DNA from: Candidatus Eremiobacterota bacterium
GTDB lineage: Bacteria > Vulcanimicrobiota > Vulcanimicrobiia > Vulcanimicrobiales > Vulcanimicrobiaceae
Assembly: GCA_019235885.1 (NCBI GenBank)
Contig: JAFAKB010000010.1
Location: forward strand, 1-62,338
Reading direction: 5' to 3'
Length of the DNA: 62,338 nucleotides
The notes under the pieces are model-generated. The model ran no database searches, was not told the DNA's origin, and was given only the letters and a program-made list of their open reading frames with translations. This document shows positions 1-62,338 of this stretch, piece by piece (positions within the stretch are counted from its first letter, which is position 1; each line of letters begins with the position of its first letter). The position numbers were made by a program, and so were the translations under genes.

Positions 1-1
1 C

Positions 2-445
2 GGCGTCGTGCGCATGAGCGAGCCGGTCTCGCATCCGGAGTTCCCGGGCGCGCGCGTCTTCTCGCCGCTGATCGCGGTCGTCGACGCGTCGGATCGCGAG
101 CGGTACGGCCGCGAGGCGTTCGGGCCGATCGCGTTCGTCGTGCGGACGGCCGACACCGACGAGTCGCTGTGGCTCGCGACCGGCGAGGCGCAGCGGCGCG
201 GCGCGATCACCGCGATCGTCTACACGACCAGCGACGAGGTGCTCGAGAAGGCGGAGCGCTGGGCGCGCGACGGCAAGGTCAACCTCGCGGTGAACCTGAC
301 CGGCTCGCTGCTGGTCAACCAGTCGGCCGCGTTCAGCGACTACCACGTCACCGGCGGGAACCCGGCCGGCAACGCGTCGCTGACCGACGCGGCGTTCGTG
401 GCGAACCGCTTCCGCGTCATCGAAACCCGCACCCCGCGCGCGTGA
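2..445 (+). CDS. paaN: PaaN-type aldehyde dehydrogenase, C-terminal part (5' end outside window)
   Basis: The reading frame is open from the first bases of the window, so only the last ~147 residues are seen. They match the C-terminus of the PaaN family of aldehyde dehydrogenases from phenylacetate degradation. Landmarks are the FGPIAFVV stretch and a terminal region with VNQSAAFSDYHVTGG followed by ANRFRVIETR. Family knowledge gives oxidation of a ring-derived CoA semialdehyde in the cytoplasm. The stop overlaps the GTG start of the following PaaI-type thioesterase (GTGA), which supports an aromatic-acid operon. Substrate cannot be read from this fragment. Confidence 0.85.
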   Translation, partial: GVVRMSEPVSHPEFPGARVFSPLIAVVDASDRERYGREAFGPIAFVVRTADTDESLWLATGEAQRRGAITAIVYTTSDEVLEKAERWARDGKVNLAVNLTGSLLVNQSAAFSDYHVTGGNPAGNASLTDAAFVANRFRVIETRTPRA

Positions 446-921
446 GCGCGCTCGAGCTCGACGCCGGCGCGCTCGCGCGCGCCTGCGCGGCGGCGATGCT
501 CGAGCGCGACGCGGCGTCGCGCGCGCTCGGCGTGGTGATCGACGAGGCGCGGCCCGGCTACGCGCGCGTCTCGCTGACGGTCACCGAGACGATGGTGAAC
601 GGGCACGCGATCGCGCACGGCGGGGTCACGTTCACGCTCGCCGACTCGGCGTTCGCGTTCGCCTGCAACTCGCGCAACGAGCCGAACGTCGCGCTGCAAG
701 CGTCGATCTCGTACATCAGCGCGGTGCGGCTCGGCGAGCGGATCACCGCCGAGGCGCAGGAGCGCTCGTCGAAAGCGAAGACCGGCGTCTACGACGTGAC
801 GGTCACGCGCGGCGAAGGCGACTTGGTCGCGCTGTTCCGCGGCGTCTGCTATCGAATCAAGGGGACCGTGCTGAGCGGCACGACCGGCGATGCGACCGCG
901 CTGGAGGGAGCCGGCACCTGA
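442..921 (+). CDS. paaI: PaaI-type hotdog-fold acyl-CoA thioesterase
   Basis: A 159-residue protein started by GTG at 442, overlapping the paaN stop by 4 bp. The hotdog-fold signature NGHAIAHGGVTFTLADSAF lies near residues 50-70 and the RSSKAKTGVYDV strand near 110-125; both are standard for hydroxyphenylacetyl-CoA thioesterases. In phenylacetate catabolism PaaI removes CoA from dead-end ring intermediates. An upstream open frame exists, but it runs antiparallel to known family length and overlaps paaN fully, so the coupled GTG is preferred. Its position between paaN and an acyl-CoA ligase homologue suggests one transcript. Confidence 0.88.
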   Translation: MSALELDAGALARACAAAMLERDAASRALGVVIDEARPGYARVSLTVTETMVNGHAIAHGGVTFTLADSAFAFACNSRNEPNVALQASISYISAVRLGERITAEAQERSSKAKTGVYDVTVTRGEGDLVALFRGVCYRIKGTVLSGTTGDATALEGAGT

Positions 922-2573
922 CCCGGGTCGAGCGCGCGCGCGACGGCACGCTGCTGCTGCGGGGGGAGCCGCTCGGCGCGCATCTGCCGACGTGGAACGC
1001 GCTGCTCGACGATGCGGCGCAGCGTGCGCCGCACCGCGCCTTCGTGGTCGAGCGCGACGCGCGCGCGGTCTGGCATGAGCTCACCTTCGCGGACGCCGCG
1101 GAGCGCTCGCGCCGCATCGGCGCCGCGCTGCGTGCGCTCGGCGCCTCGGAGTCGCGCCCGGTGATGATCCTCGGCGCGAACGGAATCGAGCACGCGCTGA
1201 TGACGTTCGGCGCGCTGCGCGCCGGCATTCCGGTCGCGCCGATCTCGCCGGCTGCCGCGCACGGCGGACGGGCGCGGCTGCGCGCGCTCGCGGAGGTCGT
1301 GCGGCCCGGCGTCGTCTTCGCATACGACGGTGCAGCGTTCGGCGCCGCGGCGCACGCGGTCGCGGCGGAGGCCGCGTTCGTCAGCGTGACGGAGCCGCTG
1401 CCCGGCGTTCCCGCGCACGACTACGCGCGGCTGCTGCACCATCGGCCCTTGCCGCGCGACGCGGTCGCGGTGAGCGGTGAGACCATCGCGAAGATCATGT
1501 TCACCGCCGATCTCGCGGACGAGCCGAAAGCCGTGGTGACGACGCACGCGATGCTGTGCGCGATGCTGCAGGGCGTCGCGCAGGCCTGGCCGTTTCTCGA
1601 CGCGCGCCCGCCGGTAATCGTCGACGCGCTGCCGTGGAGCGGCGCGCTCGGCGGCAACCTCGTGCTGGGAATCGCGCTGCGCGGGGCCGGGACGTTGTAC
1701 GTCGACGACGGCGGTGCGGCGGAAGGGTTTGCGCGGCGCCAGAGCTTGCGCGCGGAGCTGCAGCCGACGCTAGCGTTCGACGTTCCGCGCGGCTGGTCGG
1801 CGTGGGCGCTGCGCTTGCGCGCGGACGACGAGCTTCGGCAGCGCTGGCTCGCGCGGCTTGACCTCGCGTGCTGGAGCGGTGCGCCGCTCGCGCCGGCGGC
1901 GCGCGACGCGCTGCGCGCGATCGGCGTCCCGCTCGCGGCGGCATGGGGGATGACCGAGACCTCCGGCCCGGTCGCGCTCAGCGTCGGGGCCCAGCCGAAG
2001 TACGACGCGCTCGGCGCACCGCTCCCCGGCGTCGAGCTCAAGCTGGTGCCGCACGGCGACGCCTACGAGGCACGCGTGCGCGGACCGCAGGTGACGCACG
2101 CGTATTACTGGCGGCCGGATCGGACGGCGGCGGCGTTCGACGAGGAGGGCTTCTTCCGCACCGGCGATCTGGTGCGCCCGATCGACGCGCGCAAGCCGGC
2201 GCGCGGGATCGAGCTCGTGGCGCGCACCGACGGACGCTTCAAGCTGAGCTCGGGCGCTTGGGTGCACCGCGCCGCGCTGCGCGCGACGTTTTTGGCCGAA
2301 TGCAGCGACGCGGCCGACTTGCTCGTCACCGGCGAAGGACGGGATGAGATCGGGCTGCTGGTGTGTCCATCGGAAGACGCGCTGCGTCTGGACCGCGACG
2401 TGCTGCGCGCGCAGATCGCCGGCGCGATGCGCCGCATCGCCCGCGACGACGGCGTCTCGGACAACCCGAGCCGCGCGCTGATCGTGCGCGCGCTCGTCGT
2501 GCGCAAACCGCCCGCTGCGCTGGTCGCGCGCCTGCACGCCAGCGAGCCCGACGCCGAGGTCATTGTCGTCTAG
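918..2573 (+). CDS. Feruloyl-CoA synthetase-like AMP-binding protein, degenerate ATP loop
   Basis: An adenylate-forming enzyme homologue of about 551 residues. No ATG lies near the homologous N-terminus. A CTG at 918 overlaps the paaI stop and sits 7 nt after a GGAGGGAG stretch (903-910), so translation probably starts there; a GTG at 1041 or ATG at 1044 would cut off conserved sequence. The order of motifs follows feruloyl-CoA synthases (PWSGALGGNLVLG, AAWGMTETSG, FFRTGDLV, GRFKLSSGAWV). The glycine-rich ATP loop, normally TSGSTGxPKG, reads TADLADEPKAV, and the usual C-terminal TxKG lysine context is absent. Adenylation activity is therefore doubtful. It could be a regulatory or non-adenylating relative. 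Confidence 0.75.
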   Translation: MTRVERARDGTLLLRGEPLGAHLPTWNALLDDAAQRAPHRAFVVERDARAVWHELTFADAAERSRRIGAALRALGASESRPVMILGANGIEHALMTFGALRAGIPVAPISPAAAHGGRARLRALAEVVRPGVVFAYDGAAFGAAAHAVAAEAAFVSVTEPLPGVPAHDYARLLHHRPLPRDAVAVSGETIAKIMFTADLADEPKAVVTTHAMLCAMLQGVAQAWPFLDARPPVIVDALPWSGALGGNLVLGIALRGAGTLYVDDGGAAEGFARRQSLRAELQPTLAFDVPRGWSAWALRLRADDELRQRWLARLDLACWSGAPLAPAARDALRAIGVPLAAAWGMTETSGPVALSVGAQPKYDALGAPLPGVELKLVPHGDAYEARVRGPQVTHAYYWRPDRTAAAFDEEGFFRTGDLVRPIDARKPARGIELVARTDGRFKLSSGAWVHRAALRATFLAECSDAADLLVTGEGRDEIGLLVCPSEDALRLDRDVLRAQIAGAMRRIARDDGVSDNPSRALIVRALVVRKPPAALVARLHASEPDAEVIVV

Positions 2574-2593
2574 CATGCCGCGGAGCATTTGGA

Positions 2594-3535
2594 ATGAACG
2601 AGCGTAGCGACGAACCCGCGTATTCCGACGACCAACTTGTCGGTGTCAACGTCGGCGGAACGACGACGAGCGTCGCGCTCGGGACTCCCGAAGGAACGGT
2701 GCTCGAACGTATCGCGTGGCCGACGCAGGCGCGTGACGGCGAGGCGCTGTTTGCTGCGATCGTCGCGGCGCTCGAAGAGATCGCGCCGCGCGCGGCGGCG
2801 GTCGGCGTTGCGGTCGGCGGCCCGATGGACGCGCGCACCGGAACGGTGATCGGGCCGCCGCATCTCTCCGGGCTGCACGGGTTCCCGCTGGCCTCGCGGC
2901 TCCGCGAGCGCATCGCGGTTCCGGTCGCCGTGCATCACGACGCGGCGGCGTGCGCGCTCGCGGAATACCGCTGGGGCGCCGACCGCGGCGTGTCGGGTCT
3001 TGCATATCTGACCTGCGGGACGGGGTTCGGCGCCGGGATCGTGATCGACGGGCGCGCACGCTACGGCTCGCGCGGCGCCTCGTCGGAGCTCGGGCACGTG
3101 CGGTATCGCGCCGACGGCCCGGACGTGTTCGGCAAGCCGGGTTCGTTCGAGTCGTACGGCGCGGCGAGCGTGCTGCCGAAGCTCGCGCGCCGCCGCGATC
3201 CCTCGTTCGACGCCGCGAACGGCGCGGAGGTCGCGGCGCGCGCCGCGCGGGGCGACGCGGTTGCCCGAGCAGCGATCGACGACAACGCCGACGCGGTCGG
3301 CGCGGCCTGCGCGCTGCTCGCCGACCTCCTGGTGCTCGACGTCATCGTGCTGGGCAGCCTGGCGACGTACCTCGGCGAGCCGTGGATCGCGCGCGTGCGC
3401 GCGACGTTCGCGAGCGAAGCGCTCCCCGAGCGCGTCGCGTCGTGCACGCTGCGCGCGGTGTCGCTTGCGAACCTGCAAGACTTGAGCGGTCTCGCCGCTG
3501 CATTGGACGCGCAGAGCGAACGCGGGGAGCGCTGA
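2594..3535 (+). CDS. ROK-family sugar kinase-like protein
   Basis: A 313-residue ASKHA-fold protein. The N-terminal phosphate loop NVGGTTTSVALG is near residues 18-30, and the second ATP contact LTCGTGFGAGIVIDG near 135-150. SSELGHVRY carries the ROK histidine. The usual ROK zinc motif after that histidine (CxCGxxGCxE) is missing; the corresponding stretch has no cysteines. Substrate is unknown; glucokinase, N-acetylmannosamine kinase or a non-catalytic role are all possible. A GGAG precedes the ATG by about 8 nt. It follows the acyl-CoA ligase homologue by 20 bp and may share its transcript. Confidence 0.8.
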   Translation: MNERSDEPAYSDDQLVGVNVGGTTTSVALGTPEGTVLERIAWPTQARDGEALFAAIVAALEEIAPRAAAVGVAVGGPMDARTGTVIGPPHLSGLHGFPLASRLRERIAVPVAVHHDAAACALAEYRWGADRGVSGLAYLTCGTGFGAGIVIDGRARYGSRGASSELGHVRYRADGPDVFGKPGSFESYGAASVLPKLARRRDPSFDAANGAEVAARAARGDAVARAAIDDNADAVGAACALLADLLVLDVIVLGSLATYLGEPWIARVRATFASEALPERVASCTLRAVSLANLQDLSGLAAALDAQSERGER

Positions 3536-3540
3536 ACGCT

Positions 3541-4365
3541 TCAGTATCGGCCCAGCAGCCGCTGCTCGCCGCCGATCGCGGCGAGCGCGGCGTGCAGGCG
3601 CGCGTCGTCGACGTTCGCCAGCTCGACGAAGAAACGGTAGCGAAACGGAACGCGGCGGTCCGGCCGCGCGATCAGAAAGCGCAGGTCGATCGCGCGGTCG
3701 GCGAAGGCGCCCAGCGCGTCGCGCAGCGAGCCGGGCCGGTCCTCCACGGCGATTCCGACGCAGGCCCGGTCGCCGGCGCGTCCACCGCCGCCGGCGTGCA
3801 CGCCATCGTCGGCGGCAGCGTCATCGGCGCGGCCGATCAGGAAGAAGCGCGTGTAGTTTTCGGATTCGTCCTGGATCGCGCGGGCGAGCACCGTTCCGCC
3901 GTGCAGCTCGGCCGCCAGCGCGGGGCCGACCGCCGCGACGGCTCGGTCGGCGAGCGCGACGACGTCGCGCACGGCGCCGGCGGTGTCGGTCGTCGTCGAC
4001 TGGCTCCAGCCGCGCGCGCCGGCGTAGCGCCGCACCTGCTCCAATGCGACCGGATGCGAGCGAATCTCGCGCACGTCCTCGATGCTCGCGCCGGCGACGC
4101 CGATCAAGCACAGCTCGATCGCCAGCATCGTCTCGTCGCGGATGCGAAGCGACGGGTGCTCCCAGAGCAGCTCGTAGTTGCGCGGGACCGGTCCCGCGAT
4201 CGCGTTCTCGACCGGCAAGATGCCGGATTCGGTCTCGCCCGCAGCGACCGCTTCGGCGACGGCGTCGAACGAGCCGTAGCCGCGCGTCTGCGCGCCGGGA
4301 ACGAGCGTGCGCGCCGCGATGTCGCTGAACGCGCCGGGATGACCTTGATACGCGACGGCCGGCAC
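3541..4365 (-). CDS. pheA: Prephenate dehydratase with ACT domain
   Basis: A 274-residue monofunctional prephenate dehydratase converting prephenate to phenylpyruvate for phenylalanine synthesis. Landmarks are AYQGHPGAFSDIAAR at the N-terminus, GILPVENAIAGPV near residue 50, TTDTAGAVRDV near 125, NYTRFFLIGR before the linker, and an ACT domain (VEDRPGSLRDALGAFADRAIDL) that normally binds phenylalanine. A short low-complexity Ala/Asp/Gly linker separates the catalytic and ACT parts. The start is GTG, 9 bp after the stop of the D-aminopeptidase, so it is probably the last gene of that minus-strand operon. Confidence 0.92.
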   Translation of the reverse strand: MPAVAYQGHPGAFSDIAARTLVPGAQTRGYGSFDAVAEAVAAGETESGILPVENAIAGPVPRNYELLWEHPSLRIRDETMLAIELCLIGVAGASIEDVREIRSHPVALEQVRRYAGARGWSQSTTTDTAGAVRDVVALADRAVAAVGPALAAELHGGTVLARAIQDESENYTRFFLIGRADDAAADDGVHAGGGGRAGDRACVGIAVEDRPGSLRDALGAFADRAIDLRFLIARPDRRVPFRYRFFVELANVDDARLHAALAAIGGEQRLLGRY

Positions 4366-4374
4366 GGTGTCGCG

Positions 4375-5208
4375 CTACGCCGGTGCGTTCGCCGCCGCGC
4401 CGAGCCGGAATGCCGCGACGTACGCGCGGAAGATCACGCGGTAGTCGTCGTGCACGAAGCGCACGCTGCGCGGCCCGATGCGCTCGAAGCCCGGCATCAG
4501 TTCGACGTAGTCGGCGTTGTGCGTGTAGACGAAGTCGAGCTCGAGCGCGATCGGCGGCTCGAACACGAACGGCTTCGCCTGGGGGAGCCGCCCGAGCGCC
4601 TCTTTCGCGCCCGCGAAGATGAGCTCGCGTGCGCGCGCCGGCGAGAGCGAGTTCGTAGCGTAGCGCCCGATCGAGTCTTTCACCGCCACCCCGGTGACCC
4701 ACGGCATGACGGCTTTCGTCTGCTCGACGCAGGCGCGGTCGCCGGTGATCAGCACCACCGGAACGCCGGCGAGGCCGAGCACCGCCGCGTTCAGCAACGC
4801 CTCGCTGCACGGTGTTCCGTTCACCCGCGTCTCGCGCAGCGTCTCGCTGGTGTAGGTGTGGTCGAGTACGGCGTCGTGCGTTCCGACCGCGCCGTGGTAC
4901 CCGGTGAAGAATGCAGCGCCGAAGCTGGCGTCGATCCCTTCCGCCATCGAGAAGGGCTTGCGGTTGCCGTAGATCATTCGGACGTCGTCGGGAAGCTCGT
5001 CCCACAGCACGTTGCGCATCGAGGCGTGCGAGTCGTTGACCAGCACCTCGCGCGCCCCGGCGGCGCGCGCGCCGTCGATCGCCGCGCGCACCTCCTGCGA
5101 CATCAGCCTGCGATAGTACGGGTACTCCGTCGTGTTCGACGGATCCACTTGCGTCCAGGAGCAGACCGCGGCGGTCCCTTCCATGTCGGCCGAGATGTAG
5201 AGCTTCAT
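4375..5208 (-). CDS. dppA: M55 family D-aminopeptidase
   Basis: A 277-residue zinc peptidase of the M55 family (DppA of Bacillus). It starts MKLYISADMEGTAAV and shows the family residues D and E in ISADMEG, HASMRN near 55-65, and FFTGYHGAVGTHDAVLDHT near 100-120. Family enzymes remove N-terminal D-amino acids from peptides and are thought to act in peptidoglycan peptide use. The ATG overlaps the stop of the upstream TPR gene (ATGA), a sign of translational coupling. Cytoplasmic; no signal peptide. Confidence 0.9.
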   Translation of the reverse strand: MKLYISADMEGTAAVCSWTQVDPSNTTEYPYYRRLMSQEVRAAIDGARAAGAREVLVNDSHASMRNVLWDELPDDVRMIYGNRKPFSMAEGIDASFGAAFFTGYHGAVGTHDAVLDHTYTSETLRETRVNGTPCSEALLNAAVLGLAGVPVVLITGDRACVEQTKAVMPWVTGVAVKDSIGRYATNSLSPARARELIFAGAKEALGRLPQAKPFVFEPPIALELDFVYTHNADYVELMPGFERIGPRSVRFVHDDYRVIFRAYVAAFRLGAAANAPA

Positions 5209-5969
5209 CCGCCCAGCTGCTGCAGCGCGGCGCGCGCGTCGGCTGCACGCCGGTCGTCGGGGCCGACGATTCTGAGGTAGTGCCGGAAGTCGGCGATCGC
5301 GTCGGTGCGCCGGCCGATCGCCTGCAGCACGACGCCGCGGTTGAACAGCGCGGCCGCAAAGTTCGGCCGTTCTTTCAGCACGGTGTCGAGCTGCTTGAGC
5401 GCGTCGAGGTCGTGCCCGCTTTGATGCAGCGCGGTCGCATAGTCGATGCGCACGTCGGGGTTGCCGGGATCGAGCGCGAGCGCACGCGCGTAGAGGCCGG
5501 CCGCTTTGTCGAACTTTTGCGCGTCGAACTCCATGTTGCCGAGCTGCACCAGCGCGGCCAGGTCCTTCGGGTTGCGCGCCAGTCGCGCGCGCAGCTCGGT
5601 GAGCTCCTGCATCACCGGGCCGGGCGGGCCGGCCGGCGTTCCGCCGCCGACGCCGGCGCCCGGCAGCGCGGTCGAACCGCGAACCGGGCCGGTTCCGGTT
5701 TGCGGGACGGTGAACGTGCCGGGCGGCTCGGTCGCGAGCGGCGCCGGCGTCGCTTGAATGCGCGCGTCGCCTTGCTCGGCCTGCGCGCTCGGTCCGAACG
5801 CCGACCCGGTCGTGCCGAAGCCGATGCGCAGAAACCAGCCGAGAACGCCGAGGAACACCACAGCGAAGACTGCGAGGATCGGAATCGCGATGCGCGCCGG
5901 CAAGCCCACCCGGCGATGTACGCCATCGAAGACCGGGTTCTTGCAGCGCCGCGGAGAAACCAGCGGCAA
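5205..5969 (-). CDS. Membrane-anchored TPR protein
   Basis: A 254-residue protein with one transmembrane segment (about residues 27-48, IAIPILAVFAVVFLGVLGW), a Pro/Gly/Thr-rich linker to about residue 120, and three to four tetratricopeptide repeats to the end (LGNMEFDAQKFDKAAGLYARALALDPGN and following, each in family register). Its layout resembles CcmI/CcmH-type assembly factors, but no cytochrome genes are near. The first codon is a TTG directly facing the divergent SprT-like ATG; a GTG about 20 codons in, just before the membrane segment, is an alternative start. Coupled to the downstream D-aminopeptidase. Confidence 0.75.
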   Translation of the reverse strand: MPLVSPRRCKNPVFDGVHRRVGLPARIAIPILAVFAVVFLGVLGWFLRIGFGTTGSAFGPSAQAEQGDARIQATPAPLATEPPGTFTVPQTGTGPVRGSTALPGAGVGGGTPAGPPGPVMQELTELRARLARNPKDLAALVQLGNMEFDAQKFDKAAGLYARALALDPGNPDVRIDYATALHQSGHDLDALKQLDTVLKERPNFAAALFNRGVVLQAIGRRTDAIADFRHYLRIVGPDDRRAADARAALQQLGG

Positions 5970-6490
5970 TGTTCCCGGGTTTGCCCGACGTCGCCGAGCT
6001 GCAGCTCTTGTTCGCGCAGTTCAACCTGCTGCATTTCCGCGGCGAGATCCCCGCCTACCGGATCGCGTACAACGCGCGCTTCTCGAACCTCGCGGGGCGC
6101 GTGAGCTACAAGCCGCCGGTGATCGAGCTTTCGCCGAAACATTTGTCCGGCAAGCCGGAGGAGCTGCGCGAGACGTTGCTGCACGAGATGATCCACGCCT
6201 GGCTGCATGCGCTCGGAAAAAATCCGGGCCACACCGCGGCGTTCAAGAAGAAGATGCGCGAGCTCGGCCTGCGCTCGATCTACCACGACCTCGGCAAAGC
6301 CGCCCCGCTCAACGACTCCGCGAAACGCTACATCATCCGTTGCGAGAAATGCTTCATGGAGCTGCTGCGCAAGCGCAAGCCCTCGCCGCACCTGATGTGC
6401 GCCCGCTGCCGCAAGCCGATCGTCGCCTTCGAGATCGTGGAGATGCGCCCGGTCGAGCTGAACCAGGCGGCCTCACGGCGCGCGCCTTAG
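5969..6490 (+). CDS. SprT-like zinc metalloprotease
   Basis: A 173-residue SprT/Spartan-family protein. The active site HEMIH is at residues 72-76, with a third zinc ligand candidate in NPGHTAAF near residue 88. A C-terminal zinc ribbon is formed by CEKC (125-128) and CARC (144-147). Eukaryotic Spartan cuts DNA-protein crosslinks; bacterial SprT roles are little known. The gene begins at the same base where the divergent TPR gene begins, so the two share a minimal promoter region. Its last 4 bp overlap the end of the convergent DsrE-like gene. Confidence 0.85.
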   Translation: MFPGLPDVAELQLLFAQFNLLHFRGEIPAYRIAYNARFSNLAGRVSYKPPVIELSPKHLSGKPEELRETLLHEMIHAWLHALGKNPGHTAAFKKKMRELGLRSIYHDLGKAAPLNDSAKRYIIRCEKCFMELLRKRKPSPHLMCARCRKPIVAFEIVEMRPVELNQAASRRAP

Positions 6491-7155
6491 AGTGCTGCGC
6501 TGAAGTAGGTGTAGCCGTTTTCTTGGAGGACGGCTACCGAGCTGATGCCGGCCGGCACGATGTCGCAGCCGGGCAAGACGCGGTCGCGCAGGTGCGCTTG
6601 CAGGGCGAACGGGTCGGTGATGCCGGCGCCGTAACCGGCGGCGACGATACGGTTCGCAATCTCGCCGAGCGCGGTGTTGCAGACGATCACGCGTACGCCG
6701 CGGGCGAGCAAGGCCGGGATCGAGCGGTCGCCGCGCGGTCCGGCGGTTGCGGCGGCGTGCGACCACGGATTCCCTTGCGAAGCGTCGGCGGTGAGCCAAT
6801 CGCCTTGGAAGCGTTTGACGATCTCGGCGAGCCGGTGATGGTCCCACGCCATGTCGTCGAGCCCTAGCGTCGCCGCCGAGCCGAACAGCACCACCGCGAT
6901 CTGCACGTTCGCGCGCGGCTCGTTCCACCCGTTCTCGAACCCGTTCAGCGTGTTCACCGCGAACTGCAGCGCCGCCGCATCGTTCACGCGCGCCGCGCCG
7001 ATCGCCTGACGGTGCTTCGCACCGCTGCGAATTCGCGCCACAAGCGCCGCCTCGTCGAGGATCGTCGCGCTCGCCGCGCGCGCCGGTGCCGCAGCCGTGC
7101 CGGCGGCTGCCACGGCGACCGCCCCGGCCGCAAGGAACTCGCTCCGCTTGCTCAT
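6487..7155 (-). CDS. Exported DsrE-family-like protein
   Basis: A 222-residue protein with an N-terminal export signal. MSKRSEFLAAGAV carries a KR-x-x-FL variant of the Tat motif followed by an Ala-rich hydrophobic stretch and a cleavage-like APARAAS. The remainder has DsrE/DsrF-like features: VQIAVVLFGSAA near 95-105 and RGVRVIVCNTALGE near 165-180 with one cysteine. Such proteins are small sulfur-transfer or unknown-function proteins. The conserved sulfur-relay cysteine arrangement is not evident, so function is left open. Convergent with sprT-like. Confidence 0.65.
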   Translation of the reverse strand: MSKRSEFLAAGAVAVAAAGTAAAPARAASATILDEAALVARIRSGAKHRQAIGAARVNDAAALQFAVNTLNGFENGWNEPRANVQIAVVLFGSAATLGLDDMAWDHHRLAEIVKRFQGDWLTADASQGNPWSHAAATAGPRGDRSIPALLARGVRVIVCNTALGEIANRIVAAGYGAGITDPFALQAHLRDRVLPGCDIVPAGISSVAVLQENGYTYFSAAL

Positions 7156-7225
7156 GCGCTCTTGATTACACGACGTCGCGCGCAGCGACCTGCGCTCAAC
7201 CGCGCGGCCGCGGCGTCGTTTTATG

Positions 7226-7990
7226 TCAGAGCAGATGGCGCAGCGCCAAGCCGATCGCGGAGAGGCTCAGCGCCGTTGCCAGCAGGGTGATCAATGCCGG
7301 CGAGGAGACGCGCTTCGCGATCGCCGGGCCGACGCTGCCGCCGGCGAGGCCGCCGAGGACGAGCGGCAGCGTGAAGACCCAGTCGACGTGGCCTTCGAGC
7401 GCGTGCGTCACGACGCCGACCGGAGCGGTGGTGGTGATGACGAACGCGCTGGTCGCGGTGACGACGTGCGGCGGCATGCGGGCGGCGATCAGCAGCAGCG
7501 GGATAAGCACCACGCCGCCGCCGATTCCGAACAGCGAGGAGAAGAAGCCGATCCCGACGCCGGCGACGATGCCGATCCACGGGTTGTGTGCGAACGTGCG
7601 CTCCTCGAGCGGGCGCGAGACGACCGAACGCCGCCGCACCACGAGAATCGCCAGCACCACCAGCACGATGCCGTAGGCGAAGTCGAACCCGGTCGGCGAG
7701 AGCTTGCGCACCGCGAACACGCCGAGGATGCTCCCCGGCACAGCACCGAGCGTGAACGGAACGGCCAGCCGCAAGTCGACGACGCGGTCGCGCAGGTACC
7801 CGACCGTCGATGCGGCGGTGTTCGCGAGAACCAGCACCAGCGAGGTTCCCGCGACTTGCGTCGGCGGGACGCCGTAGACGATGCGCAGCACCGGGATGAT
7901 CACGAAACCGCCGCCGAGCCCGACCAGCGAGCCGAAGATGCTCGCGGCCGCGCCGATGAGAAACAGGGCGAGCGCGCCGAGCGGCGTCAC
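7226..7990 (-). CDS. TauE/SafE family membrane transporter
   Basis: A 254-residue integral membrane protein with about eight hydrophobic segments in two halves. The repeated signature GSLVGLGGGFVIIPVL in the first half and SSLFGIGGGVVLIPLL in the second is diagnostic for the TauE/SafE (DUF81) family of putative sulfite or organosulfonate exporters. The start codon is GTG. It lies downstream of efp on the same strand, separated by three hairpins. Next to a DsrE-like gene a sulfur-compound role is plausible but unproven. Confidence 0.85.
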   Translation of the reverse strand: MTPLGALALFLIGAAASIFGSLVGLGGGFVIIPVLRIVYGVPPTQVAGTSLVLVLANTAASTVGYLRDRVVDLRLAVPFTLGAVPGSILGVFAVRKLSPTGFDFAYGIVLVVLAILVVRRRSVVSRPLEERTFAHNPWIGIVAGVGIGFFSSLFGIGGGVVLIPLLLIAARMPPHVVTATSAFVITTTAPVGVVTHALEGHVDWVFTLPLVLGGLAGGSVGPAIAKRVSSPALITLLATALSLSAIGLALRHLL

Positions 7991-8021
7991 CGGGCGTCAG
8001 TCCCGCCGGCGGAACCTAGGA

Positions 8022-8100
8022 GTTTGTCGGGCGAGCCCGACAAACGACGACGGGCGGATCGGGCGCAGCCCGAACGCGAGGGTTCACCGAAGGTGAACCC
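8022..8100. repeat. Cluster of three perfect hairpins (REP-like)
   Basis: Three inverted repeats occur in a row between the efp stop and the transporter gene. GTTTGTCGGGC/GCCCGACAAAC is at 8022-8045 with a 2-nt loop. TCGGGC/GCCCGA is at 8059-8073. GGGTTCACC/GGTGAACCC is at 8080-8100 with a 3-nt loop. None is followed by a T run on either strand, so a simple intrinsic terminator is not supported. REP-like repeats or mRNA-stabilising structures at the end of efp are possible. Confidence 0.6.
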
Positions 8101-8101
8101 A

Positions 8102-8665
8102 CTAACTCTGGACGCGGCCGATGTAGCGGCGGTCGCGCGTGTCGATGCGGATCACGTCGCCGGGGTTCACGAACAGCGGGACGTTCACCGTCGCGCCGGT
8201 TTCGAGCTTGGCGGGTTTCGTGGTGCCGGTGGCGGTGTCGCCCTTGAAGCCAGGATCGGTCTCCTCGACCTTGAGCTCGACGTGCGCGGGCAGGTCGGCG
8301 CCGATCGGCGTTCCGTCGTGAAACTGCACGGCGATCCGCATCCCGTCCTTGAGGAAATCGGCGGGGTCGCCGATGACGTCACGCTGCAGCGTGAAGTTCT
8401 CGTACGTCTCGTTGTCCATGAAGTGGTAGCCGTCGGCGTCGTTGTAGAGCATCTGCATGTCGCGGTTGTCGACCGTCGCGCGCTCCAGCTTCTCGCCGGC
8501 GCGGAAGGTGCGCTCGACGGTCGAGCCCGTTTTCACGTTCTTCAAACGCGTCCGCACGAACGCGGCGCCTTTGCCGGGCTTGACGTGCAGGAACTCGACG
8601 ACGGTCCAAAGCTGCCCGTCGATGACGATCGTGACGCCGTTCCGAAAATCGTTCGATGAAATCAT
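8102..8665 (-). CDS. efp: Translation elongation factor P
   Basis: A 187-residue EF-P, full length for the family, which relieves ribosome stalling on polyproline. It starts MISSNDFRNG, has VKPGKGAAFVRTR with Lys32 at the tip that is modified in many bacteria, and ends with the OB-domain signature PLFVNPGDVIRIDTRDRRY. No EpmA/EarP-type modifier is in the window. ATG start. plsY and der lie upstream on the same strand. Confidence 0.97.
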   Translation of the reverse strand: MISSNDFRNGVTIVIDGQLWTVVEFLHVKPGKGAAFVRTRLKNVKTGSTVERTFRAGEKLERATVDNRDMQMLYNDADGYHFMDNETYENFTLQRDVIGDPADFLKDGMRIAVQFHDGTPIGADLPAHVELKVEETDPGFKGDTATGTTKPAKLETGATVNVPLFVNPGDVIRIDTRDRRYIGRVQS

Positions 8666-8699
8666 TACCGGTCGCGCTTTTCTCCAAGAATCATCGTCT

Positions 8700-9311
8700 T
8701 CATGACTGGCCGGGCGCTTTCAGCAGGGACAGCCGGTTTTCCGTCCCGTGACGCAAGCGGCCGAGGTTTTCGCGGTGGCGATAGATGATGATCAGCGCCG
8801 AGACGATGCCGTAGACGAGCCCTTCCCTGCCTAAACCGAACCACAGGACCGGACCCATCGCGAGCGCGCCGAGCATCGAGCCGACCGAGGCGTAGCCGCA
8901 AGCGAGCACGGCAGCGAGCCAAACGAGCGCGAAGGCGATCCCGGCCGGCCACCACAGCGCGATGACGGTCCCCAAAAGGGTCGCTACCCCCTTGCCGCCC
9001 TTGAAACCTAGGAACGGCGACCAGCAGTGCCCGACGATCGCGCCGAGCGCGGCTAGCGTCGCGGGGAGCGTCCCGCCGAGCGCACCCGCTGCCAACACCG
9101 GCGCGAAGCCTTTGAGCGCGTCGAGCGCGAGGACGGCCAGCGCGCCGCGCTTGCCCAGCGTGCGCAGCGCGTTCGCGGCGCCGATGTTGCCGCTGCCTCC
9201 TTTGCGGATGTCGGTGCCGTAGAACGCGCGCGACACCAAGATCCCGAACGGGATCGCGCCGGCGAAGAACGCGACGACGACCGCGACGATCGAGATTACG
9301 GCCTCTTTCAC
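8700..9311 (-). CDS. plsY: Acyl-phosphate:glycerol-3-phosphate acyltransferase
   Basis: A 203-residue polytopic membrane enzyme that starts phospholipid synthesis from acyl-phosphate and glycerol-3-phosphate. The three PlsY motifs are visible: GAIPFGILVSR near the N-terminus, GSGNIGAANALR near residues 38-50, and FLGFKGGKGVATLLG near 100-115. The GTG start overlaps the der stop by 4 bp (GTGA), so der and plsY are translationally coupled. Confidence 0.96.
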   Translation of the reverse strand: MKEAVISIVAVVVAFFAGAIPFGILVSRAFYGTDIRKGGSGNIGAANALRTLGKRGALAVLALDALKGFAPVLAAGALGGTLPATLAALGAIVGHCWSPFLGFKGGKGVATLLGTVIALWWPAGIAFALVWLAAVLACGYASVGSMLGALAMGPVLWFGLGREGLVYGIVSALIIIYRHRENLGRLRHGTENRLSLLKAPGQS

Positions 9312-10705
9312 GGGCGCTCCTCGAAGCGTTCGCTGTGCTCGCCCTCGTCGCGCCGCGAGCGAAACTCCAGCGTGAGCGGCACGCCTTCGAAGTCGAACTC
9401 GCCGCGGATCATGTTCTCCAAAAAACGCTTGTACGACGCCGAGACGAGCTCGGGGTCGTTGACGTGGAAGACGAACAGCGGCGGGTGCGTCTGCGGCTGC
9501 GAGACGTACAGCACCTTCAGCGGCTTTCCGGATTGAATCGGCGGCGGGTGCGCCAGCACCGCGTCGCGCACCACCGCGTTGAGCTTCGCGGTCGGCACCC
9601 GGCGGTCGAGGTTCTCCGCCACCTTCTCGACCAGCGGCATCAGCGACTGCAGGCGCCGCTTCGTCAGCGCCGAGAGGAACGTCACCGGCGCGAACGCGGC
9701 GAACGGCATCTGCGCGTGAATTTCGGCGGCCAGCTCGTTCTGCGAGTACTCGCCCAATTCGCGCACCAAGTCGTACTTGTTCCCGACGATCACCAGCGCT
9801 TTGCGCTCCTCGAGCGCGATCCCGGCGAGGCGGCGGTCCTGGTTCGTCGGCCCGCTCAGCGCATCGATCAGCAGAACGGCGACGTCGCTGCGCGCGATCG
9901 CTTTGAGCGAGCGCAGCGAGGAGTAGTACTCGATCGAGCCGTGGTGGCCGGGCTGTTTGCGCACGCCGGCGGTGTCGATCAAACGAAACGTGCGGCCTTT
10001 CCAGGTGAACAGCGTGTCGATCGCGTCGCGCGTCGTGCCGGGAACGTCGGAGACGATCGCGCGCTCTTCGTTCAGCAGCGCGTTCAGCAGCGAGGATTTG
10101 CCGACGTTCGGGCGCCCGATCAGCGCCAGCGAGAGCTCCGCTTCGCCGGCGTCCAGCGCGTCTTCCGGCGGCAGCTTGGCGACGATCGCGTCGAGCAGAT
10201 CGCCGGTGCCGTCGCCGTGCAGCGCCGAGACGCCGTACGGCTCGCCGAAGCCGAGCCCGCCGAACTCCGCGTGGATCGACGCCTCGGCCTTCGGCGACTC
10301 GATCTTGTTCGCGACGAGGATCACCGGCCGGCGCGTGCGGCGCAGGATCTGCGCGACGTCCTGGTCGACCGGCGTGAGCCCGCTCTGTGCGTCGACGACG
10401 AAGACGATCACGTCGGCGTCGCGCGCGGCGGATTCCGCCTGCGCCTGCGTGCCTTGCGCGATCGGGTCCTCGCGGTCGACGTCGGTGTCCATCCCGCCGG
10501 TGTCCACCAGCGTGAAGGTGCGGCCGTTCCAGTCGGCGAGCGCGTACAAGCGGTCGCGCGTGACGCCCGGCGTGTCCTCGACGATCGCGAGGCGCTGGCC
10601 GAGCAGCCGGTTGAACAGCGCGCTTTTCCCCACGTTCGGGCGGCCCACGACCGCAACGGTCGCCGGCCGCACGCGCAGGGACGAGGACGCGAGCGCTTCG
10701 GACAT
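9308..10705 (-). CDS. der: Ribosome-assembly GTPase Der (EngA)
   Basis: A 465-residue double-GTPase needed for 50S ribosome assembly. Two G domains each carry a P-loop (GRPNVGKSALFNRLLG at about 20-35; GRPNVGKSSLLNALLN at about 195-210), with DTPGVTRDR and DVPGTTRDA switch regions and NKxE/NKYD specificity motifs. A C-terminal KH-like domain includes PIQSGKPLKVLYVSQ. Length and order are standard. ATG start. A small unknown gene lies just upstream on the same strand. Confidence 0.97.
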   Translation of the reverse strand: MSEALASSSLRVRPATVAVVGRPNVGKSALFNRLLGQRLAIVEDTPGVTRDRLYALADWNGRTFTLVDTGGMDTDVDREDPIAQGTQAQAESAARDADVIVFVVDAQSGLTPVDQDVAQILRRTRRPVILVANKIESPKAEASIHAEFGGLGFGEPYGVSALHGDGTGDLLDAIVAKLPPEDALDAGEAELSLALIGRPNVGKSSLLNALLNEERAIVSDVPGTTRDAIDTLFTWKGRTFRLIDTAGVRKQPGHHGSIEYYSSLRSLKAIARSDVAVLLIDALSGPTNQDRRLAGIALEERKALVIVGNKYDLVRELGEYSQNELAAEIHAQMPFAAFAPVTFLSALTKRRLQSLMPLVEKVAENLDRRVPTAKLNAVVRDAVLAHPPPIQSGKPLKVLYVSQPQTHPPLFVFHVNDPELVSASYKRFLENMIRGEFDFEGVPLTLEFRSRRDEGEHSERFEERP

Positions 10706-10764
10706 GAGTCGGCTGGCTTCAACCCCCGAGAGGATCGCGCCCGCCGAAGGGGCGCGCTAGCGGA

Positions 10765-11073
10765 TCACGCGTTGTACCGGCGGGCCTGCCAGTTCGGGCA
10801 TAACCCGAAGAGTGTCCAAGCGATCTGCGAGATCTCTTGCTCGCTGATGTTGTAGTATGTCTGCTCTTGAAACTGCGTGCAGCCCGGAAAGCCATAGTTG
10901 CCGGAGAACACCACCCGCTTCCACGTGCCGTCGCCGCCCCCCGACGGGGTGGCCGCCTCGGTGGTAAAGCCTGGAGCGTCCTTCTCGGCGAAGTCGTCGG
11001 GCTTCGGCGGAGCCTGTGCGCGCCCCGCGTCGAGCTCAGCGCGTTCGGCTCCGTGCCAAGGTTGGTCGGCCAT
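10765..11073 (-). CDS. Small protein of unknown function
   Basis: A 102-residue protein that I do not recognise. It has an acidic, Ala/Pro-rich N-terminal half and a more ordered C-terminal half, KRVVFSGNYGFPGCTQF then CPNWQARRYNA, with two cysteines and several aromatic residues. The start is well supported: a GAGGGAG ribosome site precedes the ATG and a good promoter lies at 11112-11140. Sequence near the start is AT-richer than its surroundings. A single conserved cysteine pair and strong expression signals suggest a real product rather than a chance frame. Confidence 0.6.
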   Translation of the reverse strand: MADQPWHGAERAELDAGRAQAPPKPDDFAEKDAPGFTTEAATPSGGGDGTWKRVVFSGNYGFPGCTQFQEQTYYNISEQEISQIAWTLFGLCPNWQARRYNA

Positions 11074-11111
11074 CGATTCACTCCCTCAAAAGCAAAAAAG
11101 GAAACGGGAGT

Positions 11112-11140
11112 ACGATAGCAAAAGTCGTTAAGCAAGTCAA
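11112..11140 (-). promoter_or_regulatory. Sigma-70-type promoter for the small gene ending at 10765
   Basis: Read on the minus strand, TTGACT (11135-11140) and TATCGT (11112-11117) are separated by exactly 17 bp. This lies in an AT-rich divergent intergenic region about 40 bp upstream of the GAGGGAG ribosome site of the small unknown gene. It is one of the clearest promoters in the window. Confidence 0.6.
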
Positions 11141-11219
11141 ACGAGCGTTTATTTGCATTGTAAACCCGAGGCCGGTCATGCGGGGGCCGCCTCGTTGCGC
11201 GACCAAACATTCGTCCGTA

Positions 11220-11951
11220 ATGCTGCGTCGCTTCGCGGTGGTGGCCGCGTGCGTGTTGCTCCTCGCCGCCGTTCCGACCGGCTCGCTCTACGTGACGACC
11301 CTTCCGAGCGGTGCCGACGTCTGGATCGACGGCACCTACGTCGGGCGCAGTCCGCTGGTCCTCGACGCGCTGGCGGCCGGGCACCACACCGTCGGCCTGA
11401 CGAAGACCGGCTGGACGCCGCTCCAGCTCGACGTCGGCGTGGTCGCCGGGCAGACGACGACCAGCTCGACCCGGCTGGAGCATGCGCGGACGGGGGTGCG
11501 CCCGCCGCCGGGCTCGATCGGCTTGCACGGGATCGCGCCCGACGCGACCTATGTGGACGGGGTGGCGGTCCCGCCGTCGAAAGACGGCACGATCCCGGCT
11601 TCGGCCGGGACGCACGAGCTCACGGTCCGGACCCCACGGGGGAAGTTCACGCGCTCGGTGACGGTGTGGCCGCTGACGCGGACCGACGTGGTGCTCCAGG
11701 CAGCGATCGACCCGCCGCGGCCCAGCGTCGTCGCGCCGGCGGAGGACTACGTTCCGAAGAGCGCGATCCGGATCGACGGCACGAAAGTCGTCATCCGCTA
11801 CGGCGGGCACGAAGTGGTGGGCCGCATCGGCGTCTCGGCCTATCGCATCGACGGCAGATACCAAGACTACGGCGAAGCGCCGACGATGATCGGCTCGCGC
11901 CTCTACCTCCCGCTCGACCTCCTCACCACCCTCTCCACCGGAAACCGCTGA
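11220..11951 (+). CDS. PEGA-domain exported protein
   Basis: A 243-residue protein. The ATG at 11220 gives a normal signal peptide (MLRRFAVVAACVLLLAAVPTG); an in-frame ATG at 11178 would add a polar extension and is less likely. Residues about 20-80 form a PEGA domain (SLYVTTLPSGADVWIDGTYVG), a surface beta-sandwich module. A second PEGA-like repeat follows. The C-terminal part (AIRIDGTKVVIRYGGHEVVG to IGSRLYLPLDLL) resembles a copper-amine-oxidase N-terminal-like stalk module. Probably periplasmic or surface-exposed. It ends 26 bp before miaB. Confidence 0.75.
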   Translation: MLRRFAVVAACVLLLAAVPTGSLYVTTLPSGADVWIDGTYVGRSPLVLDALAAGHHTVGLTKTGWTPLQLDVGVVAGQTTTSSTRLEHARTGVRPPPGSIGLHGIAPDATYVDGVAVPPSKDGTIPASAGTHELTVRTPRGKFTRSVTVWPLTRTDVVLQAAIDPPRPSVVAPAEDYVPKSAIRIDGTKVVIRYGGHEVVGRIGVSAYRIDGRYQDYGEAPTMIGSRLYLPLDLLTTLSTGNR

Positions 11952-11977
11952 TGCACCGCACCGCGAGCGCCCGCTAA

Positions 11978-13381
11978 ATGGCGCAAATCTACATCGAGAC
12001 GCACGGCTGCCAGATGAACGAGGCCGACTCGCAGGACATTCAGCGGCGCGCGATCTCGGCCGGGTTCACGCTGGCGCAGCGGCCGGAAGACGCCTCGGTT
12101 CTGGTCCTCAACACGTGCACGGTGCGCGACAATGCCGAGCGGCGCGCGTACGGGCGCATCGCGCACTGGAAGGCGGTCAAGGACGCCGACCCGTCGGTGA
12201 AGGTGATCGTCACCGGGTGTCTGGCCGAGCAGGACAAGGACCGCATGCAGAGGATCGTCCCGCACGTCGACGGCGTGTTCGGGACGCGCGAGCTCGGCGC
12301 GCTCGGCGACGCGCTGGCGGCGTGGCGCGCCGAGTACCCGGACGACGAGCTGAGCGTCGAGCGCGAGATCGAGACGGTGATGGGCGGCGAAGGCGTCGGG
12401 ATCGCCGGGCCGTACGATTTCCTGCGCGCGTTCGTGAACGTGCAGCGGGGGTGCTCGTACTACTGCACGTTCTGCATCGTCCCGCACGTGCGCGGCCGCT
12501 TCGACCATCGCCCGATGGGCGAGATTCTCGATGAGGTCCGCGCGAAGACGGCGGCGGGCGCGCGGGAGATCACGCTGGTCGGCCAGACGGTGAACGCGTA
12601 CAAGGAGCCGGCGACCGGCGCGGACTTCGCCGACCTGCTGCAAGCGGTGTGCGCGGTCGAATCGGTCGAGCGGGTGAGCTTCATCAGCTCGCATCCGAAA
12701 GATTTGAACGAGAAGCTCGCGCGCGTCTGCGCGACGCTGCCGAAGGTGAACCCGCGGTTCCATCTGGCTGTGCAGTCCGGGTCCAACGTGATGCTGCGCA
12801 AGATGAACCGCAAGTACACGATCGAGCAATTCCTCGAGCGAATCGCGACGTTCAAGTCGCACAACCCGTCCTGGGCGATCACGACCGATCTGATCGTCGG
12901 CTTTCCCGGCGAGACGGAAGAAGATTTTCAGCAGACGCTCGACGTCTGCGCGACCGGGATCTTCGCGCAGGCGTACATGTTCGTCTACTCGCCGCGGCGC
13001 GGGACGCCGGCGGCGGTCTGGCACGCGAAGGACCCGGTGCCGCACGAGGTCGCGCAAGACCGGTTCAAACGGCTCGTCGCGGTGCAGGACGCGGCGGTGC
13101 GCGCCTATCACGAGCGCAAGGTCGGGACGACGGTGCGCGCGCTCGTGCACGGCGTCTCGCGCAAAGATGCCACCAAGCTCAGCGCCAAGACGATCGACAA
13201 CGTCACGGTGAACTTCCCGCTGGTCGAAGCGGTCCCGGACGTCGCGCACCCGTGGATCGACGTCCACGTCGAGTCCGCGTCGGTGTGGGGCGTGCGCGGA
13301 AGCTGTGTCGGGCGCGCGGAACGGTTCGGCGGCGAAGCGCAACTGGTCGAGCCGCCGCTGATCGACCTGCTGGCCGGATAA
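11978..13381 (+). CDS. miaB: tRNA-2-methylthio-N6-dimethylallyladenosine synthase
   Basis: A 467-residue radical SAM methylthiotransferase acting on A37 of tRNAs that MiaA has prenylated. The N-terminal UPF0004 domain carries cluster cysteines in ETHGCQMNEADS, NTCTVRDNAE and TGCLAEQ. The radical SAM motif is GCSYYCTFCIVPHVRG. A TRAM domain closes the protein (VRALVHGVSRKD onward). Length is standard. The partner miaA is at 20726 in this window. Confidence 0.97.
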   Translation: MAQIYIETHGCQMNEADSQDIQRRAISAGFTLAQRPEDASVLVLNTCTVRDNAERRAYGRIAHWKAVKDADPSVKVIVTGCLAEQDKDRMQRIVPHVDGVFGTRELGALGDALAAWRAEYPDDELSVEREIETVMGGEGVGIAGPYDFLRAFVNVQRGCSYYCTFCIVPHVRGRFDHRPMGEILDEVRAKTAAGAREITLVGQTVNAYKEPATGADFADLLQAVCAVESVERVSFISSHPKDLNEKLARVCATLPKVNPRFHLAVQSGSNVMLRKMNRKYTIEQFLERIATFKSHNPSWAITTDLIVGFPGETEEDFQQTLDVCATGIFAQAYMFVYSPRRGTPAAVWHAKDPVPHEVAQDRFKRLVAVQDAAVRAYHERKVGTTVRALVHGVSRKDATKLSAKTIDNVTVNFPLVEAVPDVAHPWIDVHVESASVWGVRGSCVGRAERFGGEAQLVEPPLIDLLAG

Positions 13382-13520
13382 CGCAGGTGCGCGCTGACGC
13401 CTGCCCGGCTCGGGAGCGGCCGAGCATGTTTTGAAGATCGGTGCGCGCGGTACATTTCGCGCTGGAGAAATCCGATGAGTTAGACAGCGAGGACCTCGGC
13501 TGCAGCGTGCAACGGGGTCC

Positions 13521-14708
13521 TCAGAGTTTCTGCCGGACGTCCAGGCGCTGGTCGCGCCAGAGGACGGTGCGGCCGCAAAACCCGGCGCACCACGTTGCCA
13601 TGCCGAGGACGTCGCGAAGCAGGGTCAGTACCGCCCGGGGACGGCGCCGGGTCGCCAATGCGCGGTGTGCCGCGGCGTGCAAGGCAAGGCGCGCGAGGAC
13701 AGAGGCAACCAGCGCGAACGCCGGCGTTCGGCGCCGGCGCGCGAGGGCGAGAGCGAGCGCCGCGAGCGGGACGGGGAACGTCACGATGAGCCCGGCGTAG
13801 CTGAGCGGGCGAACGGATCGGATCGTGCGCGCCCAGCGCAGCTCGTGCTGCAGCAGGCCGCGCAGTCCGGATTCGCTGACGACGTTCGTTACGACGTAGT
13901 TCGCCAGCGCGACGCCGTAGCCGCGCTCGGTGACGAGCCGTCCCAGCGTGGCGTCGTCGGCGAGCTGGTTTCCGAGGGCGGCGAGGCCGCCGATCTCTGC
14001 AAAGACGGACGCGCGGACCGCCATCGTGCCGCCGAAGCAGTACGTCATCGGCTCGACCGCGGCCGCGACCAGCGCGGCAGGCGCGAACTGTTCGGTGATC
14101 CACATCGCGCCGAGCGTCGACGGCACATCATCCGCGGCTGGTTCACCGCAGTAGATACACGTCACCGCGCCGACGCGCTCGTCGGCGAAGGCCTCGACGA
14201 CCGCGTCGAGATAGACCGGCGTGACGCGCATGTCGCTGTCCGCGATCACCAGGATCTCGCCCGTCGCGTGCGCGATCATCGGAGCGAGCGTGGCGATCTT
14301 CGGATTGCGGAAGCGCGCGACGCCGTCGCCGGCGACGACCGTCGTGCGATCGGGAAACTCGGCCGCGACGCGCTGAATGACGTCCAGGGCCTCGTCGTCC
14401 GGCGACAGTACGCCGAGCACCACGTGAAAGTCAGGATAGTCTTGCGCGCAGAACGAGTGCAGGTTCTCCGCGAGTCCGGGCTCCGCGCCGCGCACCGGTT
14501 TGAGAACCGTTACCCTGTGCCGGCTCCTCGTCGTTGGCACGCTCGTGCCACTTCGTTCCGTCCGCACACGAGCGCTGTGCTCCGCCTGCACCATAGTGCG
14601 GCGGCCGAACGCGCGCAGGCGCACGATCGCGAACGCCGCATAGCCGATCCCCGCGAACGTTGCACCGAGCGCCAGCGCCGCCGCGACGCGGCGCCGGTCA
14701 GCGCGCAT
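13521..14708 (-). CDS. hpnI: Hopanoid glycosyltransferase HpnI-like
   Basis: A 395-residue membrane glycosyltransferase of the GT21/ceramide-glucosyltransferase type, matching HpnI. In the known pathway HpnI adds N-acetylglucosamine to bacteriohopanetetrol. Seen are an N-terminal membrane segment, VTVLKPVRGAEPGL, the metal-binding DSDMR near residue 180, TYCFGGTMAVR, DDATLGRLV, and the acceptor motif HELRWARTIR, followed by hydrophobic C-terminal segments. It is directly downstream of the deacetylase gene and overlaps it by 11 bp. No HpnJ radical SAM enzyme is adjacent. Confidence 0.85.
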   Translation of the reverse strand: MRADRRRVAAALALGATFAGIGYAAFAIVRLRAFGRRTMVQAEHSARVRTERSGTSVPTTRSRHRVTVLKPVRGAEPGLAENLHSFCAQDYPDFHVVLGVLSPDDEALDVIQRVAAEFPDRTTVVAGDGVARFRNPKIATLAPMIAHATGEILVIADSDMRVTPVYLDAVVEAFADERVGAVTCIYCGEPAADDVPSTLGAMWITEQFAPAALVAAAVEPMTYCFGGTMAVRASVFAEIGGLAALGNQLADDATLGRLVTERGYGVALANYVVTNVVSESGLRGLLQHELRWARTIRSVRPLSYAGLIVTFPVPLAALALALARRRRTPAFALVASVLARLALHAAAHRALATRRRPRAVLTLLRDVLGMATWCAGFCGRTVLWRDQRLDVRQKL

Positions 14709-15564
14709 CGGCGAGCGCGCGGAAACCGATACGCTGTGCGCCGCTCGCGCGTGCCGCCTCGGCGACGCGCGGGCTGATCAGCGCGGCGAACTCGTCTTCG
14801 AGCCGGTACGGTTCCAGATCGCGGGCAATTCCGGGCCAGCGCGCGGTTGCGGCGTGAAAGTACAGCTCCGTCGCACCCTCCGGCAAGTTTTCGAGAAAGC
14901 CGACGACGCGCTCTGGCGTCATGCGGCCGGTGTCGTTGAATCCGAAGAGGTAGTCGTTGTGCGCAAACCCGCCGGCGCGCAGCCGGCTTTTCACGATGCC
15001 GAGGAACGGGGCCAGGAAGACCGCCTGGGCGAGGCGGCCGCGGAAGCGGTCGTGCGTCGCGCGCCACGTGCTCGGAAACGGCTCGTACGGGATGCGCACC
15101 GGCGGGCGGCCGTACTCGCGCGCGACCTTCAGCATCAGCCCGAGCACCGTCGGGTGCAGGTGGTAGTGGCACTGCGCGTTGACGTGGTCGAGCGGCAGTC
15201 TTGTCGCGGCGAACGCCGCGAACTGCGCGCGGATCTCCACTTCGAGCTGGCGCCGTGCGCGCGTGCTGAAGAAGTACTTCATGCCCGCGCGCGCAAGCTC
15301 GCTGGAGAACATGCCGTCCGGTCCGACGAGGTCCGGGATGCGTTCCGGCGGGAGCAGCGGGCGCCCCGCGACGACGACGACGTGCAGTCCGACCGCGAGC
15401 GTTGGGTTCGCTTTCGCGCGGGCGACGGCGTCGGCGGCGGCAGGCTCGGCGACCATCAGCGATGCGGCGGTGACGATCCCCTCGCGGTGGCCGCGCTCGA
15501 CCGCCTCGTTGACCGGAACGGAGAGTCCGAAGTCGTCGACCGTGACGATCAGGCGGCGTCGCAC
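14698..15564 (-). CDS. hpnK: Hopanoid-associated deacetylase HpnK (YdjC/ChbG fold)
   Basis: A 288-residue carbohydrate deacetylase. The GTG at 15564 is preferred because a GAGGAGG ribosome site lies 8-9 nt upstream and the family N-terminus follows at once (RRLIVTVDDFGLSVPVNEAV); a longer frame reaches 15651. Metal ligands are in TVDDFG, AVGLHVVV and NAQCHYHLHPTV. HpnK removes the acetyl group that HpnI-added GlcNAc carries, giving the glucosaminyl hopanoid. Divergent from mutS. Confidence 0.87.
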   Translation of the reverse strand: MRRRLIVTVDDFGLSVPVNEAVERGHREGIVTAASLMVAEPAAADAVARAKANPTLAVGLHVVVVAGRPLLPPERIPDLVGPDGMFSSELARAGMKYFFSTRARRQLEVEIRAQFAAFAATRLPLDHVNAQCHYHLHPTVLGLMLKVAREYGRPPVRIPYEPFPSTWRATHDRFRGRLAQAVFLAPFLGIVKSRLRAGGFAHNDYLFGFNDTGRMTPERVVGFLENLPEGATELYFHAATARWPGIARDLEPYRLEDEFAALISPRVAEAARASGAQRIGFRALADAR

Positions 15565-15742
15565 GCGCGCTGCCTCCTCGGCGTGCCGGTGAAAAGCCTG
15601 CCCGCGTGGTGACACCGTGCGGCGGCGCTTGGCGAGCGCGATCGTGGGCACCGGTAGTGGTGAGGACGGTTATGCACGGCTTTGTCCACAGGGATACCAC
15701 CGGCGCGGGCGGGAAGCGGCGGCGGATGCGGTCACGGCTCGG

Positions 15743-18268
15743 ATGACGACGACCACGACGTGGTCGCCGATGCTCGAGCAATACTTCGGGATGAAGCACC
15801 GTTATCCCGAGGCGATTTTGCTCTCGCGCGTCGGCGATTTCTACGAAGCGTACGGTGACGACGCCGAGACGATCGCGCGCGCGCTCTCGATCGCGCTGAC
15901 CTCGAAAGAAGCCGGCGGCGGGCGGCGCGTCGCGATGGCCGGCGTCCCGCACCACGCGCTCGACGGGTATCTCGCGAAGCTGGTCGCGCAGCGGCGCGTC
16001 GTCGCGCTCGCCGAGCAGCTCGAGGCGCCGGTGCCGAACAAGCTGGTGCGGCGCGACGTCGTGCGCGTCGTGACGCCCGGCACGCTGCTGGAGGAGCACA
16101 TCCTCGAGCGCAGCGCGCACAACTATCTGGCCGCGATCGCCGCGTTCGACGACGATTTGATCGCGCTGGCGCACGCCGACATCTCGACCGGACACCTCGC
16201 CGCCACCGCGTTCGAGGGCGAGTCGGCGCTCGAGGACGCGCTGACCGAGATCGCGCGGCTCGATCCGGCCGAGCTGGTCGCCGACGTCCCGCCCGGGATG
16301 CGCGGCGCGCTCGAAGGGGCGCTCGAGAACGCGCAGACGCGGATCGCGCAGCCGGTGATTGCGGTGGTGACGGAACGCGTGCGCGAACCGATCGACGGGT
16401 TCTCGTTCGACGCTTCGCTCGCGATGCACCGCGCGCTGGACGCGCTCGCCGCCTTCGTGCGGCGCGTCAGCGTGCTGCGAGAGCCGCAGGACCGCTCGCA
16501 GCCCGGCGCGGGCACAGCGCTGCGCGAGGCGCAGTTCTACCGCCAGGCGACGTTCCTCGCGCTCGACCCCAACACGCGCAAGCATCTCGAGCTGACGAAA
16601 GCGCTCGGCGCGAACCCGCGCGCGACGCTGCTCGCGACGATCGACCGCACGCGCACCGCGATGGGCTCGCGGCTGCTCGGCCGCTGGCTGCTGGCGCCGC
16701 TGGTGAGCGCCGAGGCGATCGGGGCGCGCGCGGACTGCGTCGAGCGACTGGTCCGCGACGGCGCGCGGCGGCTCGCGCTGCAGGACGTGCTGCACGGCTG
16801 CTTCGACCTCGAGCGCATCGCGCAGAAGGTGCGCTTCCGGCGCGTGCAGCCGCGCGATCTGGCCTCGCTGCGCCGGACACTGTCCCTACTCGACCCGATC
16901 GCCGACGCGCTGCACGAGCCCTCGCTGCCGGCGCGCATGCACGCGATCGCGGCGCGGGTCGGGGAGTACGACGAAGTGCGCGCCGATCTGCTGGCGACGC
17001 TCGTCGACGAGCCGCCCGCGACGCTCGCCGACGGCGGCGTGATCCGCGCCGAGGCGAGCGCCGAGCTGGCCGACTGCGTCGCGCTGCGCGGTGACGCGCG
17101 CTCGCGAATCGCCGCGCTCGAGGAGCGCGAGCGCGAGCGGACCGGCATCAAGTCGCTCAAGGTGAAGTACGCCTCGGCGTTCGGCTACGCGATCGAAGTC
17201 CCGAAAGCGCAGGTGCCGAACGTCCCCGGCGACTATACGCGCAAGCAGACGCTGGCGAACGGCGAGCGCTACGTGACGCCCGAGCTGCGCGAGCTCGACG
17301 TCGCGATCGCCTCGGCGGAGTCGCGCCAGCTGCGGCTCGAGCAGACGCTGTACGAGAACTTGGTCGAGCGGATCGCCGCGCGGGTCGACGAGCTGCTCGC
17401 CACCGCCGACGCGCTCGCCGAGCTCGACGCCTACTGCTCGCTCGCGCAGATCGCCGGTGAGCGCGGGTACGTGCGGCCTTCGTTCGCCGAAGAGAGCATC
17501 ATCGACGTCGCGGACGGGCGGCATCCGGTGATGGAGCCGCTGCTCGGCTCTTCGTTCGTGCCGAACGATCTGCACGTCGGCGTTGAGCGCGCGCGCTTCA
17601 TCTTGCTGACCGGGCCGAACATGGGCGGCAAGTCGACCTACTTGCGGCAGACCGCGCTGCTGGTCGTGCTCGCGCAGATCGGCTCGTTCGTGCCCGCGCG
17701 CTCGGCGCGGCTGGGAATCGTCGACCGCATCTTCACCCGCATCGGCGCGGGCGACGATCTCGCCTCGGGCCAGTCGACGTTCTACATCGAGATGGCCGAG
17801 GCGGCGAACATCCTGCGCCGCGCGACCGATCGCAGCCTGCTTTTGATCGACGAGATCGGGCGCGGCACCGGCACGGTCGACGGCCTGGCGATCGCGCAGG
17901 CGATCTGCGAGTACCTGCTCGAGCGTGAGTCGCGCGCGCCGATGGCGCTCTTCGCGACGCACTTCCACGAGTTGGTTCCCCTCGCCGAGCGCTGGCCGCT
18001 GGTGGCGAACTTCCACATCACCGCCGTCGAGAGCACGAAGGGCGGCGCGCCGGTGTTCTCGCACCGCGTCCTGCCCGGCTCGTCGTCGCGCTCGTTCGGG
18101 ATCGAGGTCGCGCGGATGGCGGGTTTGCCGGCAACCGTCGTCGCGCGCGCCCGCGAGATTGCCGGCGTGCTCGAAGGGCGGCCCAACCTCGAGGACGCAG
18201 CGCCCTTGCGCGGCAAGCTGGCGAAACCCGGCGTCGTCGAGCAGCCGCTTCTGTTCGACATGGAGTAG
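15743..18268 (+). CDS. mutS: DNA mismatch repair ATPase MutS
   Basis: An 841-residue MutS. The ATG at 15743 is chosen because the family N-terminus (MLEQYFGMKHRYPEAILLSR) follows it; the frame is open further upstream without homology. The mismatch-reading GDFYEAYG motif is near residues 33-40. Core and clamp domains follow, then the ATPase with TGPNMGGKSTYLRQ (Walker A), LLIDEIGRGT (Walker B) and FATHFHEL. It binds mismatches and recruits MutL, encoded at 19053. Only a Uma2 gene lies between them. Confidence 0.97.
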   Translation: MTTTTTWSPMLEQYFGMKHRYPEAILLSRVGDFYEAYGDDAETIARALSIALTSKEAGGGRRVAMAGVPHHALDGYLAKLVAQRRVVALAEQLEAPVPNKLVRRDVVRVVTPGTLLEEHILERSAHNYLAAIAAFDDDLIALAHADISTGHLAATAFEGESALEDALTEIARLDPAELVADVPPGMRGALEGALENAQTRIAQPVIAVVTERVREPIDGFSFDASLAMHRALDALAAFVRRVSVLREPQDRSQPGAGTALREAQFYRQATFLALDPNTRKHLELTKALGANPRATLLATIDRTRTAMGSRLLGRWLLAPLVSAEAIGARADCVERLVRDGARRLALQDVLHGCFDLERIAQKVRFRRVQPRDLASLRRTLSLLDPIADALHEPSLPARMHAIAARVGEYDEVRADLLATLVDEPPATLADGGVIRAEASAELADCVALRGDARSRIAALEERERERTGIKSLKVKYASAFGYAIEVPKAQVPNVPGDYTRKQTLANGERYVTPELRELDVAIASAESRQLRLEQTLYENLVERIAARVDELLATADALAELDAYCSLAQIAGERGYVRPSFAEESIIDVADGRHPVMEPLLGSSFVPNDLHVGVERARFILLTGPNMGGKSTYLRQTALLVVLAQIGSFVPARSARLGIVDRIFTRIGAGDDLASGQSTFYIEMAEAANILRRATDRSLLLIDEIGRGTGTVDGLAIAQAICEYLLERESRAPMALFATHFHELVPLAERWPLVANFHITAVESTKGGAPVFSHRVLPGSSSRSFGIEVARMAGLPATVVARAREIAGVLEGRPNLEDAAPLRGKLAKPGVVEQPLLFDME

Positions 18269-18360
18269 CAGCCGCGCGAAGGCCGAAACGCTGACCGAAA
18301 GGTACACGGGACGGTAACAACGCGGACGCGAAGCGGTCACTGCGGAGGCTTTAGTCTCTG

Positions 18361-19002
18361 ATGAGTGAGATGGCAGCAGCAGCGACAGAGAACCCAACGG
18401 CGGCGCCGGCGGAGCCCGCAGAAACAGCACAAGCCCAAGAAGGCGTCCGTGTCCGCCCCATCACCGTGGCGGAATACCACCGCATGGACGACGCGGAAAT
18501 CTTCGGACCCGAAGAGCGGCTCGAGCTCCTCGATGGCGTGCTGTTCGAGATACCGCCGATGAGTCCGGAACACGCATATGCCGTCCGTCGGTTAACCACC
18601 GTCTTCGTGCAGCGATTCGCCGGTCGTGCAGCGGTGAGCGCCCAGAATCCGATCACGCTCGACGAGATATCGGAGCCGCAGCCCGACATTATGCTAAACG
18701 AGCTTCCGGAAGAGCGCTACGCCAAAGCGCATCCGACGCCGGACGATGCGATGCTGGTCGTTGAGGTTTCGATGTCGTCGCTCAAGTTCGATCTCGGCAG
18801 AAAGCTTCGTGCCTACGCGCGCCGGGGAGTACGTGAGTACTGGATCGTTGATCTCGTCCACGAGCGCGTCGAAGTATACCGCGGACCAGCGGGCGAGGCG
18901 TACCGCGTCCATCTTAGCGCGGGCCGCGGAGAATCCGTCGCGCCGCTCGCCTTCCCGAACGAAGCGCTCGTCGTCGACGAGATTTTGCCGCCGCCTGAGT
19001 AG
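18361..19002 (+). CDS. Uma2 family putative nuclease
   Basis: A 213-residue Uma2 (DUF820) protein with a PD-(D/E)xK-like fold. Core elements are TVAEYHRM, LELLDGVLFEIPPMSPEHA, EPQPDIMLNEL (metal aspartate), MLVVEVSMSSLKFDLGRKLRAYARRGV and EYWIVDL. The N-terminal 30 residues are low-complexity Ala/Glu/Pro. Uma2 proteins are numerous in cyanobacteria and some other phyla, and their biological job is unknown. The gene sits between mutS and mutL, an unusual interruption. A second Uma2 gene occurs at 28180. Confidence 0.88.
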   Translation: MSEMAAAATENPTAAPAEPAETAQAQEGVRVRPITVAEYHRMDDAEIFGPEERLELLDGVLFEIPPMSPEHAYAVRRLTTVFVQRFAGRAAVSAQNPITLDEISEPQPDIMLNELPEERYAKAHPTPDDAMLVVEVSMSSLKFDLGRKLRAYARRGVREYWIVDLVHERVEVYRGPAGEAYRVHLSAGRGESVAPLAFPNEALVVDEILPPPE

Positions 19003-19052
19003 GACCGTGCGCTTCACCCGGAGGTCCCCCGGGCGGCGTTGAACGGGGCGGG

Positions 19053-20729
19053 GTGATTCGGGTTCTGGATCCGGAGACGATCGGGCAGATCGCGGCCGGC
19101 GAGGTGATCGAACGGCCGCTCTCGGTCGTCAAGGAGCTCGTCGAGAACGCGCTCGACGCGGACGCGACGCGCATTGCGGTGCGCGTGCGCGGCGGCGGGC
19201 TGATCGAGATCGAGGTCGCCGACGACGGGGCGGGGATCGCGCCCGATGACTTACTGCTCGCGGTGCGGCGCCATGCGACCTCGAAGATCGCGAACGCCGC
19301 GGGGCTGACGCACGTGGACACGCTGGGCTTTCGCGGCGAAGGGCTGGCTTCGATCGCCGCAGTCGCAAGGCTGACGATCGTCTCGCGGACCGCGGACGCC
19401 GATGTCGCGAGCGCCATCGACGCGCACGCCGAGGAGATCGGCGAGCCGCGGCCGTTCGCCGGACCGCCAGGGACGCGCGTCGTCGTTCGCGAGTTGTTCG
19501 CGAACGTGCCGGTGCGGCGTGAGTACCTGCGTTCGCCGTCGGCGGAGTTCGCGCGGATCGCGGCCTGGCTGGCGACGCTTGCGCTGGCGTATCCGCAGGT
19601 CGGCTTCACACTGGAGCACGACGGCAAGCAGACGTTCGCGTTCGCGCCCGACGACGACCTCGCGCCGCGGCTGCGGCATGTGTTCGGTGCGACGTCCGCG
19701 CCGATGGTGCCGGTGCGCGGCGACGACGCGCGCGCCGCGGTGAGCGGCTGGGTCAGCTCGCCGGGCGACGACCGAGCGGATCGAAGGAGCCAGATTCTCT
19801 TCGTGAACGGGCGGCTGCTGCGCAGCACGCTGCTGAGCGGGGCGTGGTCGGCGGCGTACCGGACGTTCGCGATGGTCGGACGGTATCCGTACGGCGTGCT
19901 GTATCTCAGCGTTCCGCCGAGCGAGGTCGATCCGAACGTGCACCCGACGAAGAGCGACGTGCGCCTGCGCCATGGCGATCGCGTCGTGGCGGTGGTGAAG
20001 GGCGCGATCGCGAGCGCGCTGCGCCGCGGCGCGGCGGAACGGCTCGAGCGTGCGATCTCGTTCGCGCCGCCGCTGCGCGAAAGCGGTTCGAACGGCGCCG
20101 CGTCGGTCGACTGGGCCGAACCGCTGCTGCCCGCCGGCGGCGCTCACGACGCGGAGAAGAAGACCCTGCGCGTGCTGGCGCAGGTGGACCGCACGTTCAT
20201 CCTCGCCAGCGACGGCGACGCGGTCGTGCTGATCGATCAGCACGCGGCGCACGAGCGGATCGTCTTCGAGCAGCTCACAGCGAACGCGCGCGCGCACGCC
20301 GCCGCCGAGCCGCTGCTGATCCCGCACACCTTCGAGGTGCGTCCCGAAGAGGCCGACAAGCTCGAGGCGACGCTCGACGCGCTCGCCGCGGGCGGGCTGC
20401 ACGTCGAGCGCTTCGGCGAGAACGCATACCGCGTCACCGCAACGCCGGCGCGGCTCGTGCACGCAGGGCGGACGCGGCCGTTCGACGTCGCCGAGTTCAT
20501 CGAGTGCCTCGGCGACGAGGTGCGCGGGCTCGACGCCGACCAGCGCGTGTGGGCGTCGCTCGCGTGCCACTCCGTCGTGCGCGCGCACGAGCGGCTCGAG
20601 TACCCGGAGATGACGGCGCTGGTCGAGCGGCTGCAGCGCTGCGAGAACCCGATGCACTGCCCGCACGGCCGCCCGACGATCGTGCGGCTCGAAGCCGCGC
20701 AGATCGCGCGCCTCTTCAAACGGGTGTGA
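19053..20729 (+). CDS. mutL: DNA mismatch repair protein MutL (endonuclease type)
   Basis: A 558-residue MutL with GTG start. The GHKL ATPase half shows VIERPLSVVKELVENALDA, DDGAGIAPDD and GFRGEGLASIAAV. The C-terminal half has the endonuclease metal motif DQHAAHERIVFEQ and the later CPHGRPTIVRL and terminal FKRV elements. It should therefore nick DNA itself, as expected for bacteria without MutH. The stop overlaps the GTG of miaA. Confidence 0.97.
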   Translation: MIRVLDPETIGQIAAGEVIERPLSVVKELVENALDADATRIAVRVRGGGLIEIEVADDGAGIAPDDLLLAVRRHATSKIANAAGLTHVDTLGFRGEGLASIAAVARLTIVSRTADADVASAIDAHAEEIGEPRPFAGPPGTRVVVRELFANVPVRREYLRSPSAEFARIAAWLATLALAYPQVGFTLEHDGKQTFAFAPDDDLAPRLRHVFGATSAPMVPVRGDDARAAVSGWVSSPGDDRADRRSQILFVNGRLLRSTLLSGAWSAAYRTFAMVGRYPYGVLYLSVPPSEVDPNVHPTKSDVRLRHGDRVVAVVKGAIASALRRGAAERLERAISFAPPLRESGSNGAASVDWAEPLLPAGGAHDAEKKTLRVLAQVDRTFILASDGDAVVLIDQHAAHERIVFEQLTANARAHAAAEPLLIPHTFEVRPEEADKLEATLDALAAGGLHVERFGENAYRVTATPARLVHAGRTRPFDVAEFIECLGDEVRGLDADQRVWASLACHSVVRAHERLEYPEMTALVERLQRCENPMHCPHGRPTIVRLEAAQIARLFKRV

Positions 20730-21640
20730 CGCCGGGCGTTCTGATCCTCACCGGGCAGACGGCGTCCGGGAAGAGCGCGCTCGCGTTGGAGCTCGCGGAG
20801 CGGTGTGATGCCGAGATCGTCGGCGCCGACTCGCGGCAGATCTATCGCGGAATGCCGATCGGAACGGCCGCTCCGAGCGACGAAAACCGTGCGCGCGTTC
20901 CGCATTATCTGGTCGGTTTTCTGGACCCGAGCGAACGGTATTCGGCGGCACGCTTCGTCGCCGACGCGCTGGCGGCTATCGATGATATCCATGCGCGCGG
21001 AAAGCGTGCGATCGTCGTGGGCGGCACCGGGTTCTACGTGCGCGCGCTCACCGGCGACGTCGCGCTTTCGCCCGCGTACGATGCGGGGCTGCGCGAGCGG
21101 CTCGCGCACGAGGCGCGCACCCATCCGTTCGACGTGCTCGCGGAGTGGCTGCGCGCGCTCGCGCCGCAGCGCGCCGCGGCGATCGAGCCGAACGATCCGT
21201 ACCGCGTCGCGCGCGCGCTCGAGATCGCCTTGGCCGAGCGCGCCGGCACACGGCGTGACGACGCCGGCGCGCCCGACAATCTGCGCGCGCGCGGAATGGC
21301 TTTTCGCAAGCTGTATCTCGAGATTGCGCCCGAGGAGCTGGACCGCCGGATCGCAGCGCGCGTCGATGCGATGCTCGCGAACGGGCTGCTCGAGGAGGCC
21401 GAGCGCGTCGGCGGCGCGGCGGTCGCGGCGGACGCGGTCGGGTACCGCGAGGCGCTGGCATATCTCGCCGGCTGGTCGACGTACGACGAGTTGCGCGCGC
21501 ACCTCATTCGAAACACCCGGCGCTATGCGAAGCGCCAGGCGACGTGGTTCAGAACCGAGCCGGGGCTCGTTCGCGTTCCCGCCGCCGATGCGCGTGCCGC
21601 CCTCGCCGCCGAAGCGGGAGCACTGCCTGGCTGGACGTAA
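20726..21640 (+). CDS. miaA: tRNA dimethylallyltransferase
   Basis: A 304-residue MiaA, which prenylates A37 of tRNAs reading U-starting codons. The GTG at 20726 overlaps the mutL stop (GTGA). Motifs are GQTASGKSALALELA (P-loop), GADSRQIYRGMPIGTA, VGGTGFYVRALTGD and RRYAKRQATWF. The order mutL-miaA-hfq is a classic bacterial arrangement. Its product is the substrate for MiaB (11978). Confidence 0.96.
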   Translation: MTPGVLILTGQTASGKSALALELAERCDAEIVGADSRQIYRGMPIGTAAPSDENRARVPHYLVGFLDPSERYSAARFVADALAAIDDIHARGKRAIVVGGTGFYVRALTGDVALSPAYDAGLRERLAHEARTHPFDVLAEWLRALAPQRAAAIEPNDPYRVARALEIALAERAGTRRDDAGAPDNLRARGMAFRKLYLEIAPEELDRRIAARVDAMLANGLLEEAERVGGAAVAADAVGYREALAYLAGWSTYDELRAHLIRNTRRYAKRQATWFRTEPGLVRVPAADARAALAAEAGALPGWT

Positions 21641-21653
21641 TGACAGGAAGCAG

Positions 21654-21905
21654 ATGACCCGCCCGCAGCCGCTCCAAGACGCGTACCTCTCCGAAGTGAA
21701 GCGCCAAGCCGTCCCGGTGACGATCTTTCTGGTCAACGGCTTTCAGATGCGCGGGGTCGTGAAGGGGTTCGATCCGTTCACGATCGTGATCGAGTCCGAG
21801 CGCAAGGCGCACCTGATCTACAAGCACGCCGTCTCGACGATCTCGCCGAACGGCCCGGTCGCCGCGCCGCTGATCCCCGAGGAGAGCGAGGCCGTCGCGC
21901 CGTGA
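21654..21905 (+). CDS. hfq: RNA chaperone Hfq
   Basis: An 83-residue Hfq. The ATG at 21654 follows an AGGAAG site and gives the normal start. The Sm1 motif (VTIFLVNGFQMRGVVKGFD) and Sm2 motif (LIYKHAVSTI) are complete; KHA is the hallmark of the U-binding pore. The C-terminal tail is short and acidic. It acts as a hexamer that pairs small RNAs with mRNAs. It overlaps dapF by 4 bp. Confidence 0.96.
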   Translation: MTRPQPLQDAYLSEVKRQAVPVTIFLVNGFQMRGVVKGFDPFTIVIESERKAHLIYKHAVSTISPNGPVAAPLIPEESEAVAP

Positions 21906-22675
21906 CGACCGGCGTCCCGGTCGTGAAGACGAACGGGACCGGCAACGAGTTCGTGCTGGTCGACGAGCGCACGGCGCCGGTCGGTGATCCGGTCGCCTTC
22001 GCCCGCCGCGTCTGCGACCCGGTGCGCGGGCTCGGCGCCGACGGCGTGCTATTCGTCTCGCCCTCGGAGCGCTTCGATGCACGCATGCGTATCGTGAACG
22101 CCGACGGCAGCGAAGCCGAGATGTGCGGCAACGGCATGCGCTGCGTCGCGCGCTACCTCGACGAGCACGACGGCCTGGGTGAAGCGGTCGTCGAGACGAT
22201 CGCCGGCCCGATCGCGACGTATATCCTTTCGCGCGCGCCGTACCACGTCGCGGTCGAGATGGCCGCGCCGCGGATCGGCGCGCCGCACGAGGTCGCGGGT
22301 TTTCGCGCGGTGCCGGTCGACGTGGGCAATCCGCACGTCGTGATCCGCGCCGACGACCTCGACGCGATCGACCTCGCGACGGTGGGCCCGCGGATCGAGC
22401 ATGACGCCCTGTACGCGCAGGGCACGAACGTGCACTTCGTCGCGCACGAGCACGGCGGCTGGCGCGTGCGCCACTGGGAGCGCGGCGCCGGCGCGACGCA
22501 AGCCTGCGGCACCGGCGCGGTCGCGGTCGCGGCGGTCCTGATTGCGGCCGGTGAGGCGATCTCGCCGGTCGCGCTGCACGTTCCCGGCGGCGTGCTCGAG
22601 GTGACCTGGGCGCCGGGCGAGCGCGCGACGCTTGCGGGCGACGCCGTGCGGGAGTACGAGCGAGTCGTCGCATGA
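21902..22675 (+). CDS. dapF: Diaminopimelate epimerase
   Basis: A 257-residue epimerase that makes meso-diaminopimelate for lysine and peptidoglycan. Both catalytic cysteines are seen: EMCGNGMRC near residue 73 and QACGTGAVAVAA near residue 203. KTNGTGNEFVLVDER marks the N-terminus. GTG start overlaps the hfq stop; the stop overlaps the ATG of the radical SAM gene. The operon mutL-miaA-hfq-dapF-radical SAM is coupled at almost every junction. Confidence 0.96.
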   Translation: MTTGVPVVKTNGTGNEFVLVDERTAPVGDPVAFARRVCDPVRGLGADGVLFVSPSERFDARMRIVNADGSEAEMCGNGMRCVARYLDEHDGLGEAVVETIAGPIATYILSRAPYHVAVEMAAPRIGAPHEVAGFRAVPVDVGNPHVVIRADDLDAIDLATVGPRIEHDALYAQGTNVHFVAHEHGGWRVRHWERGAGATQACGTGAVAVAAVLIAAGEAISPVALHVPGGVLEVTWAPGERATLAGDAVREYERVVA

Positions 22676-23907
22676 GCGACGGCGTGCGCTTCACGCCTAC
22701 CGGCCTGGCGTACACCGACGCGCGCGGCCGCATCTACTTCGACGAGACGCGCGCACCGCTCGCCGACGGCGGGATCGAGCGGCCGCCGCGCGCCGAGGAA
22801 CTGATTCCGGCACCACCGGGGACGGTGACGGCGATGCTGCCCGGACGGATGCCGCTGCTCGCCGGCGGCGGCGTCGCGCCGCGCCGCACCGCGCTCTCCG
22901 CGCTGCTGCCGGCAGGCTACACGAGGCTCTTGCTGCCCGCGTACCGCAGCCGTCCGGAAGCGCCGCCGCTGCCGCTGTTCGGTTACACCTTCGCGTGCGT
23001 CGTCGACGACGAGCTGCACGTCGCCGCGATGCGAACGGACGAGAGCGAGGACTGGACCCCGCGCTATTTCGGCGCCGGCGAGCTCGAAGCGCTGCTGCGC
23101 GCGCGCCAAACCGAGGATCCGCGCAACCGCACGCTCGCGCAGCTCGCGATCTGCTCGCGGGACTACGGCTGCTTCACCGCGCAGAACGTCTTCCTGGAAC
23201 GCGGCGAAGCGGCGCTGCCCGTCTCGCCGAAGTGCAATGCCGCATGCGTCGGCTGCATCTCCGAGCTGCCGGCGGACGCGGGAATGCCGTCGCCGCAGAC
23301 GCGTGTCGCGTTCGAGGCGGATGCGGACGATCTCGCGCGGATTGCGATCCGGCACCTCGAGCGCGTCCCGGACGGGATCGTCTCGTTCGGCCAAGGCTGC
23401 GAGGGTGAGCCGCTGCTTCGCGTGACCACGATCGAGCGCGCGATCGCGAAGATTCGCGCGGCGCAGTCGAACGGCACGATCAACCTGAACACGAACGGCT
23501 CGCTCCCGAAGTCGTTGCGCCGGCTGATCGACGCGGGCTTGCAGGCGGTGCGGATCAGCCTGAACTCGTTCCGCAGGGACGTGTACGCCGCGTACTACCG
23601 GCCGGTCGGGTACGAGCTCGACGACGTGCTGGAGTCGATCGCCACGGCGGTCGCCGGCGGCGTGCGCGTCTCGCTGAACTATCTGACGCATCCCGGCGTC
23701 ACCGACGAGCGCGCCGAGGTGGAGACGCTCGAGCACTTCTTGCGCGCGCACCGCGTCGCGATGGTGCAGACGCGCACGCTGAACATCGACCCCGAACGCT
23801 ACTTCGCGCAGGTCGGGCGGCCGCGCGAGCCGCTCGGGATGCGCGAAGCATTGCACCGCATCGAACGGCTCGGCATCCCGCTCGGCAACTTCACGCACAC
23901 GCATTAA
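22672..23907 (+). CDS. Radical SAM protein of unknown substrate
   Basis: A 411-residue protein with a radical SAM core starting late, at the CNAACVGC cluster motif (Cys188, Cys192, Cys195), after a ~180-residue N-terminal domain without recognised homology. GQGCEGEPLLR and NLNTNGSLPKSL match the SAM-contact and beta-strand motifs of the family. No SPASM cysteines follow. The gene is coupled to dapF by an ATGA overlap. Its reaction is unknown; family relatives near dapF may be housekeeping enzymes. Confidence 0.8.
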   Translation: MSDGVRFTPTGLAYTDARGRIYFDETRAPLADGGIERPPRAEELIPAPPGTVTAMLPGRMPLLAGGGVAPRRTALSALLPAGYTRLLLPAYRSRPEAPPLPLFGYTFACVVDDELHVAAMRTDESEDWTPRYFGAGELEALLRARQTEDPRNRTLAQLAICSRDYGCFTAQNVFLERGEAALPVSPKCNAACVGCISELPADAGMPSPQTRVAFEADADDLARIAIRHLERVPDGIVSFGQGCEGEPLLRVTTIERAIAKIRAAQSNGTINLNTNGSLPKSLRRLIDAGLQAVRISLNSFRRDVYAAYYRPVGYELDDVLESIATAVAGGVRVSLNYLTHPGVTDERAEVETLEHFLRAHRVAMVQTRTLNIDPERYFAQVGRPREPLGMREALHRIERLGIPLGNFTHTH

Positions 23908-24851
23908 GGCTGGACCTGCGGCGGCTGCGGCGCAGGCCGGTGCAGCGGCTGGCGAGGCGTGTGGCCGTGCTGTCCGTGCATTCCGTGCGCGATCGCGTCG
24001 CCGCCGAGCGCAATCTCGTGCCCGTGCGTCGTCACGTCGACCCCGCCGCCGGTGCCGCGGAGCGTCGTCGCGATCGTGCCGCCGCGGCCGTCGGCGGCGT
24101 TGACGTTCAGCGAGCCGTCTTGGTTCACCGTGACCTGCTCGCCGCCGGAGAGCGTCGCGGACTCGCCCTTGCCGAGCTGAAGCTGCCGGCCGCCGTCGAA
24201 GATCGCGTACGAGCCGTCGCGGTTCATCGTGATCGCGTCCTGGTCCCAGTTCGCGTGCACGGTCGCCGACTTGTTCGAGGTGACGCCGTTCGCGTCCGGC
24301 GCGGTGACCGCGGTCGAGACGCGGTAGCCGCCTTCGATTTGGTTGCTGTGCACGAGATCGTCATGCGAGGTCATGCTGTCCCAGCGCTCGTCGATGGCTT
24401 GACCGCCGTTGCGCCCGGCCGTCGTGCCGGTCTCCGCGAGGTGCGGATCGCCGGTCGAGCTCACGTCGAGGTTCTCGAAGCGCTGCTGTGGGCCGGTCGG
24501 AAGCGGCGATTGGTTTTGCGGTTGGCCGCTGTTTTGCACTTGGCCGAGCAGCGCGGAGACGAGCTGCTGCAGGGTGCCGAGCAGTCCGGCGAACATGCCG
24601 AACATGCCGGCGCCGGTCGTGGTATTCGAGGTACCGAGGAGGTTGCCGAACGACGTGCCGCCGGCGCCGCTCGCGCCGTAGGCGGGCGTACCGCACGTCC
24701 ACCACGGCCGGTCGATTCCGTCCGGCTGTTGTGCGGGCGGTGCGCCGCCGCCAAGGTACAACGCGTTCTCGCCGTAGGCGCCGTCCGCGCCGTCGAGGCT
24801 GGAGAGCTCATAGGAAGGCCCGAGCCCGGGCCACTGGGGCTGCATCATCAC
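23904..24851 (-). CDS. GDPH-motif protein, DUF1521-like
   Basis: A protein of about 315 residues without a Sec signal. The N-terminal half is Gly/Pro/Gln-rich with a hydrophobic stretch (AGMFGMFAGLLGTLQQLVSALLG). The C-terminal half begins with VSSTGDPHLAETGT and continues as a beta-rich domain (NRDGSYAIFDGGRQLQLG). GDPH is the cleavage site of metal-induced self-cleaving DUF1521 domains, for example NopE1 of Bradyrhizobium; membership here is by motif only. GTG or either following ATG could be the start; an AGGAGA lies just upstream. Convergent, 4-bp overlap with the radical SAM gene. Confidence 0.55.
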   Translation of the reverse strand: MMMQPQWPGLGPSYELSSLDGADGAYGENALYLGGGAPPAQQPDGIDRPWWTCGTPAYGASGAGGTSFGNLLGTSNTTTGAGMFGMFAGLLGTLQQLVSALLGQVQNSGQPQNQSPLPTGPQQRFENLDVSSTGDPHLAETGTTAGRNGGQAIDERWDSMTSHDDLVHSNQIEGGYRVSTAVTAPDANGVTSNKSATVHANWDQDAITMNRDGSYAIFDGGRQLQLGKGESATLSGGEQVTVNQDGSLNVNAADGRGGTIATTLRGTGGGVDVTTHGHEIALGGDAIAHGMHGQHGHTPRQPLHRPAPQPPQVQP

Positions 24852-24912
24852 TGCGCGTGGTCTCCTGGAAAGGTGGGTTCACCTCACCAATCACGCGCCG
24901 CGGCGAAGGCGT

Positions 24913-25086
24913 CTAGTGCTTGGGCAAGCTTTTTTCGAGCTCGCAGCCCGGACGGTGCGGATCGCCCGGCCGCTCGATCAACGCGCCGCACGAGTCGCAG
25001 ACGAGATGCAGCCAGCACACCGGATTGCCGGCGCCGGTCTCGTCGTCGTCCGGCGGAAGGCTTGCGCCGGGCTCGTCGGTCGGCAC
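24913..25086 (-). CDS. 57-residue Cys-rich zinc-ribbon-like protein
   Basis: A short frame directly after the SDR gene on the same strand. It begins GTG (or TTG one codon earlier) and ends in TAG. The product has an acidic N-terminus (PTDEPGASLPPDDDETGAG) and then CWLHLVCDSCG and a later single Cys in HRPGCELEK. C-x5-C-x2-C plus the later Cys/His suggests a small metal-binding knuckle. The start lies about 10 bp after the SDR stop, so the two are probably co-transcribed. Not assigned to a family. Confidence 0.6.
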   Translation of the reverse strand: MPTDEPGASLPPDDDETGAGNPVCWLHLVCDSCGALIERPGDPHRPGCELEKSLPKH

Positions 25087-25096
25087 CAACGCGCTC

Positions 25097-25840
25097 TCAG
25101 TACGTCGAGCGGCCGCCGGAGAGATCGAAGACGGCGCCGGTCGAGAACGAGCATTCCTCCGTGCAGAGCCAGGTGACCAGCGACGCGATCTCGTCGGCTT
25201 TGCCGAAGCGGTTCATCGGAATCTTCGACTTCATGTAGTCGATGTGGCTCGGCGTCATCTGCGCGAACATCGGCGTCTCGACGGCTGCGGGCGTCACGCA
25301 GTTCACGCGAATCGCCGTCTGCGCGAGCTCCTTGCCGAGCGATTTCGTCAACGCGATCACGCCGGCTTTCGACGCGCTGTAGGCGGACGCGTTGGGGTTC
25401 CCTTCCTTGCCGGCGACCGACGCGATGTTGACGATTCTGCCGTAGTCCGACGCGCGCATCGTCGGGACGACGGCGCGGCAGCAGTGGAAGGTTCCGGTCA
25501 GGTTGACGTCGAGCACGTCGCGCCACGCGTCGAGCGGGTAGTCCCACGTGAGCACGTTCGGTCCGGTGATTCCGGCGCTGTTGACGAGAACGTCGATGCG
25601 GCCGATGACGGCGAGCGTCGCTTCGCGCGCGCGCTCGACGCTCGCGTAGTCGCGCACGTCGACGGCGGTGCCGTGCGCGGCGTCGACCGCGGCGCGCGCT
25701 TCGTCGATCGAGTCCGCGCGCATGTCCCACAGGCTCACCGCGGCGCCCGAGGCGACCAGCCGCCGCGCGATCGCGAGCCCGATTCCGGAAGCGCCGCCCG
25801 TGACCACCGCGCTTCGTCCACGTACGTCCAGATCGTTCAC
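25097..25840 (-). CDS. Short-chain dehydrogenase/reductase
   Basis: A 247-residue classical SDR. The cofactor motif TGGASGIGLAIA is near residues 15-25, DVLVNSAGITG (NAG variant) near 85, catalytic Ser in NIASVAG, and YSASK (Tyr-x3-Lys) near 155. WDMRAD after beta-strand 2 indicates NAD(H) preference. Closest in style to FabG-like and sugar dehydrogenase SDRs; substrate unknown. Divergent from the peptide/radical SAM pair. Confidence 0.88.
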   Translation of the reverse strand: MNDLDVRGRSAVVTGGASGIGLAIARRLVASGAAVSLWDMRADSIDEARAAVDAAHGTAVDVRDYASVERAREATLAVIGRIDVLVNSAGITGPNVLTWDYPLDAWRDVLDVNLTGTFHCCRAVVPTMRASDYGRIVNIASVAGKEGNPNASAYSASKAGVIALTKSLGKELAQTAIRVNCVTPAAVETPMFAQMTPSHIDYMKSKIPMNRFGKADEIASLVTWLCTEECSFSTGAVFDLSGGRSTY

Positions 25841-25960
25841 GCCCCCGTATTGTCAGCGTCCGCGAGGCTGCTCCTCTGCGGAGCGCGGGTTGGGCCGTAG
25901 GGACGGGCAGGCTGTCTGCCGAACGGCACGGGCCCTTCAACCTGCTGAAAGTGGGGTGTC

Positions 25961-26152
25961 ATGTCGGAGCACAAAGGCTACATCGAGTCCGAGGAGTCCG
26001 AGCCGACCGTCGCAGGCCACAAGCTCAAAGCCGGACAGAAGTTCGAGGTCAAGGCGGTGAGCGTCAAGGAATCGCAGCTGGGGGCGACCCAGAAGCTGGG
26101 CGCGCGGCTGTGCGGCGGGACGGACACCTGTCTCGCCCTCACCGAGGTCTAA
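25961..26152 (+). CDS. Putative RiPP precursor peptide
   Basis: A 63-residue peptide encoded 18 bp ahead of a radical SAM/SPASM enzyme on the same strand. It begins MSEHKGYIESEESEP, has a lysine-rich middle (residues 21-46), and ends with a Gly/Cys/Thr segment RLCGGTDTCLALTEV holding the only two cysteines (51 and 57). Short length, acidic leader-like N-terminus and a small Cys-containing tail next to a maturase fit a ribosomally made, modified peptide. No family recognised; core boundary and modification are inference. Confidence 0.65.
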   Translation: MSEHKGYIESEESEPTVAGHKLKAGQKFEVKAVSVKESQLGATQKLGARLCGGTDTCLALTEV

Positions 26153-26170
26153 CGCCGACCTGACCGGCCG

Positions 26171-27544
26171 ATGCAGACGCTGCGGCCGTCCCGGTACAAC
26201 TGGTATGTGTCGGGAGCGCTGTACAACGCCCTGACGGGCGCGCTCGTGAAGCTCGATGGCGCCGATGCCGGCGTGCTCGGGCGGCATTTGATGGACACGC
26301 GGGCGGAGCTCGACGACGACGCGCTGGATGGTGAGTTCGTCGCGCTCCTGCGCCGCGGCGGGTTCCTCATCGACGAGGCGACCGACGAGCTGGAGATCGT
26401 GCGCGAGCGGTATTGGCGCGCGCGGGGCGAGACGCCGGCCGTGCTGACGATCACGACGACGATCGACTGCAATCTCGGCTGCTACTACTGCTACGAGCAG
26501 CGCTCGACCGAAGCGCTCGCCCTGCGCGACGTCGGCGCGATCGTGGAGCTCGCGCGCAAGCTGCTCGCCCGGGGCGGGAAGCGCGCGCTGCACGTCGACT
26601 GGTACGGCGGCGAGCCGCTGCTGAACGTGGAGCTCATGGAGACGGCGTCGTTTGCCCTCCAGGAGATGTGCCGCAGCGAGGGCGTGCACTACGTCAGCTC
26701 GGTGATCAGCAACGGGACGGTGTGGCCGGCGAATGTCGCCGAGTTCGTCGCGCGGCACCGCATCCGCCAAGTGCAGATCACCTTCGACGGGCTCGAAGCG
26801 AAACACAACAAGCGGCGGCGCTACCGCTCGAAGAAAGACCAAGCCGAGAAGTCGTCGTTCGCGCAGGCCGCCGAGCTGGTCGACAAGCTGATCGCGTGCA
26901 CGCGGGTCGACGTTCGCTACAACATCGACCCGTACAACCGCGAGGATTTTCTGCCGTTCATCGACTTCGCGGTCGCGCGCGGCTGGTTCAAAGGAGCCTA
27001 TGAGCTCGTGCTGCAGCCGGCCCGCATTTCGGCGTACACCGAGAAGGCCGCGTTCCTGCGGCCGCAAGAGCTCACGCTTGCCGAGTTCCAGGAGCTGAAG
27101 GACGCGGCGATCCAACGGCTGCGCGGGCACGGGCGGATCGAGGAGACCGCGATTCCGGACGGGTACCCGTACCCGAAGACGTCGGTGTGCGCGGCGCTGG
27201 CGAACGACTCGGTGGTGGTCGGCGCCGAAGGAAAGACGTACCGCTGCGGGCTGCAAGTCAGCGAGCCGCACCGCGCCGTCGGCTCGATTCACGACGACGT
27301 CGCCGGAGCGGATGCCGACTGGTGGAAGCAATTCGACCCGACCACGCTGCCGACGTGCTCGCGCTGCTCGTTCCTGCCGGTCTGCATGTCGGGTTGTGCG
27401 AAGAAGCACTTAGACCGCGACGAGCACGCCATCCGCGAGCAAGGGCGCTACTGGCGCGACAACCTCGCCCGCATGATCGCCCACGCCGCCGGCAAGACGG
27501 AAACCGACCGCACCGCGTTCACCGAAGCCGAGCAGTTCCGCTGA
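26171..27544 (+). CDS. Radical SAM/SPASM peptide maturase
   Basis: A 457-residue enzyme. The N-terminal ~95 residues resemble the helical recognition part of peptide maturases (SRYNWYVSGALYNALTGALV). The cluster motif CNLGCYYC is at Cys100, Cys104 and Cys107, followed by DWYGGEPLLN (GGEP motif) and SNGTV. The C-terminal SPASM region has CAALANDSVVV, YRCGLQV, then CSRCSFLPVCMSGCAKKH, giving auxiliary iron-sulfur clusters. Enzymes of this build form thioether or carbon-carbon links in peptides. The 63-residue peptide upstream is the obvious substrate. Confidence 0.88.
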   Translation: MQTLRPSRYNWYVSGALYNALTGALVKLDGADAGVLGRHLMDTRAELDDDALDGEFVALLRRGGFLIDEATDELEIVRERYWRARGETPAVLTITTTIDCNLGCYYCYEQRSTEALALRDVGAIVELARKLLARGGKRALHVDWYGGEPLLNVELMETASFALQEMCRSEGVHYVSSVISNGTVWPANVAEFVARHRIRQVQITFDGLEAKHNKRRRYRSKKDQAEKSSFAQAAELVDKLIACTRVDVRYNIDPYNREDFLPFIDFAVARGWFKGAYELVLQPARISAYTEKAAFLRPQELTLAEFQELKDAAIQRLRGHGRIEETAIPDGYPYPKTSVCAALANDSVVVGAEGKTYRCGLQVSEPHRAVGSIHDDVAGADADWWKQFDPTTLPTCSRCSFLPVCMSGCAKKHLDRDEHAIREQGRYWRDNLARMIAHAAGKTETDRTAFTEAEQFR

Positions 27545-27562
27545 CGCGGCAGCCTTTGCCGA

Positions 27563-28015
27563 TTAAAGGTTGTCGGACTCGTGTGCTTCGTCGATGAGGT
27601 AAAGTGGTATCGGCGTTCGGTTGTAATCCTCGAATTCGGAAAAGCCTAGGCGTCCCAGCTTCTGAAAAACTTCCTCGCGGGTCGGGCCCGTACACCGTTT
27701 CGCAAATTGATCGATTGCCGTGCGCAGTACGCCCGCGTCGAAGTCGGTCATCAATAATAGGCCCTGACCGCGGAGAACGGACCCGGCCGGCTGTGCTTCG
27801 GTAAGCCAGGTCGGCGAGCAGACCAGCACGCGTTGGTCCTGGGTTTCCGGCCCGTGCGACGTTCCCATTCGTAAGAAACACTGCACGGCGAAGCAACTGC
27901 GAACACGAGGGCTATATTGCTCGGGCAGCACTTCATTGGGGCCGAGACCGATGGATTCAAGGCGTCCGAAGATCATCACTCGCCGGGCGAAGTCAACCGA
28001 GGCCACCTTCGGCAC
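27563..28015 (-). CDS. Imm8-type immunity protein (orphan)
   Basis: A protein of about 150 residues with GTG start. The central CSPTWL, LLLMTDFD and the C-terminal run TREEVFQKLGRLGFSEFEDY match the Imm8 family of polymorphic-toxin immunity proteins, where a TPxWL strand and a W/F-EFxDY end are typical. No toxin gene is adjacent; the RHS toxin gene lies 7 kb away. It is convergent with the radical SAM maturase gene and less GC-rich than its neighbours, which suggests acquisition. Orphan immunity genes can protect against toxins of competitors. Confidence 0.7.
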   Translation of the reverse strand: MPKVASVDFARRVMIFGRLESIGLGPNEVLPEQYSPRVRSCFAVQCFLRMGTSHGPETQDQRVLVCSPTWLTEAQPAGSVLRGQGLLLMTDFDAGVLRTAIDQFAKRCTGPTREEVFQKLGRLGFSEFEDYNRTPIPLYLIDEAHESDNL

Positions 28016-28179
28016 CGCTTTCGATATCCGCCGTCAGGTTCCTCAGACGCTCTTGAAGCCCAATCATGGCGCAAGGTATATGATTCCGCAGATGATCCAA
28101 GCTCCAGGCGAGGGTGCCTGTTGACAGACGGGACGTACTGAGCTGGTGGCGAACGAATGAGGGCCCACAGGAGGCTTCG

Positions 28180-28746
28180 ATGCGAGAACCGACACCCGGA
28201 CCGACGAGCATCGCGGAGTTCGAGGGTCTGCTGGCGGTGTCCGAGCAGAAGCTCGAGCTGCTCGAGGGAGAGGTCGTGGCGTTCGCGGGCGGATCCGTGG
28301 CGCACGGAATGCTGTGCGGCCGCCTCTACAAAGCGCTTGCGATTGCCACGCAGCCTCCGTGCCATGCGTTTACGTCCGATGTGGCTGTCCGGATTGCGGA
28401 TCGCGGCACATACGTGTTTCCGGACGCCTCCCGCACCTGCGAGCAGCTGGACCCGAATGCGGGGTATATCGTCGCACCGGAACTGGTGGTGGAAGTCATC
28501 TCTCCGGAAAGTAAGGCCCGGGACCGCGGCGAGAAACTCGACGCTTATCAGAGCATCCCAAGCGTCATGGAGTATCTGCTGGTGGATTCCCGGCGGGTAT
28601 GGGTGTGCGTCTATCGGCGGATGGCCGGTGGCTTTTGGACCGAAACGACGTACGGCCTCGGCGAAACGGTAGAGCTTCGAACCGTCGGCGTGACGATCGA
28701 CGTATCGGAACTCTACGCCGGCACGGGCCGAGTGCTACAAGCGTAG
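28180..28746 (+). CDS. Uma2 family putative nuclease
   Basis: A 188-residue Uma2 protein, second in the window. The ATG at 28180 follows an AGGAG site and is preferred to an upstream ATG at 28114. Motifs are LELLEGEVVAFAG, VFPDASRTC, PELVVEVISPESKARDRGEKLDAYQ and EYLLVDSRRVWV. The Asp in the PDA(S) turn, the Glu of VVEV and the Lys near RGEKL are the expected active-site residues. It is followed within 102 bp by an AbiEii-like nucleotidyltransferase gene on the same strand. Confidence 0.88.
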   Translation: MREPTPGPTSIAEFEGLLAVSEQKLELLEGEVVAFAGGSVAHGMLCGRLYKALAIATQPPCHAFTSDVAVRIADRGTYVFPDASRTCEQLDPNAGYIVAPELVVEVISPESKARDRGEKLDAYQSIPSVMEYLLVDSRRVWVCVYRRMAGGFWTETTYGLGETVELRTVGVTIDVSELYAGTGRVLQA

Positions 28747-28847
28747 CCGCCGTGCAGCAGCCAGATTCAGGGAATCGCAGTACCGCCGACGTCCTGAGGC
28801 CCGCGTTCGCCGATCGCTCCGTTCGGCGTGCCTTCTTTTTTCGCCGG

Positions 28848-29438
28848 ATGCGTGGTCACCGGGGCGACCCGGCCGCACTTCGGGAACTCTGGAATTATCG
28901 CCCTAGCGGACGCTGGGTGGGAGACCGATTGCTGAAGGATATTCCATATGCTGTCGTCGGTGGAGTGGCCACGCGGATGTACATGCCGGAACGTACAACC
29001 GCCGACATCGACCTTCTCGTCGAGCCGGAGAACTTCGAGCGCGCGATCTCACAGCTCATTCAGAACGGTTACGAGCGGAAGAAGCAGCCATTGGGTTTTA
29101 TGGACACAAGATTGGACTTAATCGGTCAGCGCATGATTTCGAGTCGACCCGTAGACATTCTGAGCTCGACCCAACCTTGGATCCATGACGCCGTGGCCTC
29201 GGTGCGCTGGGAGAGTGAGACGCTTCCCATCGTCGACCTCCCGTATCTCGTCGCGCTGAAACTCGATGCGTCGCGGAGCGTGGATCAAGGCGATCTCAGC
29301 CGGATGCTCGGCTTCGCATCGGAGGAAGACCTCGACCGCGTTCGAGTCGTCGTGCGCCGTATGCTGCCCGCCGATGTCGACGACCTCGAGCAGTACATCT
29401 TGCTCGGGCGGTACGAAGCCGGAGCGGATCAGCAGTAG
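28848..29438 (+). CDS. AbiEii-like nucleotidyltransferase
   Basis: A 196-residue protein with a nucleotidyltransferase fold: IPYAVVGGVATRMY followed by ERTTADIDLLVEPENFERAI, giving the GG...DxD pattern. Later DILSSTQPWIHDAV and LPYLVALKLDA resemble the second half of AbiEii/AbiGii and DUF6036 proteins. In AbiE systems such proteins are toxins paired with an antitoxin regulator; no AbiEi-like gene is seen. The start is uncertain: ATG 28848 is listed, but a GTG at 28752, only 5 bp after the Uma2 stop, is also in frame. Confidence 0.65.
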   Translation: MRGHRGDPAALRELWNYRPSGRWVGDRLLKDIPYAVVGGVATRMYMPERTTADIDLLVEPENFERAISQLIQNGYERKKQPLGFMDTRLDLIGQRMISSRPVDILSSTQPWIHDAVASVRWESETLPIVDLPYLVALKLDASRSVDQGDLSRMLGFASEEDLDRVRVVVRRMLPADVDDLEQYILLGRYEAGADQQ

Positions 29439-29454
29439 CTCGCGACTAGAGTCG

Positions 29455-30126
29455 TCAGCCCACGAGGGCGGAACAGACATCGGGGCGGGTGTCGCGTTTG
29501 ATCATCGCGATGACGTCGTCGCCGCGCTCGAGGGTGGTGTCGCCGTTGGCCACGACGACGTCGCCGCCGCCGCGGTCCACCGCGACGATCACGCTGCCGC
29601 GCGGGAGCGGCAGGTCGGCGATGCGCTTGCCGCGCGCCGGCGAGTCGTCGGCGATCCGCAGCTGCACCAGCTCCAAATCGCTCCGGCCGACGCGCGCCAG
29701 CGGCTCCAGGTCGGTCGCGTTGACGCGGTCGTCGATCATGCCCAGGATCAACTCGGTCGAGGAGATCACCGTCACCGGGCGGTCGGAGTCCAGCGACTCG
29801 AAGATCAGCTTGTTCTTCGGGTTGTTCACGCGCGCGATGCAGCGCGCTTTCGGCGAGTGCTTCTTGGTGATGATGCAGACGACCAGGTTGTCCTCGTCGT
29901 CGCCGGTGTCGGCGACCACCACGTCGGCGCGCGCGACCCCGGCCTGCAACAGCACGTTCGGATCGCAGCCGTCACCGACCACCGCCACGTCGGTCTCGAG
30001 CAGGTTCGTCATCATCTGCGCCTTGCGCGCGTCCTTCTCGATGACGACGACCTCGTGCTGCTGCTTGATCAGGCCGCGCGCGAGATACGTGCCGACCTTG
30101 CCACCACCGACGATCAGGATGAACAT
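29455..30126 (-). CDS. TrkA-type K+ channel/transport regulatory protein (second of pair)
   Basis: A 223-residue cytoplasmic RCK protein. The N-terminal Rossmann part has GGGKVGTYLARGL and an acidic residue ending strand 2 (VIEKDARKA). ADVVVADTGDDEDNLV and the C-terminal RCK_C (TrkA_C) domain near residues 145-220 follow. It binds nucleotides and gates potassium transport subunits. It lies 13 bp downstream of a second trkA-like gene. No TrkH/KtrB membrane subunit is in the window. A degenerate copy of its last 32 bp occurs at 49709. Confidence 0.88.
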   Translation of the reverse strand: MFILIVGGGKVGTYLARGLIKQQHEVVVIEKDARKAQMMTNLLETDVAVVGDGCDPNVLLQAGVARADVVVADTGDDEDNLVVCIITKKHSPKARCIARVNNPKNKLIFESLDSDRPVTVISSTELILGMIDDRVNATDLEPLARVGRSDLELVQLRIADDSPARGKRIADLPLPRGSVIVAVDRGGGDVVVANGDTTLERGDDVIAMIKRDTRPDVCSALVG

Positions 30127-30139
30127 GCGTCCGCTAGCC

Positions 30140-30814
30140 CTACGCCGTCAGGCGCGTCTCGGGCCGCGCCGAGGAGAACGCCGCCGCGAACTGCGAGAGC
30201 GCTTCGGGCGCGACGATCGCGTTGATCTCGTCGCCTTCCGTGAGCACCTCGTTGGGCGAGGCGACGTACACGCTCCCCATCCGGCGGATCGCCGCGATCC
30301 GGATCTTGCCGTCGAGCTCAACGTCGGAGATCTTCTTGCCCGCCTGCGCGCGCGAGACGGTCGCGATCAGCGAAGTCAGCTTGCCGAAGTCGAATGAGGG
30401 CTGGCTGGCGTAGGCTTTGTCCTGCAGGCGGTCGCGGATGATCTGCGCGCCGATCGTCGTGGGCGAGAACGTCTCGACGCCGAGCTCGCGGTAGAGCTGG
30501 CCGCGCGGCGGATCGTAGATGCGGCAGACGATCTTCGGGATGCGGAACATCTTCTGGGCGATCAGCGCCGCCATCACGTTGCGGTTGTCGCCGTCGGTCA
30601 CCGCGACGAAGCCGTCGGCGCGCTCGGCGCCGGCGCGCTTGAGCACGTCGTAGTCGATCCCGGTCCCGACCTCGACTTGCCCGCCGAAGCGGTTCCCCAG
30701 GCGTTTGAACGCAGCCGGATTCTCGTCGACGACGACGACGTCGTGCTTGTCGGCGACGAGCAGCTTCGCAAGGGTTGAGCCCACCCGCCCGCAACCGACG
30801 ATCAAGTATCTCAT
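30140..30814 (-). CDS. TrkA-type K+ channel/transport regulatory protein (first of pair)
   Basis: A 224-residue RCK protein with GCGRVGSTLAKLL at the N-terminus, VVVVDENPAAF, ADGFVAVTDGDNRNVMAALIA and a C-terminal TrkA_C domain (KISDVELDGKIRIAAIRR). It pairs with the downstream homologue; tandem TrkA genes are known in several phyla and may form mixed rings. ATG start. Divergent from tRNA-Pro. Confidence 0.88.
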   Translation of the reverse strand: MRYLIVGCGRVGSTLAKLLVADKHDVVVVDENPAAFKRLGNRFGGQVEVGTGIDYDVLKRAGAERADGFVAVTDGDNRNVMAALIAQKMFRIPKIVCRIYDPPRGQLYRELGVETFSPTTIGAQIIRDRLQDKAYASQPSFDFGKLTSLIATVSRAQAGKKISDVELDGKIRIAAIRRMGSVYVASPNEVLTEGDEINAIVAPEALSQFAAAFSSARPETRLTA

Positions 30815-30928
30815 GCGGCGTCCTGTGGCTTCGTGGCCGTTAGGGTTGTTCCCGCGGGGAGGAGCGGGCTACCGCCCTGCGAATGCCGGGGATTCGGTCC
30901 GACCCGTCGAGAGCCTGAGGGTGACGAA

Positions 30929-31005
30929 CGGGGCGTAGCTCAGCTTGGTAGAGCGCTGCGTTCGGGACGCAGAGGTCACAGGTTCAAATCCTGCCGCCCC
31001 GACCA
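30929..31005 (+). tRNA. tRNA-Pro (anticodon CGG)
   Basis: A 77-nt cloverleaf. The acceptor stem CGGGGCG pairs with CGCCCCG, followed by A and an encoded CCA. The anticodon stem CTGCG/CGCAG encloses the loop TTCGGGA, giving anticodon CGG. The D arm GCTC...GAGC and the T loop TTCAAAT are normal. The first pair of the T stem is A-C, a minor irregularity. A strong terminator hairpin follows within 6 bp. Confidence 0.95.
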
Positions 31006-31010
31006 GATCG

Positions 31011-31044
31011 AAAGCCGGCCCGCCTGCACGGGCCGGCTTTCTGT
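31011..31044 (+). terminator. Intrinsic terminator after tRNA-Pro
   Basis: A perfect 12-bp stem AAAGCCGGCCCG / CGGGCCGGCTTT (31011-31022 and 31029-31040) with a 6-nt loop, followed by CTGTTT. It starts just after the CCA end of the tRNA. Because the hairpin is symmetric it could also serve the convergent gene ending at 31049. Confidence 0.85.
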
Positions 31045-31048
31045 TTGC

Positions 31049-31711
31049 TCAGTAGTCGACGTAGAACGGGCGCTTGAACTTCGCGTAGAGATCCTCGACC
31101 CGGTGCGTCCAGAAGCCGCCGGGGCCGTTCGTCACGGTGTAGCCGGGCGCCGGAAACGGCGAGCACGTCTGCGTGTCGCCCCACTGCGAATGGAAGACCG
31201 TTCCGGCGCCCGGGACGACCCGCGCGGGCAAGGGATCCGTCACGAACAGCCATGCGTTCGTCGCACCGGTGTACGAGGGGTAGCCGACCAGTAGGACCAT
31301 CGCGTAGCGCTTCGCGAGCGGCGGCCAGTTGATCACCGCGAACATCGTGTTCCCGCTGCAGTCCGGGGTGGTGAAGAGGGCGGTGCTTCCGCCGGGATTT
31401 TGCAGGCCGTACAGCGCTTCGGGGGTCGCGTGGAGCAAGACCGCGTCGCCGCCTTTGAGGCGGTACGAGATCCAGCCGATCATCGGCTGCGGGCCGTAGC
31501 TGTTGTCGTACGCGATCAGGTCGCCGACCTCTTTGCCGTTCTTGTCCCACACTTTCTCCCGGCAGCAATGCGGAGCGGGCGGATGCGGGCGAACGCCGTC
31601 GACGGCGGCCCGGGACGGAACGAGGGTGCCGGGGTTCGGCGGTTGAGCGGCCTGCACGAGCGTGGCGGTCCCGGCCACGATCACGATGGCGGAGAGCAGG
31701 GTCGAGCGCAT
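31049..31711 (-). CDS. Secreted protein of unknown function
   Basis: A 220-residue protein. The start at 31711 is set by a GAGGAGG site 7 nt upstream and by the signal peptide that follows (MRSTLLSAIVIVAGTATLVQA). The mature part has paired cysteines (PHCCREK, PDCSGN, QTCSPF), WISYRLKGGDAVLLH and a C-terminal GGFWTHRVEDLYAKF. It looks like a compact beta-rich periplasmic or secreted domain. I do not recognise a family. It converges on tRNA-Pro. Confidence 0.65.
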   Translation of the reverse strand: MRSTLLSAIVIVAGTATLVQAAQPPNPGTLVPSRAAVDGVRPHPPAPHCCREKVWDKNGKEVGDLIAYDNSYGPQPMIGWISYRLKGGDAVLLHATPEALYGLQNPGGSTALFTTPDCSGNTMFAVINWPPLAKRYAMVLLVGYPSYTGATNAWLFVTDPLPARVVPGAGTVFHSQWGDTQTCSPFPAPGYTVTNGPGGFWTHRVEDLYAKFKRPFYVDY

Positions 31712-31826
31712 GCGATGCCTCCTCAAGCGAGCTTGAATCGGCTGCTTGGCTTCCCGCTGGCGAGCGCCTGCCGGGTCAGCCGTTTTCGGGAAGGTCCCGA
31801 CGTGCGGGGGCGCCAACGGGCCGCCG

Positions 31827-32210
31827 TTGTTCTCCCGATTCAGTCCGGCCGCGCGCCGGGTGCTCCGCGCCGCCGAGCAAGAGTGCCGCAACCACAACCA
31901 CTACTACGTCGGCGCCGAGCACATGCTCTACGCGCTGCTCGAGGAGCACGACGGGGCGGTCGACGCGCGGCTCGCGGCCGAGCGCATCGAGCCCGATCAG
32001 GTCCACGCCGAGGTGAAGCGCGCGCTCGGCACCGGTGAAGGACGCACCTGGGAAGGGATCCTCGTGACACCCCGGGTCCGCAAGATAGTAGAGATCGCCG
32101 AGCGGCTCGCCGAGGACCGCGAGATCGAGCCGATCGACCTGTTCGAAGCGATTCGCACCGAAGGCGGCGGGCTCGCGGCCGACATCCTGAGGCGCGCATG
32201 GAACACGTGA
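31827..32210 (+). CDS. Stand-alone Clp N-terminal domain protein
   Basis: A protein of about 127 residues consisting only of a Clp_N double repeat (FSPAARRVLRAAEQECRNHNHYYVGAEHMLYALLEE, second half LVTPRVRKIVEIAERLAEDREIEPIDLFEAI). TTG at 31827 aligns with the usual ClpC start MFxRF; the frame is open to 31746 but that part has no homology. Without AAA modules it could be a substrate adaptor or a decoy for a ClpC-type ATPase encoded elsewhere. It overlaps dedA by 13 bp. Confidence 0.72.
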   Translation: MFSRFSPAARRVLRAAEQECRNHNHYYVGAEHMLYALLEEHDGAVDARLAAERIEPDQVHAEVKRALGTGEGRTWEGILVTPRVRKIVEIAERLAEDREIEPIDLFEAIRTEGGGLAADILRRAWNT

Positions 32211-32836
32211 GCCAGATCTTCCACGACCTCGTCGTCCACCTCGGCTATCCGGGGCTGTTCGTCGTGATGTTCCTCGGCAACATCGGGACGCCGGTCGGCA
32301 CCGAGGTCGTGATGCCGACCGCCGGCGCGCTCGCGGCGCAAGGGCATTTCCCGGCGCTCGGGACGCTCCCCGCCTGGATTTTGGTCGCGATTGTCGGCAC
32401 GTTCGGCGAGCTGTGCGGCGCGACGACGCTGTATGCTGTGGGCCACTTCGGCGGGCTGCCGTTCGTGCACCGTTACGGCAAGTACGTCGGCTTCAAGGAG
32501 CGCGAGCTCGGGCACGTGCAGCGGTTCTACGCGCGGTTCGGCAACTGGGCCGTGCTGCTCGCGCGCTTCGTGCCGTTCGTGCGCGGCGTCGCCTCGCTCC
32601 CGGCCGGCCTCGCGCGGATGCCGCTCCCGCTGTTCTTGTTCTTCACCGCGCTGGGGTCGGTGATCTTTTGTTTCGGCCTGGCGTACCTCGGCGATGTCGC
32701 CGGCAAGAACCTCGACACCATCCTCGCCTCGCTGCACAAGGCCGCGCTCGCGATCATCATCATCGTAGTGCTGGCGATCGCCGGCGCAATCGTATGGTGG
32801 CGCTTGAACGCAAAGAAGCGGGCCGCTGCAACGTAA
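32198..32836 (+). CDS. DedA family membrane protein
   Basis: A 212-residue DedA (VTT/SNARE-associated) protein: GYPGLFVVMFLGNIGTPVGTEVV near residue 20-40, GELCGATTLYAVGHFGG near 70, FYARFGNWAVLLARFVPFVRGVASLPAG near 110-135 with the family Arg residues, and several membrane segments. DedA proteins are undecaprenyl-phosphate or lipid translocases. The C-terminus ends KKRAAAT at the border of an IS remnant. A diverged copy of the last 63 coding bases lies at 49740 and continues four more Ala codons, so this end may be trimmed. Confidence 0.9.
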   Translation: MEHVSQIFHDLVVHLGYPGLFVVMFLGNIGTPVGTEVVMPTAGALAAQGHFPALGTLPAWILVAIVGTFGELCGATTLYAVGHFGGLPFVHRYGKYVGFKERELGHVQRFYARFGNWAVLLARFVPFVRGVASLPAGLARMPLPLFLFFTALGSVIFCFGLAYLGDVAGKNLDTILASLHKAALAIIIIVVLAIAGAIVWWRLNAKKRAAAT

Positions 32837-33080
32837 CGAGGAATACGCGCACCTCGCGAGCAGAACGGCGTCGCCGAGTCATTCGTGGGAACGCTCAAGC
32901 TGGGGTGCGTCTGGCAAAATCGATTCGAGACGTATGCCGAGACGAAGGCGGCGATCACGGCCTGGGTCACCCACCACAACGAGTCATGACCGCATTCGCG
33001 GCTCGACTACGTCCGGCGACGGAACCGCGCAGCCGGCAGGCTGAACTAAGCGCCTAATCTGTCCAGAAACCTCGGGGTCA
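32837..33080 (+). mobile_element. IS3-family remnant (transposase 3' end plus terminal repeat)
   Basis: Directly after the dedA stop the same frame reads the end of an IS3-type transposase: EQNGVAESFVGTLKLGC (integrase motif with the last catalytic Glu), FETYAETKAAITAWVTHHNES, then an in-frame TGA where Arg is expected, then PHSRLDYVRRRNRAAGRLN and a stop (33047-33049). The element closes at 33059-33080 with a TGACCCC...GGACAG-type end, read on the minus strand. Everything 5' of the integrase core is missing, so it is not mobile by itself. Confidence 0.75.
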
Positions 33081-33510
33081 GTTCAGTTGCGAGGCGGGGT
33101 CGTGGACGTCGCCTCGATAGGCGTCCGGGGTCGTCCAGGCGCCGAGCGAGGAGTCATAGGCGCGGACGCCGTTGATGGCCACCGTGCTGACTCCGGGGAC
33201 GACAAGATGAGCCGTCGGAGCGGATGTACTGCACGTAGGGATTGCCCTGGCCTTGGAAGCCGGGCGTCGCCGCAGTGATCGCCGCTGTGCTGAGCGTGGG
33301 ATCGTGCGGCTGCATTCCGGAGGTGCCGGTGCTGCTGTTGATCGCGATCAACGTGCCGCTGGGATCGCGGTCGTAGGCGTTCATTCCGGTGAAGGCGGTG
33401 TCGCCGGGGGACCGCTTCGCCGTCGAGGCGAAGTTGAAGACCACCTTGCCCGAAGCGTCGGTGATGAACAGGACCATGTCGCCAGAGATGGCCCCGGTAA
33501 CCGGGGCCAT
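33078..33510 (-). pseudogene. Displaced RHS protein tail, frameshifted and cut by IS
   Basis: On the minus strand the sequence reads DMVLFITDASGKVVFNF ... GNPYVQYIRSDGSSC, then shifts frame to GVSTVAINGVRAYD, followed by a match to TPDAYRGDVHDP. The same region of the intact RHS gene (35105-40084) reads GVRTFDPQAGVWNTPDAYHG. The conserved YMWNRNNPY part that should follow is gone: the frame ends at a TGA that belongs to the IS end repeat. It is a worn RHS end downstream of the main RHS gene, a usual trace of past toxin-end replacement. Confidence 0.7.
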
Positions 33511-33514
33511 CTCT
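33484..33514. repeat. 31-bp perfect palindrome at the RHS-tail border
   Basis: AGAGATGGCCCCGGT (33484-33498), one central A, then its exact complement to 33514. RHS-like coding similarity is visible only to the left of it. It lies upstream (5' side) of the RHS tail remnant. Confidence 0.7.
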
Positions 33515-33584
33515 GCTCATGGTTCTGAAAATCTCAACACCAAATCCAGTCAGCCGAAAAGTGCACAGTTACGTCGACAGCCAA

Positions 33585-33776
33585 TCAATTCCATCGCTCG
33601 CCAGCGGCTAGACGAAGCAGAACCTTCAGGAAGTACGTTGCAGATACTATTGCCGCAAGTGCCCATGGCCAGTACGTCCCACTGCCGGGCAGCCAGTCTT
33701 TGTATTCTGCAAAGGCTATTAGGGCGCACAAGACCCCAAGCAATGCCTGCGTAGAGAGCTTCCCTTCGCGTTTCAT
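33585..33776 (-). CDS. Small membrane protein of unknown function
   Basis: A 63-residue frame with ATG start and two hydrophobic stretches (ALLGVLCALIAFA; YWPWALAAIVSATYFLKVLL) split by a short polar turn. Base composition is lower in GC than the core genome. It is in the stretch between the intact RHS gene and the old RHS tail, where small immunity or cargo genes are expected. No clear ribosome site; could be a chance frame. Confidence 0.4.
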   Translation of the reverse strand: MKREGKLSTQALLGVLCALIAFAEYKDWLPGSGTYWPWALAAIVSATYFLKVLLRLAAGERWN

Positions 33777-33848
33777 TCTATATTGAGATGTGCACGTTTA
33801 GCAAGACGCTTACTGATGTTCGTAGCTTCATGCGAAGCGCTTTTAGAC

Positions 33849-34589
33849 TTAGTCCTTCCTTAGCATGCGATTCTCGCGAGCCTCGAGATATTTCTTCACT
33901 TCTTTTCTCACCTCGGAGCTATTGGAGGTCGCGTACCCCCGAACATCTTCCACCGCGCTCCAATTCCGCGCCAAGCGCAAGGCGCGGATAGCCGTCCATT
34001 GGCTCTCGCCGTCACGCAAGTATTCCGTAAGAGCTTGGTCGACGTCTTTGCCACCCCAGCGACCGGCTTTCAGCGCGAGTGGTTCACGTGCAAGGGAGTA
34101 CGTTGGATTTCGTAGGATTTTAACAATAAGAGGAAGCTCTAATCTGGAGGCGTTCTCTGAAAGGGCGTTACCGACAGAGAAGAGTTGAACGCTGGACATC
34201 TCCTTGACGTGCCGTTCAAGAAAGGCGAAGAGCGCATCAAATGCGGCCCGACCGTAAGGCTTGGCCAACGCATGCACAATTGACATCGCAACATCGTTGG
34301 GTACAGCCTGCGCCAGGTACTTCACGAGAATCGGGACAGCTGCTGGATAGAGAAGCCGGACGTTCCCTAGTTCGCCGAGATCCCACAAGGGAATGCCGAT
34401 GCTTTGTAAATCTCTAACGATAGGTTTCGCTTGGCGTTCGTTTTCGGCAACAGCGAACTTCTGGAGTCGCTCGGCCTCCGATGTAGGCTCTGCAGCAAGC
34501 CGATCTAGCGCTGATTTAGTCCAGGAGTGAACCCTTTCCCATTCCGTAGTTTCATCGTGTAGTTTCGTCGTACCGCCGCCGCGCATCAC
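33849..34589 (-). CDS. HEAT-like helical repeat protein
   Basis: A 246-residue all-helical protein. Repeating pairs such as AVPILVKYLAQAVPNDVAMSIVHALA, AAFDALFAFLERHV, LPLIVKILRNPTYSLAREPLALKAGRWG and WTAIRALRLARNWSAVEDV fit HEAT/ARM-like repeats. It follows the immunity candidate gene by 24 bp on the same strand as the RHS gene. HEAT-repeat proteins are common among immunity proteins of polymorphic toxins, so a second immunity role is plausible. No enzymatic motif. Confidence 0.6.
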   Translation of the reverse strand: MMRGGGTTKLHDETTEWERVHSWTKSALDRLAAEPTSEAERLQKFAVAENERQAKPIVRDLQSIGIPLWDLGELGNVRLLYPAAVPILVKYLAQAVPNDVAMSIVHALAKPYGRAAFDALFAFLERHVKEMSSVQLFSVGNALSENASRLELPLIVKILRNPTYSLAREPLALKAGRWGGKDVDQALTEYLRDGESQWTAIRALRLARNWSAVEDVRGYATSNSSEVRKEVKKYLEARENRMLRKD

Positions 34590-34613
34590 TTTGAGAAACT
34601 TACCATAAAAGTC

Positions 34614-35063
34614 CTAAGGCAGTCGGCCTCGATTGGGCGGTTTTTTTGATTTTCCGGAATAGTAATCCGTGAGTCGCTCCCGATAAGCTTGAAGTTCGGC
34701 GGTTGGCAGCTTTCCCCGAAGGACTTCCGGAAACGATTGTACGAGAGAAGCCAGTTGATTAACGGATGCAACAACAGACTCCTTAGATGAGCCGCCCAAC
34801 TCACGGTATGCCCCATATCCGGACAAAGAGTTCACAATCTCGCTGAGCGTCACGACCTCATCGGCGTTCCCCACTTCACCGAACTCCGCCCCTATAGCGT
34901 AGGAGCGACGACCGTGGAACACATTCATGTACCGATTGCCGGCTCGGTATGTGACGAGAGTCGGGGTACTACAAACAATGTGATAATTAAGCTTCGCTGC
35001 GAATGCGAACGCCTTTTTTACCGCTGCTTCAAACCCGAGTTGAATGCGCTCTTTGTCACGCAT
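34614..35063 (-). CDS. Candidate immunity protein for the RHS toxin
   Basis: A 149-residue protein with no family I recognise. The ATG at 35063 follows a CAGGAA site by 6 nt; a GTG at 35102, three bases after the RHS stop, is also in frame. It has an N-terminal helical part (IQLGFEAAVKKAFAFAAKL), a short beta core (NYHIVCSTPTLVTYR, RYMNVFHGRRSYAIGAEFG) and a Lys-rich tail. Its place directly after the RHS toxin end is the standard position of the cognate immunity gene. Composition is markedly less GC-rich than the flanks. Confidence 0.55.
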   Translation of the reverse strand: MRDKERIQLGFEAAVKKAFAFAAKLNYHIVCSTPTLVTYRAGNRYMNVFHGRRSYAIGAEFGEVGNADEVVTLSEIVNSLSGYGAYRELGGSSKESVVASVNQLASLVQSFPEVLRGKLPTAELQAYRERLTDYYSGKSKKPPNRGRLP

Positions 35064-35104
35064 CGGTATTTCCTGACTCACCAGTTCACATACGTGGTTC
35101 ACGC

Positions 35105-38100
35105 TTAGCGTCGCACTTCAGGACCGGGTCCTGGGGCTGGAGCCGGTACGGGATCAGGAGCAAGCCAGTGCTGGGTCGCTTGATCGTAATGCCAACCAGC
35201 ATTTTGCAATGCGTTCCGCTCCATTCTTGTAAATCCTGTATTGTCCCTCAGAGATCCGTCGGCGTTCACACTCGCGTCTCGAATCGGACGACCGCTCCGC
35301 ATTGCGGAGCGTAGTAGGGAAAAATTCTGCTTCCAGTTTAATTTTGGCGTACCGCGATCGGCCATCCCGAGTAATGTACGCTCACCAGCTCCGATTGCGC
35401 CTGGTGCTTCGAGGTCTGCCAACTTACCGATAACAAGTGTACGGCTTGCCAAGCCAACCGGCCCTACGGCTCCTCCCAATCCAGGAGCGGATGCTTCCGC
35501 GGTCACTACAGCGCCGCCCATTAACATTTCGTAGCAGAACACAATCAGGGGTCCCCAACAATATCCGCTGGGATCGCTGTAGACGTACGGATTGTTCCGG
35601 TTCCACATGTATGGCTTCTGCGTCATCGGGTCGTGCACGTCGCCGTGGTAGGCGTCAGGCGTGTTCCAGACCCCGGCCTGCGGATCGAAGGTACGGACGC
35701 CCTGGACGGTGTTGTAACCGTCGCCGATTCCGTCGCCTTTTGCAATGGTGAGGAGTGCTCCGCGACCTACGGTCGCTACCGGCGAAGCGTAGTGCGGGCT
35801 GGTGAAGCTCTTGGTCGCTAGGCGGCAGTCCAAGATCACGCGGTTGAACGTGTTCGTAAGGGCGGCCGCGGAGCCAGTGGCGTTGTGACAGCCTATGACC
35901 TCATCGTCGTGCGTGCGGTCCCAGACGGTTAGTGGGTTCGACGCGCCGGGAACGTAGTCGGCGAGATCACCGATCTTGATGTCGTCGATTGCGCCGGACG
36001 GGTTGACCGTAAACAAAAGAGTATCGTCGTCCCAATAGAGCGCGTCGTACTGAAAGTCCGTCGGTGTGGTAATGCCGTTGCCAATACTCGTCGATCCGAT
36101 CTGGAACGGGTGATTCGTCGGACCCCAAACGTAGCCTAGAGAGAACTCAACCGGCGAATTCGCTTTGCCACCGGTATACAACGTCTCGTTTGGGCGATTG
36201 TCGACCAGAAGGTGATCTTCCGCATCGTACACTTTTGTCGACTCTTGCCATTGAAGCTGCGCGTCTTCGCTGTAGTCGAGCTGCCCAACCTGACGTCCGA
36301 CGGTGTCGTACTGAAACTGCGTCGTCGTATTGTTTTGGAGCGTTCCCGTGCCATTATCGGTGCAGTGCACGGTTGCCTCACCGCAGGTGTTCGCGGTCGA
36401 GTTCCCGACCGGGAACGACTGCTTGGCATCGAATTGATACGACCCAGTCGCCGGGAAACGCGGCGGTGAAACGCCGATCGATCGCACTTGTATGATTCGA
36501 ACGCCGTTTGCCATCTTCGCCGGCACGGCAGACTTGTCGTCACTGGGGTATAGCTCCGTAACGATCTCGCCACGCGTCGAATACGTCGCGGCAAGCGTCG
36601 ATCCCGCAATCCACGCACCGTTGTTGAACACCTGCGTGGAGCCGCCCAGCTGCTCGCCTTCCGCGTTGTACGTCATCCCGCTTTCCTGCCAGGCGGGCAT
36701 CGATTCGGAAAGCGGCAACCCGGAAGGCCCATAGGAGATCGTGTCCGGCGCTTGACCGGTGCTGTCGCCACGGCTGGTCGGGCGCCGCCCGCCGGTGTAT
36801 GCGAAGCTCAAGAACGCATTCCCGGGAAGGGTTACTTTTCGCACCAGATTGTCGGCGCGGTAGCTGTAACCCAGGACATTGGGCATGTTCGCCAGACCAC
36901 TGATCGAAATTGCGGACCGCAACCCGTCGGCATAGTATCCGTAGGTCAGCGTCGCCGGCGTGTTGGAGCCCACGGCCTCCATGCGGGTGCTCTTGCGGCC
37001 GTCAGCGTCGTACGCATCGGCGATCGAGCCGACACCGTTCTGCGCGCTCGCCAGCCGACCGTCGTCGTCGTACATGAACGTCTGCGCCGTGGTGGAAGTC
37101 GGGTTGAACGTAGCCTGGTACTTCAGCCCGCGCTCGTTGTACGAGAAGTTGCGGCATTCGGGCTTCGCATTGCAGGTTTGCGAGAGGAGACCGGCGCTGC
37201 CGGCTCCGTCGTAGGTGTTCGTGACCGGCATCATGCCGATCGAGGAGTCCCGGTACTGGACAGTGGCCCGGTCCAGCGCGTCGAAGGTCGTGCCGGCCGT
37301 ATCTTGCCATGAGAAGTTGGTGTTGCCCGTGGAGCCCGTCTCCGCCCAGGTGGGCGTCCCGCTGGCGGGCAGATATTCTTGCGTCTCGAAAAGATTGCCG
37401 TACGCCTGATACGAGGGGCTCGTGCCGACGTGGACGTTGCCGCCCGCGGTCAGGTCGTAGAGATAGCGCGTGCTCCAAGGGACGGGATAGTAAAAATCGC
37501 TGTTGGGATCGGGCGGCTGCTGCACCTCGATCAGACGATCCGCGCCATCGTACCATTTGTGGGTGGTCGCCGGAGTGCTGGTGTGATTGGTGATCTCAAC
37601 GGTCTCGTTGCCGTCGAGATCGTACTGGAACTGCGTTGAGACGCCGGCCGCGAATTCGGAGGGGTTCTGCGTCGTCGCAAGCGTTCCATCGGGGAAGTAG
37701 GTCTTACGAGTGACGATCGTTGACAACGGAATTCCCGGTGTCTTCGCACAAGAACCATAGGGCAATGAAGTATCGTCCGGGTCGCCGATGGCGACGACGC
37801 GGTTCAACGCGTCGTACGAAAGAACCGTCGTCGTCGTTGGGTCGTTTCCGTCGCCCATCGAGCAGATGAGGTTGCCTGACGTATCGTAGGTCAGGGATTC
37901 CAGCGGTGTGCGCATGCCGTCCGGCTGGCTGATCGGATCGCCGGCGACGGACGTCGGCAGACCGTAATCTACGCCGCCTTGCCGAGCCGGGTCGTATCCG
38001 ATCGCGCGGTTGTAGCCCATCGGTGTTCGAATATTCGTCAGCTCGCCGTACGGCTCGTACGACGGCGCTGGATTGACGGGGTACGTGAAGACGGCGTGCG

Positions 38101-40084
38101 CCGAGGAGCCGTTGTTCGCGCATAGCGCGTCGGGCCCGCCAGCCGTGGGCGGCCCAGCGGCCGTCCAGTCCCCGCTCGGATGGCTCGCGCGCTGATCGCA
38201 GTACGCGATTACATTGTTGAATTGGTCGTAGTCGTAAAGCTGCGTCGGCCGGAACGTCGCCGTTCCGGTCGGCGTAATCACCGTCGTAGACGGTTCCGCT
38301 ACCGCGACGGTGTTGCCGTTGGTATCGTACGCGTAGTCGGTCTGATACCCACGAGGATTCATTTCCGAAGTGAGATTGTTGTTCGCGTCCCACGTTTCGT
38401 TCGTGACGAGAGCGCGCGACCAGTCACTACACTGCTGTCCCTGGCTCGTGCTCGCCGTGCACTCTTGCGTCTGCGTCGGACGGCCCAGCCCGTCGACCAC
38501 CCAGTTCGTCATGTGGCCGTCGGTGTCGCGATAGGTCGGCGTCGGGACGCCGGTCGTGTAGAATTCAGTGAGGTATCCATATGCAGTAGCGGGGAAACCC
38601 GACTGCAAAGGGCCAGAGGTGACGGCGTCCGAAATTGTCGGATTCACCACACCCACGTGCTCGATGGAGCTCACCGTCGAAGAGACGGCGCTGGTTCCGG
38701 TGTATCCCAGCAACAATCCCTCACCATCGCTGCCGCAGCTGCCCGCGGTGCAACCGGCGTTGTACCGGGGACTCGAAAGATCTGCCAACACCCAGTCGCT
38801 CCCAAGGGGCTGGTAGCTGAATGTCTGCAGGGGGCGCGTTCCGGCACTGTTGTTCGGCGGCCGCTCCACGGACGCAAGGTTCCCGTTCGCGTCGTAGCCG
38901 TAGATGACGCTGGTTCCGCCGTCCGGAAAGGTCAGCTGCTGCAAGAGCCGATGGCCGTTGAAGTCGGCGAACGCCAGCGTCGCGCTCATGCCGGACTCGG
39001 TCGTCGCCGTGATCCCGCTGATCTTGCCGGTGACCGAGGCGTCGCCGGTGTCCCAGGAATAGTTGAAGGTGATCGAGGTGTTGCGGTTGCGCCCGATGAT
39101 CTGGTGGATGCGGCCGGCATAGCCGCCTACGGTGCCGGACGTGGTGGAGCACGACTGGCTCGGGTCGACGTTGTAAAAGTAGTACAGTGTCCCGGACTTC
39201 TTCTGCCACAGCAGCCCGCATGCGCCGTCCCAGGTCAGCGTCGAGTGATCGCCGGGCGGCGCGCTCACGGTGTAGCCGCCGTACGTGATGTAGTCGTACC
39301 GGGCGCCGTCGATGTCGTAGACGCTGAAATGGCCGGGCGACGTGCGGATCACGTGCGCGTCGAATGTGTTCGTCCAGCCGTTGCCGTACAGGCCGGTCCA
39401 GGTCTGCAGATCGCCGCTCACCGTCGTCGGGCTCTGCGAGTTGTACGTCCGGCGAAAGGCCATCGCGATGCCCTTGTGCGGGACCGCCATGTCGTCGTCT
39501 TGAAGCAGCAGATTGCCGGTGCCGACGTTCACCATGAGGTGACCCCCGCCCGGCACGTTCTCTTCTTGATACCGCCACCAGTGATTGATGCCGGTGCCGG
39601 AGGCGGTCGGGTCCGAGGGAAGCGACATCGCGCGCCGTGTCCCGGGGCGCGTTCTGGGCGGCGCCGGGAGCGGCAGCGCGCGGGGTGGTGACGCTCGTGT
39701 GTTCAGCTGAAGCGAGCGCTGCTGCATCGCGCGCCGGCGGATGGCCGTCATGGCGTGATCGACCTCGAACGGTCGGAGCATCGGCGGGCCGTTGACCGGA
39801 ATGCCGTGAGCGCGTACGCCGTGCACCGTCTTCGGGCGCAGGGCGCTCAGCGAGAACGGCGAGGGCTTCACGCGCGCCGGCTCCTTCACCGGAATGCGCC
39901 GCGGCGGCGTCGCGGGCGCGACCGGCACACGCTGCGGCCAAAGCGTGGCCGCTGCGGCGAGCGGGATACCGCCGAACAGCGGGCGCGCCGTGATCGCGTC
40001 GATGATGAGCGACACTGGCGAAACTTGGCTCAAGAGCGCAAAGGAAAGCAGCGCCGCCAGTGCGGCACGAACGCGGAAGCGCAC
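35105..40084 (-). CDS. Secreted RHS/YD-repeat polymorphic toxin
   Basis: A 1659-residue protein. GTG at 40084 is chosen: a GGGAG site lies 7 nt upstream and a signal peptide follows (FRVRAALAALLSFALLSQVS); the frame is open to 40210. After a Pro/Arg-rich stretch, a DUF6531-like region (GTGNLLLQDDDMAVPHKGIA, about residue 190) and many YD repeats follow (YDANGNLAS, YDTNGNTVAV, YDLDGNETVE, YDADGRKST). The core closes with the RHS hallmark NRNNPYVYSDPSGY near residue 1500. The last ~155 residues are the variable toxin part, ending in GFTRMERNALQNAGWHYD and a Pro-rich tail. Toxin activity is not identifiable. Confidence 0.9.
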   Translation of the reverse strand: MRFRVRAALAALLSFALLSQVSPVSLIIDAITARPLFGGIPLAAAATLWPQRVPVAPATPPRRIPVKEPARVKPSPFSLSALRPKTVHGVRAHGIPVNGPPMLRPFEVDHAMTAIRRRAMQQRSLQLNTRASPPRALPLPAPPRTRPGTRRAMSLPSDPTASGTGINHWWRYQEENVPGGGHLMVNVGTGNLLLQDDDMAVPHKGIAMAFRRTYNSQSPTTVSGDLQTWTGLYGNGWTNTFDAHVIRTSPGHFSVYDIDGARYDYITYGGYTVSAPPGDHSTLTWDGACGLLWQKKSGTLYYFYNVDPSQSCSTTSGTVGGYAGRIHQIIGRNRNTSITFNYSWDTGDASVTGKISGITATTESGMSATLAFADFNGHRLLQQLTFPDGGTSVIYGYDANGNLASVERPPNNSAGTRPLQTFSYQPLGSDWVLADLSSPRYNAGCTAGSCGSDGEGLLLGYTGTSAVSSTVSSIEHVGVVNPTISDAVTSGPLQSGFPATAYGYLTEFYTTGVPTPTYRDTDGHMTNWVVDGLGRPTQTQECTASTSQGQQCSDWSRALVTNETWDANNNLTSEMNPRGYQTDYAYDTNGNTVAVAEPSTTVITPTGTATFRPTQLYDYDQFNNVIAYCDQRASHPSGDWTAAGPPTAGGPDALCANNGSSAHAVFTYPVNPAPSYEPYGELTNIRTPMGYNRAIGYDPARQGGVDYGLPTSVAGDPISQPDGMRTPLESLTYDTSGNLICSMGDGNDPTTTTVLSYDALNRVVAIGDPDDTSLPYGSCAKTPGIPLSTIVTRKTYFPDGTLATTQNPSEFAAGVSTQFQYDLDGNETVEITNHTSTPATTHKWYDGADRLIEVQQPPDPNSDFYYPVPWSTRYLYDLTAGGNVHVGTSPSYQAYGNLFETQEYLPASGTPTWAETGSTGNTNFSWQDTAGTTFDALDRATVQYRDSSIGMMPVTNTYDGAGSAGLLSQTCNAKPECRNFSYNERGLKYQATFNPTSTTAQTFMYDDDGRLASAQNGVGSIADAYDADGRKSTRMEAVGSNTPATLTYGYYADGLRSAISISGLANMPNVLGYSYRADNLVRKVTLPGNAFLSFAYTGGRRPTSRGDSTGQAPDTISYGPSGLPLSESMPAWQESGMTYNAEGEQLGGSTQVFNNGAWIAGSTLAATYSTRGEIVTELYPSDDKSAVPAKMANGVRIIQVRSIGVSPPRFPATGSYQFDAKQSFPVGNSTANTCGEATVHCTDNGTGTLQNNTTTQFQYDTVGRQVGQLDYSEDAQLQWQESTKVYDAEDHLLVDNRPNETLYTGGKANSPVEFSLGYVWGPTNHPFQIGSTSIGNGITTPTDFQYDALYWDDDTLLFTVNPSGAIDDIKIGDLADYVPGASNPLTVWDRTHDDEVIGCHNATGSAAALTNTFNRVILDCRLATKSFTSPHYASPVATVGRGALLTIAKGDGIGDGYNTVQGVRTFDPQAGVWNTPDAYHGDVHDPMTQKPYMWNRNNPYVYSDPSGYCWGPLIVFCYEMLMGGAVVTAEASAPGLGGAVGPVGLASRTLVIGKLADLEAPGAIGAGERTLLGMADRGTPKLNWKQNFSLLRSAMRSGRPIRDASVNADGSLRDNTGFTRMERNALQNAGWHYDQATQHWLAPDPVPAPAPGPGPEVRR

Positions 40085-40490
40085 GACAAATCTCCCAACA
40101 GCAAAACAGCTGTGGACCAGAATACTGCGGCAGCGCGCATGACTCAGCGCCGGCAAATAAAACCGGCGTGACATCCGTACGAACAACCCTGGCCGGTACG
40201 CTACACCCAATGTTTGCGCCGCGTCAAGTGGGTGTTATGAACCGTTGCGCGCAAACGGAGCTGCACTGTCCCTAGAGACGTTGTTGCGCTTGACGACTCA
40301 TTCGCCATCACGATTGCGCGCACGCCAGCTTGAATGAACCATTTCGGAAGATCGCACGACAAAAGTCGCGGTCACGTACTGCGGTCGACGTGAAGGACAA
40401 CCCGGACTGCGACCCGTACGAACGGAGCCCGCGTCGTAGCGAACGGCGCTTGCCCTCCGGTTGGTGGTGTTCTTAGTGAATTCGATTGTT
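40085..40490. other. Divergent intergenic region between RHS and secretin genes
   Basis: About 400 bp between the two divergent starts. It holds the possible RHS promoter and a short inverted repeat (GCCGG...CCGGC, about 40150-40166). No frame with homology, no RNA gene and no clear secretin promoter is seen. Given that both genes face away from it, shared regulation is possible. Confidence 0.5.
40198..40227 (-). promoter_or_regulatory. Possible promoter of the RHS gene
   Basis: On the minus strand TTGACG (40222-40227) and TAGCGT (40198-40203) are 18 bp apart, about 114 bp upstream of the chosen RHS start. The -10 is a weak match, so this is a suggestion only. Confidence 0.35.
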
Positions 40491-43103
40491 ATGCGTGAGC
40501 GCGCGGTATGTGCGATCATGGCGGCTCTGTTCGTGTCGTCGCCGTTCGCGATCGCGACGGCCGCGCAGCCGCCCGCGCACGATGCGCGAAAGGTCACCCT
40601 GCACGCGCAGAACGAGCCGGTCCGGAGCGTTCTCGTGCGCATTGCCCGAGATACCGGCACGAACATCGCGATCGGGGACGGCGTTTCGGGATACGTAACG
40701 GTGGAGCTGCACGGGGTCGCCCTGACGAAGGCATTGCACGCGGTACTCGATCCACTCGGCGCGACGTTTCAAGTCCACGGCGGCGTCTACGACGTCGAGC
40801 GCCCGCCGAGTGCCGTGGCGGGCAGTGCGGCGACTCCCGTCGTGCTGCCGTTGGCGGTCGTGAGCGCGAAGCGCGCCGCGGCGATGGTACGGCCGCTCTT
40901 TCCCGGTGTGTCCATCAGCGAGGACGTCTCGGCGAACGCCTTGGTCGCGATCGGCTCGGCAGCCGACGTGCAAGCGATGCGAACGGTGCTCCAAGGAATC
41001 GACGTGCGCAACCCGGCTTTGCCGGTGACGCAGGCCTTCGCTCTGCACGGAGCGGTTCAGGCGCGGGTGCTCGCGCAGAACCTTCGCGCCGCTTTCCCGT
41101 CCTCGAAGTTCGCGGCGGCTGGGGCGAAACAGCTGCTCGTCACGGCGCGTCCGAACGACCTCACCCAGATCAAAGCGGCGATCGACGCGCTCGACACGCC
41201 GAGCGCGACACCGCCGCCGGCGGCGCTGTCCGCCGAAGCGGTGCCGGTATTGCGCCGCCTGCCGCATGACGTCGCGCGGTCGCTCGCAGCGCAGATCCCG
41301 GGGCTTCACGTGGCCGTCTCCGGGAGCGCGGTCGTTCTCTCGGGTTCGCCGGACGCGGTTTCGCGCGGCAAGGCGCTCGTCGCACAGCTGGATCTTCCGA
41401 ACTTCGGCGAGCGCTACACGCAAGTCTATCGCATCCGCACGCTGGACGCCGCTTCGGTGGCTGATCTCCTGCGCCGCAGTTTTCGGGACCTCGAGGTCAG
41501 CGTCGATGTGTCGCTCAACGCGCTCGCGGTCACCGGGACCGCTGCGCAGCAGCAACGCATCGCAGACGCGATCACACAGCTCGACGCAGCGCCGAGCACC
41601 CAAGGCGTAGGTGTCCAATCGGGCGCATACGGTGGCGGCTCCACGGAGGTGGTGACGCTACGGTCGTTCGTCCCCGGCCAGACGACCGGCGGCGTCGACG
41701 CGGTTACCTCGTTCACGCAAGCGTTGCAGGTGATCACGCCGGACGTTCGGGTCGTGCCGCTGCCGACGCCGGGCCAGATCGCGCTCGTCGGGCCGCCCGC
41801 GAGCGTTCGCTCCGCGCGCGAGTTCCTCGACAAGGTCGACGTCGTGCCGCCGCTCGTCGTGCTCGACACCGAAGTGCTTGAAGTCGACGAAAGCGTCGCC
41901 AAGAACATCGGCCTTCAGCTCGGCACTGCCGCCCTCAGCACGACGTTCACGGAAATGCAGCCGCCGCCGAACGCGGACGGTTCGCCGCCCCGCCTCGGGC
42001 GATTTCAAGCGCTCTCGCGCACGCCGATCTCGTTTACGGCGCAGCTGAACCTTCTCGTGCAGAACGGCAAAGGCCGCGTGCTCGCCGATCCGCGCATCAC
42101 GACCCTTTCGGGGCGCACCGCCTCCATCCGCGCCGGCGACACGATCTCCATCCTCACGACGACCGCCGGCAACGCCGGAACGATTGCGACCACGCAGGTT
42201 CAAAGCTTTCAAACCGGCGTGACCCTGGACATCACGCCCTCCGTCTCGCCCGACGGTGGCGTCACCGTCGCCTTGCATCCGGTCGTGAACAGTCTGATCG
42301 GCACAAACGCTGGCGTCCCCGAGATCAGCACCCGCGACACGCAAACGACCGTGCACCTTCAGGACGACGAGACGCTGGTCATCGGCGGCTTGATTCAGGA
42401 GAACGACACCCGGACGACGACCAAGATCCCGCTGCTGGGCGACGTGCCGCTCGTCGGCCGCGTGTTCCGCAACGACAACGTGCAGGGTCAGCGCAACGAG
42501 CTGATCATCGTCGTCACGCCGCACATCGTCAAGCCCGGCAAGTCCATCCTTCCCGGTCCGCCGCTGCAGGTGGTGCCGACGCCGGCCGCGCTCCCGACCT
42601 TGCCGCCGAACACGCGCCTCCCCGCACCGAGCGGCCAGCTGCCAATGAGACGGATGACATCCGCAATCGTAGCAGCGACGCCGGCGCCGATTGCGGTGGC
42701 TTCGCCTGGGCCTCGCGCGGCTGTGACGCCGGCGCCGGTGCCGACAGCCTTCGCCCAAACGAACGTATTCACGTTCGGCGCCGCGCCGCAAAGCAATTTC
42801 GCGAAACCGACCGATCCGGTTCAGATTTTCTACGCGACGCTTTCACCGACCGTGGTTTCGAACGGAAGCTCGGTGCGCGTCGCCGCCGTGACCACGGCGA
42901 ACGCGACGACGGTCAAGTTGCAGATCGGCACGCAGAGCATCGGCCTTGCGCAAACCGCGCCCGGCCAATGGCAGGCATCGTTCCCCTTTCCGCTCGCGGC
43001 GCTTGCACCCGGACAAACCGCCGTAACGGCGTCTCTTGTCGCGAGCCGGTCGGACGGCACATCTGCCACCGTCCCAATTCCGCTCAATGTAGCGTCGTCC
43101 TGA
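40491..43103 (+). CDS. Secretin-family outer membrane protein (PilQ/GspD-like)
   Basis: An 870-residue protein. The ATG at 40491 gives a signal peptide (MRERAVCAIMAALFVSSPF). An STN/AMIN-like N0 domain (VTLHAQNEPVRSVLVRIARD) and several secretin_N repeats follow (ALVAIGSAADVQAMRTVL, ALAVTGTAAQQQRI). The secretin channel spans about residues 460-680 with VLADPRITTLSGRTASIRAGD near 530 and LVIGGLIQENDTRTTTKIPLLGD near 630. A Pro-rich linker and an Ig-like C-terminal domain close it. It forms an outer membrane ring. No pilus or type II genes are adjacent; the RHS gene is its divergent neighbour. Confidence 0.88.
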   Translation: MRERAVCAIMAALFVSSPFAIATAAQPPAHDARKVTLHAQNEPVRSVLVRIARDTGTNIAIGDGVSGYVTVELHGVALTKALHAVLDPLGATFQVHGGVYDVERPPSAVAGSAATPVVLPLAVVSAKRAAAMVRPLFPGVSISEDVSANALVAIGSAADVQAMRTVLQGIDVRNPALPVTQAFALHGAVQARVLAQNLRAAFPSSKFAAAGAKQLLVTARPNDLTQIKAAIDALDTPSATPPPAALSAEAVPVLRRLPHDVARSLAAQIPGLHVAVSGSAVVLSGSPDAVSRGKALVAQLDLPNFGERYTQVYRIRTLDAASVADLLRRSFRDLEVSVDVSLNALAVTGTAAQQQRIADAITQLDAAPSTQGVGVQSGAYGGGSTEVVTLRSFVPGQTTGGVDAVTSFTQALQVITPDVRVVPLPTPGQIALVGPPASVRSAREFLDKVDVVPPLVVLDTEVLEVDESVAKNIGLQLGTAALSTTFTEMQPPPNADGSPPRLGRFQALSRTPISFTAQLNLLVQNGKGRVLADPRITTLSGRTASIRAGDTISILTTTAGNAGTIATTQVQSFQTGVTLDITPSVSPDGGVTVALHPVVNSLIGTNAGVPEISTRDTQTTVHLQDDETLVIGGLIQENDTRTTTKIPLLGDVPLVGRVFRNDNVQGQRNELIIVVTPHIVKPGKSILPGPPLQVVPTPAALPTLPPNTRLPAPSGQLPMRRMTSAIVAATPAPIAVASPGPRAAVTPAPVPTAFAQTNVFTFGAAPQSNFAKPTDPVQIFYATLSPTVVSNGSSVRVAAVTTANATTVKLQIGTQSIGLAQTAPGQWQASFPFPLAALAPGQTAVTASLVASRSDGTSATVPIPLNVASS

Positions 43104-43456
43104 GCGCCCTTCGGACTTCGCTTAGCGAGGGACGCACAACGAGGGGCTAATGTGCGCTGTATGCGATGCCGGGTCTATCCGGAAATAGCGCTCGCAACAC
43201 GGCTATCGCTGCGATGTATGGAAACGCTACCGGTCTGCAGTGCTAGCGGTGTGGCATTGTTTGTTCCCGGACGCTCGGGAAGCCGGGCCGCGAGTGGGGA
43301 GCGCCGCCGCCAGGCGCGGTCTACCTACGGCGTGCACGCAAAGCGGCATTTCGCGCAAGGTTTTGTGAACGAAAGGATTAAGAGACCGATGAAGGGCCTG
43401 CTCGCTTGGGCTGCCCGCTATACCTGTCATTTCCTTGATTTGAAAGTGAGGTGGGT
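43104..43456 (+). other. Intergenic stretch with a possible 23-codon leader
   Basis: About 350 bp after the secretin gene. The only candidate content is a 23-codon frame at 43389-43460 (MKGLLAWAARYTCHF to KVRWV) preceded by GAAAGGATTAAGAG. Its TGA overlaps the GTG at 43457 of the next gene (GTGA), so it may be a coupled leader. Nothing else recognised. Confidence 0.35.
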
Positions 43457-44305
43457 GTGAGCACTCCTGCTTTTCGTGTGAGTGATGCGCAGTTGCGACT
43501 AGTCATCGAGCACTACGAACGCGCTGCGCCATTGATTGCGGCAAATTTTCCGAATGCGCCGCTCGTGGCGGCGTACTATGCGCACGGGTTGGAAGAGCGC
43601 CCTACGTACTCGGGCGGCTGGCAAAAGCCGCTGCCGGAATCCGTTCACACGGTGCACGTCGAGACGTCCAGCGGGAAGCACCTCTATCCCGGCTGCACCG
43701 AGAACGCGATCTTGTGGCTGGTGCACGGCTATGCCGTCGGGATCCAGTCGTGGACGCCGAGCGCGCGCGATCCGGAGTCGGTGGGGTTCGCGCGGTTGCT
43801 GCTGCGCCCCGTCGCCGGCGCGGATCAGATGATGCTGAAAGAGGCGCTGCTGGCGATGCGAACGGCGCTGTTCTCGCGTGGCAACGGGCTGGAAGCGATT
43901 CCTATGCTCGATGGGCCCGACGCCGCTGCGCTGTTCGTTCCGCTATCGGACGCGCCGACCTATGAGGCGGTTCGTGGGTGGCTGCACGAGCTTGTCGGCC
44001 ATGCGATCGAAACGCATCCCGCGCTGCTCGTCGGCGAGCGGCATCCCGATGAGAAGTTCGAGGCCGCGCGGATTCAGTGCACCTTCGTGTCGGATGCCGT
44101 CGGGCATTCGAGCGCGCTGCCGTACTCCCTCTCCGGACCGTCGGAGCTTCCGATGGTGACGCCGTTCAGGTGGGAGGAGCTCGGCACGATGGAGCACGGG
44201 AAATTCAACGCGAAGAACTCGGCGGAGCGACTTCAGAACGGCGACGTCTTCGCGCAGCTGGTCGCGGAGATCGGCCTTCAGCGGTTCGCGGACGCCGTGC
44301 GGTAA
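43451..44305 (+). CDS. Protein of unknown function upstream of M4 protease
   Basis: A 284-residue protein, GTG at 43451 or 43457. I do not recognise it. Features include an N-terminal helical region (LRLVIEHYERAAPLIAANF), YPGCTENAILWLVHGYAVGIQSWTP with one cysteine, LVGHAIETHPALLVGERHPD and a C-terminal helix. No signal peptide, no membrane segment. It is followed with no gap by the M4 metalloprotease gene, so the two are almost certainly co-transcribed. A partner, inhibitor or delivery role for the protease is inference. Confidence 0.6.
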   Translation: MGVSTPAFRVSDAQLRLVIEHYERAAPLIAANFPNAPLVAAYYAHGLEERPTYSGGWQKPLPESVHTVHVETSSGKHLYPGCTENAILWLVHGYAVGIQSWTPSARDPESVGFARLLLRPVAGADQMMLKEALLAMRTALFSRGNGLEAIPMLDGPDAAALFVPLSDAPTYEAVRGWLHELVGHAIETHPALLVGERHPDEKFEAARIQCTFVSDAVGHSSALPYSLSGPSELPMVTPFRWEELGTMEHGKFNAKNSAERLQNGDVFAQLVAEIGLQRFADAVR

Positions 44306-45334
44306 ATGTCAGTCGTTCCGCCGTATCTGTTGGAGGCGCTCGAGCGGCATCCGAGCGAGCGCGTGCGGACCGCGGCGCAGCGGACGCGCTCGGCGCGCGT
44401 GCCGCACGAGCAGCCGACGCGGCCGGCGGCGCGGATCGCGGTCCATCGGCCGCACCCCAAGCACCGGTTGATTTACGACGATCGTCACGAACAGGTGTTG
44501 CCGGGCGTTCTCGTGCGGAGCGAGGCCGAGCCGAGCAGCGGCGACGGCGACGTCGACCGCGCGTACGACATGGCCGGAGAGACGCTCGACTTCTACGCAG
44601 CGGTCTTCGGCCGGGACTCGATCGACGATCGCGGCATGCACGTCATCTCCACGGTTCACTACGGAGAGCGGTATCTGAACGCGTTCTGGGACGGCGCGCA
44701 GATGGTGTACGGCGACGGGGACGGTGAAGTGTTCGCGAGCTTCACCACGTGTCTTGACATCACGGCGCACGAGCTCACGCACGGTGTGACCCAGGCGGAC
44801 GTCGGGTTCGTCTATGACGGCGAGACGGCGGTGCTGTGCGAGTCGATCGCGGACGTCTTCGGGTCGCTGGTGAAGCAACGCATGCTGGGGCAGACGGCGG
44901 ATGAAGCGGACTGGGTGCTCGGCTCGGGCATCTACGGCTCGGGGATCAAGGGCGTCGGGTTGCGGTCGATGGCATCACCGGGCTCGGCATACGATGATCC
45001 CTTGCTCGGCGGTCGCGATCCTCAAGTGGCTCACATGCGCGACTACGTCGAGCTGGGGACGACGGAACGGACGGCTCACCGGAACTGCGGCATCCCGAAC
45101 CATGCGTTCTACCTTTTCGCGAAGGCCGTGGGCGGGAACGCGTGGGACGTCGCGGGACACGTGTGGTACGACGCTTTGCGTTCCGGACTGCACCGCGCGT
45201 GCGAGTTTCGCGGCTTTGCGCTTGCCACGGCGGAGGCGGCGCGGTCGCACGGCGCACCCGTCGTGGAGGCGCTTCACCACGCGTGGCGCAGCGTCGGCGT
45301 CAGCGTCCCTCAGCGGGCGGCGTCGGCGGGTTAG
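44306..45334 (+). CDS. M4 (thermolysin/protealysin-like) metalloprotease
   Basis: A 342-residue M4 peptidase. The short N-terminal propeptide PPYLLEAL is of the protealysin type. The active site is HELTH at residues 155-159, the third zinc ligand Glu179 in LCESIADVFG (thermolysin-like NExxSD replaced by CExxAD), and RNCGIPNHAFYLFAKAVGG carries the transition-state His. No Sec signal is present, as in protealysins, which leave the cell by unknown means. It overlaps by 35 bp with the convergent nuclease gene. Protealysin-like enzymes often have an emfourin inhibitor; none is seen. Confidence 0.88.
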   Translation: MSVVPPYLLEALERHPSERVRTAAQRTRSARVPHEQPTRPAARIAVHRPHPKHRLIYDDRHEQVLPGVLVRSEAEPSSGDGDVDRAYDMAGETLDFYAAVFGRDSIDDRGMHVISTVHYGERYLNAFWDGAQMVYGDGDGEVFASFTTCLDITAHELTHGVTQADVGFVYDGETAVLCESIADVFGSLVKQRMLGQTADEADWVLGSGIYGSGIKGVGLRSMASPGSAYDDPLLGGRDPQVAHMRDYVELGTTERTAHRNCGIPNHAFYLFAKAVGGNAWDVAGHVWYDALRSGLHRACEFRGFALATAEAARSHGAPVVEALHHAWRSVGVSVPQRAASAG

Positions 45335-46433
45335 TCCCGGCTGGGGCGGTCGACCGGCCCGCGGTTCGGATGATGATCCCGTCGTGCTCCGGCACCGCGA
45401 TTGCGTCGAAGGAGCGGACGAGGTCGTCCATTGCCGCCCGGATCTCTTCGCGCGTGGCGCCGCCACCGGCGCCCGCTCTGCGGAGCGCGCCTTCGACCAA
45501 GACCATGGCAACGTCGAGCGTGAGCGCCGGCATCTCGCTCCACGGGACTTGTCCGACCAGGTCGCGCTGTGCGGCGAATCCCTGGCGCTGCAGCTCCGAG
45601 CGGATCACGAACGCTCGCTTTTCGGGGCCGTGCGTGCGGTTCCAGATCAGGTCTTGAAGCCGGTCGTGGACCGGGCCGCCCTTGAAGAGCTCGCGGCACT
45701 CGTAGGAGTCGACGTCGTTCTGCAGCGCCTGGATGAGATCGTCGACGGTCCAGAAGGCGACGTCGTGCGCCTGGAGCTCGCTGAAGAACGTCTGTTCCTG
45801 TTTGATACCGGGGGCGACGATTACGGCGGCCGTCGCGTCGTAGCGGCCGCGAAACTTCGCCGGCTCGGAGGGCGGGACGTTCTCGGCGATGCCGGAGTGG
45901 GCGGTCTTGCATTCCAGGATCGCGCGGTATCCGAGAGGTCCGAGCGGAGCGTCGAGCGTGCCGTCCGGTGCGTCGTGACCGCCGATGTGCGTGGCGATAA
46001 AGCCCATCAGGGTGAACGCGTCGCATGCGGCACGCTCGAAAGCGGTCGGATCGTCGCCGACGGAGGTGGAGCGCAGAAGGGCTGAGATCGCCGCCAGCGT
46101 TTCGGCGGAGATGTTTCGCGGGCGCGGCGCGAGGGTGGCTGGAGGCCAATCGTCCACGGGATGGTTCACGCGGAATGCGAGGGTCACCGGGTCCTGAACG
46201 ACCTCCGGCCGCCGGCCACGGGTGACTTCGCGCTGGATGTACTGCGTCAAGTCGACGTAGATGTTTTCCGGGGTCATCGTGGCGGGAAATACACCGCTCG
46301 CGACGCCGGCGCGCAGGAGGGCCTCTGCGTTGCGTGGCTTGCCGTCTTCGAGGATCGCCAGCGCGGAAGCGAGGTGGGTGTTCGCACGCACCTCCATGAT
46401 TTCAGGCGATGCGTCGGCATGTGGATCTGCCAT
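45300..46433 (-). CDS. Mrr-like restriction endonuclease-fold protein
   Basis: A 377-residue protein. Residues about 145-185 (CDAFTLMGFIATHIGGHDAP, then DGTLDAP and AILECKTA) have the PD-(D/E)xK pattern of Mrr-type nucleases, with D in TLDA and the ExK in ECK. The N-terminal part (ANTHLASALAILEDGKPRNAEALL) resembles a HARE-HTH-like DNA-binding domain. No methyltransferase is adjacent, so it may be a stand-alone modification-dependent nuclease. The C-terminal ~150 residues are helical and unassigned. Confidence 0.7.
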   Translation of the reverse strand: MADPHADASPEIMEVRANTHLASALAILEDGKPRNAEALLRAGVASGVFPATMTPENIYVDLTQYIQREVTRGRRPEVVQDPVTLAFRVNHPVDDWPPATLAPRPRNISAETLAAISALLRSTSVGDDPTAFERAACDAFTLMGFIATHIGGHDAPDGTLDAPLGPLGYRAILECKTAHSGIAENVPPSEPAKFRGRYDATAAVIVAPGIKQEQTFFSELQAHDVAFWTVDDLIQALQNDVDSYECRELFKGGPVHDRLQDLIWNRTHGPEKRAFVIRSELQRQGFAAQRDLVGQVPWSEMPALTLDVAMVLVEGALRRAGAGGGATREEIRAAMDDLVRSFDAIAVPEHDGIIIRTAGRSTAPAGTNPPTPPAEGR

Positions 46434-46897
46434 TTGGTGTAAGTATGCCGAGGTTCGAGCGAGGCCCTTGGCTGCGAGCTAGCGTTTCGCGATCTCATAT
46501 CGTCGTGGCGGGCCGAGGATGCGCCGCGCAGTGCGCTCGCGGACTGGCGCCTAAATCAGTGATAGAAATGTATCCGTCTCGCGGCCGAGGAACGGTCGCA
46601 TGCCGGACTTCCCATGGCGGCAGCGGGACGGGAAGATGCGGAACGTGAGCGCGGGACGGGTGCAGGACATTTGTGAACGTAGCGCTCGACATGCCGCTCG
46701 GCGCAACGGATTTCGAGCGGCTGAGCCGTGTCGCCGATCGGCACGGTTGAGGGTTCGAGAACCATCTGCGGCTCTCAAACTGCGGATCGGCGGGATGATG
46801 ATCACCCTCCTGCTTTGACTATTCCGACGCATTCGTGCGAGCGCGTATGCAAAAGCCACCGAAGGGGCGCTCGCCACGACGCGGTTCTCCGCCTAGT
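46434..46897. other. Intergenic region without recognised content
   Basis: About 460 bp between two minus-strand genes. Frames here are short, overlap on both strands and show no homology or ribosome sites. No RNA fold, repeat or IS end recognised. It may be decayed sequence of the accessory region. Confidence 0.5.
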
Positions 46898-47800
46898 TTA
46901 CTCGTATAGTCGCATTAGCGTTACCGCGTCCTGCAAGTCAGCTATGTAGATCCGCCCAAAGTGCCCAGGGTCAATCCCGGCACGCTTCACCGCAAGCATT
47001 TCACCAACCCATTCCGCATTGATTCCGAGCCAGAGGGGAGATGTGGTTCCGTAGTCCTTGTTGTTCTTTGCGGCCACGGCGTCGCGGATGAGCGTGAGTG
47101 CGCTCGGAATCGGGCGTTCATTGATGTCGCGCGTCGCCCTAATTGGTCGCTCTGCGTCCGCGCCGTTGAAAGCTCTAACACTCCTGACATACTTCGCGAT
47201 TGCAGGATTCTCAGGCTGTCCGGGATCTCCGTTGCTCCAGTTGTGCGCCGCCAGCCATGCGCCAATTGCATCGACGAGCACGGGGACCCGCGCACGTTTC
47301 GGTAGCGCGGCGAACCCGATGCTGATCCGTCGGTCCTTGGTGACGCGGCGGAGAGCTTGGTCCGCTATTGCGACTTCTGTCAACAGGTTCTCGACGCGTC
47401 GGAGTGCGGCCGTGAACGCGCCGTCTCCTCGGGCTAGCGTCATTTCGAGCCCCGCCGTTTGTCCATCGACGGTAACCTGCAGGTCGGGATGCGGGGGCAC
47501 GAAGCCAGTGTGGAACGCGGCACCGCGGACGCCAGCCCGGGCGAAGACCGTGAGGGCGCCGACGATTTCGGTTCCTTGCGTTGTGAGAGTGCGGCTTCCG
47601 GGGTCGTGCGGCAACGCGTAGTTGGCGGCTGGCGTCTCATCGATTCTGTAGCCGCTGATGAGCTCCTCAATTTCGACCTTGGACCCGCCGCGGTACAGAC
47701 GCGCCTCGACGAGGCCCGACGGCGTTTCGTACACCTCTGGCCGGAGATCGTTCTCGCTGAACTCGCCGCCAATGCGTATCTCCTGCGTCATGACTTCCAT
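46898..47800 (-). CDS. Protein of unknown function
   Basis: A 300-residue protein, or 297 if the second ATG (47791) is used. N-terminal strands (IRIGGEFSENDLRPEVYETPSG) and a conserved-looking LISGYRIDETPAANYALPHD are followed by a helical C-terminus ending IYIADLQDAVTLMRLYE. No signal, membrane segment or catalytic motif. Sequence is less GC-rich than core genes. A divergent unknown gene starts 71 bp away, and the pair may be one cargo unit of the accessory region. Confidence 0.55.
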   Translation of the reverse strand: MEVMTQEIRIGGEFSENDLRPEVYETPSGLVEARLYRGGSKVEIEELISGYRIDETPAANYALPHDPGSRTLTTQGTEIVGALTVFARAGVRGAAFHTGFVPPHPDLQVTVDGQTAGLEMTLARGDGAFTAALRRVENLLTEVAIADQALRRVTKDRRISIGFAALPKRARVPVLVDAIGAWLAAHNWSNGDPGQPENPAIAKYVRSVRAFNGADAERPIRATRDINERPIPSALTLIRDAVAAKNNKDYGTTSPLWLGINAEWVGEMLAVKRAGIDPGHFGRIYIADLQDAVTLMRLYE

Positions 47801-47871
47801 ATACTTCCCGTGGCAGGGAAGCGAAACGCGCCAACCGGGGACGGCGGCCGAGTGGCGAACCGATCGGACTC

Positions 47872-48741
47872 ATGGACGCGACGGGAGGGGTAGTGGGCGG
47901 TTCGGCGCCGGACGACCGAAACAGCGGGGTGCGGGCACGCGCAATGGGGGACCCGTTCGTGTCGCACGCAATACGGACGATAATCGTGCCTGCCGCGACG
48001 TCGTTCGAACACTCGCTGGTCATGGACCGCCTTTCAATCATATCGGCGTTCCACGAAGCTCGGTACTGCGGGGTCGAGTTAGCGAGCCTACGCGAGGCAC
48101 GCAATTACGAGGCTAGCGAGCGCGACCCGCGTGAGACGACCGAGCAGCGGCTCCGAAATGACGCGATAAACAGCGCGCACTATGCTGCCCTTGAATCGCG
48201 TCGAAAAACTGCCGCAACGGCGCTGATCATAGCGCTCGACAGATTGTTCGATGCTTTCTGGATGAAACTCGGACTCCCGGAGTGGAGCGTCCGTGGTGGC
48301 ACCGTGATCGCCGCCGACGTAACGGCCATCGAACTCGTTCACCTTTGCGGAAATTACTTGCGACACCTGCACGAATGGTTTGCCATTAGTGCGCTCACAG
48401 GCAAGGCAAAAACAAACATCGAACGGCTGCGCATCGCTGGTTTGGATTTCCGCGACCCGGACATGCTGGGGCAAGCCGTCGACAAGTTACCGTTCGGGAA
48501 TTTTACTGACCTCGAAGTGATGGTCCTAGATTTCGTTGAGTTTATGGCTTGGTTCACACAGGAGAAGGTGATCAGCGCGTGGGCTTCCGCGAACGGCGAG
48601 ACTTATGAGGTCTCGTTCAATGCCTACGACGACAGCGAAAGCGGATACGGACGCCTTGGGACGCTGCTCGACCGCGAACTCGGACCGAAGTGGAAATTGC
48701 CGGCGAACCCGGGCGGTGCCGCGCCGAGCGGCAAGGCGTGA
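47872..48741 (+). CDS. Protein of unknown function, mostly helical
   Basis: A 289-residue frame; the first ~50 residues look unordered and later ATGs (near MDRLSIISAFHEARY) may be the true start. The body is helical: RLRNDAINSAHYAALESRRK, ALIIALDRLFDAFWMKLG, LVHLCGNYLRHLHEWFAISA. There are few charged clusters and no catalytic motif. Such compact helical proteins occur among abortive-infection and HEPN-like families, but the HEPN RxxxxH motif is not seen. Confidence 0.5.
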   Translation: MDATGGVVGGSAPDDRNSGVRARAMGDPFVSHAIRTIIVPAATSFEHSLVMDRLSIISAFHEARYCGVELASLREARNYEASERDPRETTEQRLRNDAINSAHYAALESRRKTAATALIIALDRLFDAFWMKLGLPEWSVRGGTVIAADVTAIELVHLCGNYLRHLHEWFAISALTGKAKTNIERLRIAGLDFRDPDMLGQAVDKLPFGNFTDLEVMVLDFVEFMAWFTQEKVISAWASANGETYEVSFNAYDDSESGYGRLGTLLDRELGPKWKLPANPGGAAPSGKA

Positions 48742-48832
48742 ACGAGACGAGAACAGAGCGACGATATTCTGCAGTCTTGTAGGCGAGATCGGCAGTAGCT
48801 CTACTTCGATCTATTTTTTGCTGCAATACTGA

Positions 48833-48861
48833 TTGAGAAGCACGCGGGTTCGTGCTATAAT
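48833..48861 (+). promoter_or_regulatory. Strong sigma-70-type promoter
   Basis: TTGAGA (48833-48838) and a perfect TATAAT (48856-48861) with a 17-bp spacer. It sits in an AT-rich stretch 93 bp upstream of a small HTH gene and is the best -10 match I found in the window. Confidence 0.75.
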
Positions 48862-48895
48862 AGTGGTGCGCAAAAAATGCGCTGAAAAAATTTGC

Positions 48896-48928
48896 GGCCC
48901 GGCCGACGCGGGAACGTCGACCGGGCCC
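48896..48928 (+). promoter_or_regulatory. 5'-UTR hairpin
   Basis: GGCCCGGCCGACG and CGTCGACCGGGCC pair with one mismatch around a 6-nt loop in the leader between the promoter at 48833 and the ATG at 48954. No T run follows. It may regulate translation or protect the transcript. Confidence 0.45.
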
Positions 48929-48953
48929 GTCACCCGATGGAGATAGCCACCGA

Positions 48954-49247
48954 ATGACAACCGTGCATTTCGACGCGCCTGCGTCGAGTACCCCGCGGCG
49001 CGTTGCCGCCTCTCCCTATCCGATTGGGACCATTGCCGGGCGGATCGTCCGCGTTGCCTGGCTTACGGCGCTGCTCGTGCGCCGAGAGCGCGTGCAGTTC
49101 GAGCGCTATCGGCAACGGTTCGGCGCATCGTTGCGGACGTTCCACCGTGACATCGCCTGCCTGCGAGATGCCGGGTTGTATCTTGAGGTCGAATACCCCT
49201 ATACGTATTGGCTCCTCTGCTTTATGGCGGATTCCGATGCTGCATGA
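48954..49247 (+). CDS. Small HTH (DeoR/WYL-type) DNA-binding protein
   Basis: A 97-residue protein. RRERVQFERYRQRFGASLRTFHRDIACLRDAGLYLE matches, in two parts, the winged-helix start of DeoR/WYL regulators (helix, turn, S-xRTxxRDI recognition helix, LxxAG wing). No WYL or ligand domain follows. It has its own strong promoter and a structured leader. Its stop overlaps the start of the next gene, so both are translated together. Confidence 0.7.
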   Translation: MTTVHFDAPASSTPRRVAASPYPIGTIAGRIVRVAWLTALLVRRERVQFERYRQRFGASLRTFHRDIACLRDAGLYLEVEYPYTYWLLCFMADSDAA

Positions 49248-49776
49248 AGCTTGGAACGAGGACGTGCTTCGGGCGCTCCCCCTTGGCTATCGGCTCGTGC
49301 TGCGCTGGTGTGATTACCTCGATTTCGAGGATGTGGTTTGCATCGACCACGAGTCGCTCTTCGAGTGGAATTTCGCCTATCGCGGTAAGGCGACTCGGCT
49401 TTCACGGGTAGTCTTCGGGAACGGAAGCCTACCGATGGTAGTCGTGCCTACGGCTCTCGTCAACGACACGCAGACGTTTGCTCTGCAACGGGCGGCCGAA
49501 CGAGGGTTCGAGAGCCGCCGTCCAATCTTCGAGCAGACCAATGGCGAGCCGATCACGCGGGCTTCGCTTTGCGCCGCGCTTGGACATGCTCTGGAACTGA
49601 CTCGGCTCGCCAGCAGCTCCAGGCGATTGAACCCGTTGATCGATTCGCCGGCCAAAAAAAATGACGGTACCGCCGTTCGCATGGACGACGCGCTCGCCGA
49701 TGAGCCGGTCAGCCTACGAGGGCGAAGCAGAGGCCGGGGCTGGCGATCGCCGGTGCGATCGTATGGTCGTGCTTGA
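49237..49776 (+). CDS. Unknown protein with chimeric C-terminus
   Basis: A frame of 179 codons from ATG 49237, overlapping the HTH gene end by 11 bp. Recognisable order is limited: LPLGYRLVLRWCDYLDFEDVV, VVFGNGSLPMVVVPTALVND and RRPIFEQTNGEPITRASL. The last ~20 residues are read out of frame from the trkA/dedA scar (49709-49820), so the original C-terminus is probably lost. Function unknown. Confidence 0.45.
   Translation: MLHEAWNEDVLRALPLGYRLVLRWCDYLDFEDVVCIDHESLFEWNFAYRGKATRLSRVVFGNGSLPMVVVPTALVNDTQTFALQRAAERGFESRRPIFEQTNGEPITRASLCAALGHALELTRLASSSRRLNPLIDSPAKKNDGTAVRMDDALADEPVSLRGRSRGRGWRSPVRSYGRA
49709..49740 (-). pseudogene. trkA 3'-end remnant
   Basis: On the minus strand these 32 bases, ending in a TGA at 49709-49711, match the last 32 bases of the trkA-like gene ending at 29455 at 26 positions without gaps. 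Too short to code. Directly joined to the dedA remnant. Confidence 0.5.
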
Positions 49777-49820
49777 ACGCCAAGAAGCGCGCCGCCGCGA
49801 CGGACGCCGCCGCCGCCTGA
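49740..49820 (+). pseudogene. dedA 3'-end remnant
   Basis: Reads LAIAGAIVWSCLNAKKRAAAT then DAAAA and a TGA. The intact DedA (32198-32836) ends LAIAGAIVWWRLNAKKRAAAT. At DNA level 55 of 63 positions agree (32771-32833 against 49740-49802). No other DedA sequence precedes it. Confidence 0.8.
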
Positions 49821-49939
49821 CAGCAGGACGAAACCCTTAGAAAAACTACGTGTAATCACGAATGGTTCGGCCGGCGCGCGGCGGCTAGCATGGCTTCATG
49901 GCCGCATGGAGCCCGTGCGCCGAGCGTGCGTGGCGTTCG

Positions 49940-52594
49940 TTACCCCATCATGTAGCGCGCCAGTTGCGTGCGCGACGTAACACTCAACTTCGCGAACGCG
50001 TTCGCGAGGTGGACTTCGACGGTCCGCTCGCTCAGAAACAAGGCCTGCGCAATCTCACGGTTGCGCTTTCCTTCGGCGACCAGCTCGGCGATCTGAACCT
50101 CTCGCCGGGTCAAGCCGTCTTTGCGGCGGGCCGTGCGGGGGCGCAGGGCGCGTCCGAGCGCCTTCGGGCGCCGCGCGCCCTCTTCCGGCACGGCGCAGCG
50201 CATGGCCAGCTCGGCGAAGAACGATGCGCCGAGCACGCCGAACTGCTCGGAAGCGTCGCGCAGAAGCGCGTTTCCGTCGGCGAGCCCCAGCGCCGCGCGC
50301 GCGTAGCCGCGGCTGAAAACGTATTGCGCGCGCAGCCAGCGCGAACAGCGCGGGGTCTCTTCGACGGCGAGCTCCTCGGCCAGCGCGCGGTCGTCGCGCA
50401 CCGCGTAGAGCGCGAGCGCGACGGGGACGAAGCAGATCGCGTCGATCGCGAGCGGTCGCCGGCGGAACTCGGTAACCTGGCGCGCGATCTCGGTCATGAA
50501 CTGCGGGCGCGGCTCGTCGTTGGCGGTGAGCATCCAGGCCGCGAGCTGGAACGCGCTCGGCCCGATCCCATGCCGCGAGGCAAGATCGAGGAACGGCAGC
50601 GCGCGCGCGCCGGCGCCGGAGCGCTCGCCGTCGAGCGCGCTCATCGCAACGCTGACGGCGAGCAGCAGCATCTGCTGAATCGCCGGAAGCCGGTCGAGGT
50701 TGATGCGCTCGAGCCGGTTGTCGAGAGCCTGGCGGCGGCCGCGCGCCAGATCGGCGACCGCGTGCAGGTAGTGCCAGTAGCCGACGATCTCCTCGCCGCG
50801 CGAGCCGGCCGCCGGGAATTCGGCCGTGCCGAGCGCGCGGCAACCGTGCTCCTCGAAATCGACGAACGTGTCCACGATCGGGAGCGAGAAGTCGAGGCCG
50901 GACTGCTGATTGGTGGAGAACGACTCGGCGACGCGCAGCGCGCGCTGCGCCGCCTCGTGCCGGCCGAGCCGCGAGTCGATCAGCGCTTGCGATTGGTGGA
51001 ACGAGGCGATCGCGAGCGGCGTCGCGCCGGGCTCGTCGCGCAGCTCGGCCGCGATCGCCGCGACGTGCGGCTCGTCGACGATTCCGGCGTACGTCGCCGC
51101 GACGGCGGCGCGCAGCTCCGAGGCCTCGGCGGGATCGTGCTGGTCTTCGATCGAGTGCTCAAACGTAGCGATCGCGCGCGCCGGATCTTCGAGATCGGTT
51201 TGGATCGCGACCAGCGTCGCGGCGAGCCGGCCGAGGCCGGCGGTGATCCCCGCCTCCTTGCCGTGGCGCAGCGCGCGAACGATGAGCGTTTCGGCTTCGC
51301 CGTAGCGGGTCGCGAAGCGCAGCGCCGCCGCGTACGTTCGGAAGAACGCCACGTAGCGCTCCGGCCCAGGCCAGCGCACGGCGAGCGCTTCGGCGAACGC
51401 GGCGGCGGATTGGTCCCAGCGCTTGAGCGCGTATGCCGCTTCGGCCGTGCGCGTCGCGTACTCGTAGCAGGTGTCGCGATCGCCGATAGCGGCCGCGTGC
51501 TCGACGATCCGGCGGTAGTCTTCGATTCGGCCGCGTTCGAGCGCGATGAACGCGGCGACGATCTTGCGGCGCAGCGGCATCTCGAGCGCGATCGAGTCGC
51601 GCACCGCGGCGCACACCGCGTCGTGGCGGAACGCGAACGCGCCGTCGCGCGCGCAAAGATAGCGCCGGGCCTGCTCGACGAGCTGCGCCAGCCGCACCGG
51701 GTCGGGGTAGAGCACGCTGAGCACGCGCTCCTCGACCGGTGCGCCGATCAGCGCGCAGTGCTGCAGGAACTCACGTGCCGGGGCGTCCATTGCCGCGAGC
51801 TCGCGCTCGATCTTCGCGCGCAGGGTGCTCGTCAGGTCGGCGGCCGGACGGCCCTCGTCGGCGCGTGCCTGCGACGCGAGCAGGACAAGATCGGCCGCGA
51901 CGCCCTGGGCTTGGTCGACGACGGTCTCGAGTACGTCGTCGGGCACGCCGGGATACTCCGCGCGCACGATCGCGCGCGCTTCGCTCGGCGCGAGCCGTCC
52001 CAGCGACAGTTCGGCGCTGCACGCCGGCAGATCGGGATGCGGCGGGCCGTCGTCGCGCTGCGCGCAAAGCACGCACAGCGGAACGTCGCTCAAGTAGGCG
52101 TACACGTAGCGCACGGCGCGCGCCGTCTCGGACTCCATCGCTTCCGCGTCGTCGATCGCGATCAGCAGACGCCGGTCAGCGGCGATCCCTTCGAGCAGCC
52201 GGCTCGCGACGATCTCCGGCGCGATCGCCGCCGCATCCGGCCCGCCGTTCGCCGCCGCGGCGCCGGGCTGCAGCACCGCGAGCGCGCGGGTGAGACCGCT
52301 CGCATACGCGCCGGCGTCGTCGCCGAGCTCGCGCAGCGCCGCGGACGTGAGATCGAGCAACAAGGCCAGCGGATCGCCGCGCGCGCCGGCGCAAGCGACG
52401 GAGAACGCGAGCCAGCCGGCTTCGCGCGCGGCGCAGACCGCGCTGCGCAGCAGCGTCGTTTTGCCGTAGCCCGGCGGTGCGACGATGCGCACGAAGCGGT
52501 GCTGGCGCAGCTCCGCGACGCGATCCATATGCTGGCGGATCGCCGCAAGATCCCGTCCTCTGGTACCGGACGAAACGAAATCGTTCAAGACCAT
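49940..52594 (-). CDS. LuxR/MalT-type ATP-binding transcriptional regulator
   Basis: An 884-residue regulator. ATG 52594 is preferred; the frame is open to 52714, but that would cross into the divergent gene. The N-terminal STAND-type ATPase has VRIVAPPGYGKTTLLRSAV (Walker A) and RRLLIAIDDAEAME (Walker B). A long helical TPR-like middle follows. The C-terminus is a LuxR HTH (GLTRREVQIAELVAEGKRNREIAQALFLSERTVEVH). It is divergent from the borosin-like precursor gene, with about 100 bp between starts, and is the likely regulator of that cluster. Confidence 0.88.
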   Translation of the reverse strand: MVLNDFVSSGTRGRDLAAIRQHMDRVAELRQHRFVRIVAPPGYGKTTLLRSAVCAAREAGWLAFSVACAGARGDPLALLLDLTSAALRELGDDAGAYASGLTRALAVLQPGAAAANGGPDAAAIAPEIVASRLLEGIAADRRLLIAIDDAEAMESETARAVRYVYAYLSDVPLCVLCAQRDDGPPHPDLPACSAELSLGRLAPSEARAIVRAEYPGVPDDVLETVVDQAQGVAADLVLLASQARADEGRPAADLTSTLRAKIERELAAMDAPAREFLQHCALIGAPVEERVLSVLYPDPVRLAQLVEQARRYLCARDGAFAFRHDAVCAAVRDSIALEMPLRRKIVAAFIALERGRIEDYRRIVEHAAAIGDRDTCYEYATRTAEAAYALKRWDQSAAAFAEALAVRWPGPERYVAFFRTYAAALRFATRYGEAETLIVRALRHGKEAGITAGLGRLAATLVAIQTDLEDPARAIATFEHSIEDQHDPAEASELRAAVAATYAGIVDEPHVAAIAAELRDEPGATPLAIASFHQSQALIDSRLGRHEAAQRALRVAESFSTNQQSGLDFSLPIVDTFVDFEEHGCRALGTAEFPAAGSRGEEIVGYWHYLHAVADLARGRRQALDNRLERINLDRLPAIQQMLLLAVSVAMSALDGERSGAGARALPFLDLASRHGIGPSAFQLAAWMLTANDEPRPQFMTEIARQVTEFRRRPLAIDAICFVPVALALYAVRDDRALAEELAVEETPRCSRWLRAQYVFSRGYARAALGLADGNALLRDASEQFGVLGASFFAELAMRCAVPEEGARRPKALGRALRPRTARRKDGLTRREVQIAELVAEGKRNREIAQALFLSERTVEVHLANAFAKLSVTSRTQLARYMMG

Positions 52595-52698
52595 CGGGCC
52601 ACCCGCCGCATAGCGAGACACCGCCGACCCGGTAGCGGTCCGGCGACGTTTCGACGCGGCCGGCGCCTTTTCATCGCCATCTGAGAGGAGAACGCACC

Positions 52699-53115
52699 AT
52701 GTCGTCCCCGACAACCGAGACCACGACGACCACGACGACCACGACGACGACCGTCACCACGACCGCCGGCGCCGCCGGCACCACCCAGAAGTCCTGGTCG
52801 AGTAACGGCCAGGCGGCGTATCCGATCACGACCGACAAGTCGACGCACCCGTTCTACGCGTTCGTCGACTTGATCGGCCGCGACCCCGCCGCGCTCAAGG
52901 CATTCTGCGACGACCCGAGCGGCGATCCCGCAGCCGCGAATCTCACTCCCGAGCAGAGGGCAGCGCTGTTGACCGGCCACTGGCGCAACATCGAGGCGCA
53001 GGTCGCCGCCGAGAACGACCAGCTCAAGACGGTCGTCTATGAGTACATCGGCTGGAACATGAAGGCCGTCGGCCCGGACATTCTCGCCGCGCTCAAGGCG
53101 AAGGCTCCTGCGTGA
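52699..53115 (+). CDS. Putative split-borosin precursor peptide
   Basis: A 138-residue protein with a GAGAGGAG ribosome site. Residues 5-22 are almost all Thr (TTETTT then a run of T). Residues 50-100 (HPFYAFVDLIGRDPAALKAF, then NLTPEQRAALLTGHWRNI) have the helical shape of the borosin-binding domain of SonA-type precursors, where an LTxEQxxALxxGD-like end is typical. The C-terminal tail (LKTVVYEYIGWNMKAVGPDI) would hold the core. The stop overlaps the methyltransferase GTG. Which residues are methylated is unknown. Confidence 0.7.
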   Translation: MSSPTTETTTTTTTTTTTVTTTAGAAGTTQKSWSSNGQAAYPITTDKSTHPFYAFVDLIGRDPAALKAFCDDPSGDPAAANLTPEQRAALLTGHWRNIEAQVAAENDQLKTVVYEYIGWNMKAVGPDILAALKAKAPA

Positions 53116-53906
53116 GCCGTCCGGGGCTCGTCGTCGTCGGCACCGGGCTTCAAGTGTCGGCGCACGTCGCGCCGCTGGCGCGCGCGCACGTCGTGCAGGC
53201 CGACAAGCTGCTTTACCTCACCACCGATCTCGGCGCGGCGGCGTGGCTGACCGAGAACAACGCGAGCGCCGAGTCGCTGGAAGGGTTCTACGCGCCGGGC
53301 AAAGCGCGCGCCGACACGTACGAGGAAATGGTCGAGCACGTCCTCTCGTTCGTGCGCGCGGGGATGCTCACGTGTCTGGCCGTGTACGGGCATCCGGGCG
53401 TGTTCACGTACGCGACGCACGAAGCGGTGCGCCGCGCGCGCGCGGAAGGCTACGAGGCGCGCATGCTGCCGGCGATCTCGGCCGAGGACTGCTTGTTCGC
53501 GGATCTGGGCGTCGACCCGGCCGACCACGGGTGCCAGAGCTACGAGGCGACCGACTTTCTCGTCCACGACCGCACGATCGACACGACGAGCGCGCTCGTG
53601 CTGTGGCAGATCGGCGTGGTCGGGAATCTCGGGCTCGTCACGCAGACGAGTCAACGCGGGCTGGCGATCCTCGCCGAGACGCTCGTCGCGCGCTACGGCG
53701 CGACGCATCCGGTCGTGGTGTACCACGCCAGCCCGCATCCCATCGTGCCGCCGACGATCCAGCGGATCATGATCGGCGGCATCCTTGAGGCGGAAGTGGT
53801 GCCGATGTCGACGCTCTACGTTCCGCCGCTGCAACCTGAGCGCGTCGACTGGGCGATGGCGCGCCGGCTGGGCTTAGAATGCGAGCTCGCCTGCGCCGAC
53901 GAGTGA
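53112..53906 (+). CDS. Borosin-type alpha-N-methyltransferase (SonM-like)
   Basis: A 264-residue tetrapyrrole-methylase-fold protein. GLVVVGTGLQ at the N-terminus, VYGHPGVFTYATHEAVRRA near 91-108 and AISAEDCLFADLGVDPADHGCQSYEATDF near 121-149 follow the split borosin methyltransferases. Tyr60, Arg66 and Tyr70 keep the Y-x5-R-x3-Y catalytic spacing of borosin enzymes (OphMA numbering Y66/R72/Y76). It should methylate backbone amides of the upstream precursor using SAM. GTG start, 4-bp overlap with the precursor gene. Confidence 0.85.
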   Translation: MSRPGLVVVGTGLQVSAHVAPLARAHVVQADKLLYLTTDLGAAAWLTENNASAESLEGFYAPGKARADTYEEMVEHVLSFVRAGMLTCLAVYGHPGVFTYATHEAVRRARAEGYEARMLPAISAEDCLFADLGVDPADHGCQSYEATDFLVHDRTIDTTSALVLWQIGVVGNLGLVTQTSQRGLAILAETLVARYGATHPVVVYHASPHPIVPPTIQRIMIGGILEAEVVPMSTLYVPPLQPERVDWAMARRLGLECELACADE

Positions 53907-53968
53907 ACGACGTTCGCCCAATTCGCACTTCTCTTTTCCACTCGCCAAAGCCGAAAGGAACGAGCCGT

Positions 53969-54538
53969 ATGGCAACGCTCAGAGTAACCCTTTCCAAACC
54001 CGGCCAACCGTGCGTCCAAGACGAAACGCCGGCCGGTGTTTTCCCGCACCCCGGATGGTACGCGTTCGTCAACACATGCGACGGACAACCGCTGGTATAC
54101 GCCGGCAAAGAGTACGGGCCATTTCCGGTCGACCACGGGTACGTCGAGATCAAGAACGTCCCGCCTGGGACGTATTACGTGTGGGCGCTGGTCAACCCGT
54201 TCCCGGTCGCGACGAAGGGACCGTATGCCGACGTCATCTATCAGTCGAATTTCGTCGCGCACTTCTCGATCATCGAAGTGTGTTGCAACGATTGTCCGGA
54301 AGACATCTGCGTTCGGCTCTACAACTCCGGCTGGCACTACTGCGCGACGGTGATCATCCACTGGTTCGCGACGCTCGCCGCACGCGGCCAGATCGATCCG
54401 GAGCTTGCGGAGACCGTTCACACGACCCTGACGCGCGCGATGGTGAAGGGCGACGCGCTGCCCGCCGACGCTCCGATGATCCAGCAGATCCAGCAGCTCG
54501 CAGAGATGTTCCATCGACAGAAACGCGCCGACCGGTAG
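53969..54538 (+). CDS. Unknown protein in the borosin-like cluster
   Basis: A 189-residue protein. ATG 53969 follows AAAGGAA. The N-terminal ~85 residues look like a beta-sandwich of the carboxypeptidase-regulatory type (GYVEIKNVPPGTYYVWALVNP). A Cys-rich patch EVCCNDCPEDICVRLYNSGW follows, then a helical C-terminus (HTTLTRAMVKGDALPADAPM). No signal peptide. Gene position after the methyltransferase, about 60 bp away, suggests a cluster partner; function unknown. Confidence 0.65.
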   Translation: MATLRVTLSKPGQPCVQDETPAGVFPHPGWYAFVNTCDGQPLVYAGKEYGPFPVDHGYVEIKNVPPGTYYVWALVNPFPVATKGPYADVIYQSNFVAHFSIIEVCCNDCPEDICVRLYNSGWHYCATVIIHWFATLAARGQIDPELAETVHTTLTRAMVKGDALPADAPMIQQIQQLAEMFHRQKRADR

Positions 54539-54734
54539 TCGCGAGCCGCAATTCCCGTAGCGGTTGCCGGTGCGCCGGCAACCGTGGCGGCGTCAGCTTC
54601 ATACAAGAGATCCGCGAGCCACCCGCTGCTTGATCCTACGCTTTTACGCAGCTTGGCAAGCAGAGGTAAGCAAGTATAAAACGTTGGCGATATGCTGATG
54701 TGACATCCTCCTGGGCCTGTCGTATCATCGGGGA

Positions 54735-56759
54735 ATGGCCTCCGAGCCGACACGCCTCGAACGCACCCTAGCGCAGCTTCCCGACCTGCCCGGCGTCTAC
54801 ATGATGATCGGGGCGGACGGGCGCATCCTGTACATCGGGAAGGCCGTGTCGCTGCGCAACCGGGTGCGTTCGTATTTCCAGGACTCGGCGGCGCACCCGT
54901 ACCGCACGACCAAGATGGTCGAGCGCGTCGCCGACGTGCGCACGATCGTGGTGACCAACGAGGTCGAGGCGCTGATCCTCGAGGCGAACCTCATCAAGCG
55001 CCACCAGCCGCCGTTCAACGTGCGGCTGCGCGACGACAAGCGGTTCCCGTACCTCAAGGTGACGAACGAGCCGTTTCCGCGGGTCGTGTTCACCCGGGTG
55101 GTGAAGGACGACGGCGCGCGCTACTTCGGGCCCTACACGAACGCGCACGGGCTGCGCGAGCTGATCGATCTGGTGCGGCTGGTCTTTCCGCTGCGGACCT
55201 GCCGCGAGCCGATCGACGGCAAGCGCAAGCGGCCCTGCTTGCAATACCACATCAAGCGCTGTCTGGCGCCCTGCGTCGGCTATCAGTCGGAAGAGGACTA
55301 CGACCGGCTGGTCGACGAGGTGGTGCTGTTTCTGGAGGGACACTACGATCCGCTGATCCAGCGGCTGCAGGGCGAGATGAGCGATGCCGCCGAGCACTAC
55401 AACTTCGAGGCGGCCGCGCGGTTGCGCGACCGCATCATCGCGGTGAGGCGCACGATCGAAGCGCAGAAGGTCGTGTGGCACTCGCGGATCGACGTCGACC
55501 TCATGGCGCTCGCGCGCGCGCAGGGCCAGGCCTGCATGCAAGTCTTCATGGTGCGCGACGGCAAGCTGCTGGCGAACGACTACTTCATCCTCGAAGGCGC
55601 GGGCGAGCGCGCCGACGCGGAGATCGTCTCGGAGTTCATCAAGCAGTTCTACACCGCGCGGACCGGCAACTTCGGCATGGACGCCTCGCACGAAGCCGAG
55701 GTTACCGGCTCGCCGCTGGCGCTGCGCGCGGCGCGCGACCAGCAAGCTCCGGTGGCAGAGAAGGTCCGCGCGCGGCGCAGGCGCGCGTACGAAGCCGCCG
55801 TGCCGAAAGAGATTCTGGTCGAAGCGAGGCCGGACGACGCCAGCGTGATCGAGGCTTGGCTGACCGAGATCAAGGGCGTGCGGGTGCGCGTGCTGGAGCC
55901 GCAGCGCGGCGAGCGCGTCGACTACCTCAAGCTGGTGAAGAAGAACGCGGAGCAGAACCTGCGCGCGTTCTTGGTCCACCAAGAGGCGACCGAGACCGCG
56001 TCGGCAAGCGCGCTGACCGAGCTCGCGGCAGCGCTCGATCTGCCGGAGCCGCCGCACCGGATCGAGTGCTACGACATCTCGAACATTCAGGGGACGAACT
56101 CGGTCGCCTCGATGGTCGTGTTCGTCGAAGGACGGCCGAAGAAGAGCGACTACCGGCACTTCAACATCCAGGCGGTGCAAGGTCCGGACGACTTCGCCTC
56201 GATGCAGGAGACGCTGCGCCGGCGGCTGCGCTATCTGCGCAAGGACGCGGACCGGCCGCCGCTCGCCGAGGGCGACGCCGCAACGGCGGCGATCGAGGCG
56301 CAGGCGCGCAAGCGCGAGCGCTTTCACGAGAAGCCCGATCTGCTGCTGATCGACGGCGGAAAAGGGCAGTTGAATGCCGTGGTCGAGGTGATGCACGAGA
56401 CGGACATGTGGGGCATCCCCGTCGCCGGACTGGCCAAAGAGCACGAGTGGCTGTTCGTCCCCGGCAACGGCGAGCCGATCGTGCTGCCGCCGGGCTCGCC
56501 GGGGCTGCATCTGGTGATGCGGATTCGCGACGAAGCGCACCGTTTCGCGATCGCGCACCACCGCAGCAAGCGCGGCAAAGCGATGACGCGCTCGGTGCTC
56601 GACACGCTCGACGGCGTCGGCCCCGTGCGCAAGAAGCGCCTGATGACCGCGTTCGGCTCGGTGCGCGCGATCAAGAACGCCTCGGTCGACGAGATCGCCG
56701 CCGTCAAAGGGATGACGCCGGCGCTGGCGTCGCAGGTGAAGAGCGCGCTCGGCGGTTAG
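54735..56759 (+). CDS. uvrC: Excinuclease ABC subunit C
   Basis: A 674-residue UvrC, which makes both incisions in nucleotide excision repair. It has the N-terminal GIY-YIG nuclease (LPGVYMMIGADGRILYIGKA), a UVR motif (HYNFEAAARLRDRIIAVRRT), the RNase H-like C-terminal nuclease (IECYDISNIQGTNSVASMVV; LLLIDGGKGQLNA) and helix-hairpin-helix repeats (DGVGPVRKKRLM; AVKGMTPALASQV). ATG start; a TATCAT lies only 6 bp upstream, so the mRNA may have almost no leader. Confidence 0.97.
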   Translation: MASEPTRLERTLAQLPDLPGVYMMIGADGRILYIGKAVSLRNRVRSYFQDSAAHPYRTTKMVERVADVRTIVVTNEVEALILEANLIKRHQPPFNVRLRDDKRFPYLKVTNEPFPRVVFTRVVKDDGARYFGPYTNAHGLRELIDLVRLVFPLRTCREPIDGKRKRPCLQYHIKRCLAPCVGYQSEEDYDRLVDEVVLFLEGHYDPLIQRLQGEMSDAAEHYNFEAAARLRDRIIAVRRTIEAQKVVWHSRIDVDLMALARAQGQACMQVFMVRDGKLLANDYFILEGAGERADAEIVSEFIKQFYTARTGNFGMDASHEAEVTGSPLALRAARDQQAPVAEKVRARRRRAYEAAVPKEILVEARPDDASVIEAWLTEIKGVRVRVLEPQRGERVDYLKLVKKNAEQNLRAFLVHQEATETASASALTELAAALDLPEPPHRIECYDISNIQGTNSVASMVVFVEGRPKKSDYRHFNIQAVQGPDDFASMQETLRRRLRYLRKDADRPPLAEGDAATAAIEAQARKRERFHEKPDLLLIDGGKGQLNAVVEVMHETDMWGIPVAGLAKEHEWLFVPGNGEPIVLPPGSPGLHLVMRIRDEAHRFAIAHHRSKRGKAMTRSVLDTLDGVGPVRKKRLMTAFGSVRAIKNASVDEIAAVKGMTPALASQVKSALGG

Positions 56760-56774
56760 CGCGTATCCGGCCGG

Positions 56775-57437
56775 CTAGAGGTTCTTCAGCGCAAACGCTT
56801 TCAGCGCGGCGAGGTCGCCTATGAAGCGGTTGCGATCGACGCTGCTGCCGAGGCCGGCGATCGGCGGCTGCGTCGTCGGGATCGAGCCGTCGGAGTATTG
56901 CCACATCACCATGCCGGGCGTCTTTCCGGCCCACCCCGGCGGGATGTTCGACTGATACGAGTCGTCGTTGTACGCGGCGACCCAGAGCGGATGGCCGGCG
57001 TATCCGGAACCGCCGTTCAGATACTCGCCCGGGAACGAGTACGACATGTAGAGCAGCATCCGCGCGCCCTTGAGATGCGGTTCGACCGCCTGCAGGAAAC
57101 CGGAGATCTGCGCCATGACGGCGTCGCTCGACATCCCGCCCGGAACCGCTTCGCAGTCGAGCGCCGGCGGGATGTCGCCGTTGCGCGGCGTGTAGACCGA
57201 GAGGAAGTTCGCCGCCTGCGCGGCCGGATCGTCGGTCCACGAGAGGAAGTGGTACGCGCCGGCGATCATCCCCGCGGCGCGAATTCCGCTGATGTTGTGC
57301 GCGAAGCTGCTCTGCACGTTGCCGCTGCCCTGCGTCGCCTTCGCGATCGCGAAGCTGTACCCGGACTCCTTGACGAGATTCCAGTCGATGTCGTTGCCCT
57401 GGAAATCTGAGACGTCGATGCCGTTGACGAATGCCAT
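56775..57437 (-). CDS. GH25 family lysozyme-like hydrolase
   Basis: A 220-residue GH25 domain. Catalytic features are GIDVSDFQG near residue 6-14, ATQGSG, GAYHFLSW near 62 and PALDCEAV near 90 with the Asp-x-Glu pair. WQYSDG near 180 closes the fold. No Sec signal is seen, so export is by holin-like or other means, or the enzyme acts after lysis. A four-helix holin-like gene lies 1 kb away on the other strand. Confidence 0.88.
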   Translation of the reverse strand: MAFVNGIDVSDFQGNDIDWNLVKESGYSFAIAKATQGSGNVQSSFAHNISGIRAAGMIAGAYHFLSWTDDPAAQAANFLSVYTPRNGDIPPALDCEAVPGGMSSDAVMAQISGFLQAVEPHLKGARMLLYMSYSFPGEYLNGGSGYAGHPLWVAAYNDDSYQSNIPPGWAGKTPGMVMWQYSDGSIPTTQPPIAGLGSSVDRNRFIGDLAALKAFALKNL

Positions 57438-57482
57438 GGTGGAGCGCGCCTTCGCGCCTGCTCGGGGCGCGGCCTGGCGGCG

Positions 57483-58406
57483 TCAGCCCGGCGGCGGCGC
57501 CTTGGCGAGAAAGGTGCGGATCGCCGCGTAGAACGGGGTCGGGTTTTCGACCCACGGAAAATGGCCCGAGTCGGGGATCATCACCTTCGTCGCGCGCGGG
57601 AAGAGCGCGTCGAGCTGCGCTTCGGCGGCGCGCGAGGGATCGTCGGTGCCGAAGACGAGGAGCACCGGGATCGTCGCGTTGCGCAGCGCGTCGTTTACGT
57701 CGTAGTGCTTCGAGATGTCGGCGAACATCGCGCGGCTGACGTCCGCGTTCGCGTAGTGCTGCGGCATCGCCGCGGCGTAGGCGACGCCTTTCGCGTGATC
57801 GTGGAAATAGCCCGGCAGGATCGCGCGCAGCGAGCCTTGGCCGCCGCTCTGCTGCGTCGCGTCGGCGGCGTTCTTGTCCGCGTCGGTGAGGCGCGCCTCG
57901 ATGATCTGGCCGAACGCCTTCGCGAACGTCGGATCGGGTCCGCCCGGATCGAGCAGCGCCAGCGACGCGACGTTGTTCCCGTGCGCGGCGGCGTACGCCA
58001 TCGAGAGCATCGCGCCCCACGAGTGGCCGAGCAGCGAGAGGCGCGTCTGGCCCAGCGCGGTGCGCAGGGCGTCCAGATCGGCGACCGCGCCGGCGACGGT
58101 GGCCTGCGAGCCGTCGCCGAACGCGGCGCGCGAGGCGCCCGTACCGCGCTGGTCGAGGACGACCACTGTGCGCTCGCGCGACAGCTCGACCGCGATCGGA
58201 TCGACGTAGGCCGATTCGAGTCCGGGGCCGCCGCTGAGCAGCACGTGGATCGGGCCCGTCTCGCCGAAGCGCCGGTAGCTCAGCGTGCCGCCGGTGACGG
58301 GGAAGGTGCGGACGGCCGGATCGGCGGCTCGGACCTTGCCCGCGGTTGCGGCGCCGGCCGACGCGGCGGCGGCCGATGCGGCGGCGAGAAAACGACGACG
58401 GTTCAT
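57483..58406 (-). CDS. Tat-exported proline iminopeptidase-like alpha/beta hydrolase
   Basis: A 307-residue S33 peptidase homologue. The signal NRRRFLAAASAAAASAGAAT carries the twin-arginine RRRFL motif. LLSGGPGLESAYVDPIA (oxyanion HGGPG-type), DQRGTGAS, LLGHSWGAMLSMAYA (nucleophile Ser), VFGTDDPSRA (Asp) and SGHFPW (His) are as in proline iminopeptidases. It should act in the periplasm, removing N-terminal Pro or a similar group. Confidence 0.88.
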   Translation of the reverse strand: MNRRRFLAAASAAAASAGAATAGKVRAADPAVRTFPVTGGTLSYRRFGETGPIHVLLSGGPGLESAYVDPIAVELSRERTVVVLDQRGTGASRAAFGDGSQATVAGAVADLDALRTALGQTRLSLLGHSWGAMLSMAYAAAHGNNVASLALLDPGGPDPTFAKAFGQIIEARLTDADKNAADATQQSGGQGSLRAILPGYFHDHAKGVAYAAAMPQHYANADVSRAMFADISKHYDVNDALRNATIPVLLVFGTDDPSRAAEAQLDALFPRATKVMIPDSGHFPWVENPTPFYAAIRTFLAKAPPPG

Positions 58407-58483
58407 GCCCCGGGCTCCTTCGCGGCGAGAACGTTCCCGGCCGACGGGCGGATGTTCCTCGGTGCCGCGGCGAAGGGGGCGGC

Positions 58484-58840
58484 ATGGGCTTTCTGATCCG
58501 GCTCGTCGTCAACGCGATTGCGCTGATCGCCGTCGCGTACGTCGTGCCGGGGATCCACGTCAGCGGGATCGGCGGCGCGCTGATCGCCGCGCTGATCCTG
58601 GGGATCGTGAACGCGATCTTGCGGCCGATCCTTATCATCCTGAGCTTGCCGCTCGAGCTGCTCACGCTGGGATTGTTCACGCTCGTCATCAACGCGCTGC
58701 TGTTCTGGCTGGTCGGCGCGCTGCATGTCGGACTGGACGTCGCCGGGTTCTGGCCGGCGTTCTGGGGCGCGATCGTGATGGCGATCGTGTCGTGGATTCT
58801 TTCGCTGCTCACGCGCGGGCCCGAAAGGCGGCGCGCGTAG
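58484..58840 (+). CDS. Phage holin family 4-like membrane protein
   Basis: A 118-residue protein with four transmembrane segments (LVVNAIALIAVAYVVPGI, IAALILGIVNAILRPILIIL, LGLFTLVINALLFWLVG and WGAIVMAIVSWILSLL). This is the mycobacterial four-TMS holin (YvlD) family, mostly chromosomal and not phage-borne. ATG follows a GGGGGC. The stop overlaps the next GTG by 1 bp. Confidence 0.88.
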   Translation: MGFLIRLVVNAIALIAVAYVVPGIHVSGIGGALIAALILGIVNAILRPILIILSLPLELLTLGLFTLVINALLFWLVGALHVGLDVAGFWPAFWGAIVMAIVSWILSLLTRGPERRRA

Positions 58841-59187
58841 TGGAACGGACGCAGAAGTTGTTGAGCATCGCGCTCGCCGTGCTGGCGATCGACGGTTGCG
58901 CGCTTCCCGTGCTCGCGGCACCGGAGCTGCCGGAACGGACGCCGACGCCGGCACCGCGCGGCTCGTCGTCGATGACCACGCATAATTCGACGATGCATCA
59001 CTCGTTCTCGCATCACTTCACGCACCATGCGGCCGGCATCGTGGCCGGTTCGGCCGCCGCGGCCGCAGCGGCCGCGGCAGCGCAGAAGAAAAACGGCAAG
59101 GGCAAGAACGGCAAGTCCGGCAAAGGCGGCAAAGGCGGCAAGGGCGGCGGCTTCGGTCATGCGGGAGCGCACGGCGGCGGCGGCTGA
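58840..59187 (+). CDS. Exported His/Ala/Gly/Lys-rich protein
   Basis: A 115-residue protein with GTG start and signal peptide (RTQKLLSIALAVLAIDGCAL, cleavage near VLAAPEL). The mature part has a His/Ser cluster (HHSFSHHFTHHAAG), an Ala run and a Gly/Lys tail (KNGKGKNGKSGKGGK). The His-rich part may bind metal. Low-complexity; no family. Its end overlaps the next gene by 29 bp in another frame. Confidence 0.65.
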   Translation: MERTQKLLSIALAVLAIDGCALPVLAAPELPERTPTPAPRGSSSMTTHNSTMHHSFSHHFTHHAAGIVAGSAAAAAAAAAAQKKNGKGKNGKSGKGGKGGKGGGFGHAGAHGGGG

Positions 59188-60346
59188 GCCGGTCGCGTTC
59201 TGGGAGCACTTCGAAGGGCATCCGTACGCGCTGCCCGACCCCGTCGTGCTGGACGCGGCGGAGATCGACGCGATTCGCGCCGCAGCGCGCGACGCGTGGT
59301 CGGTATTCGCGCGCGTCGCAGAGCTGTTGCGCGCACTGCCGGACGACGGCTTGGAGGCGCTGGGGATTCCCGCGGCGGCGTTCGGCGTCGTCCGCATGCG
59401 CGACCTGCGCGCCGGGGAGACGCTGGTCGGGCGGTTCGACTTTCTGCGCGAGAACGGCGCGTACCGTGTCGTCGAGCTGAACGCGGAGACGCCGTTCTTC
59501 ATCGTGGAGTCGTTTGTGGAGAACGGGTTGCGCGTGCGCGCACGCGGGTTGCGCGATCCGAACGAGGACGAGCGCGCGCGGCTCGGCGAGGCGCTCGCTG
59601 CGGCGGTGCAGCCGCTCGGCGCGGACGCGCGGGTCGGCGTCGTGGCGACGAACGTCTACCGCGAAGACGTCGGGACGGCGTGCTTCTTGCGCGATCTGCT
59701 GGCCGAGCGAATCGAGGCCGAGGTGGTGTTCGTTCCGGTGCACGAGCTGGCCGTCGAGGACGGCGTCGTGCTGGATGCGCGCGGGCCGCTCGACGTGCTG
59801 TACCGGTGCTATCCGCTGGAGCACTTCGCTGCCGATCCCGGCGGGCCGGCGCTGTTCGACGCGGTCGCGCGCGGTGCGTGCCGGCTGCTGAATCCGCCCT
59901 CGGCGCTGTTGCTGCAGTCCAAAGCCGCGCAAGCGCTGATCTGGGGACTGTACGAGCGCGGCGAGTTCTTTGGCGAGGCGGAGCGCGCCGCGATCGCGCG
60001 CACGTTCTTGCCCACGTATCTCGATCGCCCCGACGACGGTGCGGCGTACGTGCGCAAGCCGGTGCTGGGACGCGAGGGGATCGGCGTCGCGATCCTCGAC
60101 GGCGCCGGCGCGGAGGTCGCGCACGGCGAGCGGGCCGTTCCGGCGATCGCCGAGCAGCCGGTCGTGTACCAGCGCTACGTCCGTGCGCCGCGGCGCCGCG
60201 TGCGCCGCGCCGACGGCCTCGAGGTGGACGGCGAGGAGCTGACGACGTGCTTCGTCGTCGCCGGCCGGCCCAGCGCGGTCGGGATGCGGATCGGCGGGCC
60301 GGTGACCGATTCGTGGAGCTATTTCGCGCCGGTCGGTGTTCGATGA
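59159..60346 (+). CDS. Glutathionylspermidine synthase-like ATP-grasp protein
   Basis: A 395-residue protein of the GSP_synth (preATP-grasp) family: GRFDFLRENGAYRVVELNAETPFFIVES near residues 85-115, DVLYRCYPLEHFAADPGG near 210, LNPPSALLLQSKAAQALIWGL near 245, and KPVLGREGIGVAI near 300 with the ATP-binding Gly-rich loop. Relatives join peptides or polyamines by ATP-driven ligation; the amidase half of E. coli Gss is absent. Substrate unknown. ATGA overlap with pyrD. Confidence 0.8.
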   Translation: MRERTAAAAEPVAFWEHFEGHPYALPDPVVLDAAEIDAIRAAARDAWSVFARVAELLRALPDDGLEALGIPAAAFGVVRMRDLRAGETLVGRFDFLRENGAYRVVELNAETPFFIVESFVENGLRVRARGLRDPNEDERARLGEALAAAVQPLGADARVGVVATNVYREDVGTACFLRDLLAERIEAEVVFVPVHELAVEDGVVLDARGPLDVLYRCYPLEHFAADPGGPALFDAVARGACRLLNPPSALLLQSKAAQALIWGLYERGEFFGEAERAAIARTFLPTYLDRPDDGAAYVRKPVLGREGIGVAILDGAGAEVAHGERAVPAIAEQPVVYQRYVRAPRRRVRRADGLEVDGEELTTCFVVAGRPSAVGMRIGGPVTDSWSYFAPVGVR

Positions 60347-61416
60347 TCTTGGTGTTCGATCCGTACTGGCTGGCCAAGCCGTTCCTGCATTGCCTCGATC
60401 CGGAGGACGCTCACGAGCTGACGCTGCGCGCGCTCGAAGCGAACGTCGTGCCGTGGCAGCCGCGCGGCGACGATCCGGTGCTCGCGACGACGCTGTTCGG
60501 GCGCGCGCTGCCGAACCCGGTCGGGTTGGCGGCGGGGTTCGACAAGAACGCGCGCGTCTACGAGCGGATGGGGATGCACGGGTTTGGGTTCGTGGAGGTC
60601 GGCGGCGTTACGCCGCTGCCGCAAGCCGGCAATCCGCGCCCGCGCGTCTTCCGGCTGCCCGAAGACGGCGCGGTGATCAACCGGCTCGGCTTTCCGAACG
60701 AAGGCGCTTCAGCGATCGAAGCGCGCTTGAAGCGCAAGGGGCGTACCGACGGCATCGGGCTCGGCATCAACTTAGCGTCGAACGCCGAGAGCGCCGATCC
60801 GGCCGACGACTTCGTGCAGCTTGCGCGCACGTTCGCGCGTTACGCGGACTATCTGACGCTGGACGTCTCGTGCCCGAACACCGCGAACGGCCTGGTGTTT
60901 CTCGATCCCGTGCGGCTCTCCAATCTGCTCGTGCGGTTGGCGGCGGTCGAATGGGAATCAGCGCGTCCCGCACTGGTCGCGAAGCTCTCGCCCGACGTCG
61001 ACGACGTGCTGCTGCAGCGGCTCGTCGCGACGCTGCTCGACGCGCGCATCGACGGGATCATTGTGGCGAACACGACGCGCGCGCGGGCGGCCGATCTGCG
61101 CAGCGCGCACGCGAGCGAAGCCGGCGGGCTTTCGGGGACGCCGCTCTTCGCGCCTTCGACCGCGCTGCTGGCGCGCGTGCGCGAGCTGAGCGGCGGAACG
61201 GTGCCGCTGATCGGCGTCGGCGGGATCGCGAGCGGCGCCGACGCGTACGCGAAGGTTCGCGCCGGCGCGAGCGCGGTACAGCTCTACACCGGATTGATTT
61301 ATGCCGGCACGGGGCTCATCACGCGGATCAAGCGCGAGCTCGCGGCGCTGCTGCGGCGCGACGGGTTCGCCTCGGTCGCGGAGGCGGCGTCGGCCGTCGC
61401 GGCGCCGGCTACTTGA
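60343..61416 (+). CDS. pyrD: Dihydroorotate dehydrogenase (quinone), class 2
   Basis: A 357-residue class 2 enzyme of pyrimidine synthesis, membrane-associated and quinone-linked. NPVGLAAGFDKNARVYERM, VEVGGVTPLPQAGNPRPRVFRLPEDGAVINRLGFPNEG in two parts, SCPNTANG with the catalytic Ser-containing loop of class 2, and IGVGGIASGADAYAKVRAGASAVQLYTG are all present. ATG overlaps the upstream stop. The following minus-strand gene ends inside its last codons. Confidence 0.96.
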   Translation: MILVFDPYWLAKPFLHCLDPEDAHELTLRALEANVVPWQPRGDDPVLATTLFGRALPNPVGLAAGFDKNARVYERMGMHGFGFVEVGGVTPLPQAGNPRPRVFRLPEDGAVINRLGFPNEGASAIEARLKRKGRTDGIGLGINLASNAESADPADDFVQLARTFARYADYLTLDVSCPNTANGLVFLDPVRLSNLLVRLAAVEWESARPALVAKLSPDVDDVLLQRLVATLLDARIDGIIVANTTRARAADLRSAHASEAGGLSGTPLFAPSTALLARVRELSGGTVPLIGVGGIASGADAYAKVRAGASAVQLYTGLIYAGTGLITRIKRELAALLRRDGFASVAEAASAVAAPAT

Positions 61417-61898
61417 CGCCGCGGAAGAGGAACGAGCCGCCGATCTTGTGCGCCATCACGTGGATGTCGCCGCGCATCGAGCGCAGGTCGCCGTCCAGCG
61501 AACGCATCGCGCCGGAGACCGTGCGCAGCTGACGGTCCATGTCGCCGAGCTTCGACTGCGTCGTGCCGAGCTGGATCAGTGCCGTTTCGAGATGCGCGTT
61601 CGTCGCGTCGAGCTTCGCGTTCGTGCCGTCGAGGGTGAGCTGGCATCCCGGCGAGCCGGCGGTCGGCGGTGTCCAGTCGCCGCTGCATCGGGGTCAGGCG
61701 GTCGAGCTTGCGGCTGATGTCGTCGAGCGCATTGAGCTTCTGGCCCATCGCGGTGAGCTGGCCGTTCATCGTGTGCAGGTTCGAGAGCGCGTCGACCGTC
61801 GCAGCTGAGGCCGCCGCCAAGACTGCGGCTGCCGCCACCGCGGCGGTGAAGACGAGGGGCCGCTCGCGCCGTGCCGGGCGCTCTGCCGTTGCTACCAT
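61409..61898 (-). pseudogene. Membrane-anchored coiled-coil-like protein, one frameshift
   Basis: ATG at 61898. The N-terminus has a membrane anchor (LVFTAAVAAAAVLAAASAATV) and then heptad-like LNALDDISRKLDRLTPMQRRL. At about 61640-61646 one extra C breaks the frame. Dropping it continues as QLTLDGTNAKLDATNAHLET, LIQLGTTQSKLGDMDRQLRTV and ends IGGSFLFRGVK with TAG at 61409. The restored protein is about 162 residues. Either a recent mutation or a sequencing error. Convergent with pyrD, 8-bp overlap. Confidence 0.7.
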
Positions 61899-61980
61899 AA
61901 TGTGGTATGGATGCCCGGGAACCGTGAAGGAAGGATGAAGAGCAGGCAGGCGCGCGCATCCGGCGGCTTGCCCGGTGTGT

Positions 61981-61986
61981 TATAGT
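61981..61986 (+). promoter_or_regulatory. -10 element of the tmRNA gene
   Basis: TATAGT about 30 bp before the mature tmRNA 5' end. No convincing -35 at normal spacing was seen. Confidence 0.4.
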
Positions 61987-62015
61987 ACGTGCTGGTCCAC
62001 TTCGGACTCGCTCGA

Positions 62016-62338
62016 GGGGCTGAGTAGTCTCGACGGGGAGATCCGTGGCCGACGTAAGCAGGCGGAGTTGTGAGCCCTCCTAAAACGATCACAAGCGTTT
62101 ACACGCGAACAACGAATACGCTCTGGCTGCCTAACTTAAGTTAGCAACCACCGTCCGGAGGAGGTCGCCGAAGCCGTCCTCCAGGCGGTCAACAAGTTCG
62201 GCTAGGACGCGGAGACCGTTCCGAGAGGCGTCCGAAACTCAACCGGAACTGCGACGCGGCTGATTCCTGTACCGAGAAGCTGACGCGCCTAAGACAAAAT
62301 CGGCACTGAGCCTGGAGAAAGCGGCGGTCCGGCTTTTC
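62016..62338 (+). ncRNA. ssrA: tmRNA (3' end outside window)
   Basis: Begins GGGGCTGAGTAGTCTCGACGGGG, in the usual one-piece tmRNA form; the 5' tRNA-like part GGGGCTGA is diagnostic. The tag frame at 62106-62135 reads GCG AAC AAC GAA TAC GCT CTG GCT GCC TAA, giving ANNEYALAA with the C-terminal LAA degradation signal. Pseudoknot-rich sequence continues to the window edge. The T arm and CCA end are not yet reached. It rescues stalled ribosomes with SmpB. Confidence 0.95.

Follow-up and report, generated by a model that had tools for sequence, protein, structure and literature searches.

Genome sequence of a Candidatus Eremiobacterota bacterium, examined here over a stretch of 62,338 nucleotides (the window), raises the question of whether two overlapping genes encode a peptide precursor and the enzyme that methylates its backbone, and whether the large regulatory gene transcribed away from them belongs to the same system. 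The initial annotation had proposed a split borosin-like cluster with its own LuxR regulator. We put the probability at roughly 0.86 that this is a split borosin RiPP locus residing on an accessory island and operating as a whole by the mechanism proposed below.

Gene organization and genomic setting

The coordinates and reading frames initially assigned to the locus were correct (Table 1). The 4-bp overlap between the precursor and methyltransferase genes was likewise confirmed, the GTGA at 53112-53115 carrying both the stop of the former and the GTG start of the latter. The third gene begins 62 bp past the end of the methyltransferase gene. Shine-Dalgarno-like sites were found before the precursor gene and the third gene, and a codon model trained without these two genes favoured the annotated frame for both. 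The probable start of the regulator is the ATG at 52594, which leaves 104 bp to the ATG of the precursor.

Table 1. Features of the borosin locus, in window coordinates.
Feature	Position	Strand	Evidence
STAND/LuxR transcriptional regulator, 884 aa (AAA_16 NTPase, TPR-like middle, GerE HTH)	49940..52594	-	Pfam
Divergent intergenic region, 104 bp, presumed promoters of the regulator and the precursor operon	52595..52698	.	Gene order
Borosin precursor (probable methyltransferase substrate), 138 aa	52699..53115	+	Family profile, leave-window-out profile, AlphaFold2, VIA
9-bp tandem repeat GACCACGAC x3.3, encoding the Thr run	52719..52748	+	TRF
Borosin alpha-N-methyltransferase, 264 aa, GTG start; Y60/R66/Y70	53112..53906	+	SonM/OphMA matches, invariant residues
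Orphan third gene, 189 aa, Cys-enriched	53969..54538	+	Coding score; weak fn3_3 match
uvrC	starts 54735, after the third gene		

In six congeners, a DedA-like gene precedes uvrC directly or is separated from it by no more than one small gene. In the window, the DedA-like gene (32198-32836) and uvrC (at 54735) are ~21.9 kb apart, and the borosin genes sit at the uvrC end of this 21.9-kb accessory island. Other contents of the island include an RHS-repeat ORF, a secretin, a LigD-type primase-polymerase and a peptidase of the thermolysin family, the peptidase M4 gene being 8 kb from the borosin pair. Within the genus, a borosin match was found in 4 of 11 genomes, that of the window included. One of the four, in genome G105, is a remnant: an in-frame fusion joins the start of the borosin-binding domain (BBD) of the precursor with the back half of the enzyme. 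This accessory pattern of gain and loss fits a specialised-metabolite locus.

The methyltransferase belongs with SonM and OphMA

The product of 53112-53906 was searched against all PDB chains with phmmer. It matched SonM (7ltc) with an E-value of 2.8e-60 over residues 5-256 of 264, at about 43% identity over the aligned region, and the fungal OphMA family with an E-value of about 2e-49. SonM and OphMA were the only PDB relatives at significant E-values, and tetrapyrrole and cobalamin methylases were absent from the matches below E 1. We then consulted an alignment of 22 enzyme sequences, in which the window protein and the SonM segment were set beside 20 relatives. Y60, R66 and Y70, the residues initially singled out as catalytic, are invariant in all 22 and align with SonM Y58, R67 and Y71. 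The YGHPG block, which had been claimed in the longer form YGHPGVF, is conserved across the same sequences. In SonM, the substitutions Y58F, R67K and Y71F lowered catalytic efficiency 14- to 98-fold, and R67A left trace activity only (PMC8429565). Thus, as in other split borosins, the locus has a discrete enzyme homologous to SonM/OphMA with catalytic residues equivalent to those of SonM.

In an alternative reading, this product would be a methylase of tetrapyrroles or other small molecules, unconnected with the upstream gene. This reading is already contradicted, and we give it practically no weight. Pfam does place the protein in the broad TP_methylase family, but that fold family includes the borosin enzymes. 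The initial annotation had asked whether the protein would group with cobalamin-pathway methylases; it matched SonM/OphMA instead, at E-values that no cobalamin enzyme approached. Furthermore, the borosin catalytic residues are present and the upstream BBD proteins are conserved.

The precursor carries a borosin-binding domain

The precursor consists of a disordered Thr-rich extension (residues 1-47), a BBD (about 48-105) and a tail reaching residue 138. A helical region resembling such a domain had been placed at 50-100; the region is indeed there, and 48-105 describes it better. As a single-sequence phmmer query against the PDB, the window precursor gave no match, and its family placement therefore rests on a profile built from 16 proteins, namely the window precursor and 15 upstream neighbours of enzyme homologues. 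This profile found SonA (E 2.3e-8), with weaker matches to the OphMA clasp and to LigA, a subunit of protocatechuate dioxygenase. TAL-effector rows in the same profile search were repeat noise; no single stretch of them passed. When the profile was rebuilt from the 15 independent neighbours, leaving the window protein out, its sole match among the 787 ORFs of the window was 52636-53115 (E 9.4e-8; the next was at 7.6).

The structural models point in the same direction. On the 16-row alignment, AlphaFold2 predicted a helical domain at residues 51-105 (pLDDT near 90); for most of the remainder of the precursor, the model was extended or of low confidence. Foldseek by itself returned no significant match for this model. 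Re-alignment of the Foldseek candidates by VIA placed the OphA clasp (320-386) first, with Z 5.6 over 66 residues, followed by DesB (LigA domain). These Z values are modest for helical folds; the OphA clasp and dioxygenase-type groups fill the first 13 rows. Dioxygenase-capping domains and part of the OphMA clasp have been named as homologues of the BBD (PMC8429565). The profile, the leave-one-out search and the fold rows thus agree on a separate BBD precursor beside the enzyme gene, the arrangement of a split borosin.

In length, the precursor is unusual, as had been noticed initially: it has 138 aa, compared with 71 aa in SonA and 80-120 aa in its relatives. Type IV precursors are SonA-like and short (~70-75 aa), with the BBD at the N-terminus; the window precursor departs from this type in its length and its 47-residue extension.

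The Thr run and the candidate core

The Thr run reported for residues 5-22 is real (16 Thr in 18 residues), and it exists because a 9-bp tandem repeat at 52719-52748 encodes it. The segment is absent from all 15 precursor relatives compared; two of them (L037 and L039) have shorter, Lys/Arg-rich extensions instead.

In SonA, the BBD spans residues 1-53 and methylation occurs at residues 63 and 65 (PMC8429565). SonA residue 50 corresponds to profile position 60 and to I98 of the window precursor, and the SonA spacing counted from I98 therefore predicts the first methylation sites near T111 and V113. These residues lie within TVVYEYI, in a candidate core at about 109-120, LKTVVYEYIGWN. Relatives show no conservation of the core, whose exact position is therefore a prediction; their precursor C-termini differ in sequence and often alternate beta-branched with other hydrophobic residues.

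One might suppose instead that the Thr-rich N-terminal segment is the methylated core. No other part of the precursor is as unusual, the folded domain does not include it, and in type 0 borosins the core lies N-terminal to the methyltransferase (PMC11395268). We regard such an N-terminal core as very unlikely here, as the SonA core comes after the BBD, and the stretch following the BBD in the window precursor keeps this spacing and contains beta-branched and aromatic residues in a run. Moreover, 15 relatives do without the Thr segment, which derives from a simple repeat. We thus prefer the C-terminal tail as the probable site of modification.

Split borosins across the class

The enzyme is carried by 18 of 117 genomes of the class. 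At 15 loci, a protein of 80-120 aa ends within ~45 bp of the first matched codon of the enzyme or overlaps it, and a precursor, usually short, lies directly upstream of the enzyme in nearly all carrier genomes. In one genome (G077, locus L029), the BBD and the methyltransferase form a single ORF of 338 aa, and this natural fusion supports their partnership. Taken together, sequence, leave-one-out profile, fold and gene order in multiple genomes strongly support the products of 52699-53115 and 53112-53906 as a genuine split borosin pair.

More than 1000 split borosin loci had been predicted by 2022. The initial annotation had regarded split borosins as known from a few organisms and the present arrangement as new. 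This view did not hold, as types IV-X have been described (PMC11395268), the enzyme is found in about one in seven genomes of the class and an upstream precursor is the usual configuration. The kind is known and common in the class; because it is established, the locus is a further member of it with an uncommon precursor. Its truly unusual features are the long Thr-rich extension, a third gene that is an orphan and a regulator from a RiPP-dedicated lineage.

Several known systems can be compared with the locus. The type IV pair SonM/SonA of Shewanella oneidensis has the same catalytic residues, a separate BBD precursor and adjacent genes, whereas the window precursor differs from SonA in the Thr-rich extension before the BBD and in a longer C-terminal tail, and the window locus adds its own STAND/LuxR regulator and the third gene. 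The fungal OphMA/dbOphMA proteins have a homologous methyltransferase domain and a clasp that resembles the BBD, but they unite enzyme and core in one chain, where the window has separate genes. Likewise, type 0 borosins are fused, with the core side N-terminal to the enzyme; the single-ORF relative in the class (BBD, then methyltransferase) can be compared with them, while the genes in the window are separate.

The regulator belongs to a lineage found beside RiPP genes

The divergent gene was correctly recognised as encoding a STAND/LuxR regulator: an N-terminal NTPase (AAA_16, E 1.2e-9) and a C-terminal GerE HTH (E 1.6e-20) are joined in one long chain. The initial annotation had noted that the gene is divergent and had missed its significance. 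The protein has the NTPase, the TPR-like region and the C-terminal LuxR HTH in common with MalT-type/LAL LuxR regulators, but its score of 38.7 bits, where the cut-off is 537, does not indicate orthology to MalT. PADLOC matches on the regulator were weak and mostly to its helix-turn-helix, and a defence-system reading was set aside.

At E 1e-15 or better, relatives of the regulator were found at 33 non-self places in the class, two G057 fragments of one gene being counted once. A YcaO gene lies within 5 kb of 26 of the 33, and at 5.4 kb from one more. Three others adjoin a borosin methyltransferase (two in G062 and one, in a decayed pair, in G076), head-to-head as in the window. For two of the rest the contigs are too short for a judgement, and the last, in G110, has no maturase in its vicinity. 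Nearly all assessable relatives in the class therefore adjoin RiPP genes: about 27 are next to YcaO/TfuA and three next to borosin genes, one of these borosin loci being decayed. That a single lineage of regulators marks RiPP loci with two different chemistries is something a specialist may not expect; among the papers searched, none combined borosin and LuxR.

The YcaO proteins beside the regulators have the PF02624 domain, with TfuA fused or nearby. At most of these loci, a precursor candidate of ~95 aa is encoded beside the maturase, convergent with the regulator gene and overlapping or abutting its 3' end. The YcaO/TfuA loci thus share the regulator lineage with the window but differ from it in maturase chemistry and in this convergent, rather than divergent, layout. 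A BBD leader fold shared by the precursors of the YcaO clusters was not established (hhalign probability 17% over 22 columns), and no BBD or LigA structure was among the Foldseek candidates for the model of the YcaO precursor family.

In the regulator tree, one clade (99/97) unites the three borosin-adjacent regulators that are intact. A separate clade of STAND/LuxR proteins is encoded downstream of borosin genes of family f3 (100/100), and large LuxR regulators have therefore been placed beside borosins at least twice. In two congeners (L023 and L040), the borosin neighbour is an XRE-NB-ARC-TPR regulator, and several borosin relatives in the class have no regulator next door.

The regulator gene could be a chance neighbour with no role in the locus. 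Such a reading would accord with the borosin loci lacking a regulator of this kind and with the three divergent regulator-borosin intergenic regions, in which no shared operator motif rose above shuffles. Nevertheless, we consider it improbable. The class has 37 YcaO loci in 33 genomes, about one per carrier, and 26 of the 37 have a lineage regulator within 5 kb, so that adjacency by chance is not credible; all but one of the assessable relatives are beside a RiPP maturase. In addition, the window regulator is the only full-length member of the lineage in its genome, where the other matches are short and nearly all HTH. A regulator that belongs to the locus is thus the reading we follow. It is attractive to speculate that the lineage is a dedicated RiPP switch whatever the chemistry, which moved between YcaO/TfuA and borosin clusters and senses something that these clusters share, for instance the precursor leader or the mature peptide, so that the peptide would govern its own synthesis, but we hold this extension to be rather unlikely as it stands.

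The third gene

The third protein is Cys-rich, as had been claimed: 7 of its 189 residues are Cys (3.7%, against 1.0% over the genes of the window), and it contains a CCx2Cx4C patch. Searches of 149 genomes of the phylum, of plasmids and of viral contigs brought up no convincing homologue; a 388-aa gene in G072 gave one weak internal match of 26%, judged spurious. A match to fn3_3, a beta-sandwich domain, was sub-threshold (E 0.063). The gene may belong to the operon.

Proposed mechanism and fate of the product

We propose that the helical domain of the precursor (about 48-105) docks on the methyltransferase, and that the docked BBD would feed the hydrophobic stretch following it into the active site. 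Selected backbone amides of the precursor tail would then be methylated from S-adenosylmethionine in the N-to-C direction. With less certainty, the divergent STAND/LuxR protein may serve as a locus-specific, ATP-dependent activator of the precursor-methyltransferase operon, a role suggested by its adjacency.

The pair could also be a borosin pair whose methylated protein stays in the cell, the modified tail feeding back on the STAND/LuxR protein or binding another partner. Neither an exporter nor an obvious dedicated protease was seen beside the pair, and roughly every second borosin locus of the class has a STAND-LuxR or XRE-NB-ARC-TPR regulator, from one of several separate lineages, as its neighbour. 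On the other hand, RiPP maturation genes are often unlinked, SonA-type loci are also small, and the same island carries the peptidase M4 gene. An intracellular fate is accordingly a minority view, unlikely though deserving attention, and we favour the mechanism set out above.

Peptides become more stable and pass membranes more readily when their backbone is N-methylated, a modification for which borosin enzymes serve as tools. The locus adds to them a compact borosin pair with an unusually long precursor. The RiPP-dedicated regulator lineage provides a sequence handle with which silent RiPP loci of the class, including those with unknown maturases, could be found and switched on, and it makes testable whether one type of regulator serves two unrelated peptide chemistries.

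Genomic context of the borosin genes

The borosin genes of the window lie inside a 21.9-kb accessory stretch (32837-54734) between a DedA-like gene and uvrC; the stretch is missing at the corresponding site in six congeners (loci L094-L099).

Further features of the 21.9-kb accessory stretch
Feature	Position	Strand
RHS-repeat ORF	35105-40084	-
Secretin	40491-43103	
LigD-type prim-pol	43565-44305	
M4 peptidase	44306-45334	

At 25961-27544 of the window, a small ORF (63 aa) is followed by a gene for a radical SAM protein (457 aa), and the pair may represent a second RiPP locus. Separate from the borosin locus, contig C85 of the same genome carries a YcaO/TfuA-like cluster (L073:1320-11174), of which the neighbours resemble radical SAM proteins; no copy of the STAND/LuxR lineage, to which the window's regulator belongs, was found in this cluster.

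Conserved neighbouring proteins

In YcaO/TfuA loci of the class, a conserved protein of ~120 aa is encoded divergently from the regulator, e.g. L069:4202-4570 (-), with similar genes in L065, L068, L070, L071, L076-L078, L080-L083, L086 and L087. This protein bears a motif like VPYCFILDDAYRVVMAGPS and no Pfam family, and none was seen in the window. In genus g14, a conserved protein of 549-576 aa with a weak PDZ match is encoded directly 3' of the methyltransferase (L028:11243-12889; L032:10080-11810), and is possibly a partner or processing factor.

Fused and decayed borosin loci

At L029:17560-18576 (-), we noticed a natural fusion protein of 338 aa, a methyltransferase with a borosin-binding domain (BBD) joined at its N-terminus, resembling type 0 borosins. 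L040:9510-9932 (-) is a remnant locus, in which one reading frame runs from the start of a BBD straight into the methyltransferase's C-terminal half, apparently through an internal deletion. At L090:2405-3962, a methyltransferase fragment lies head to head with a decayed STAND/LuxR gene; this pair is a dead copy, in another genus, of the window's regulator-borosin arrangement.
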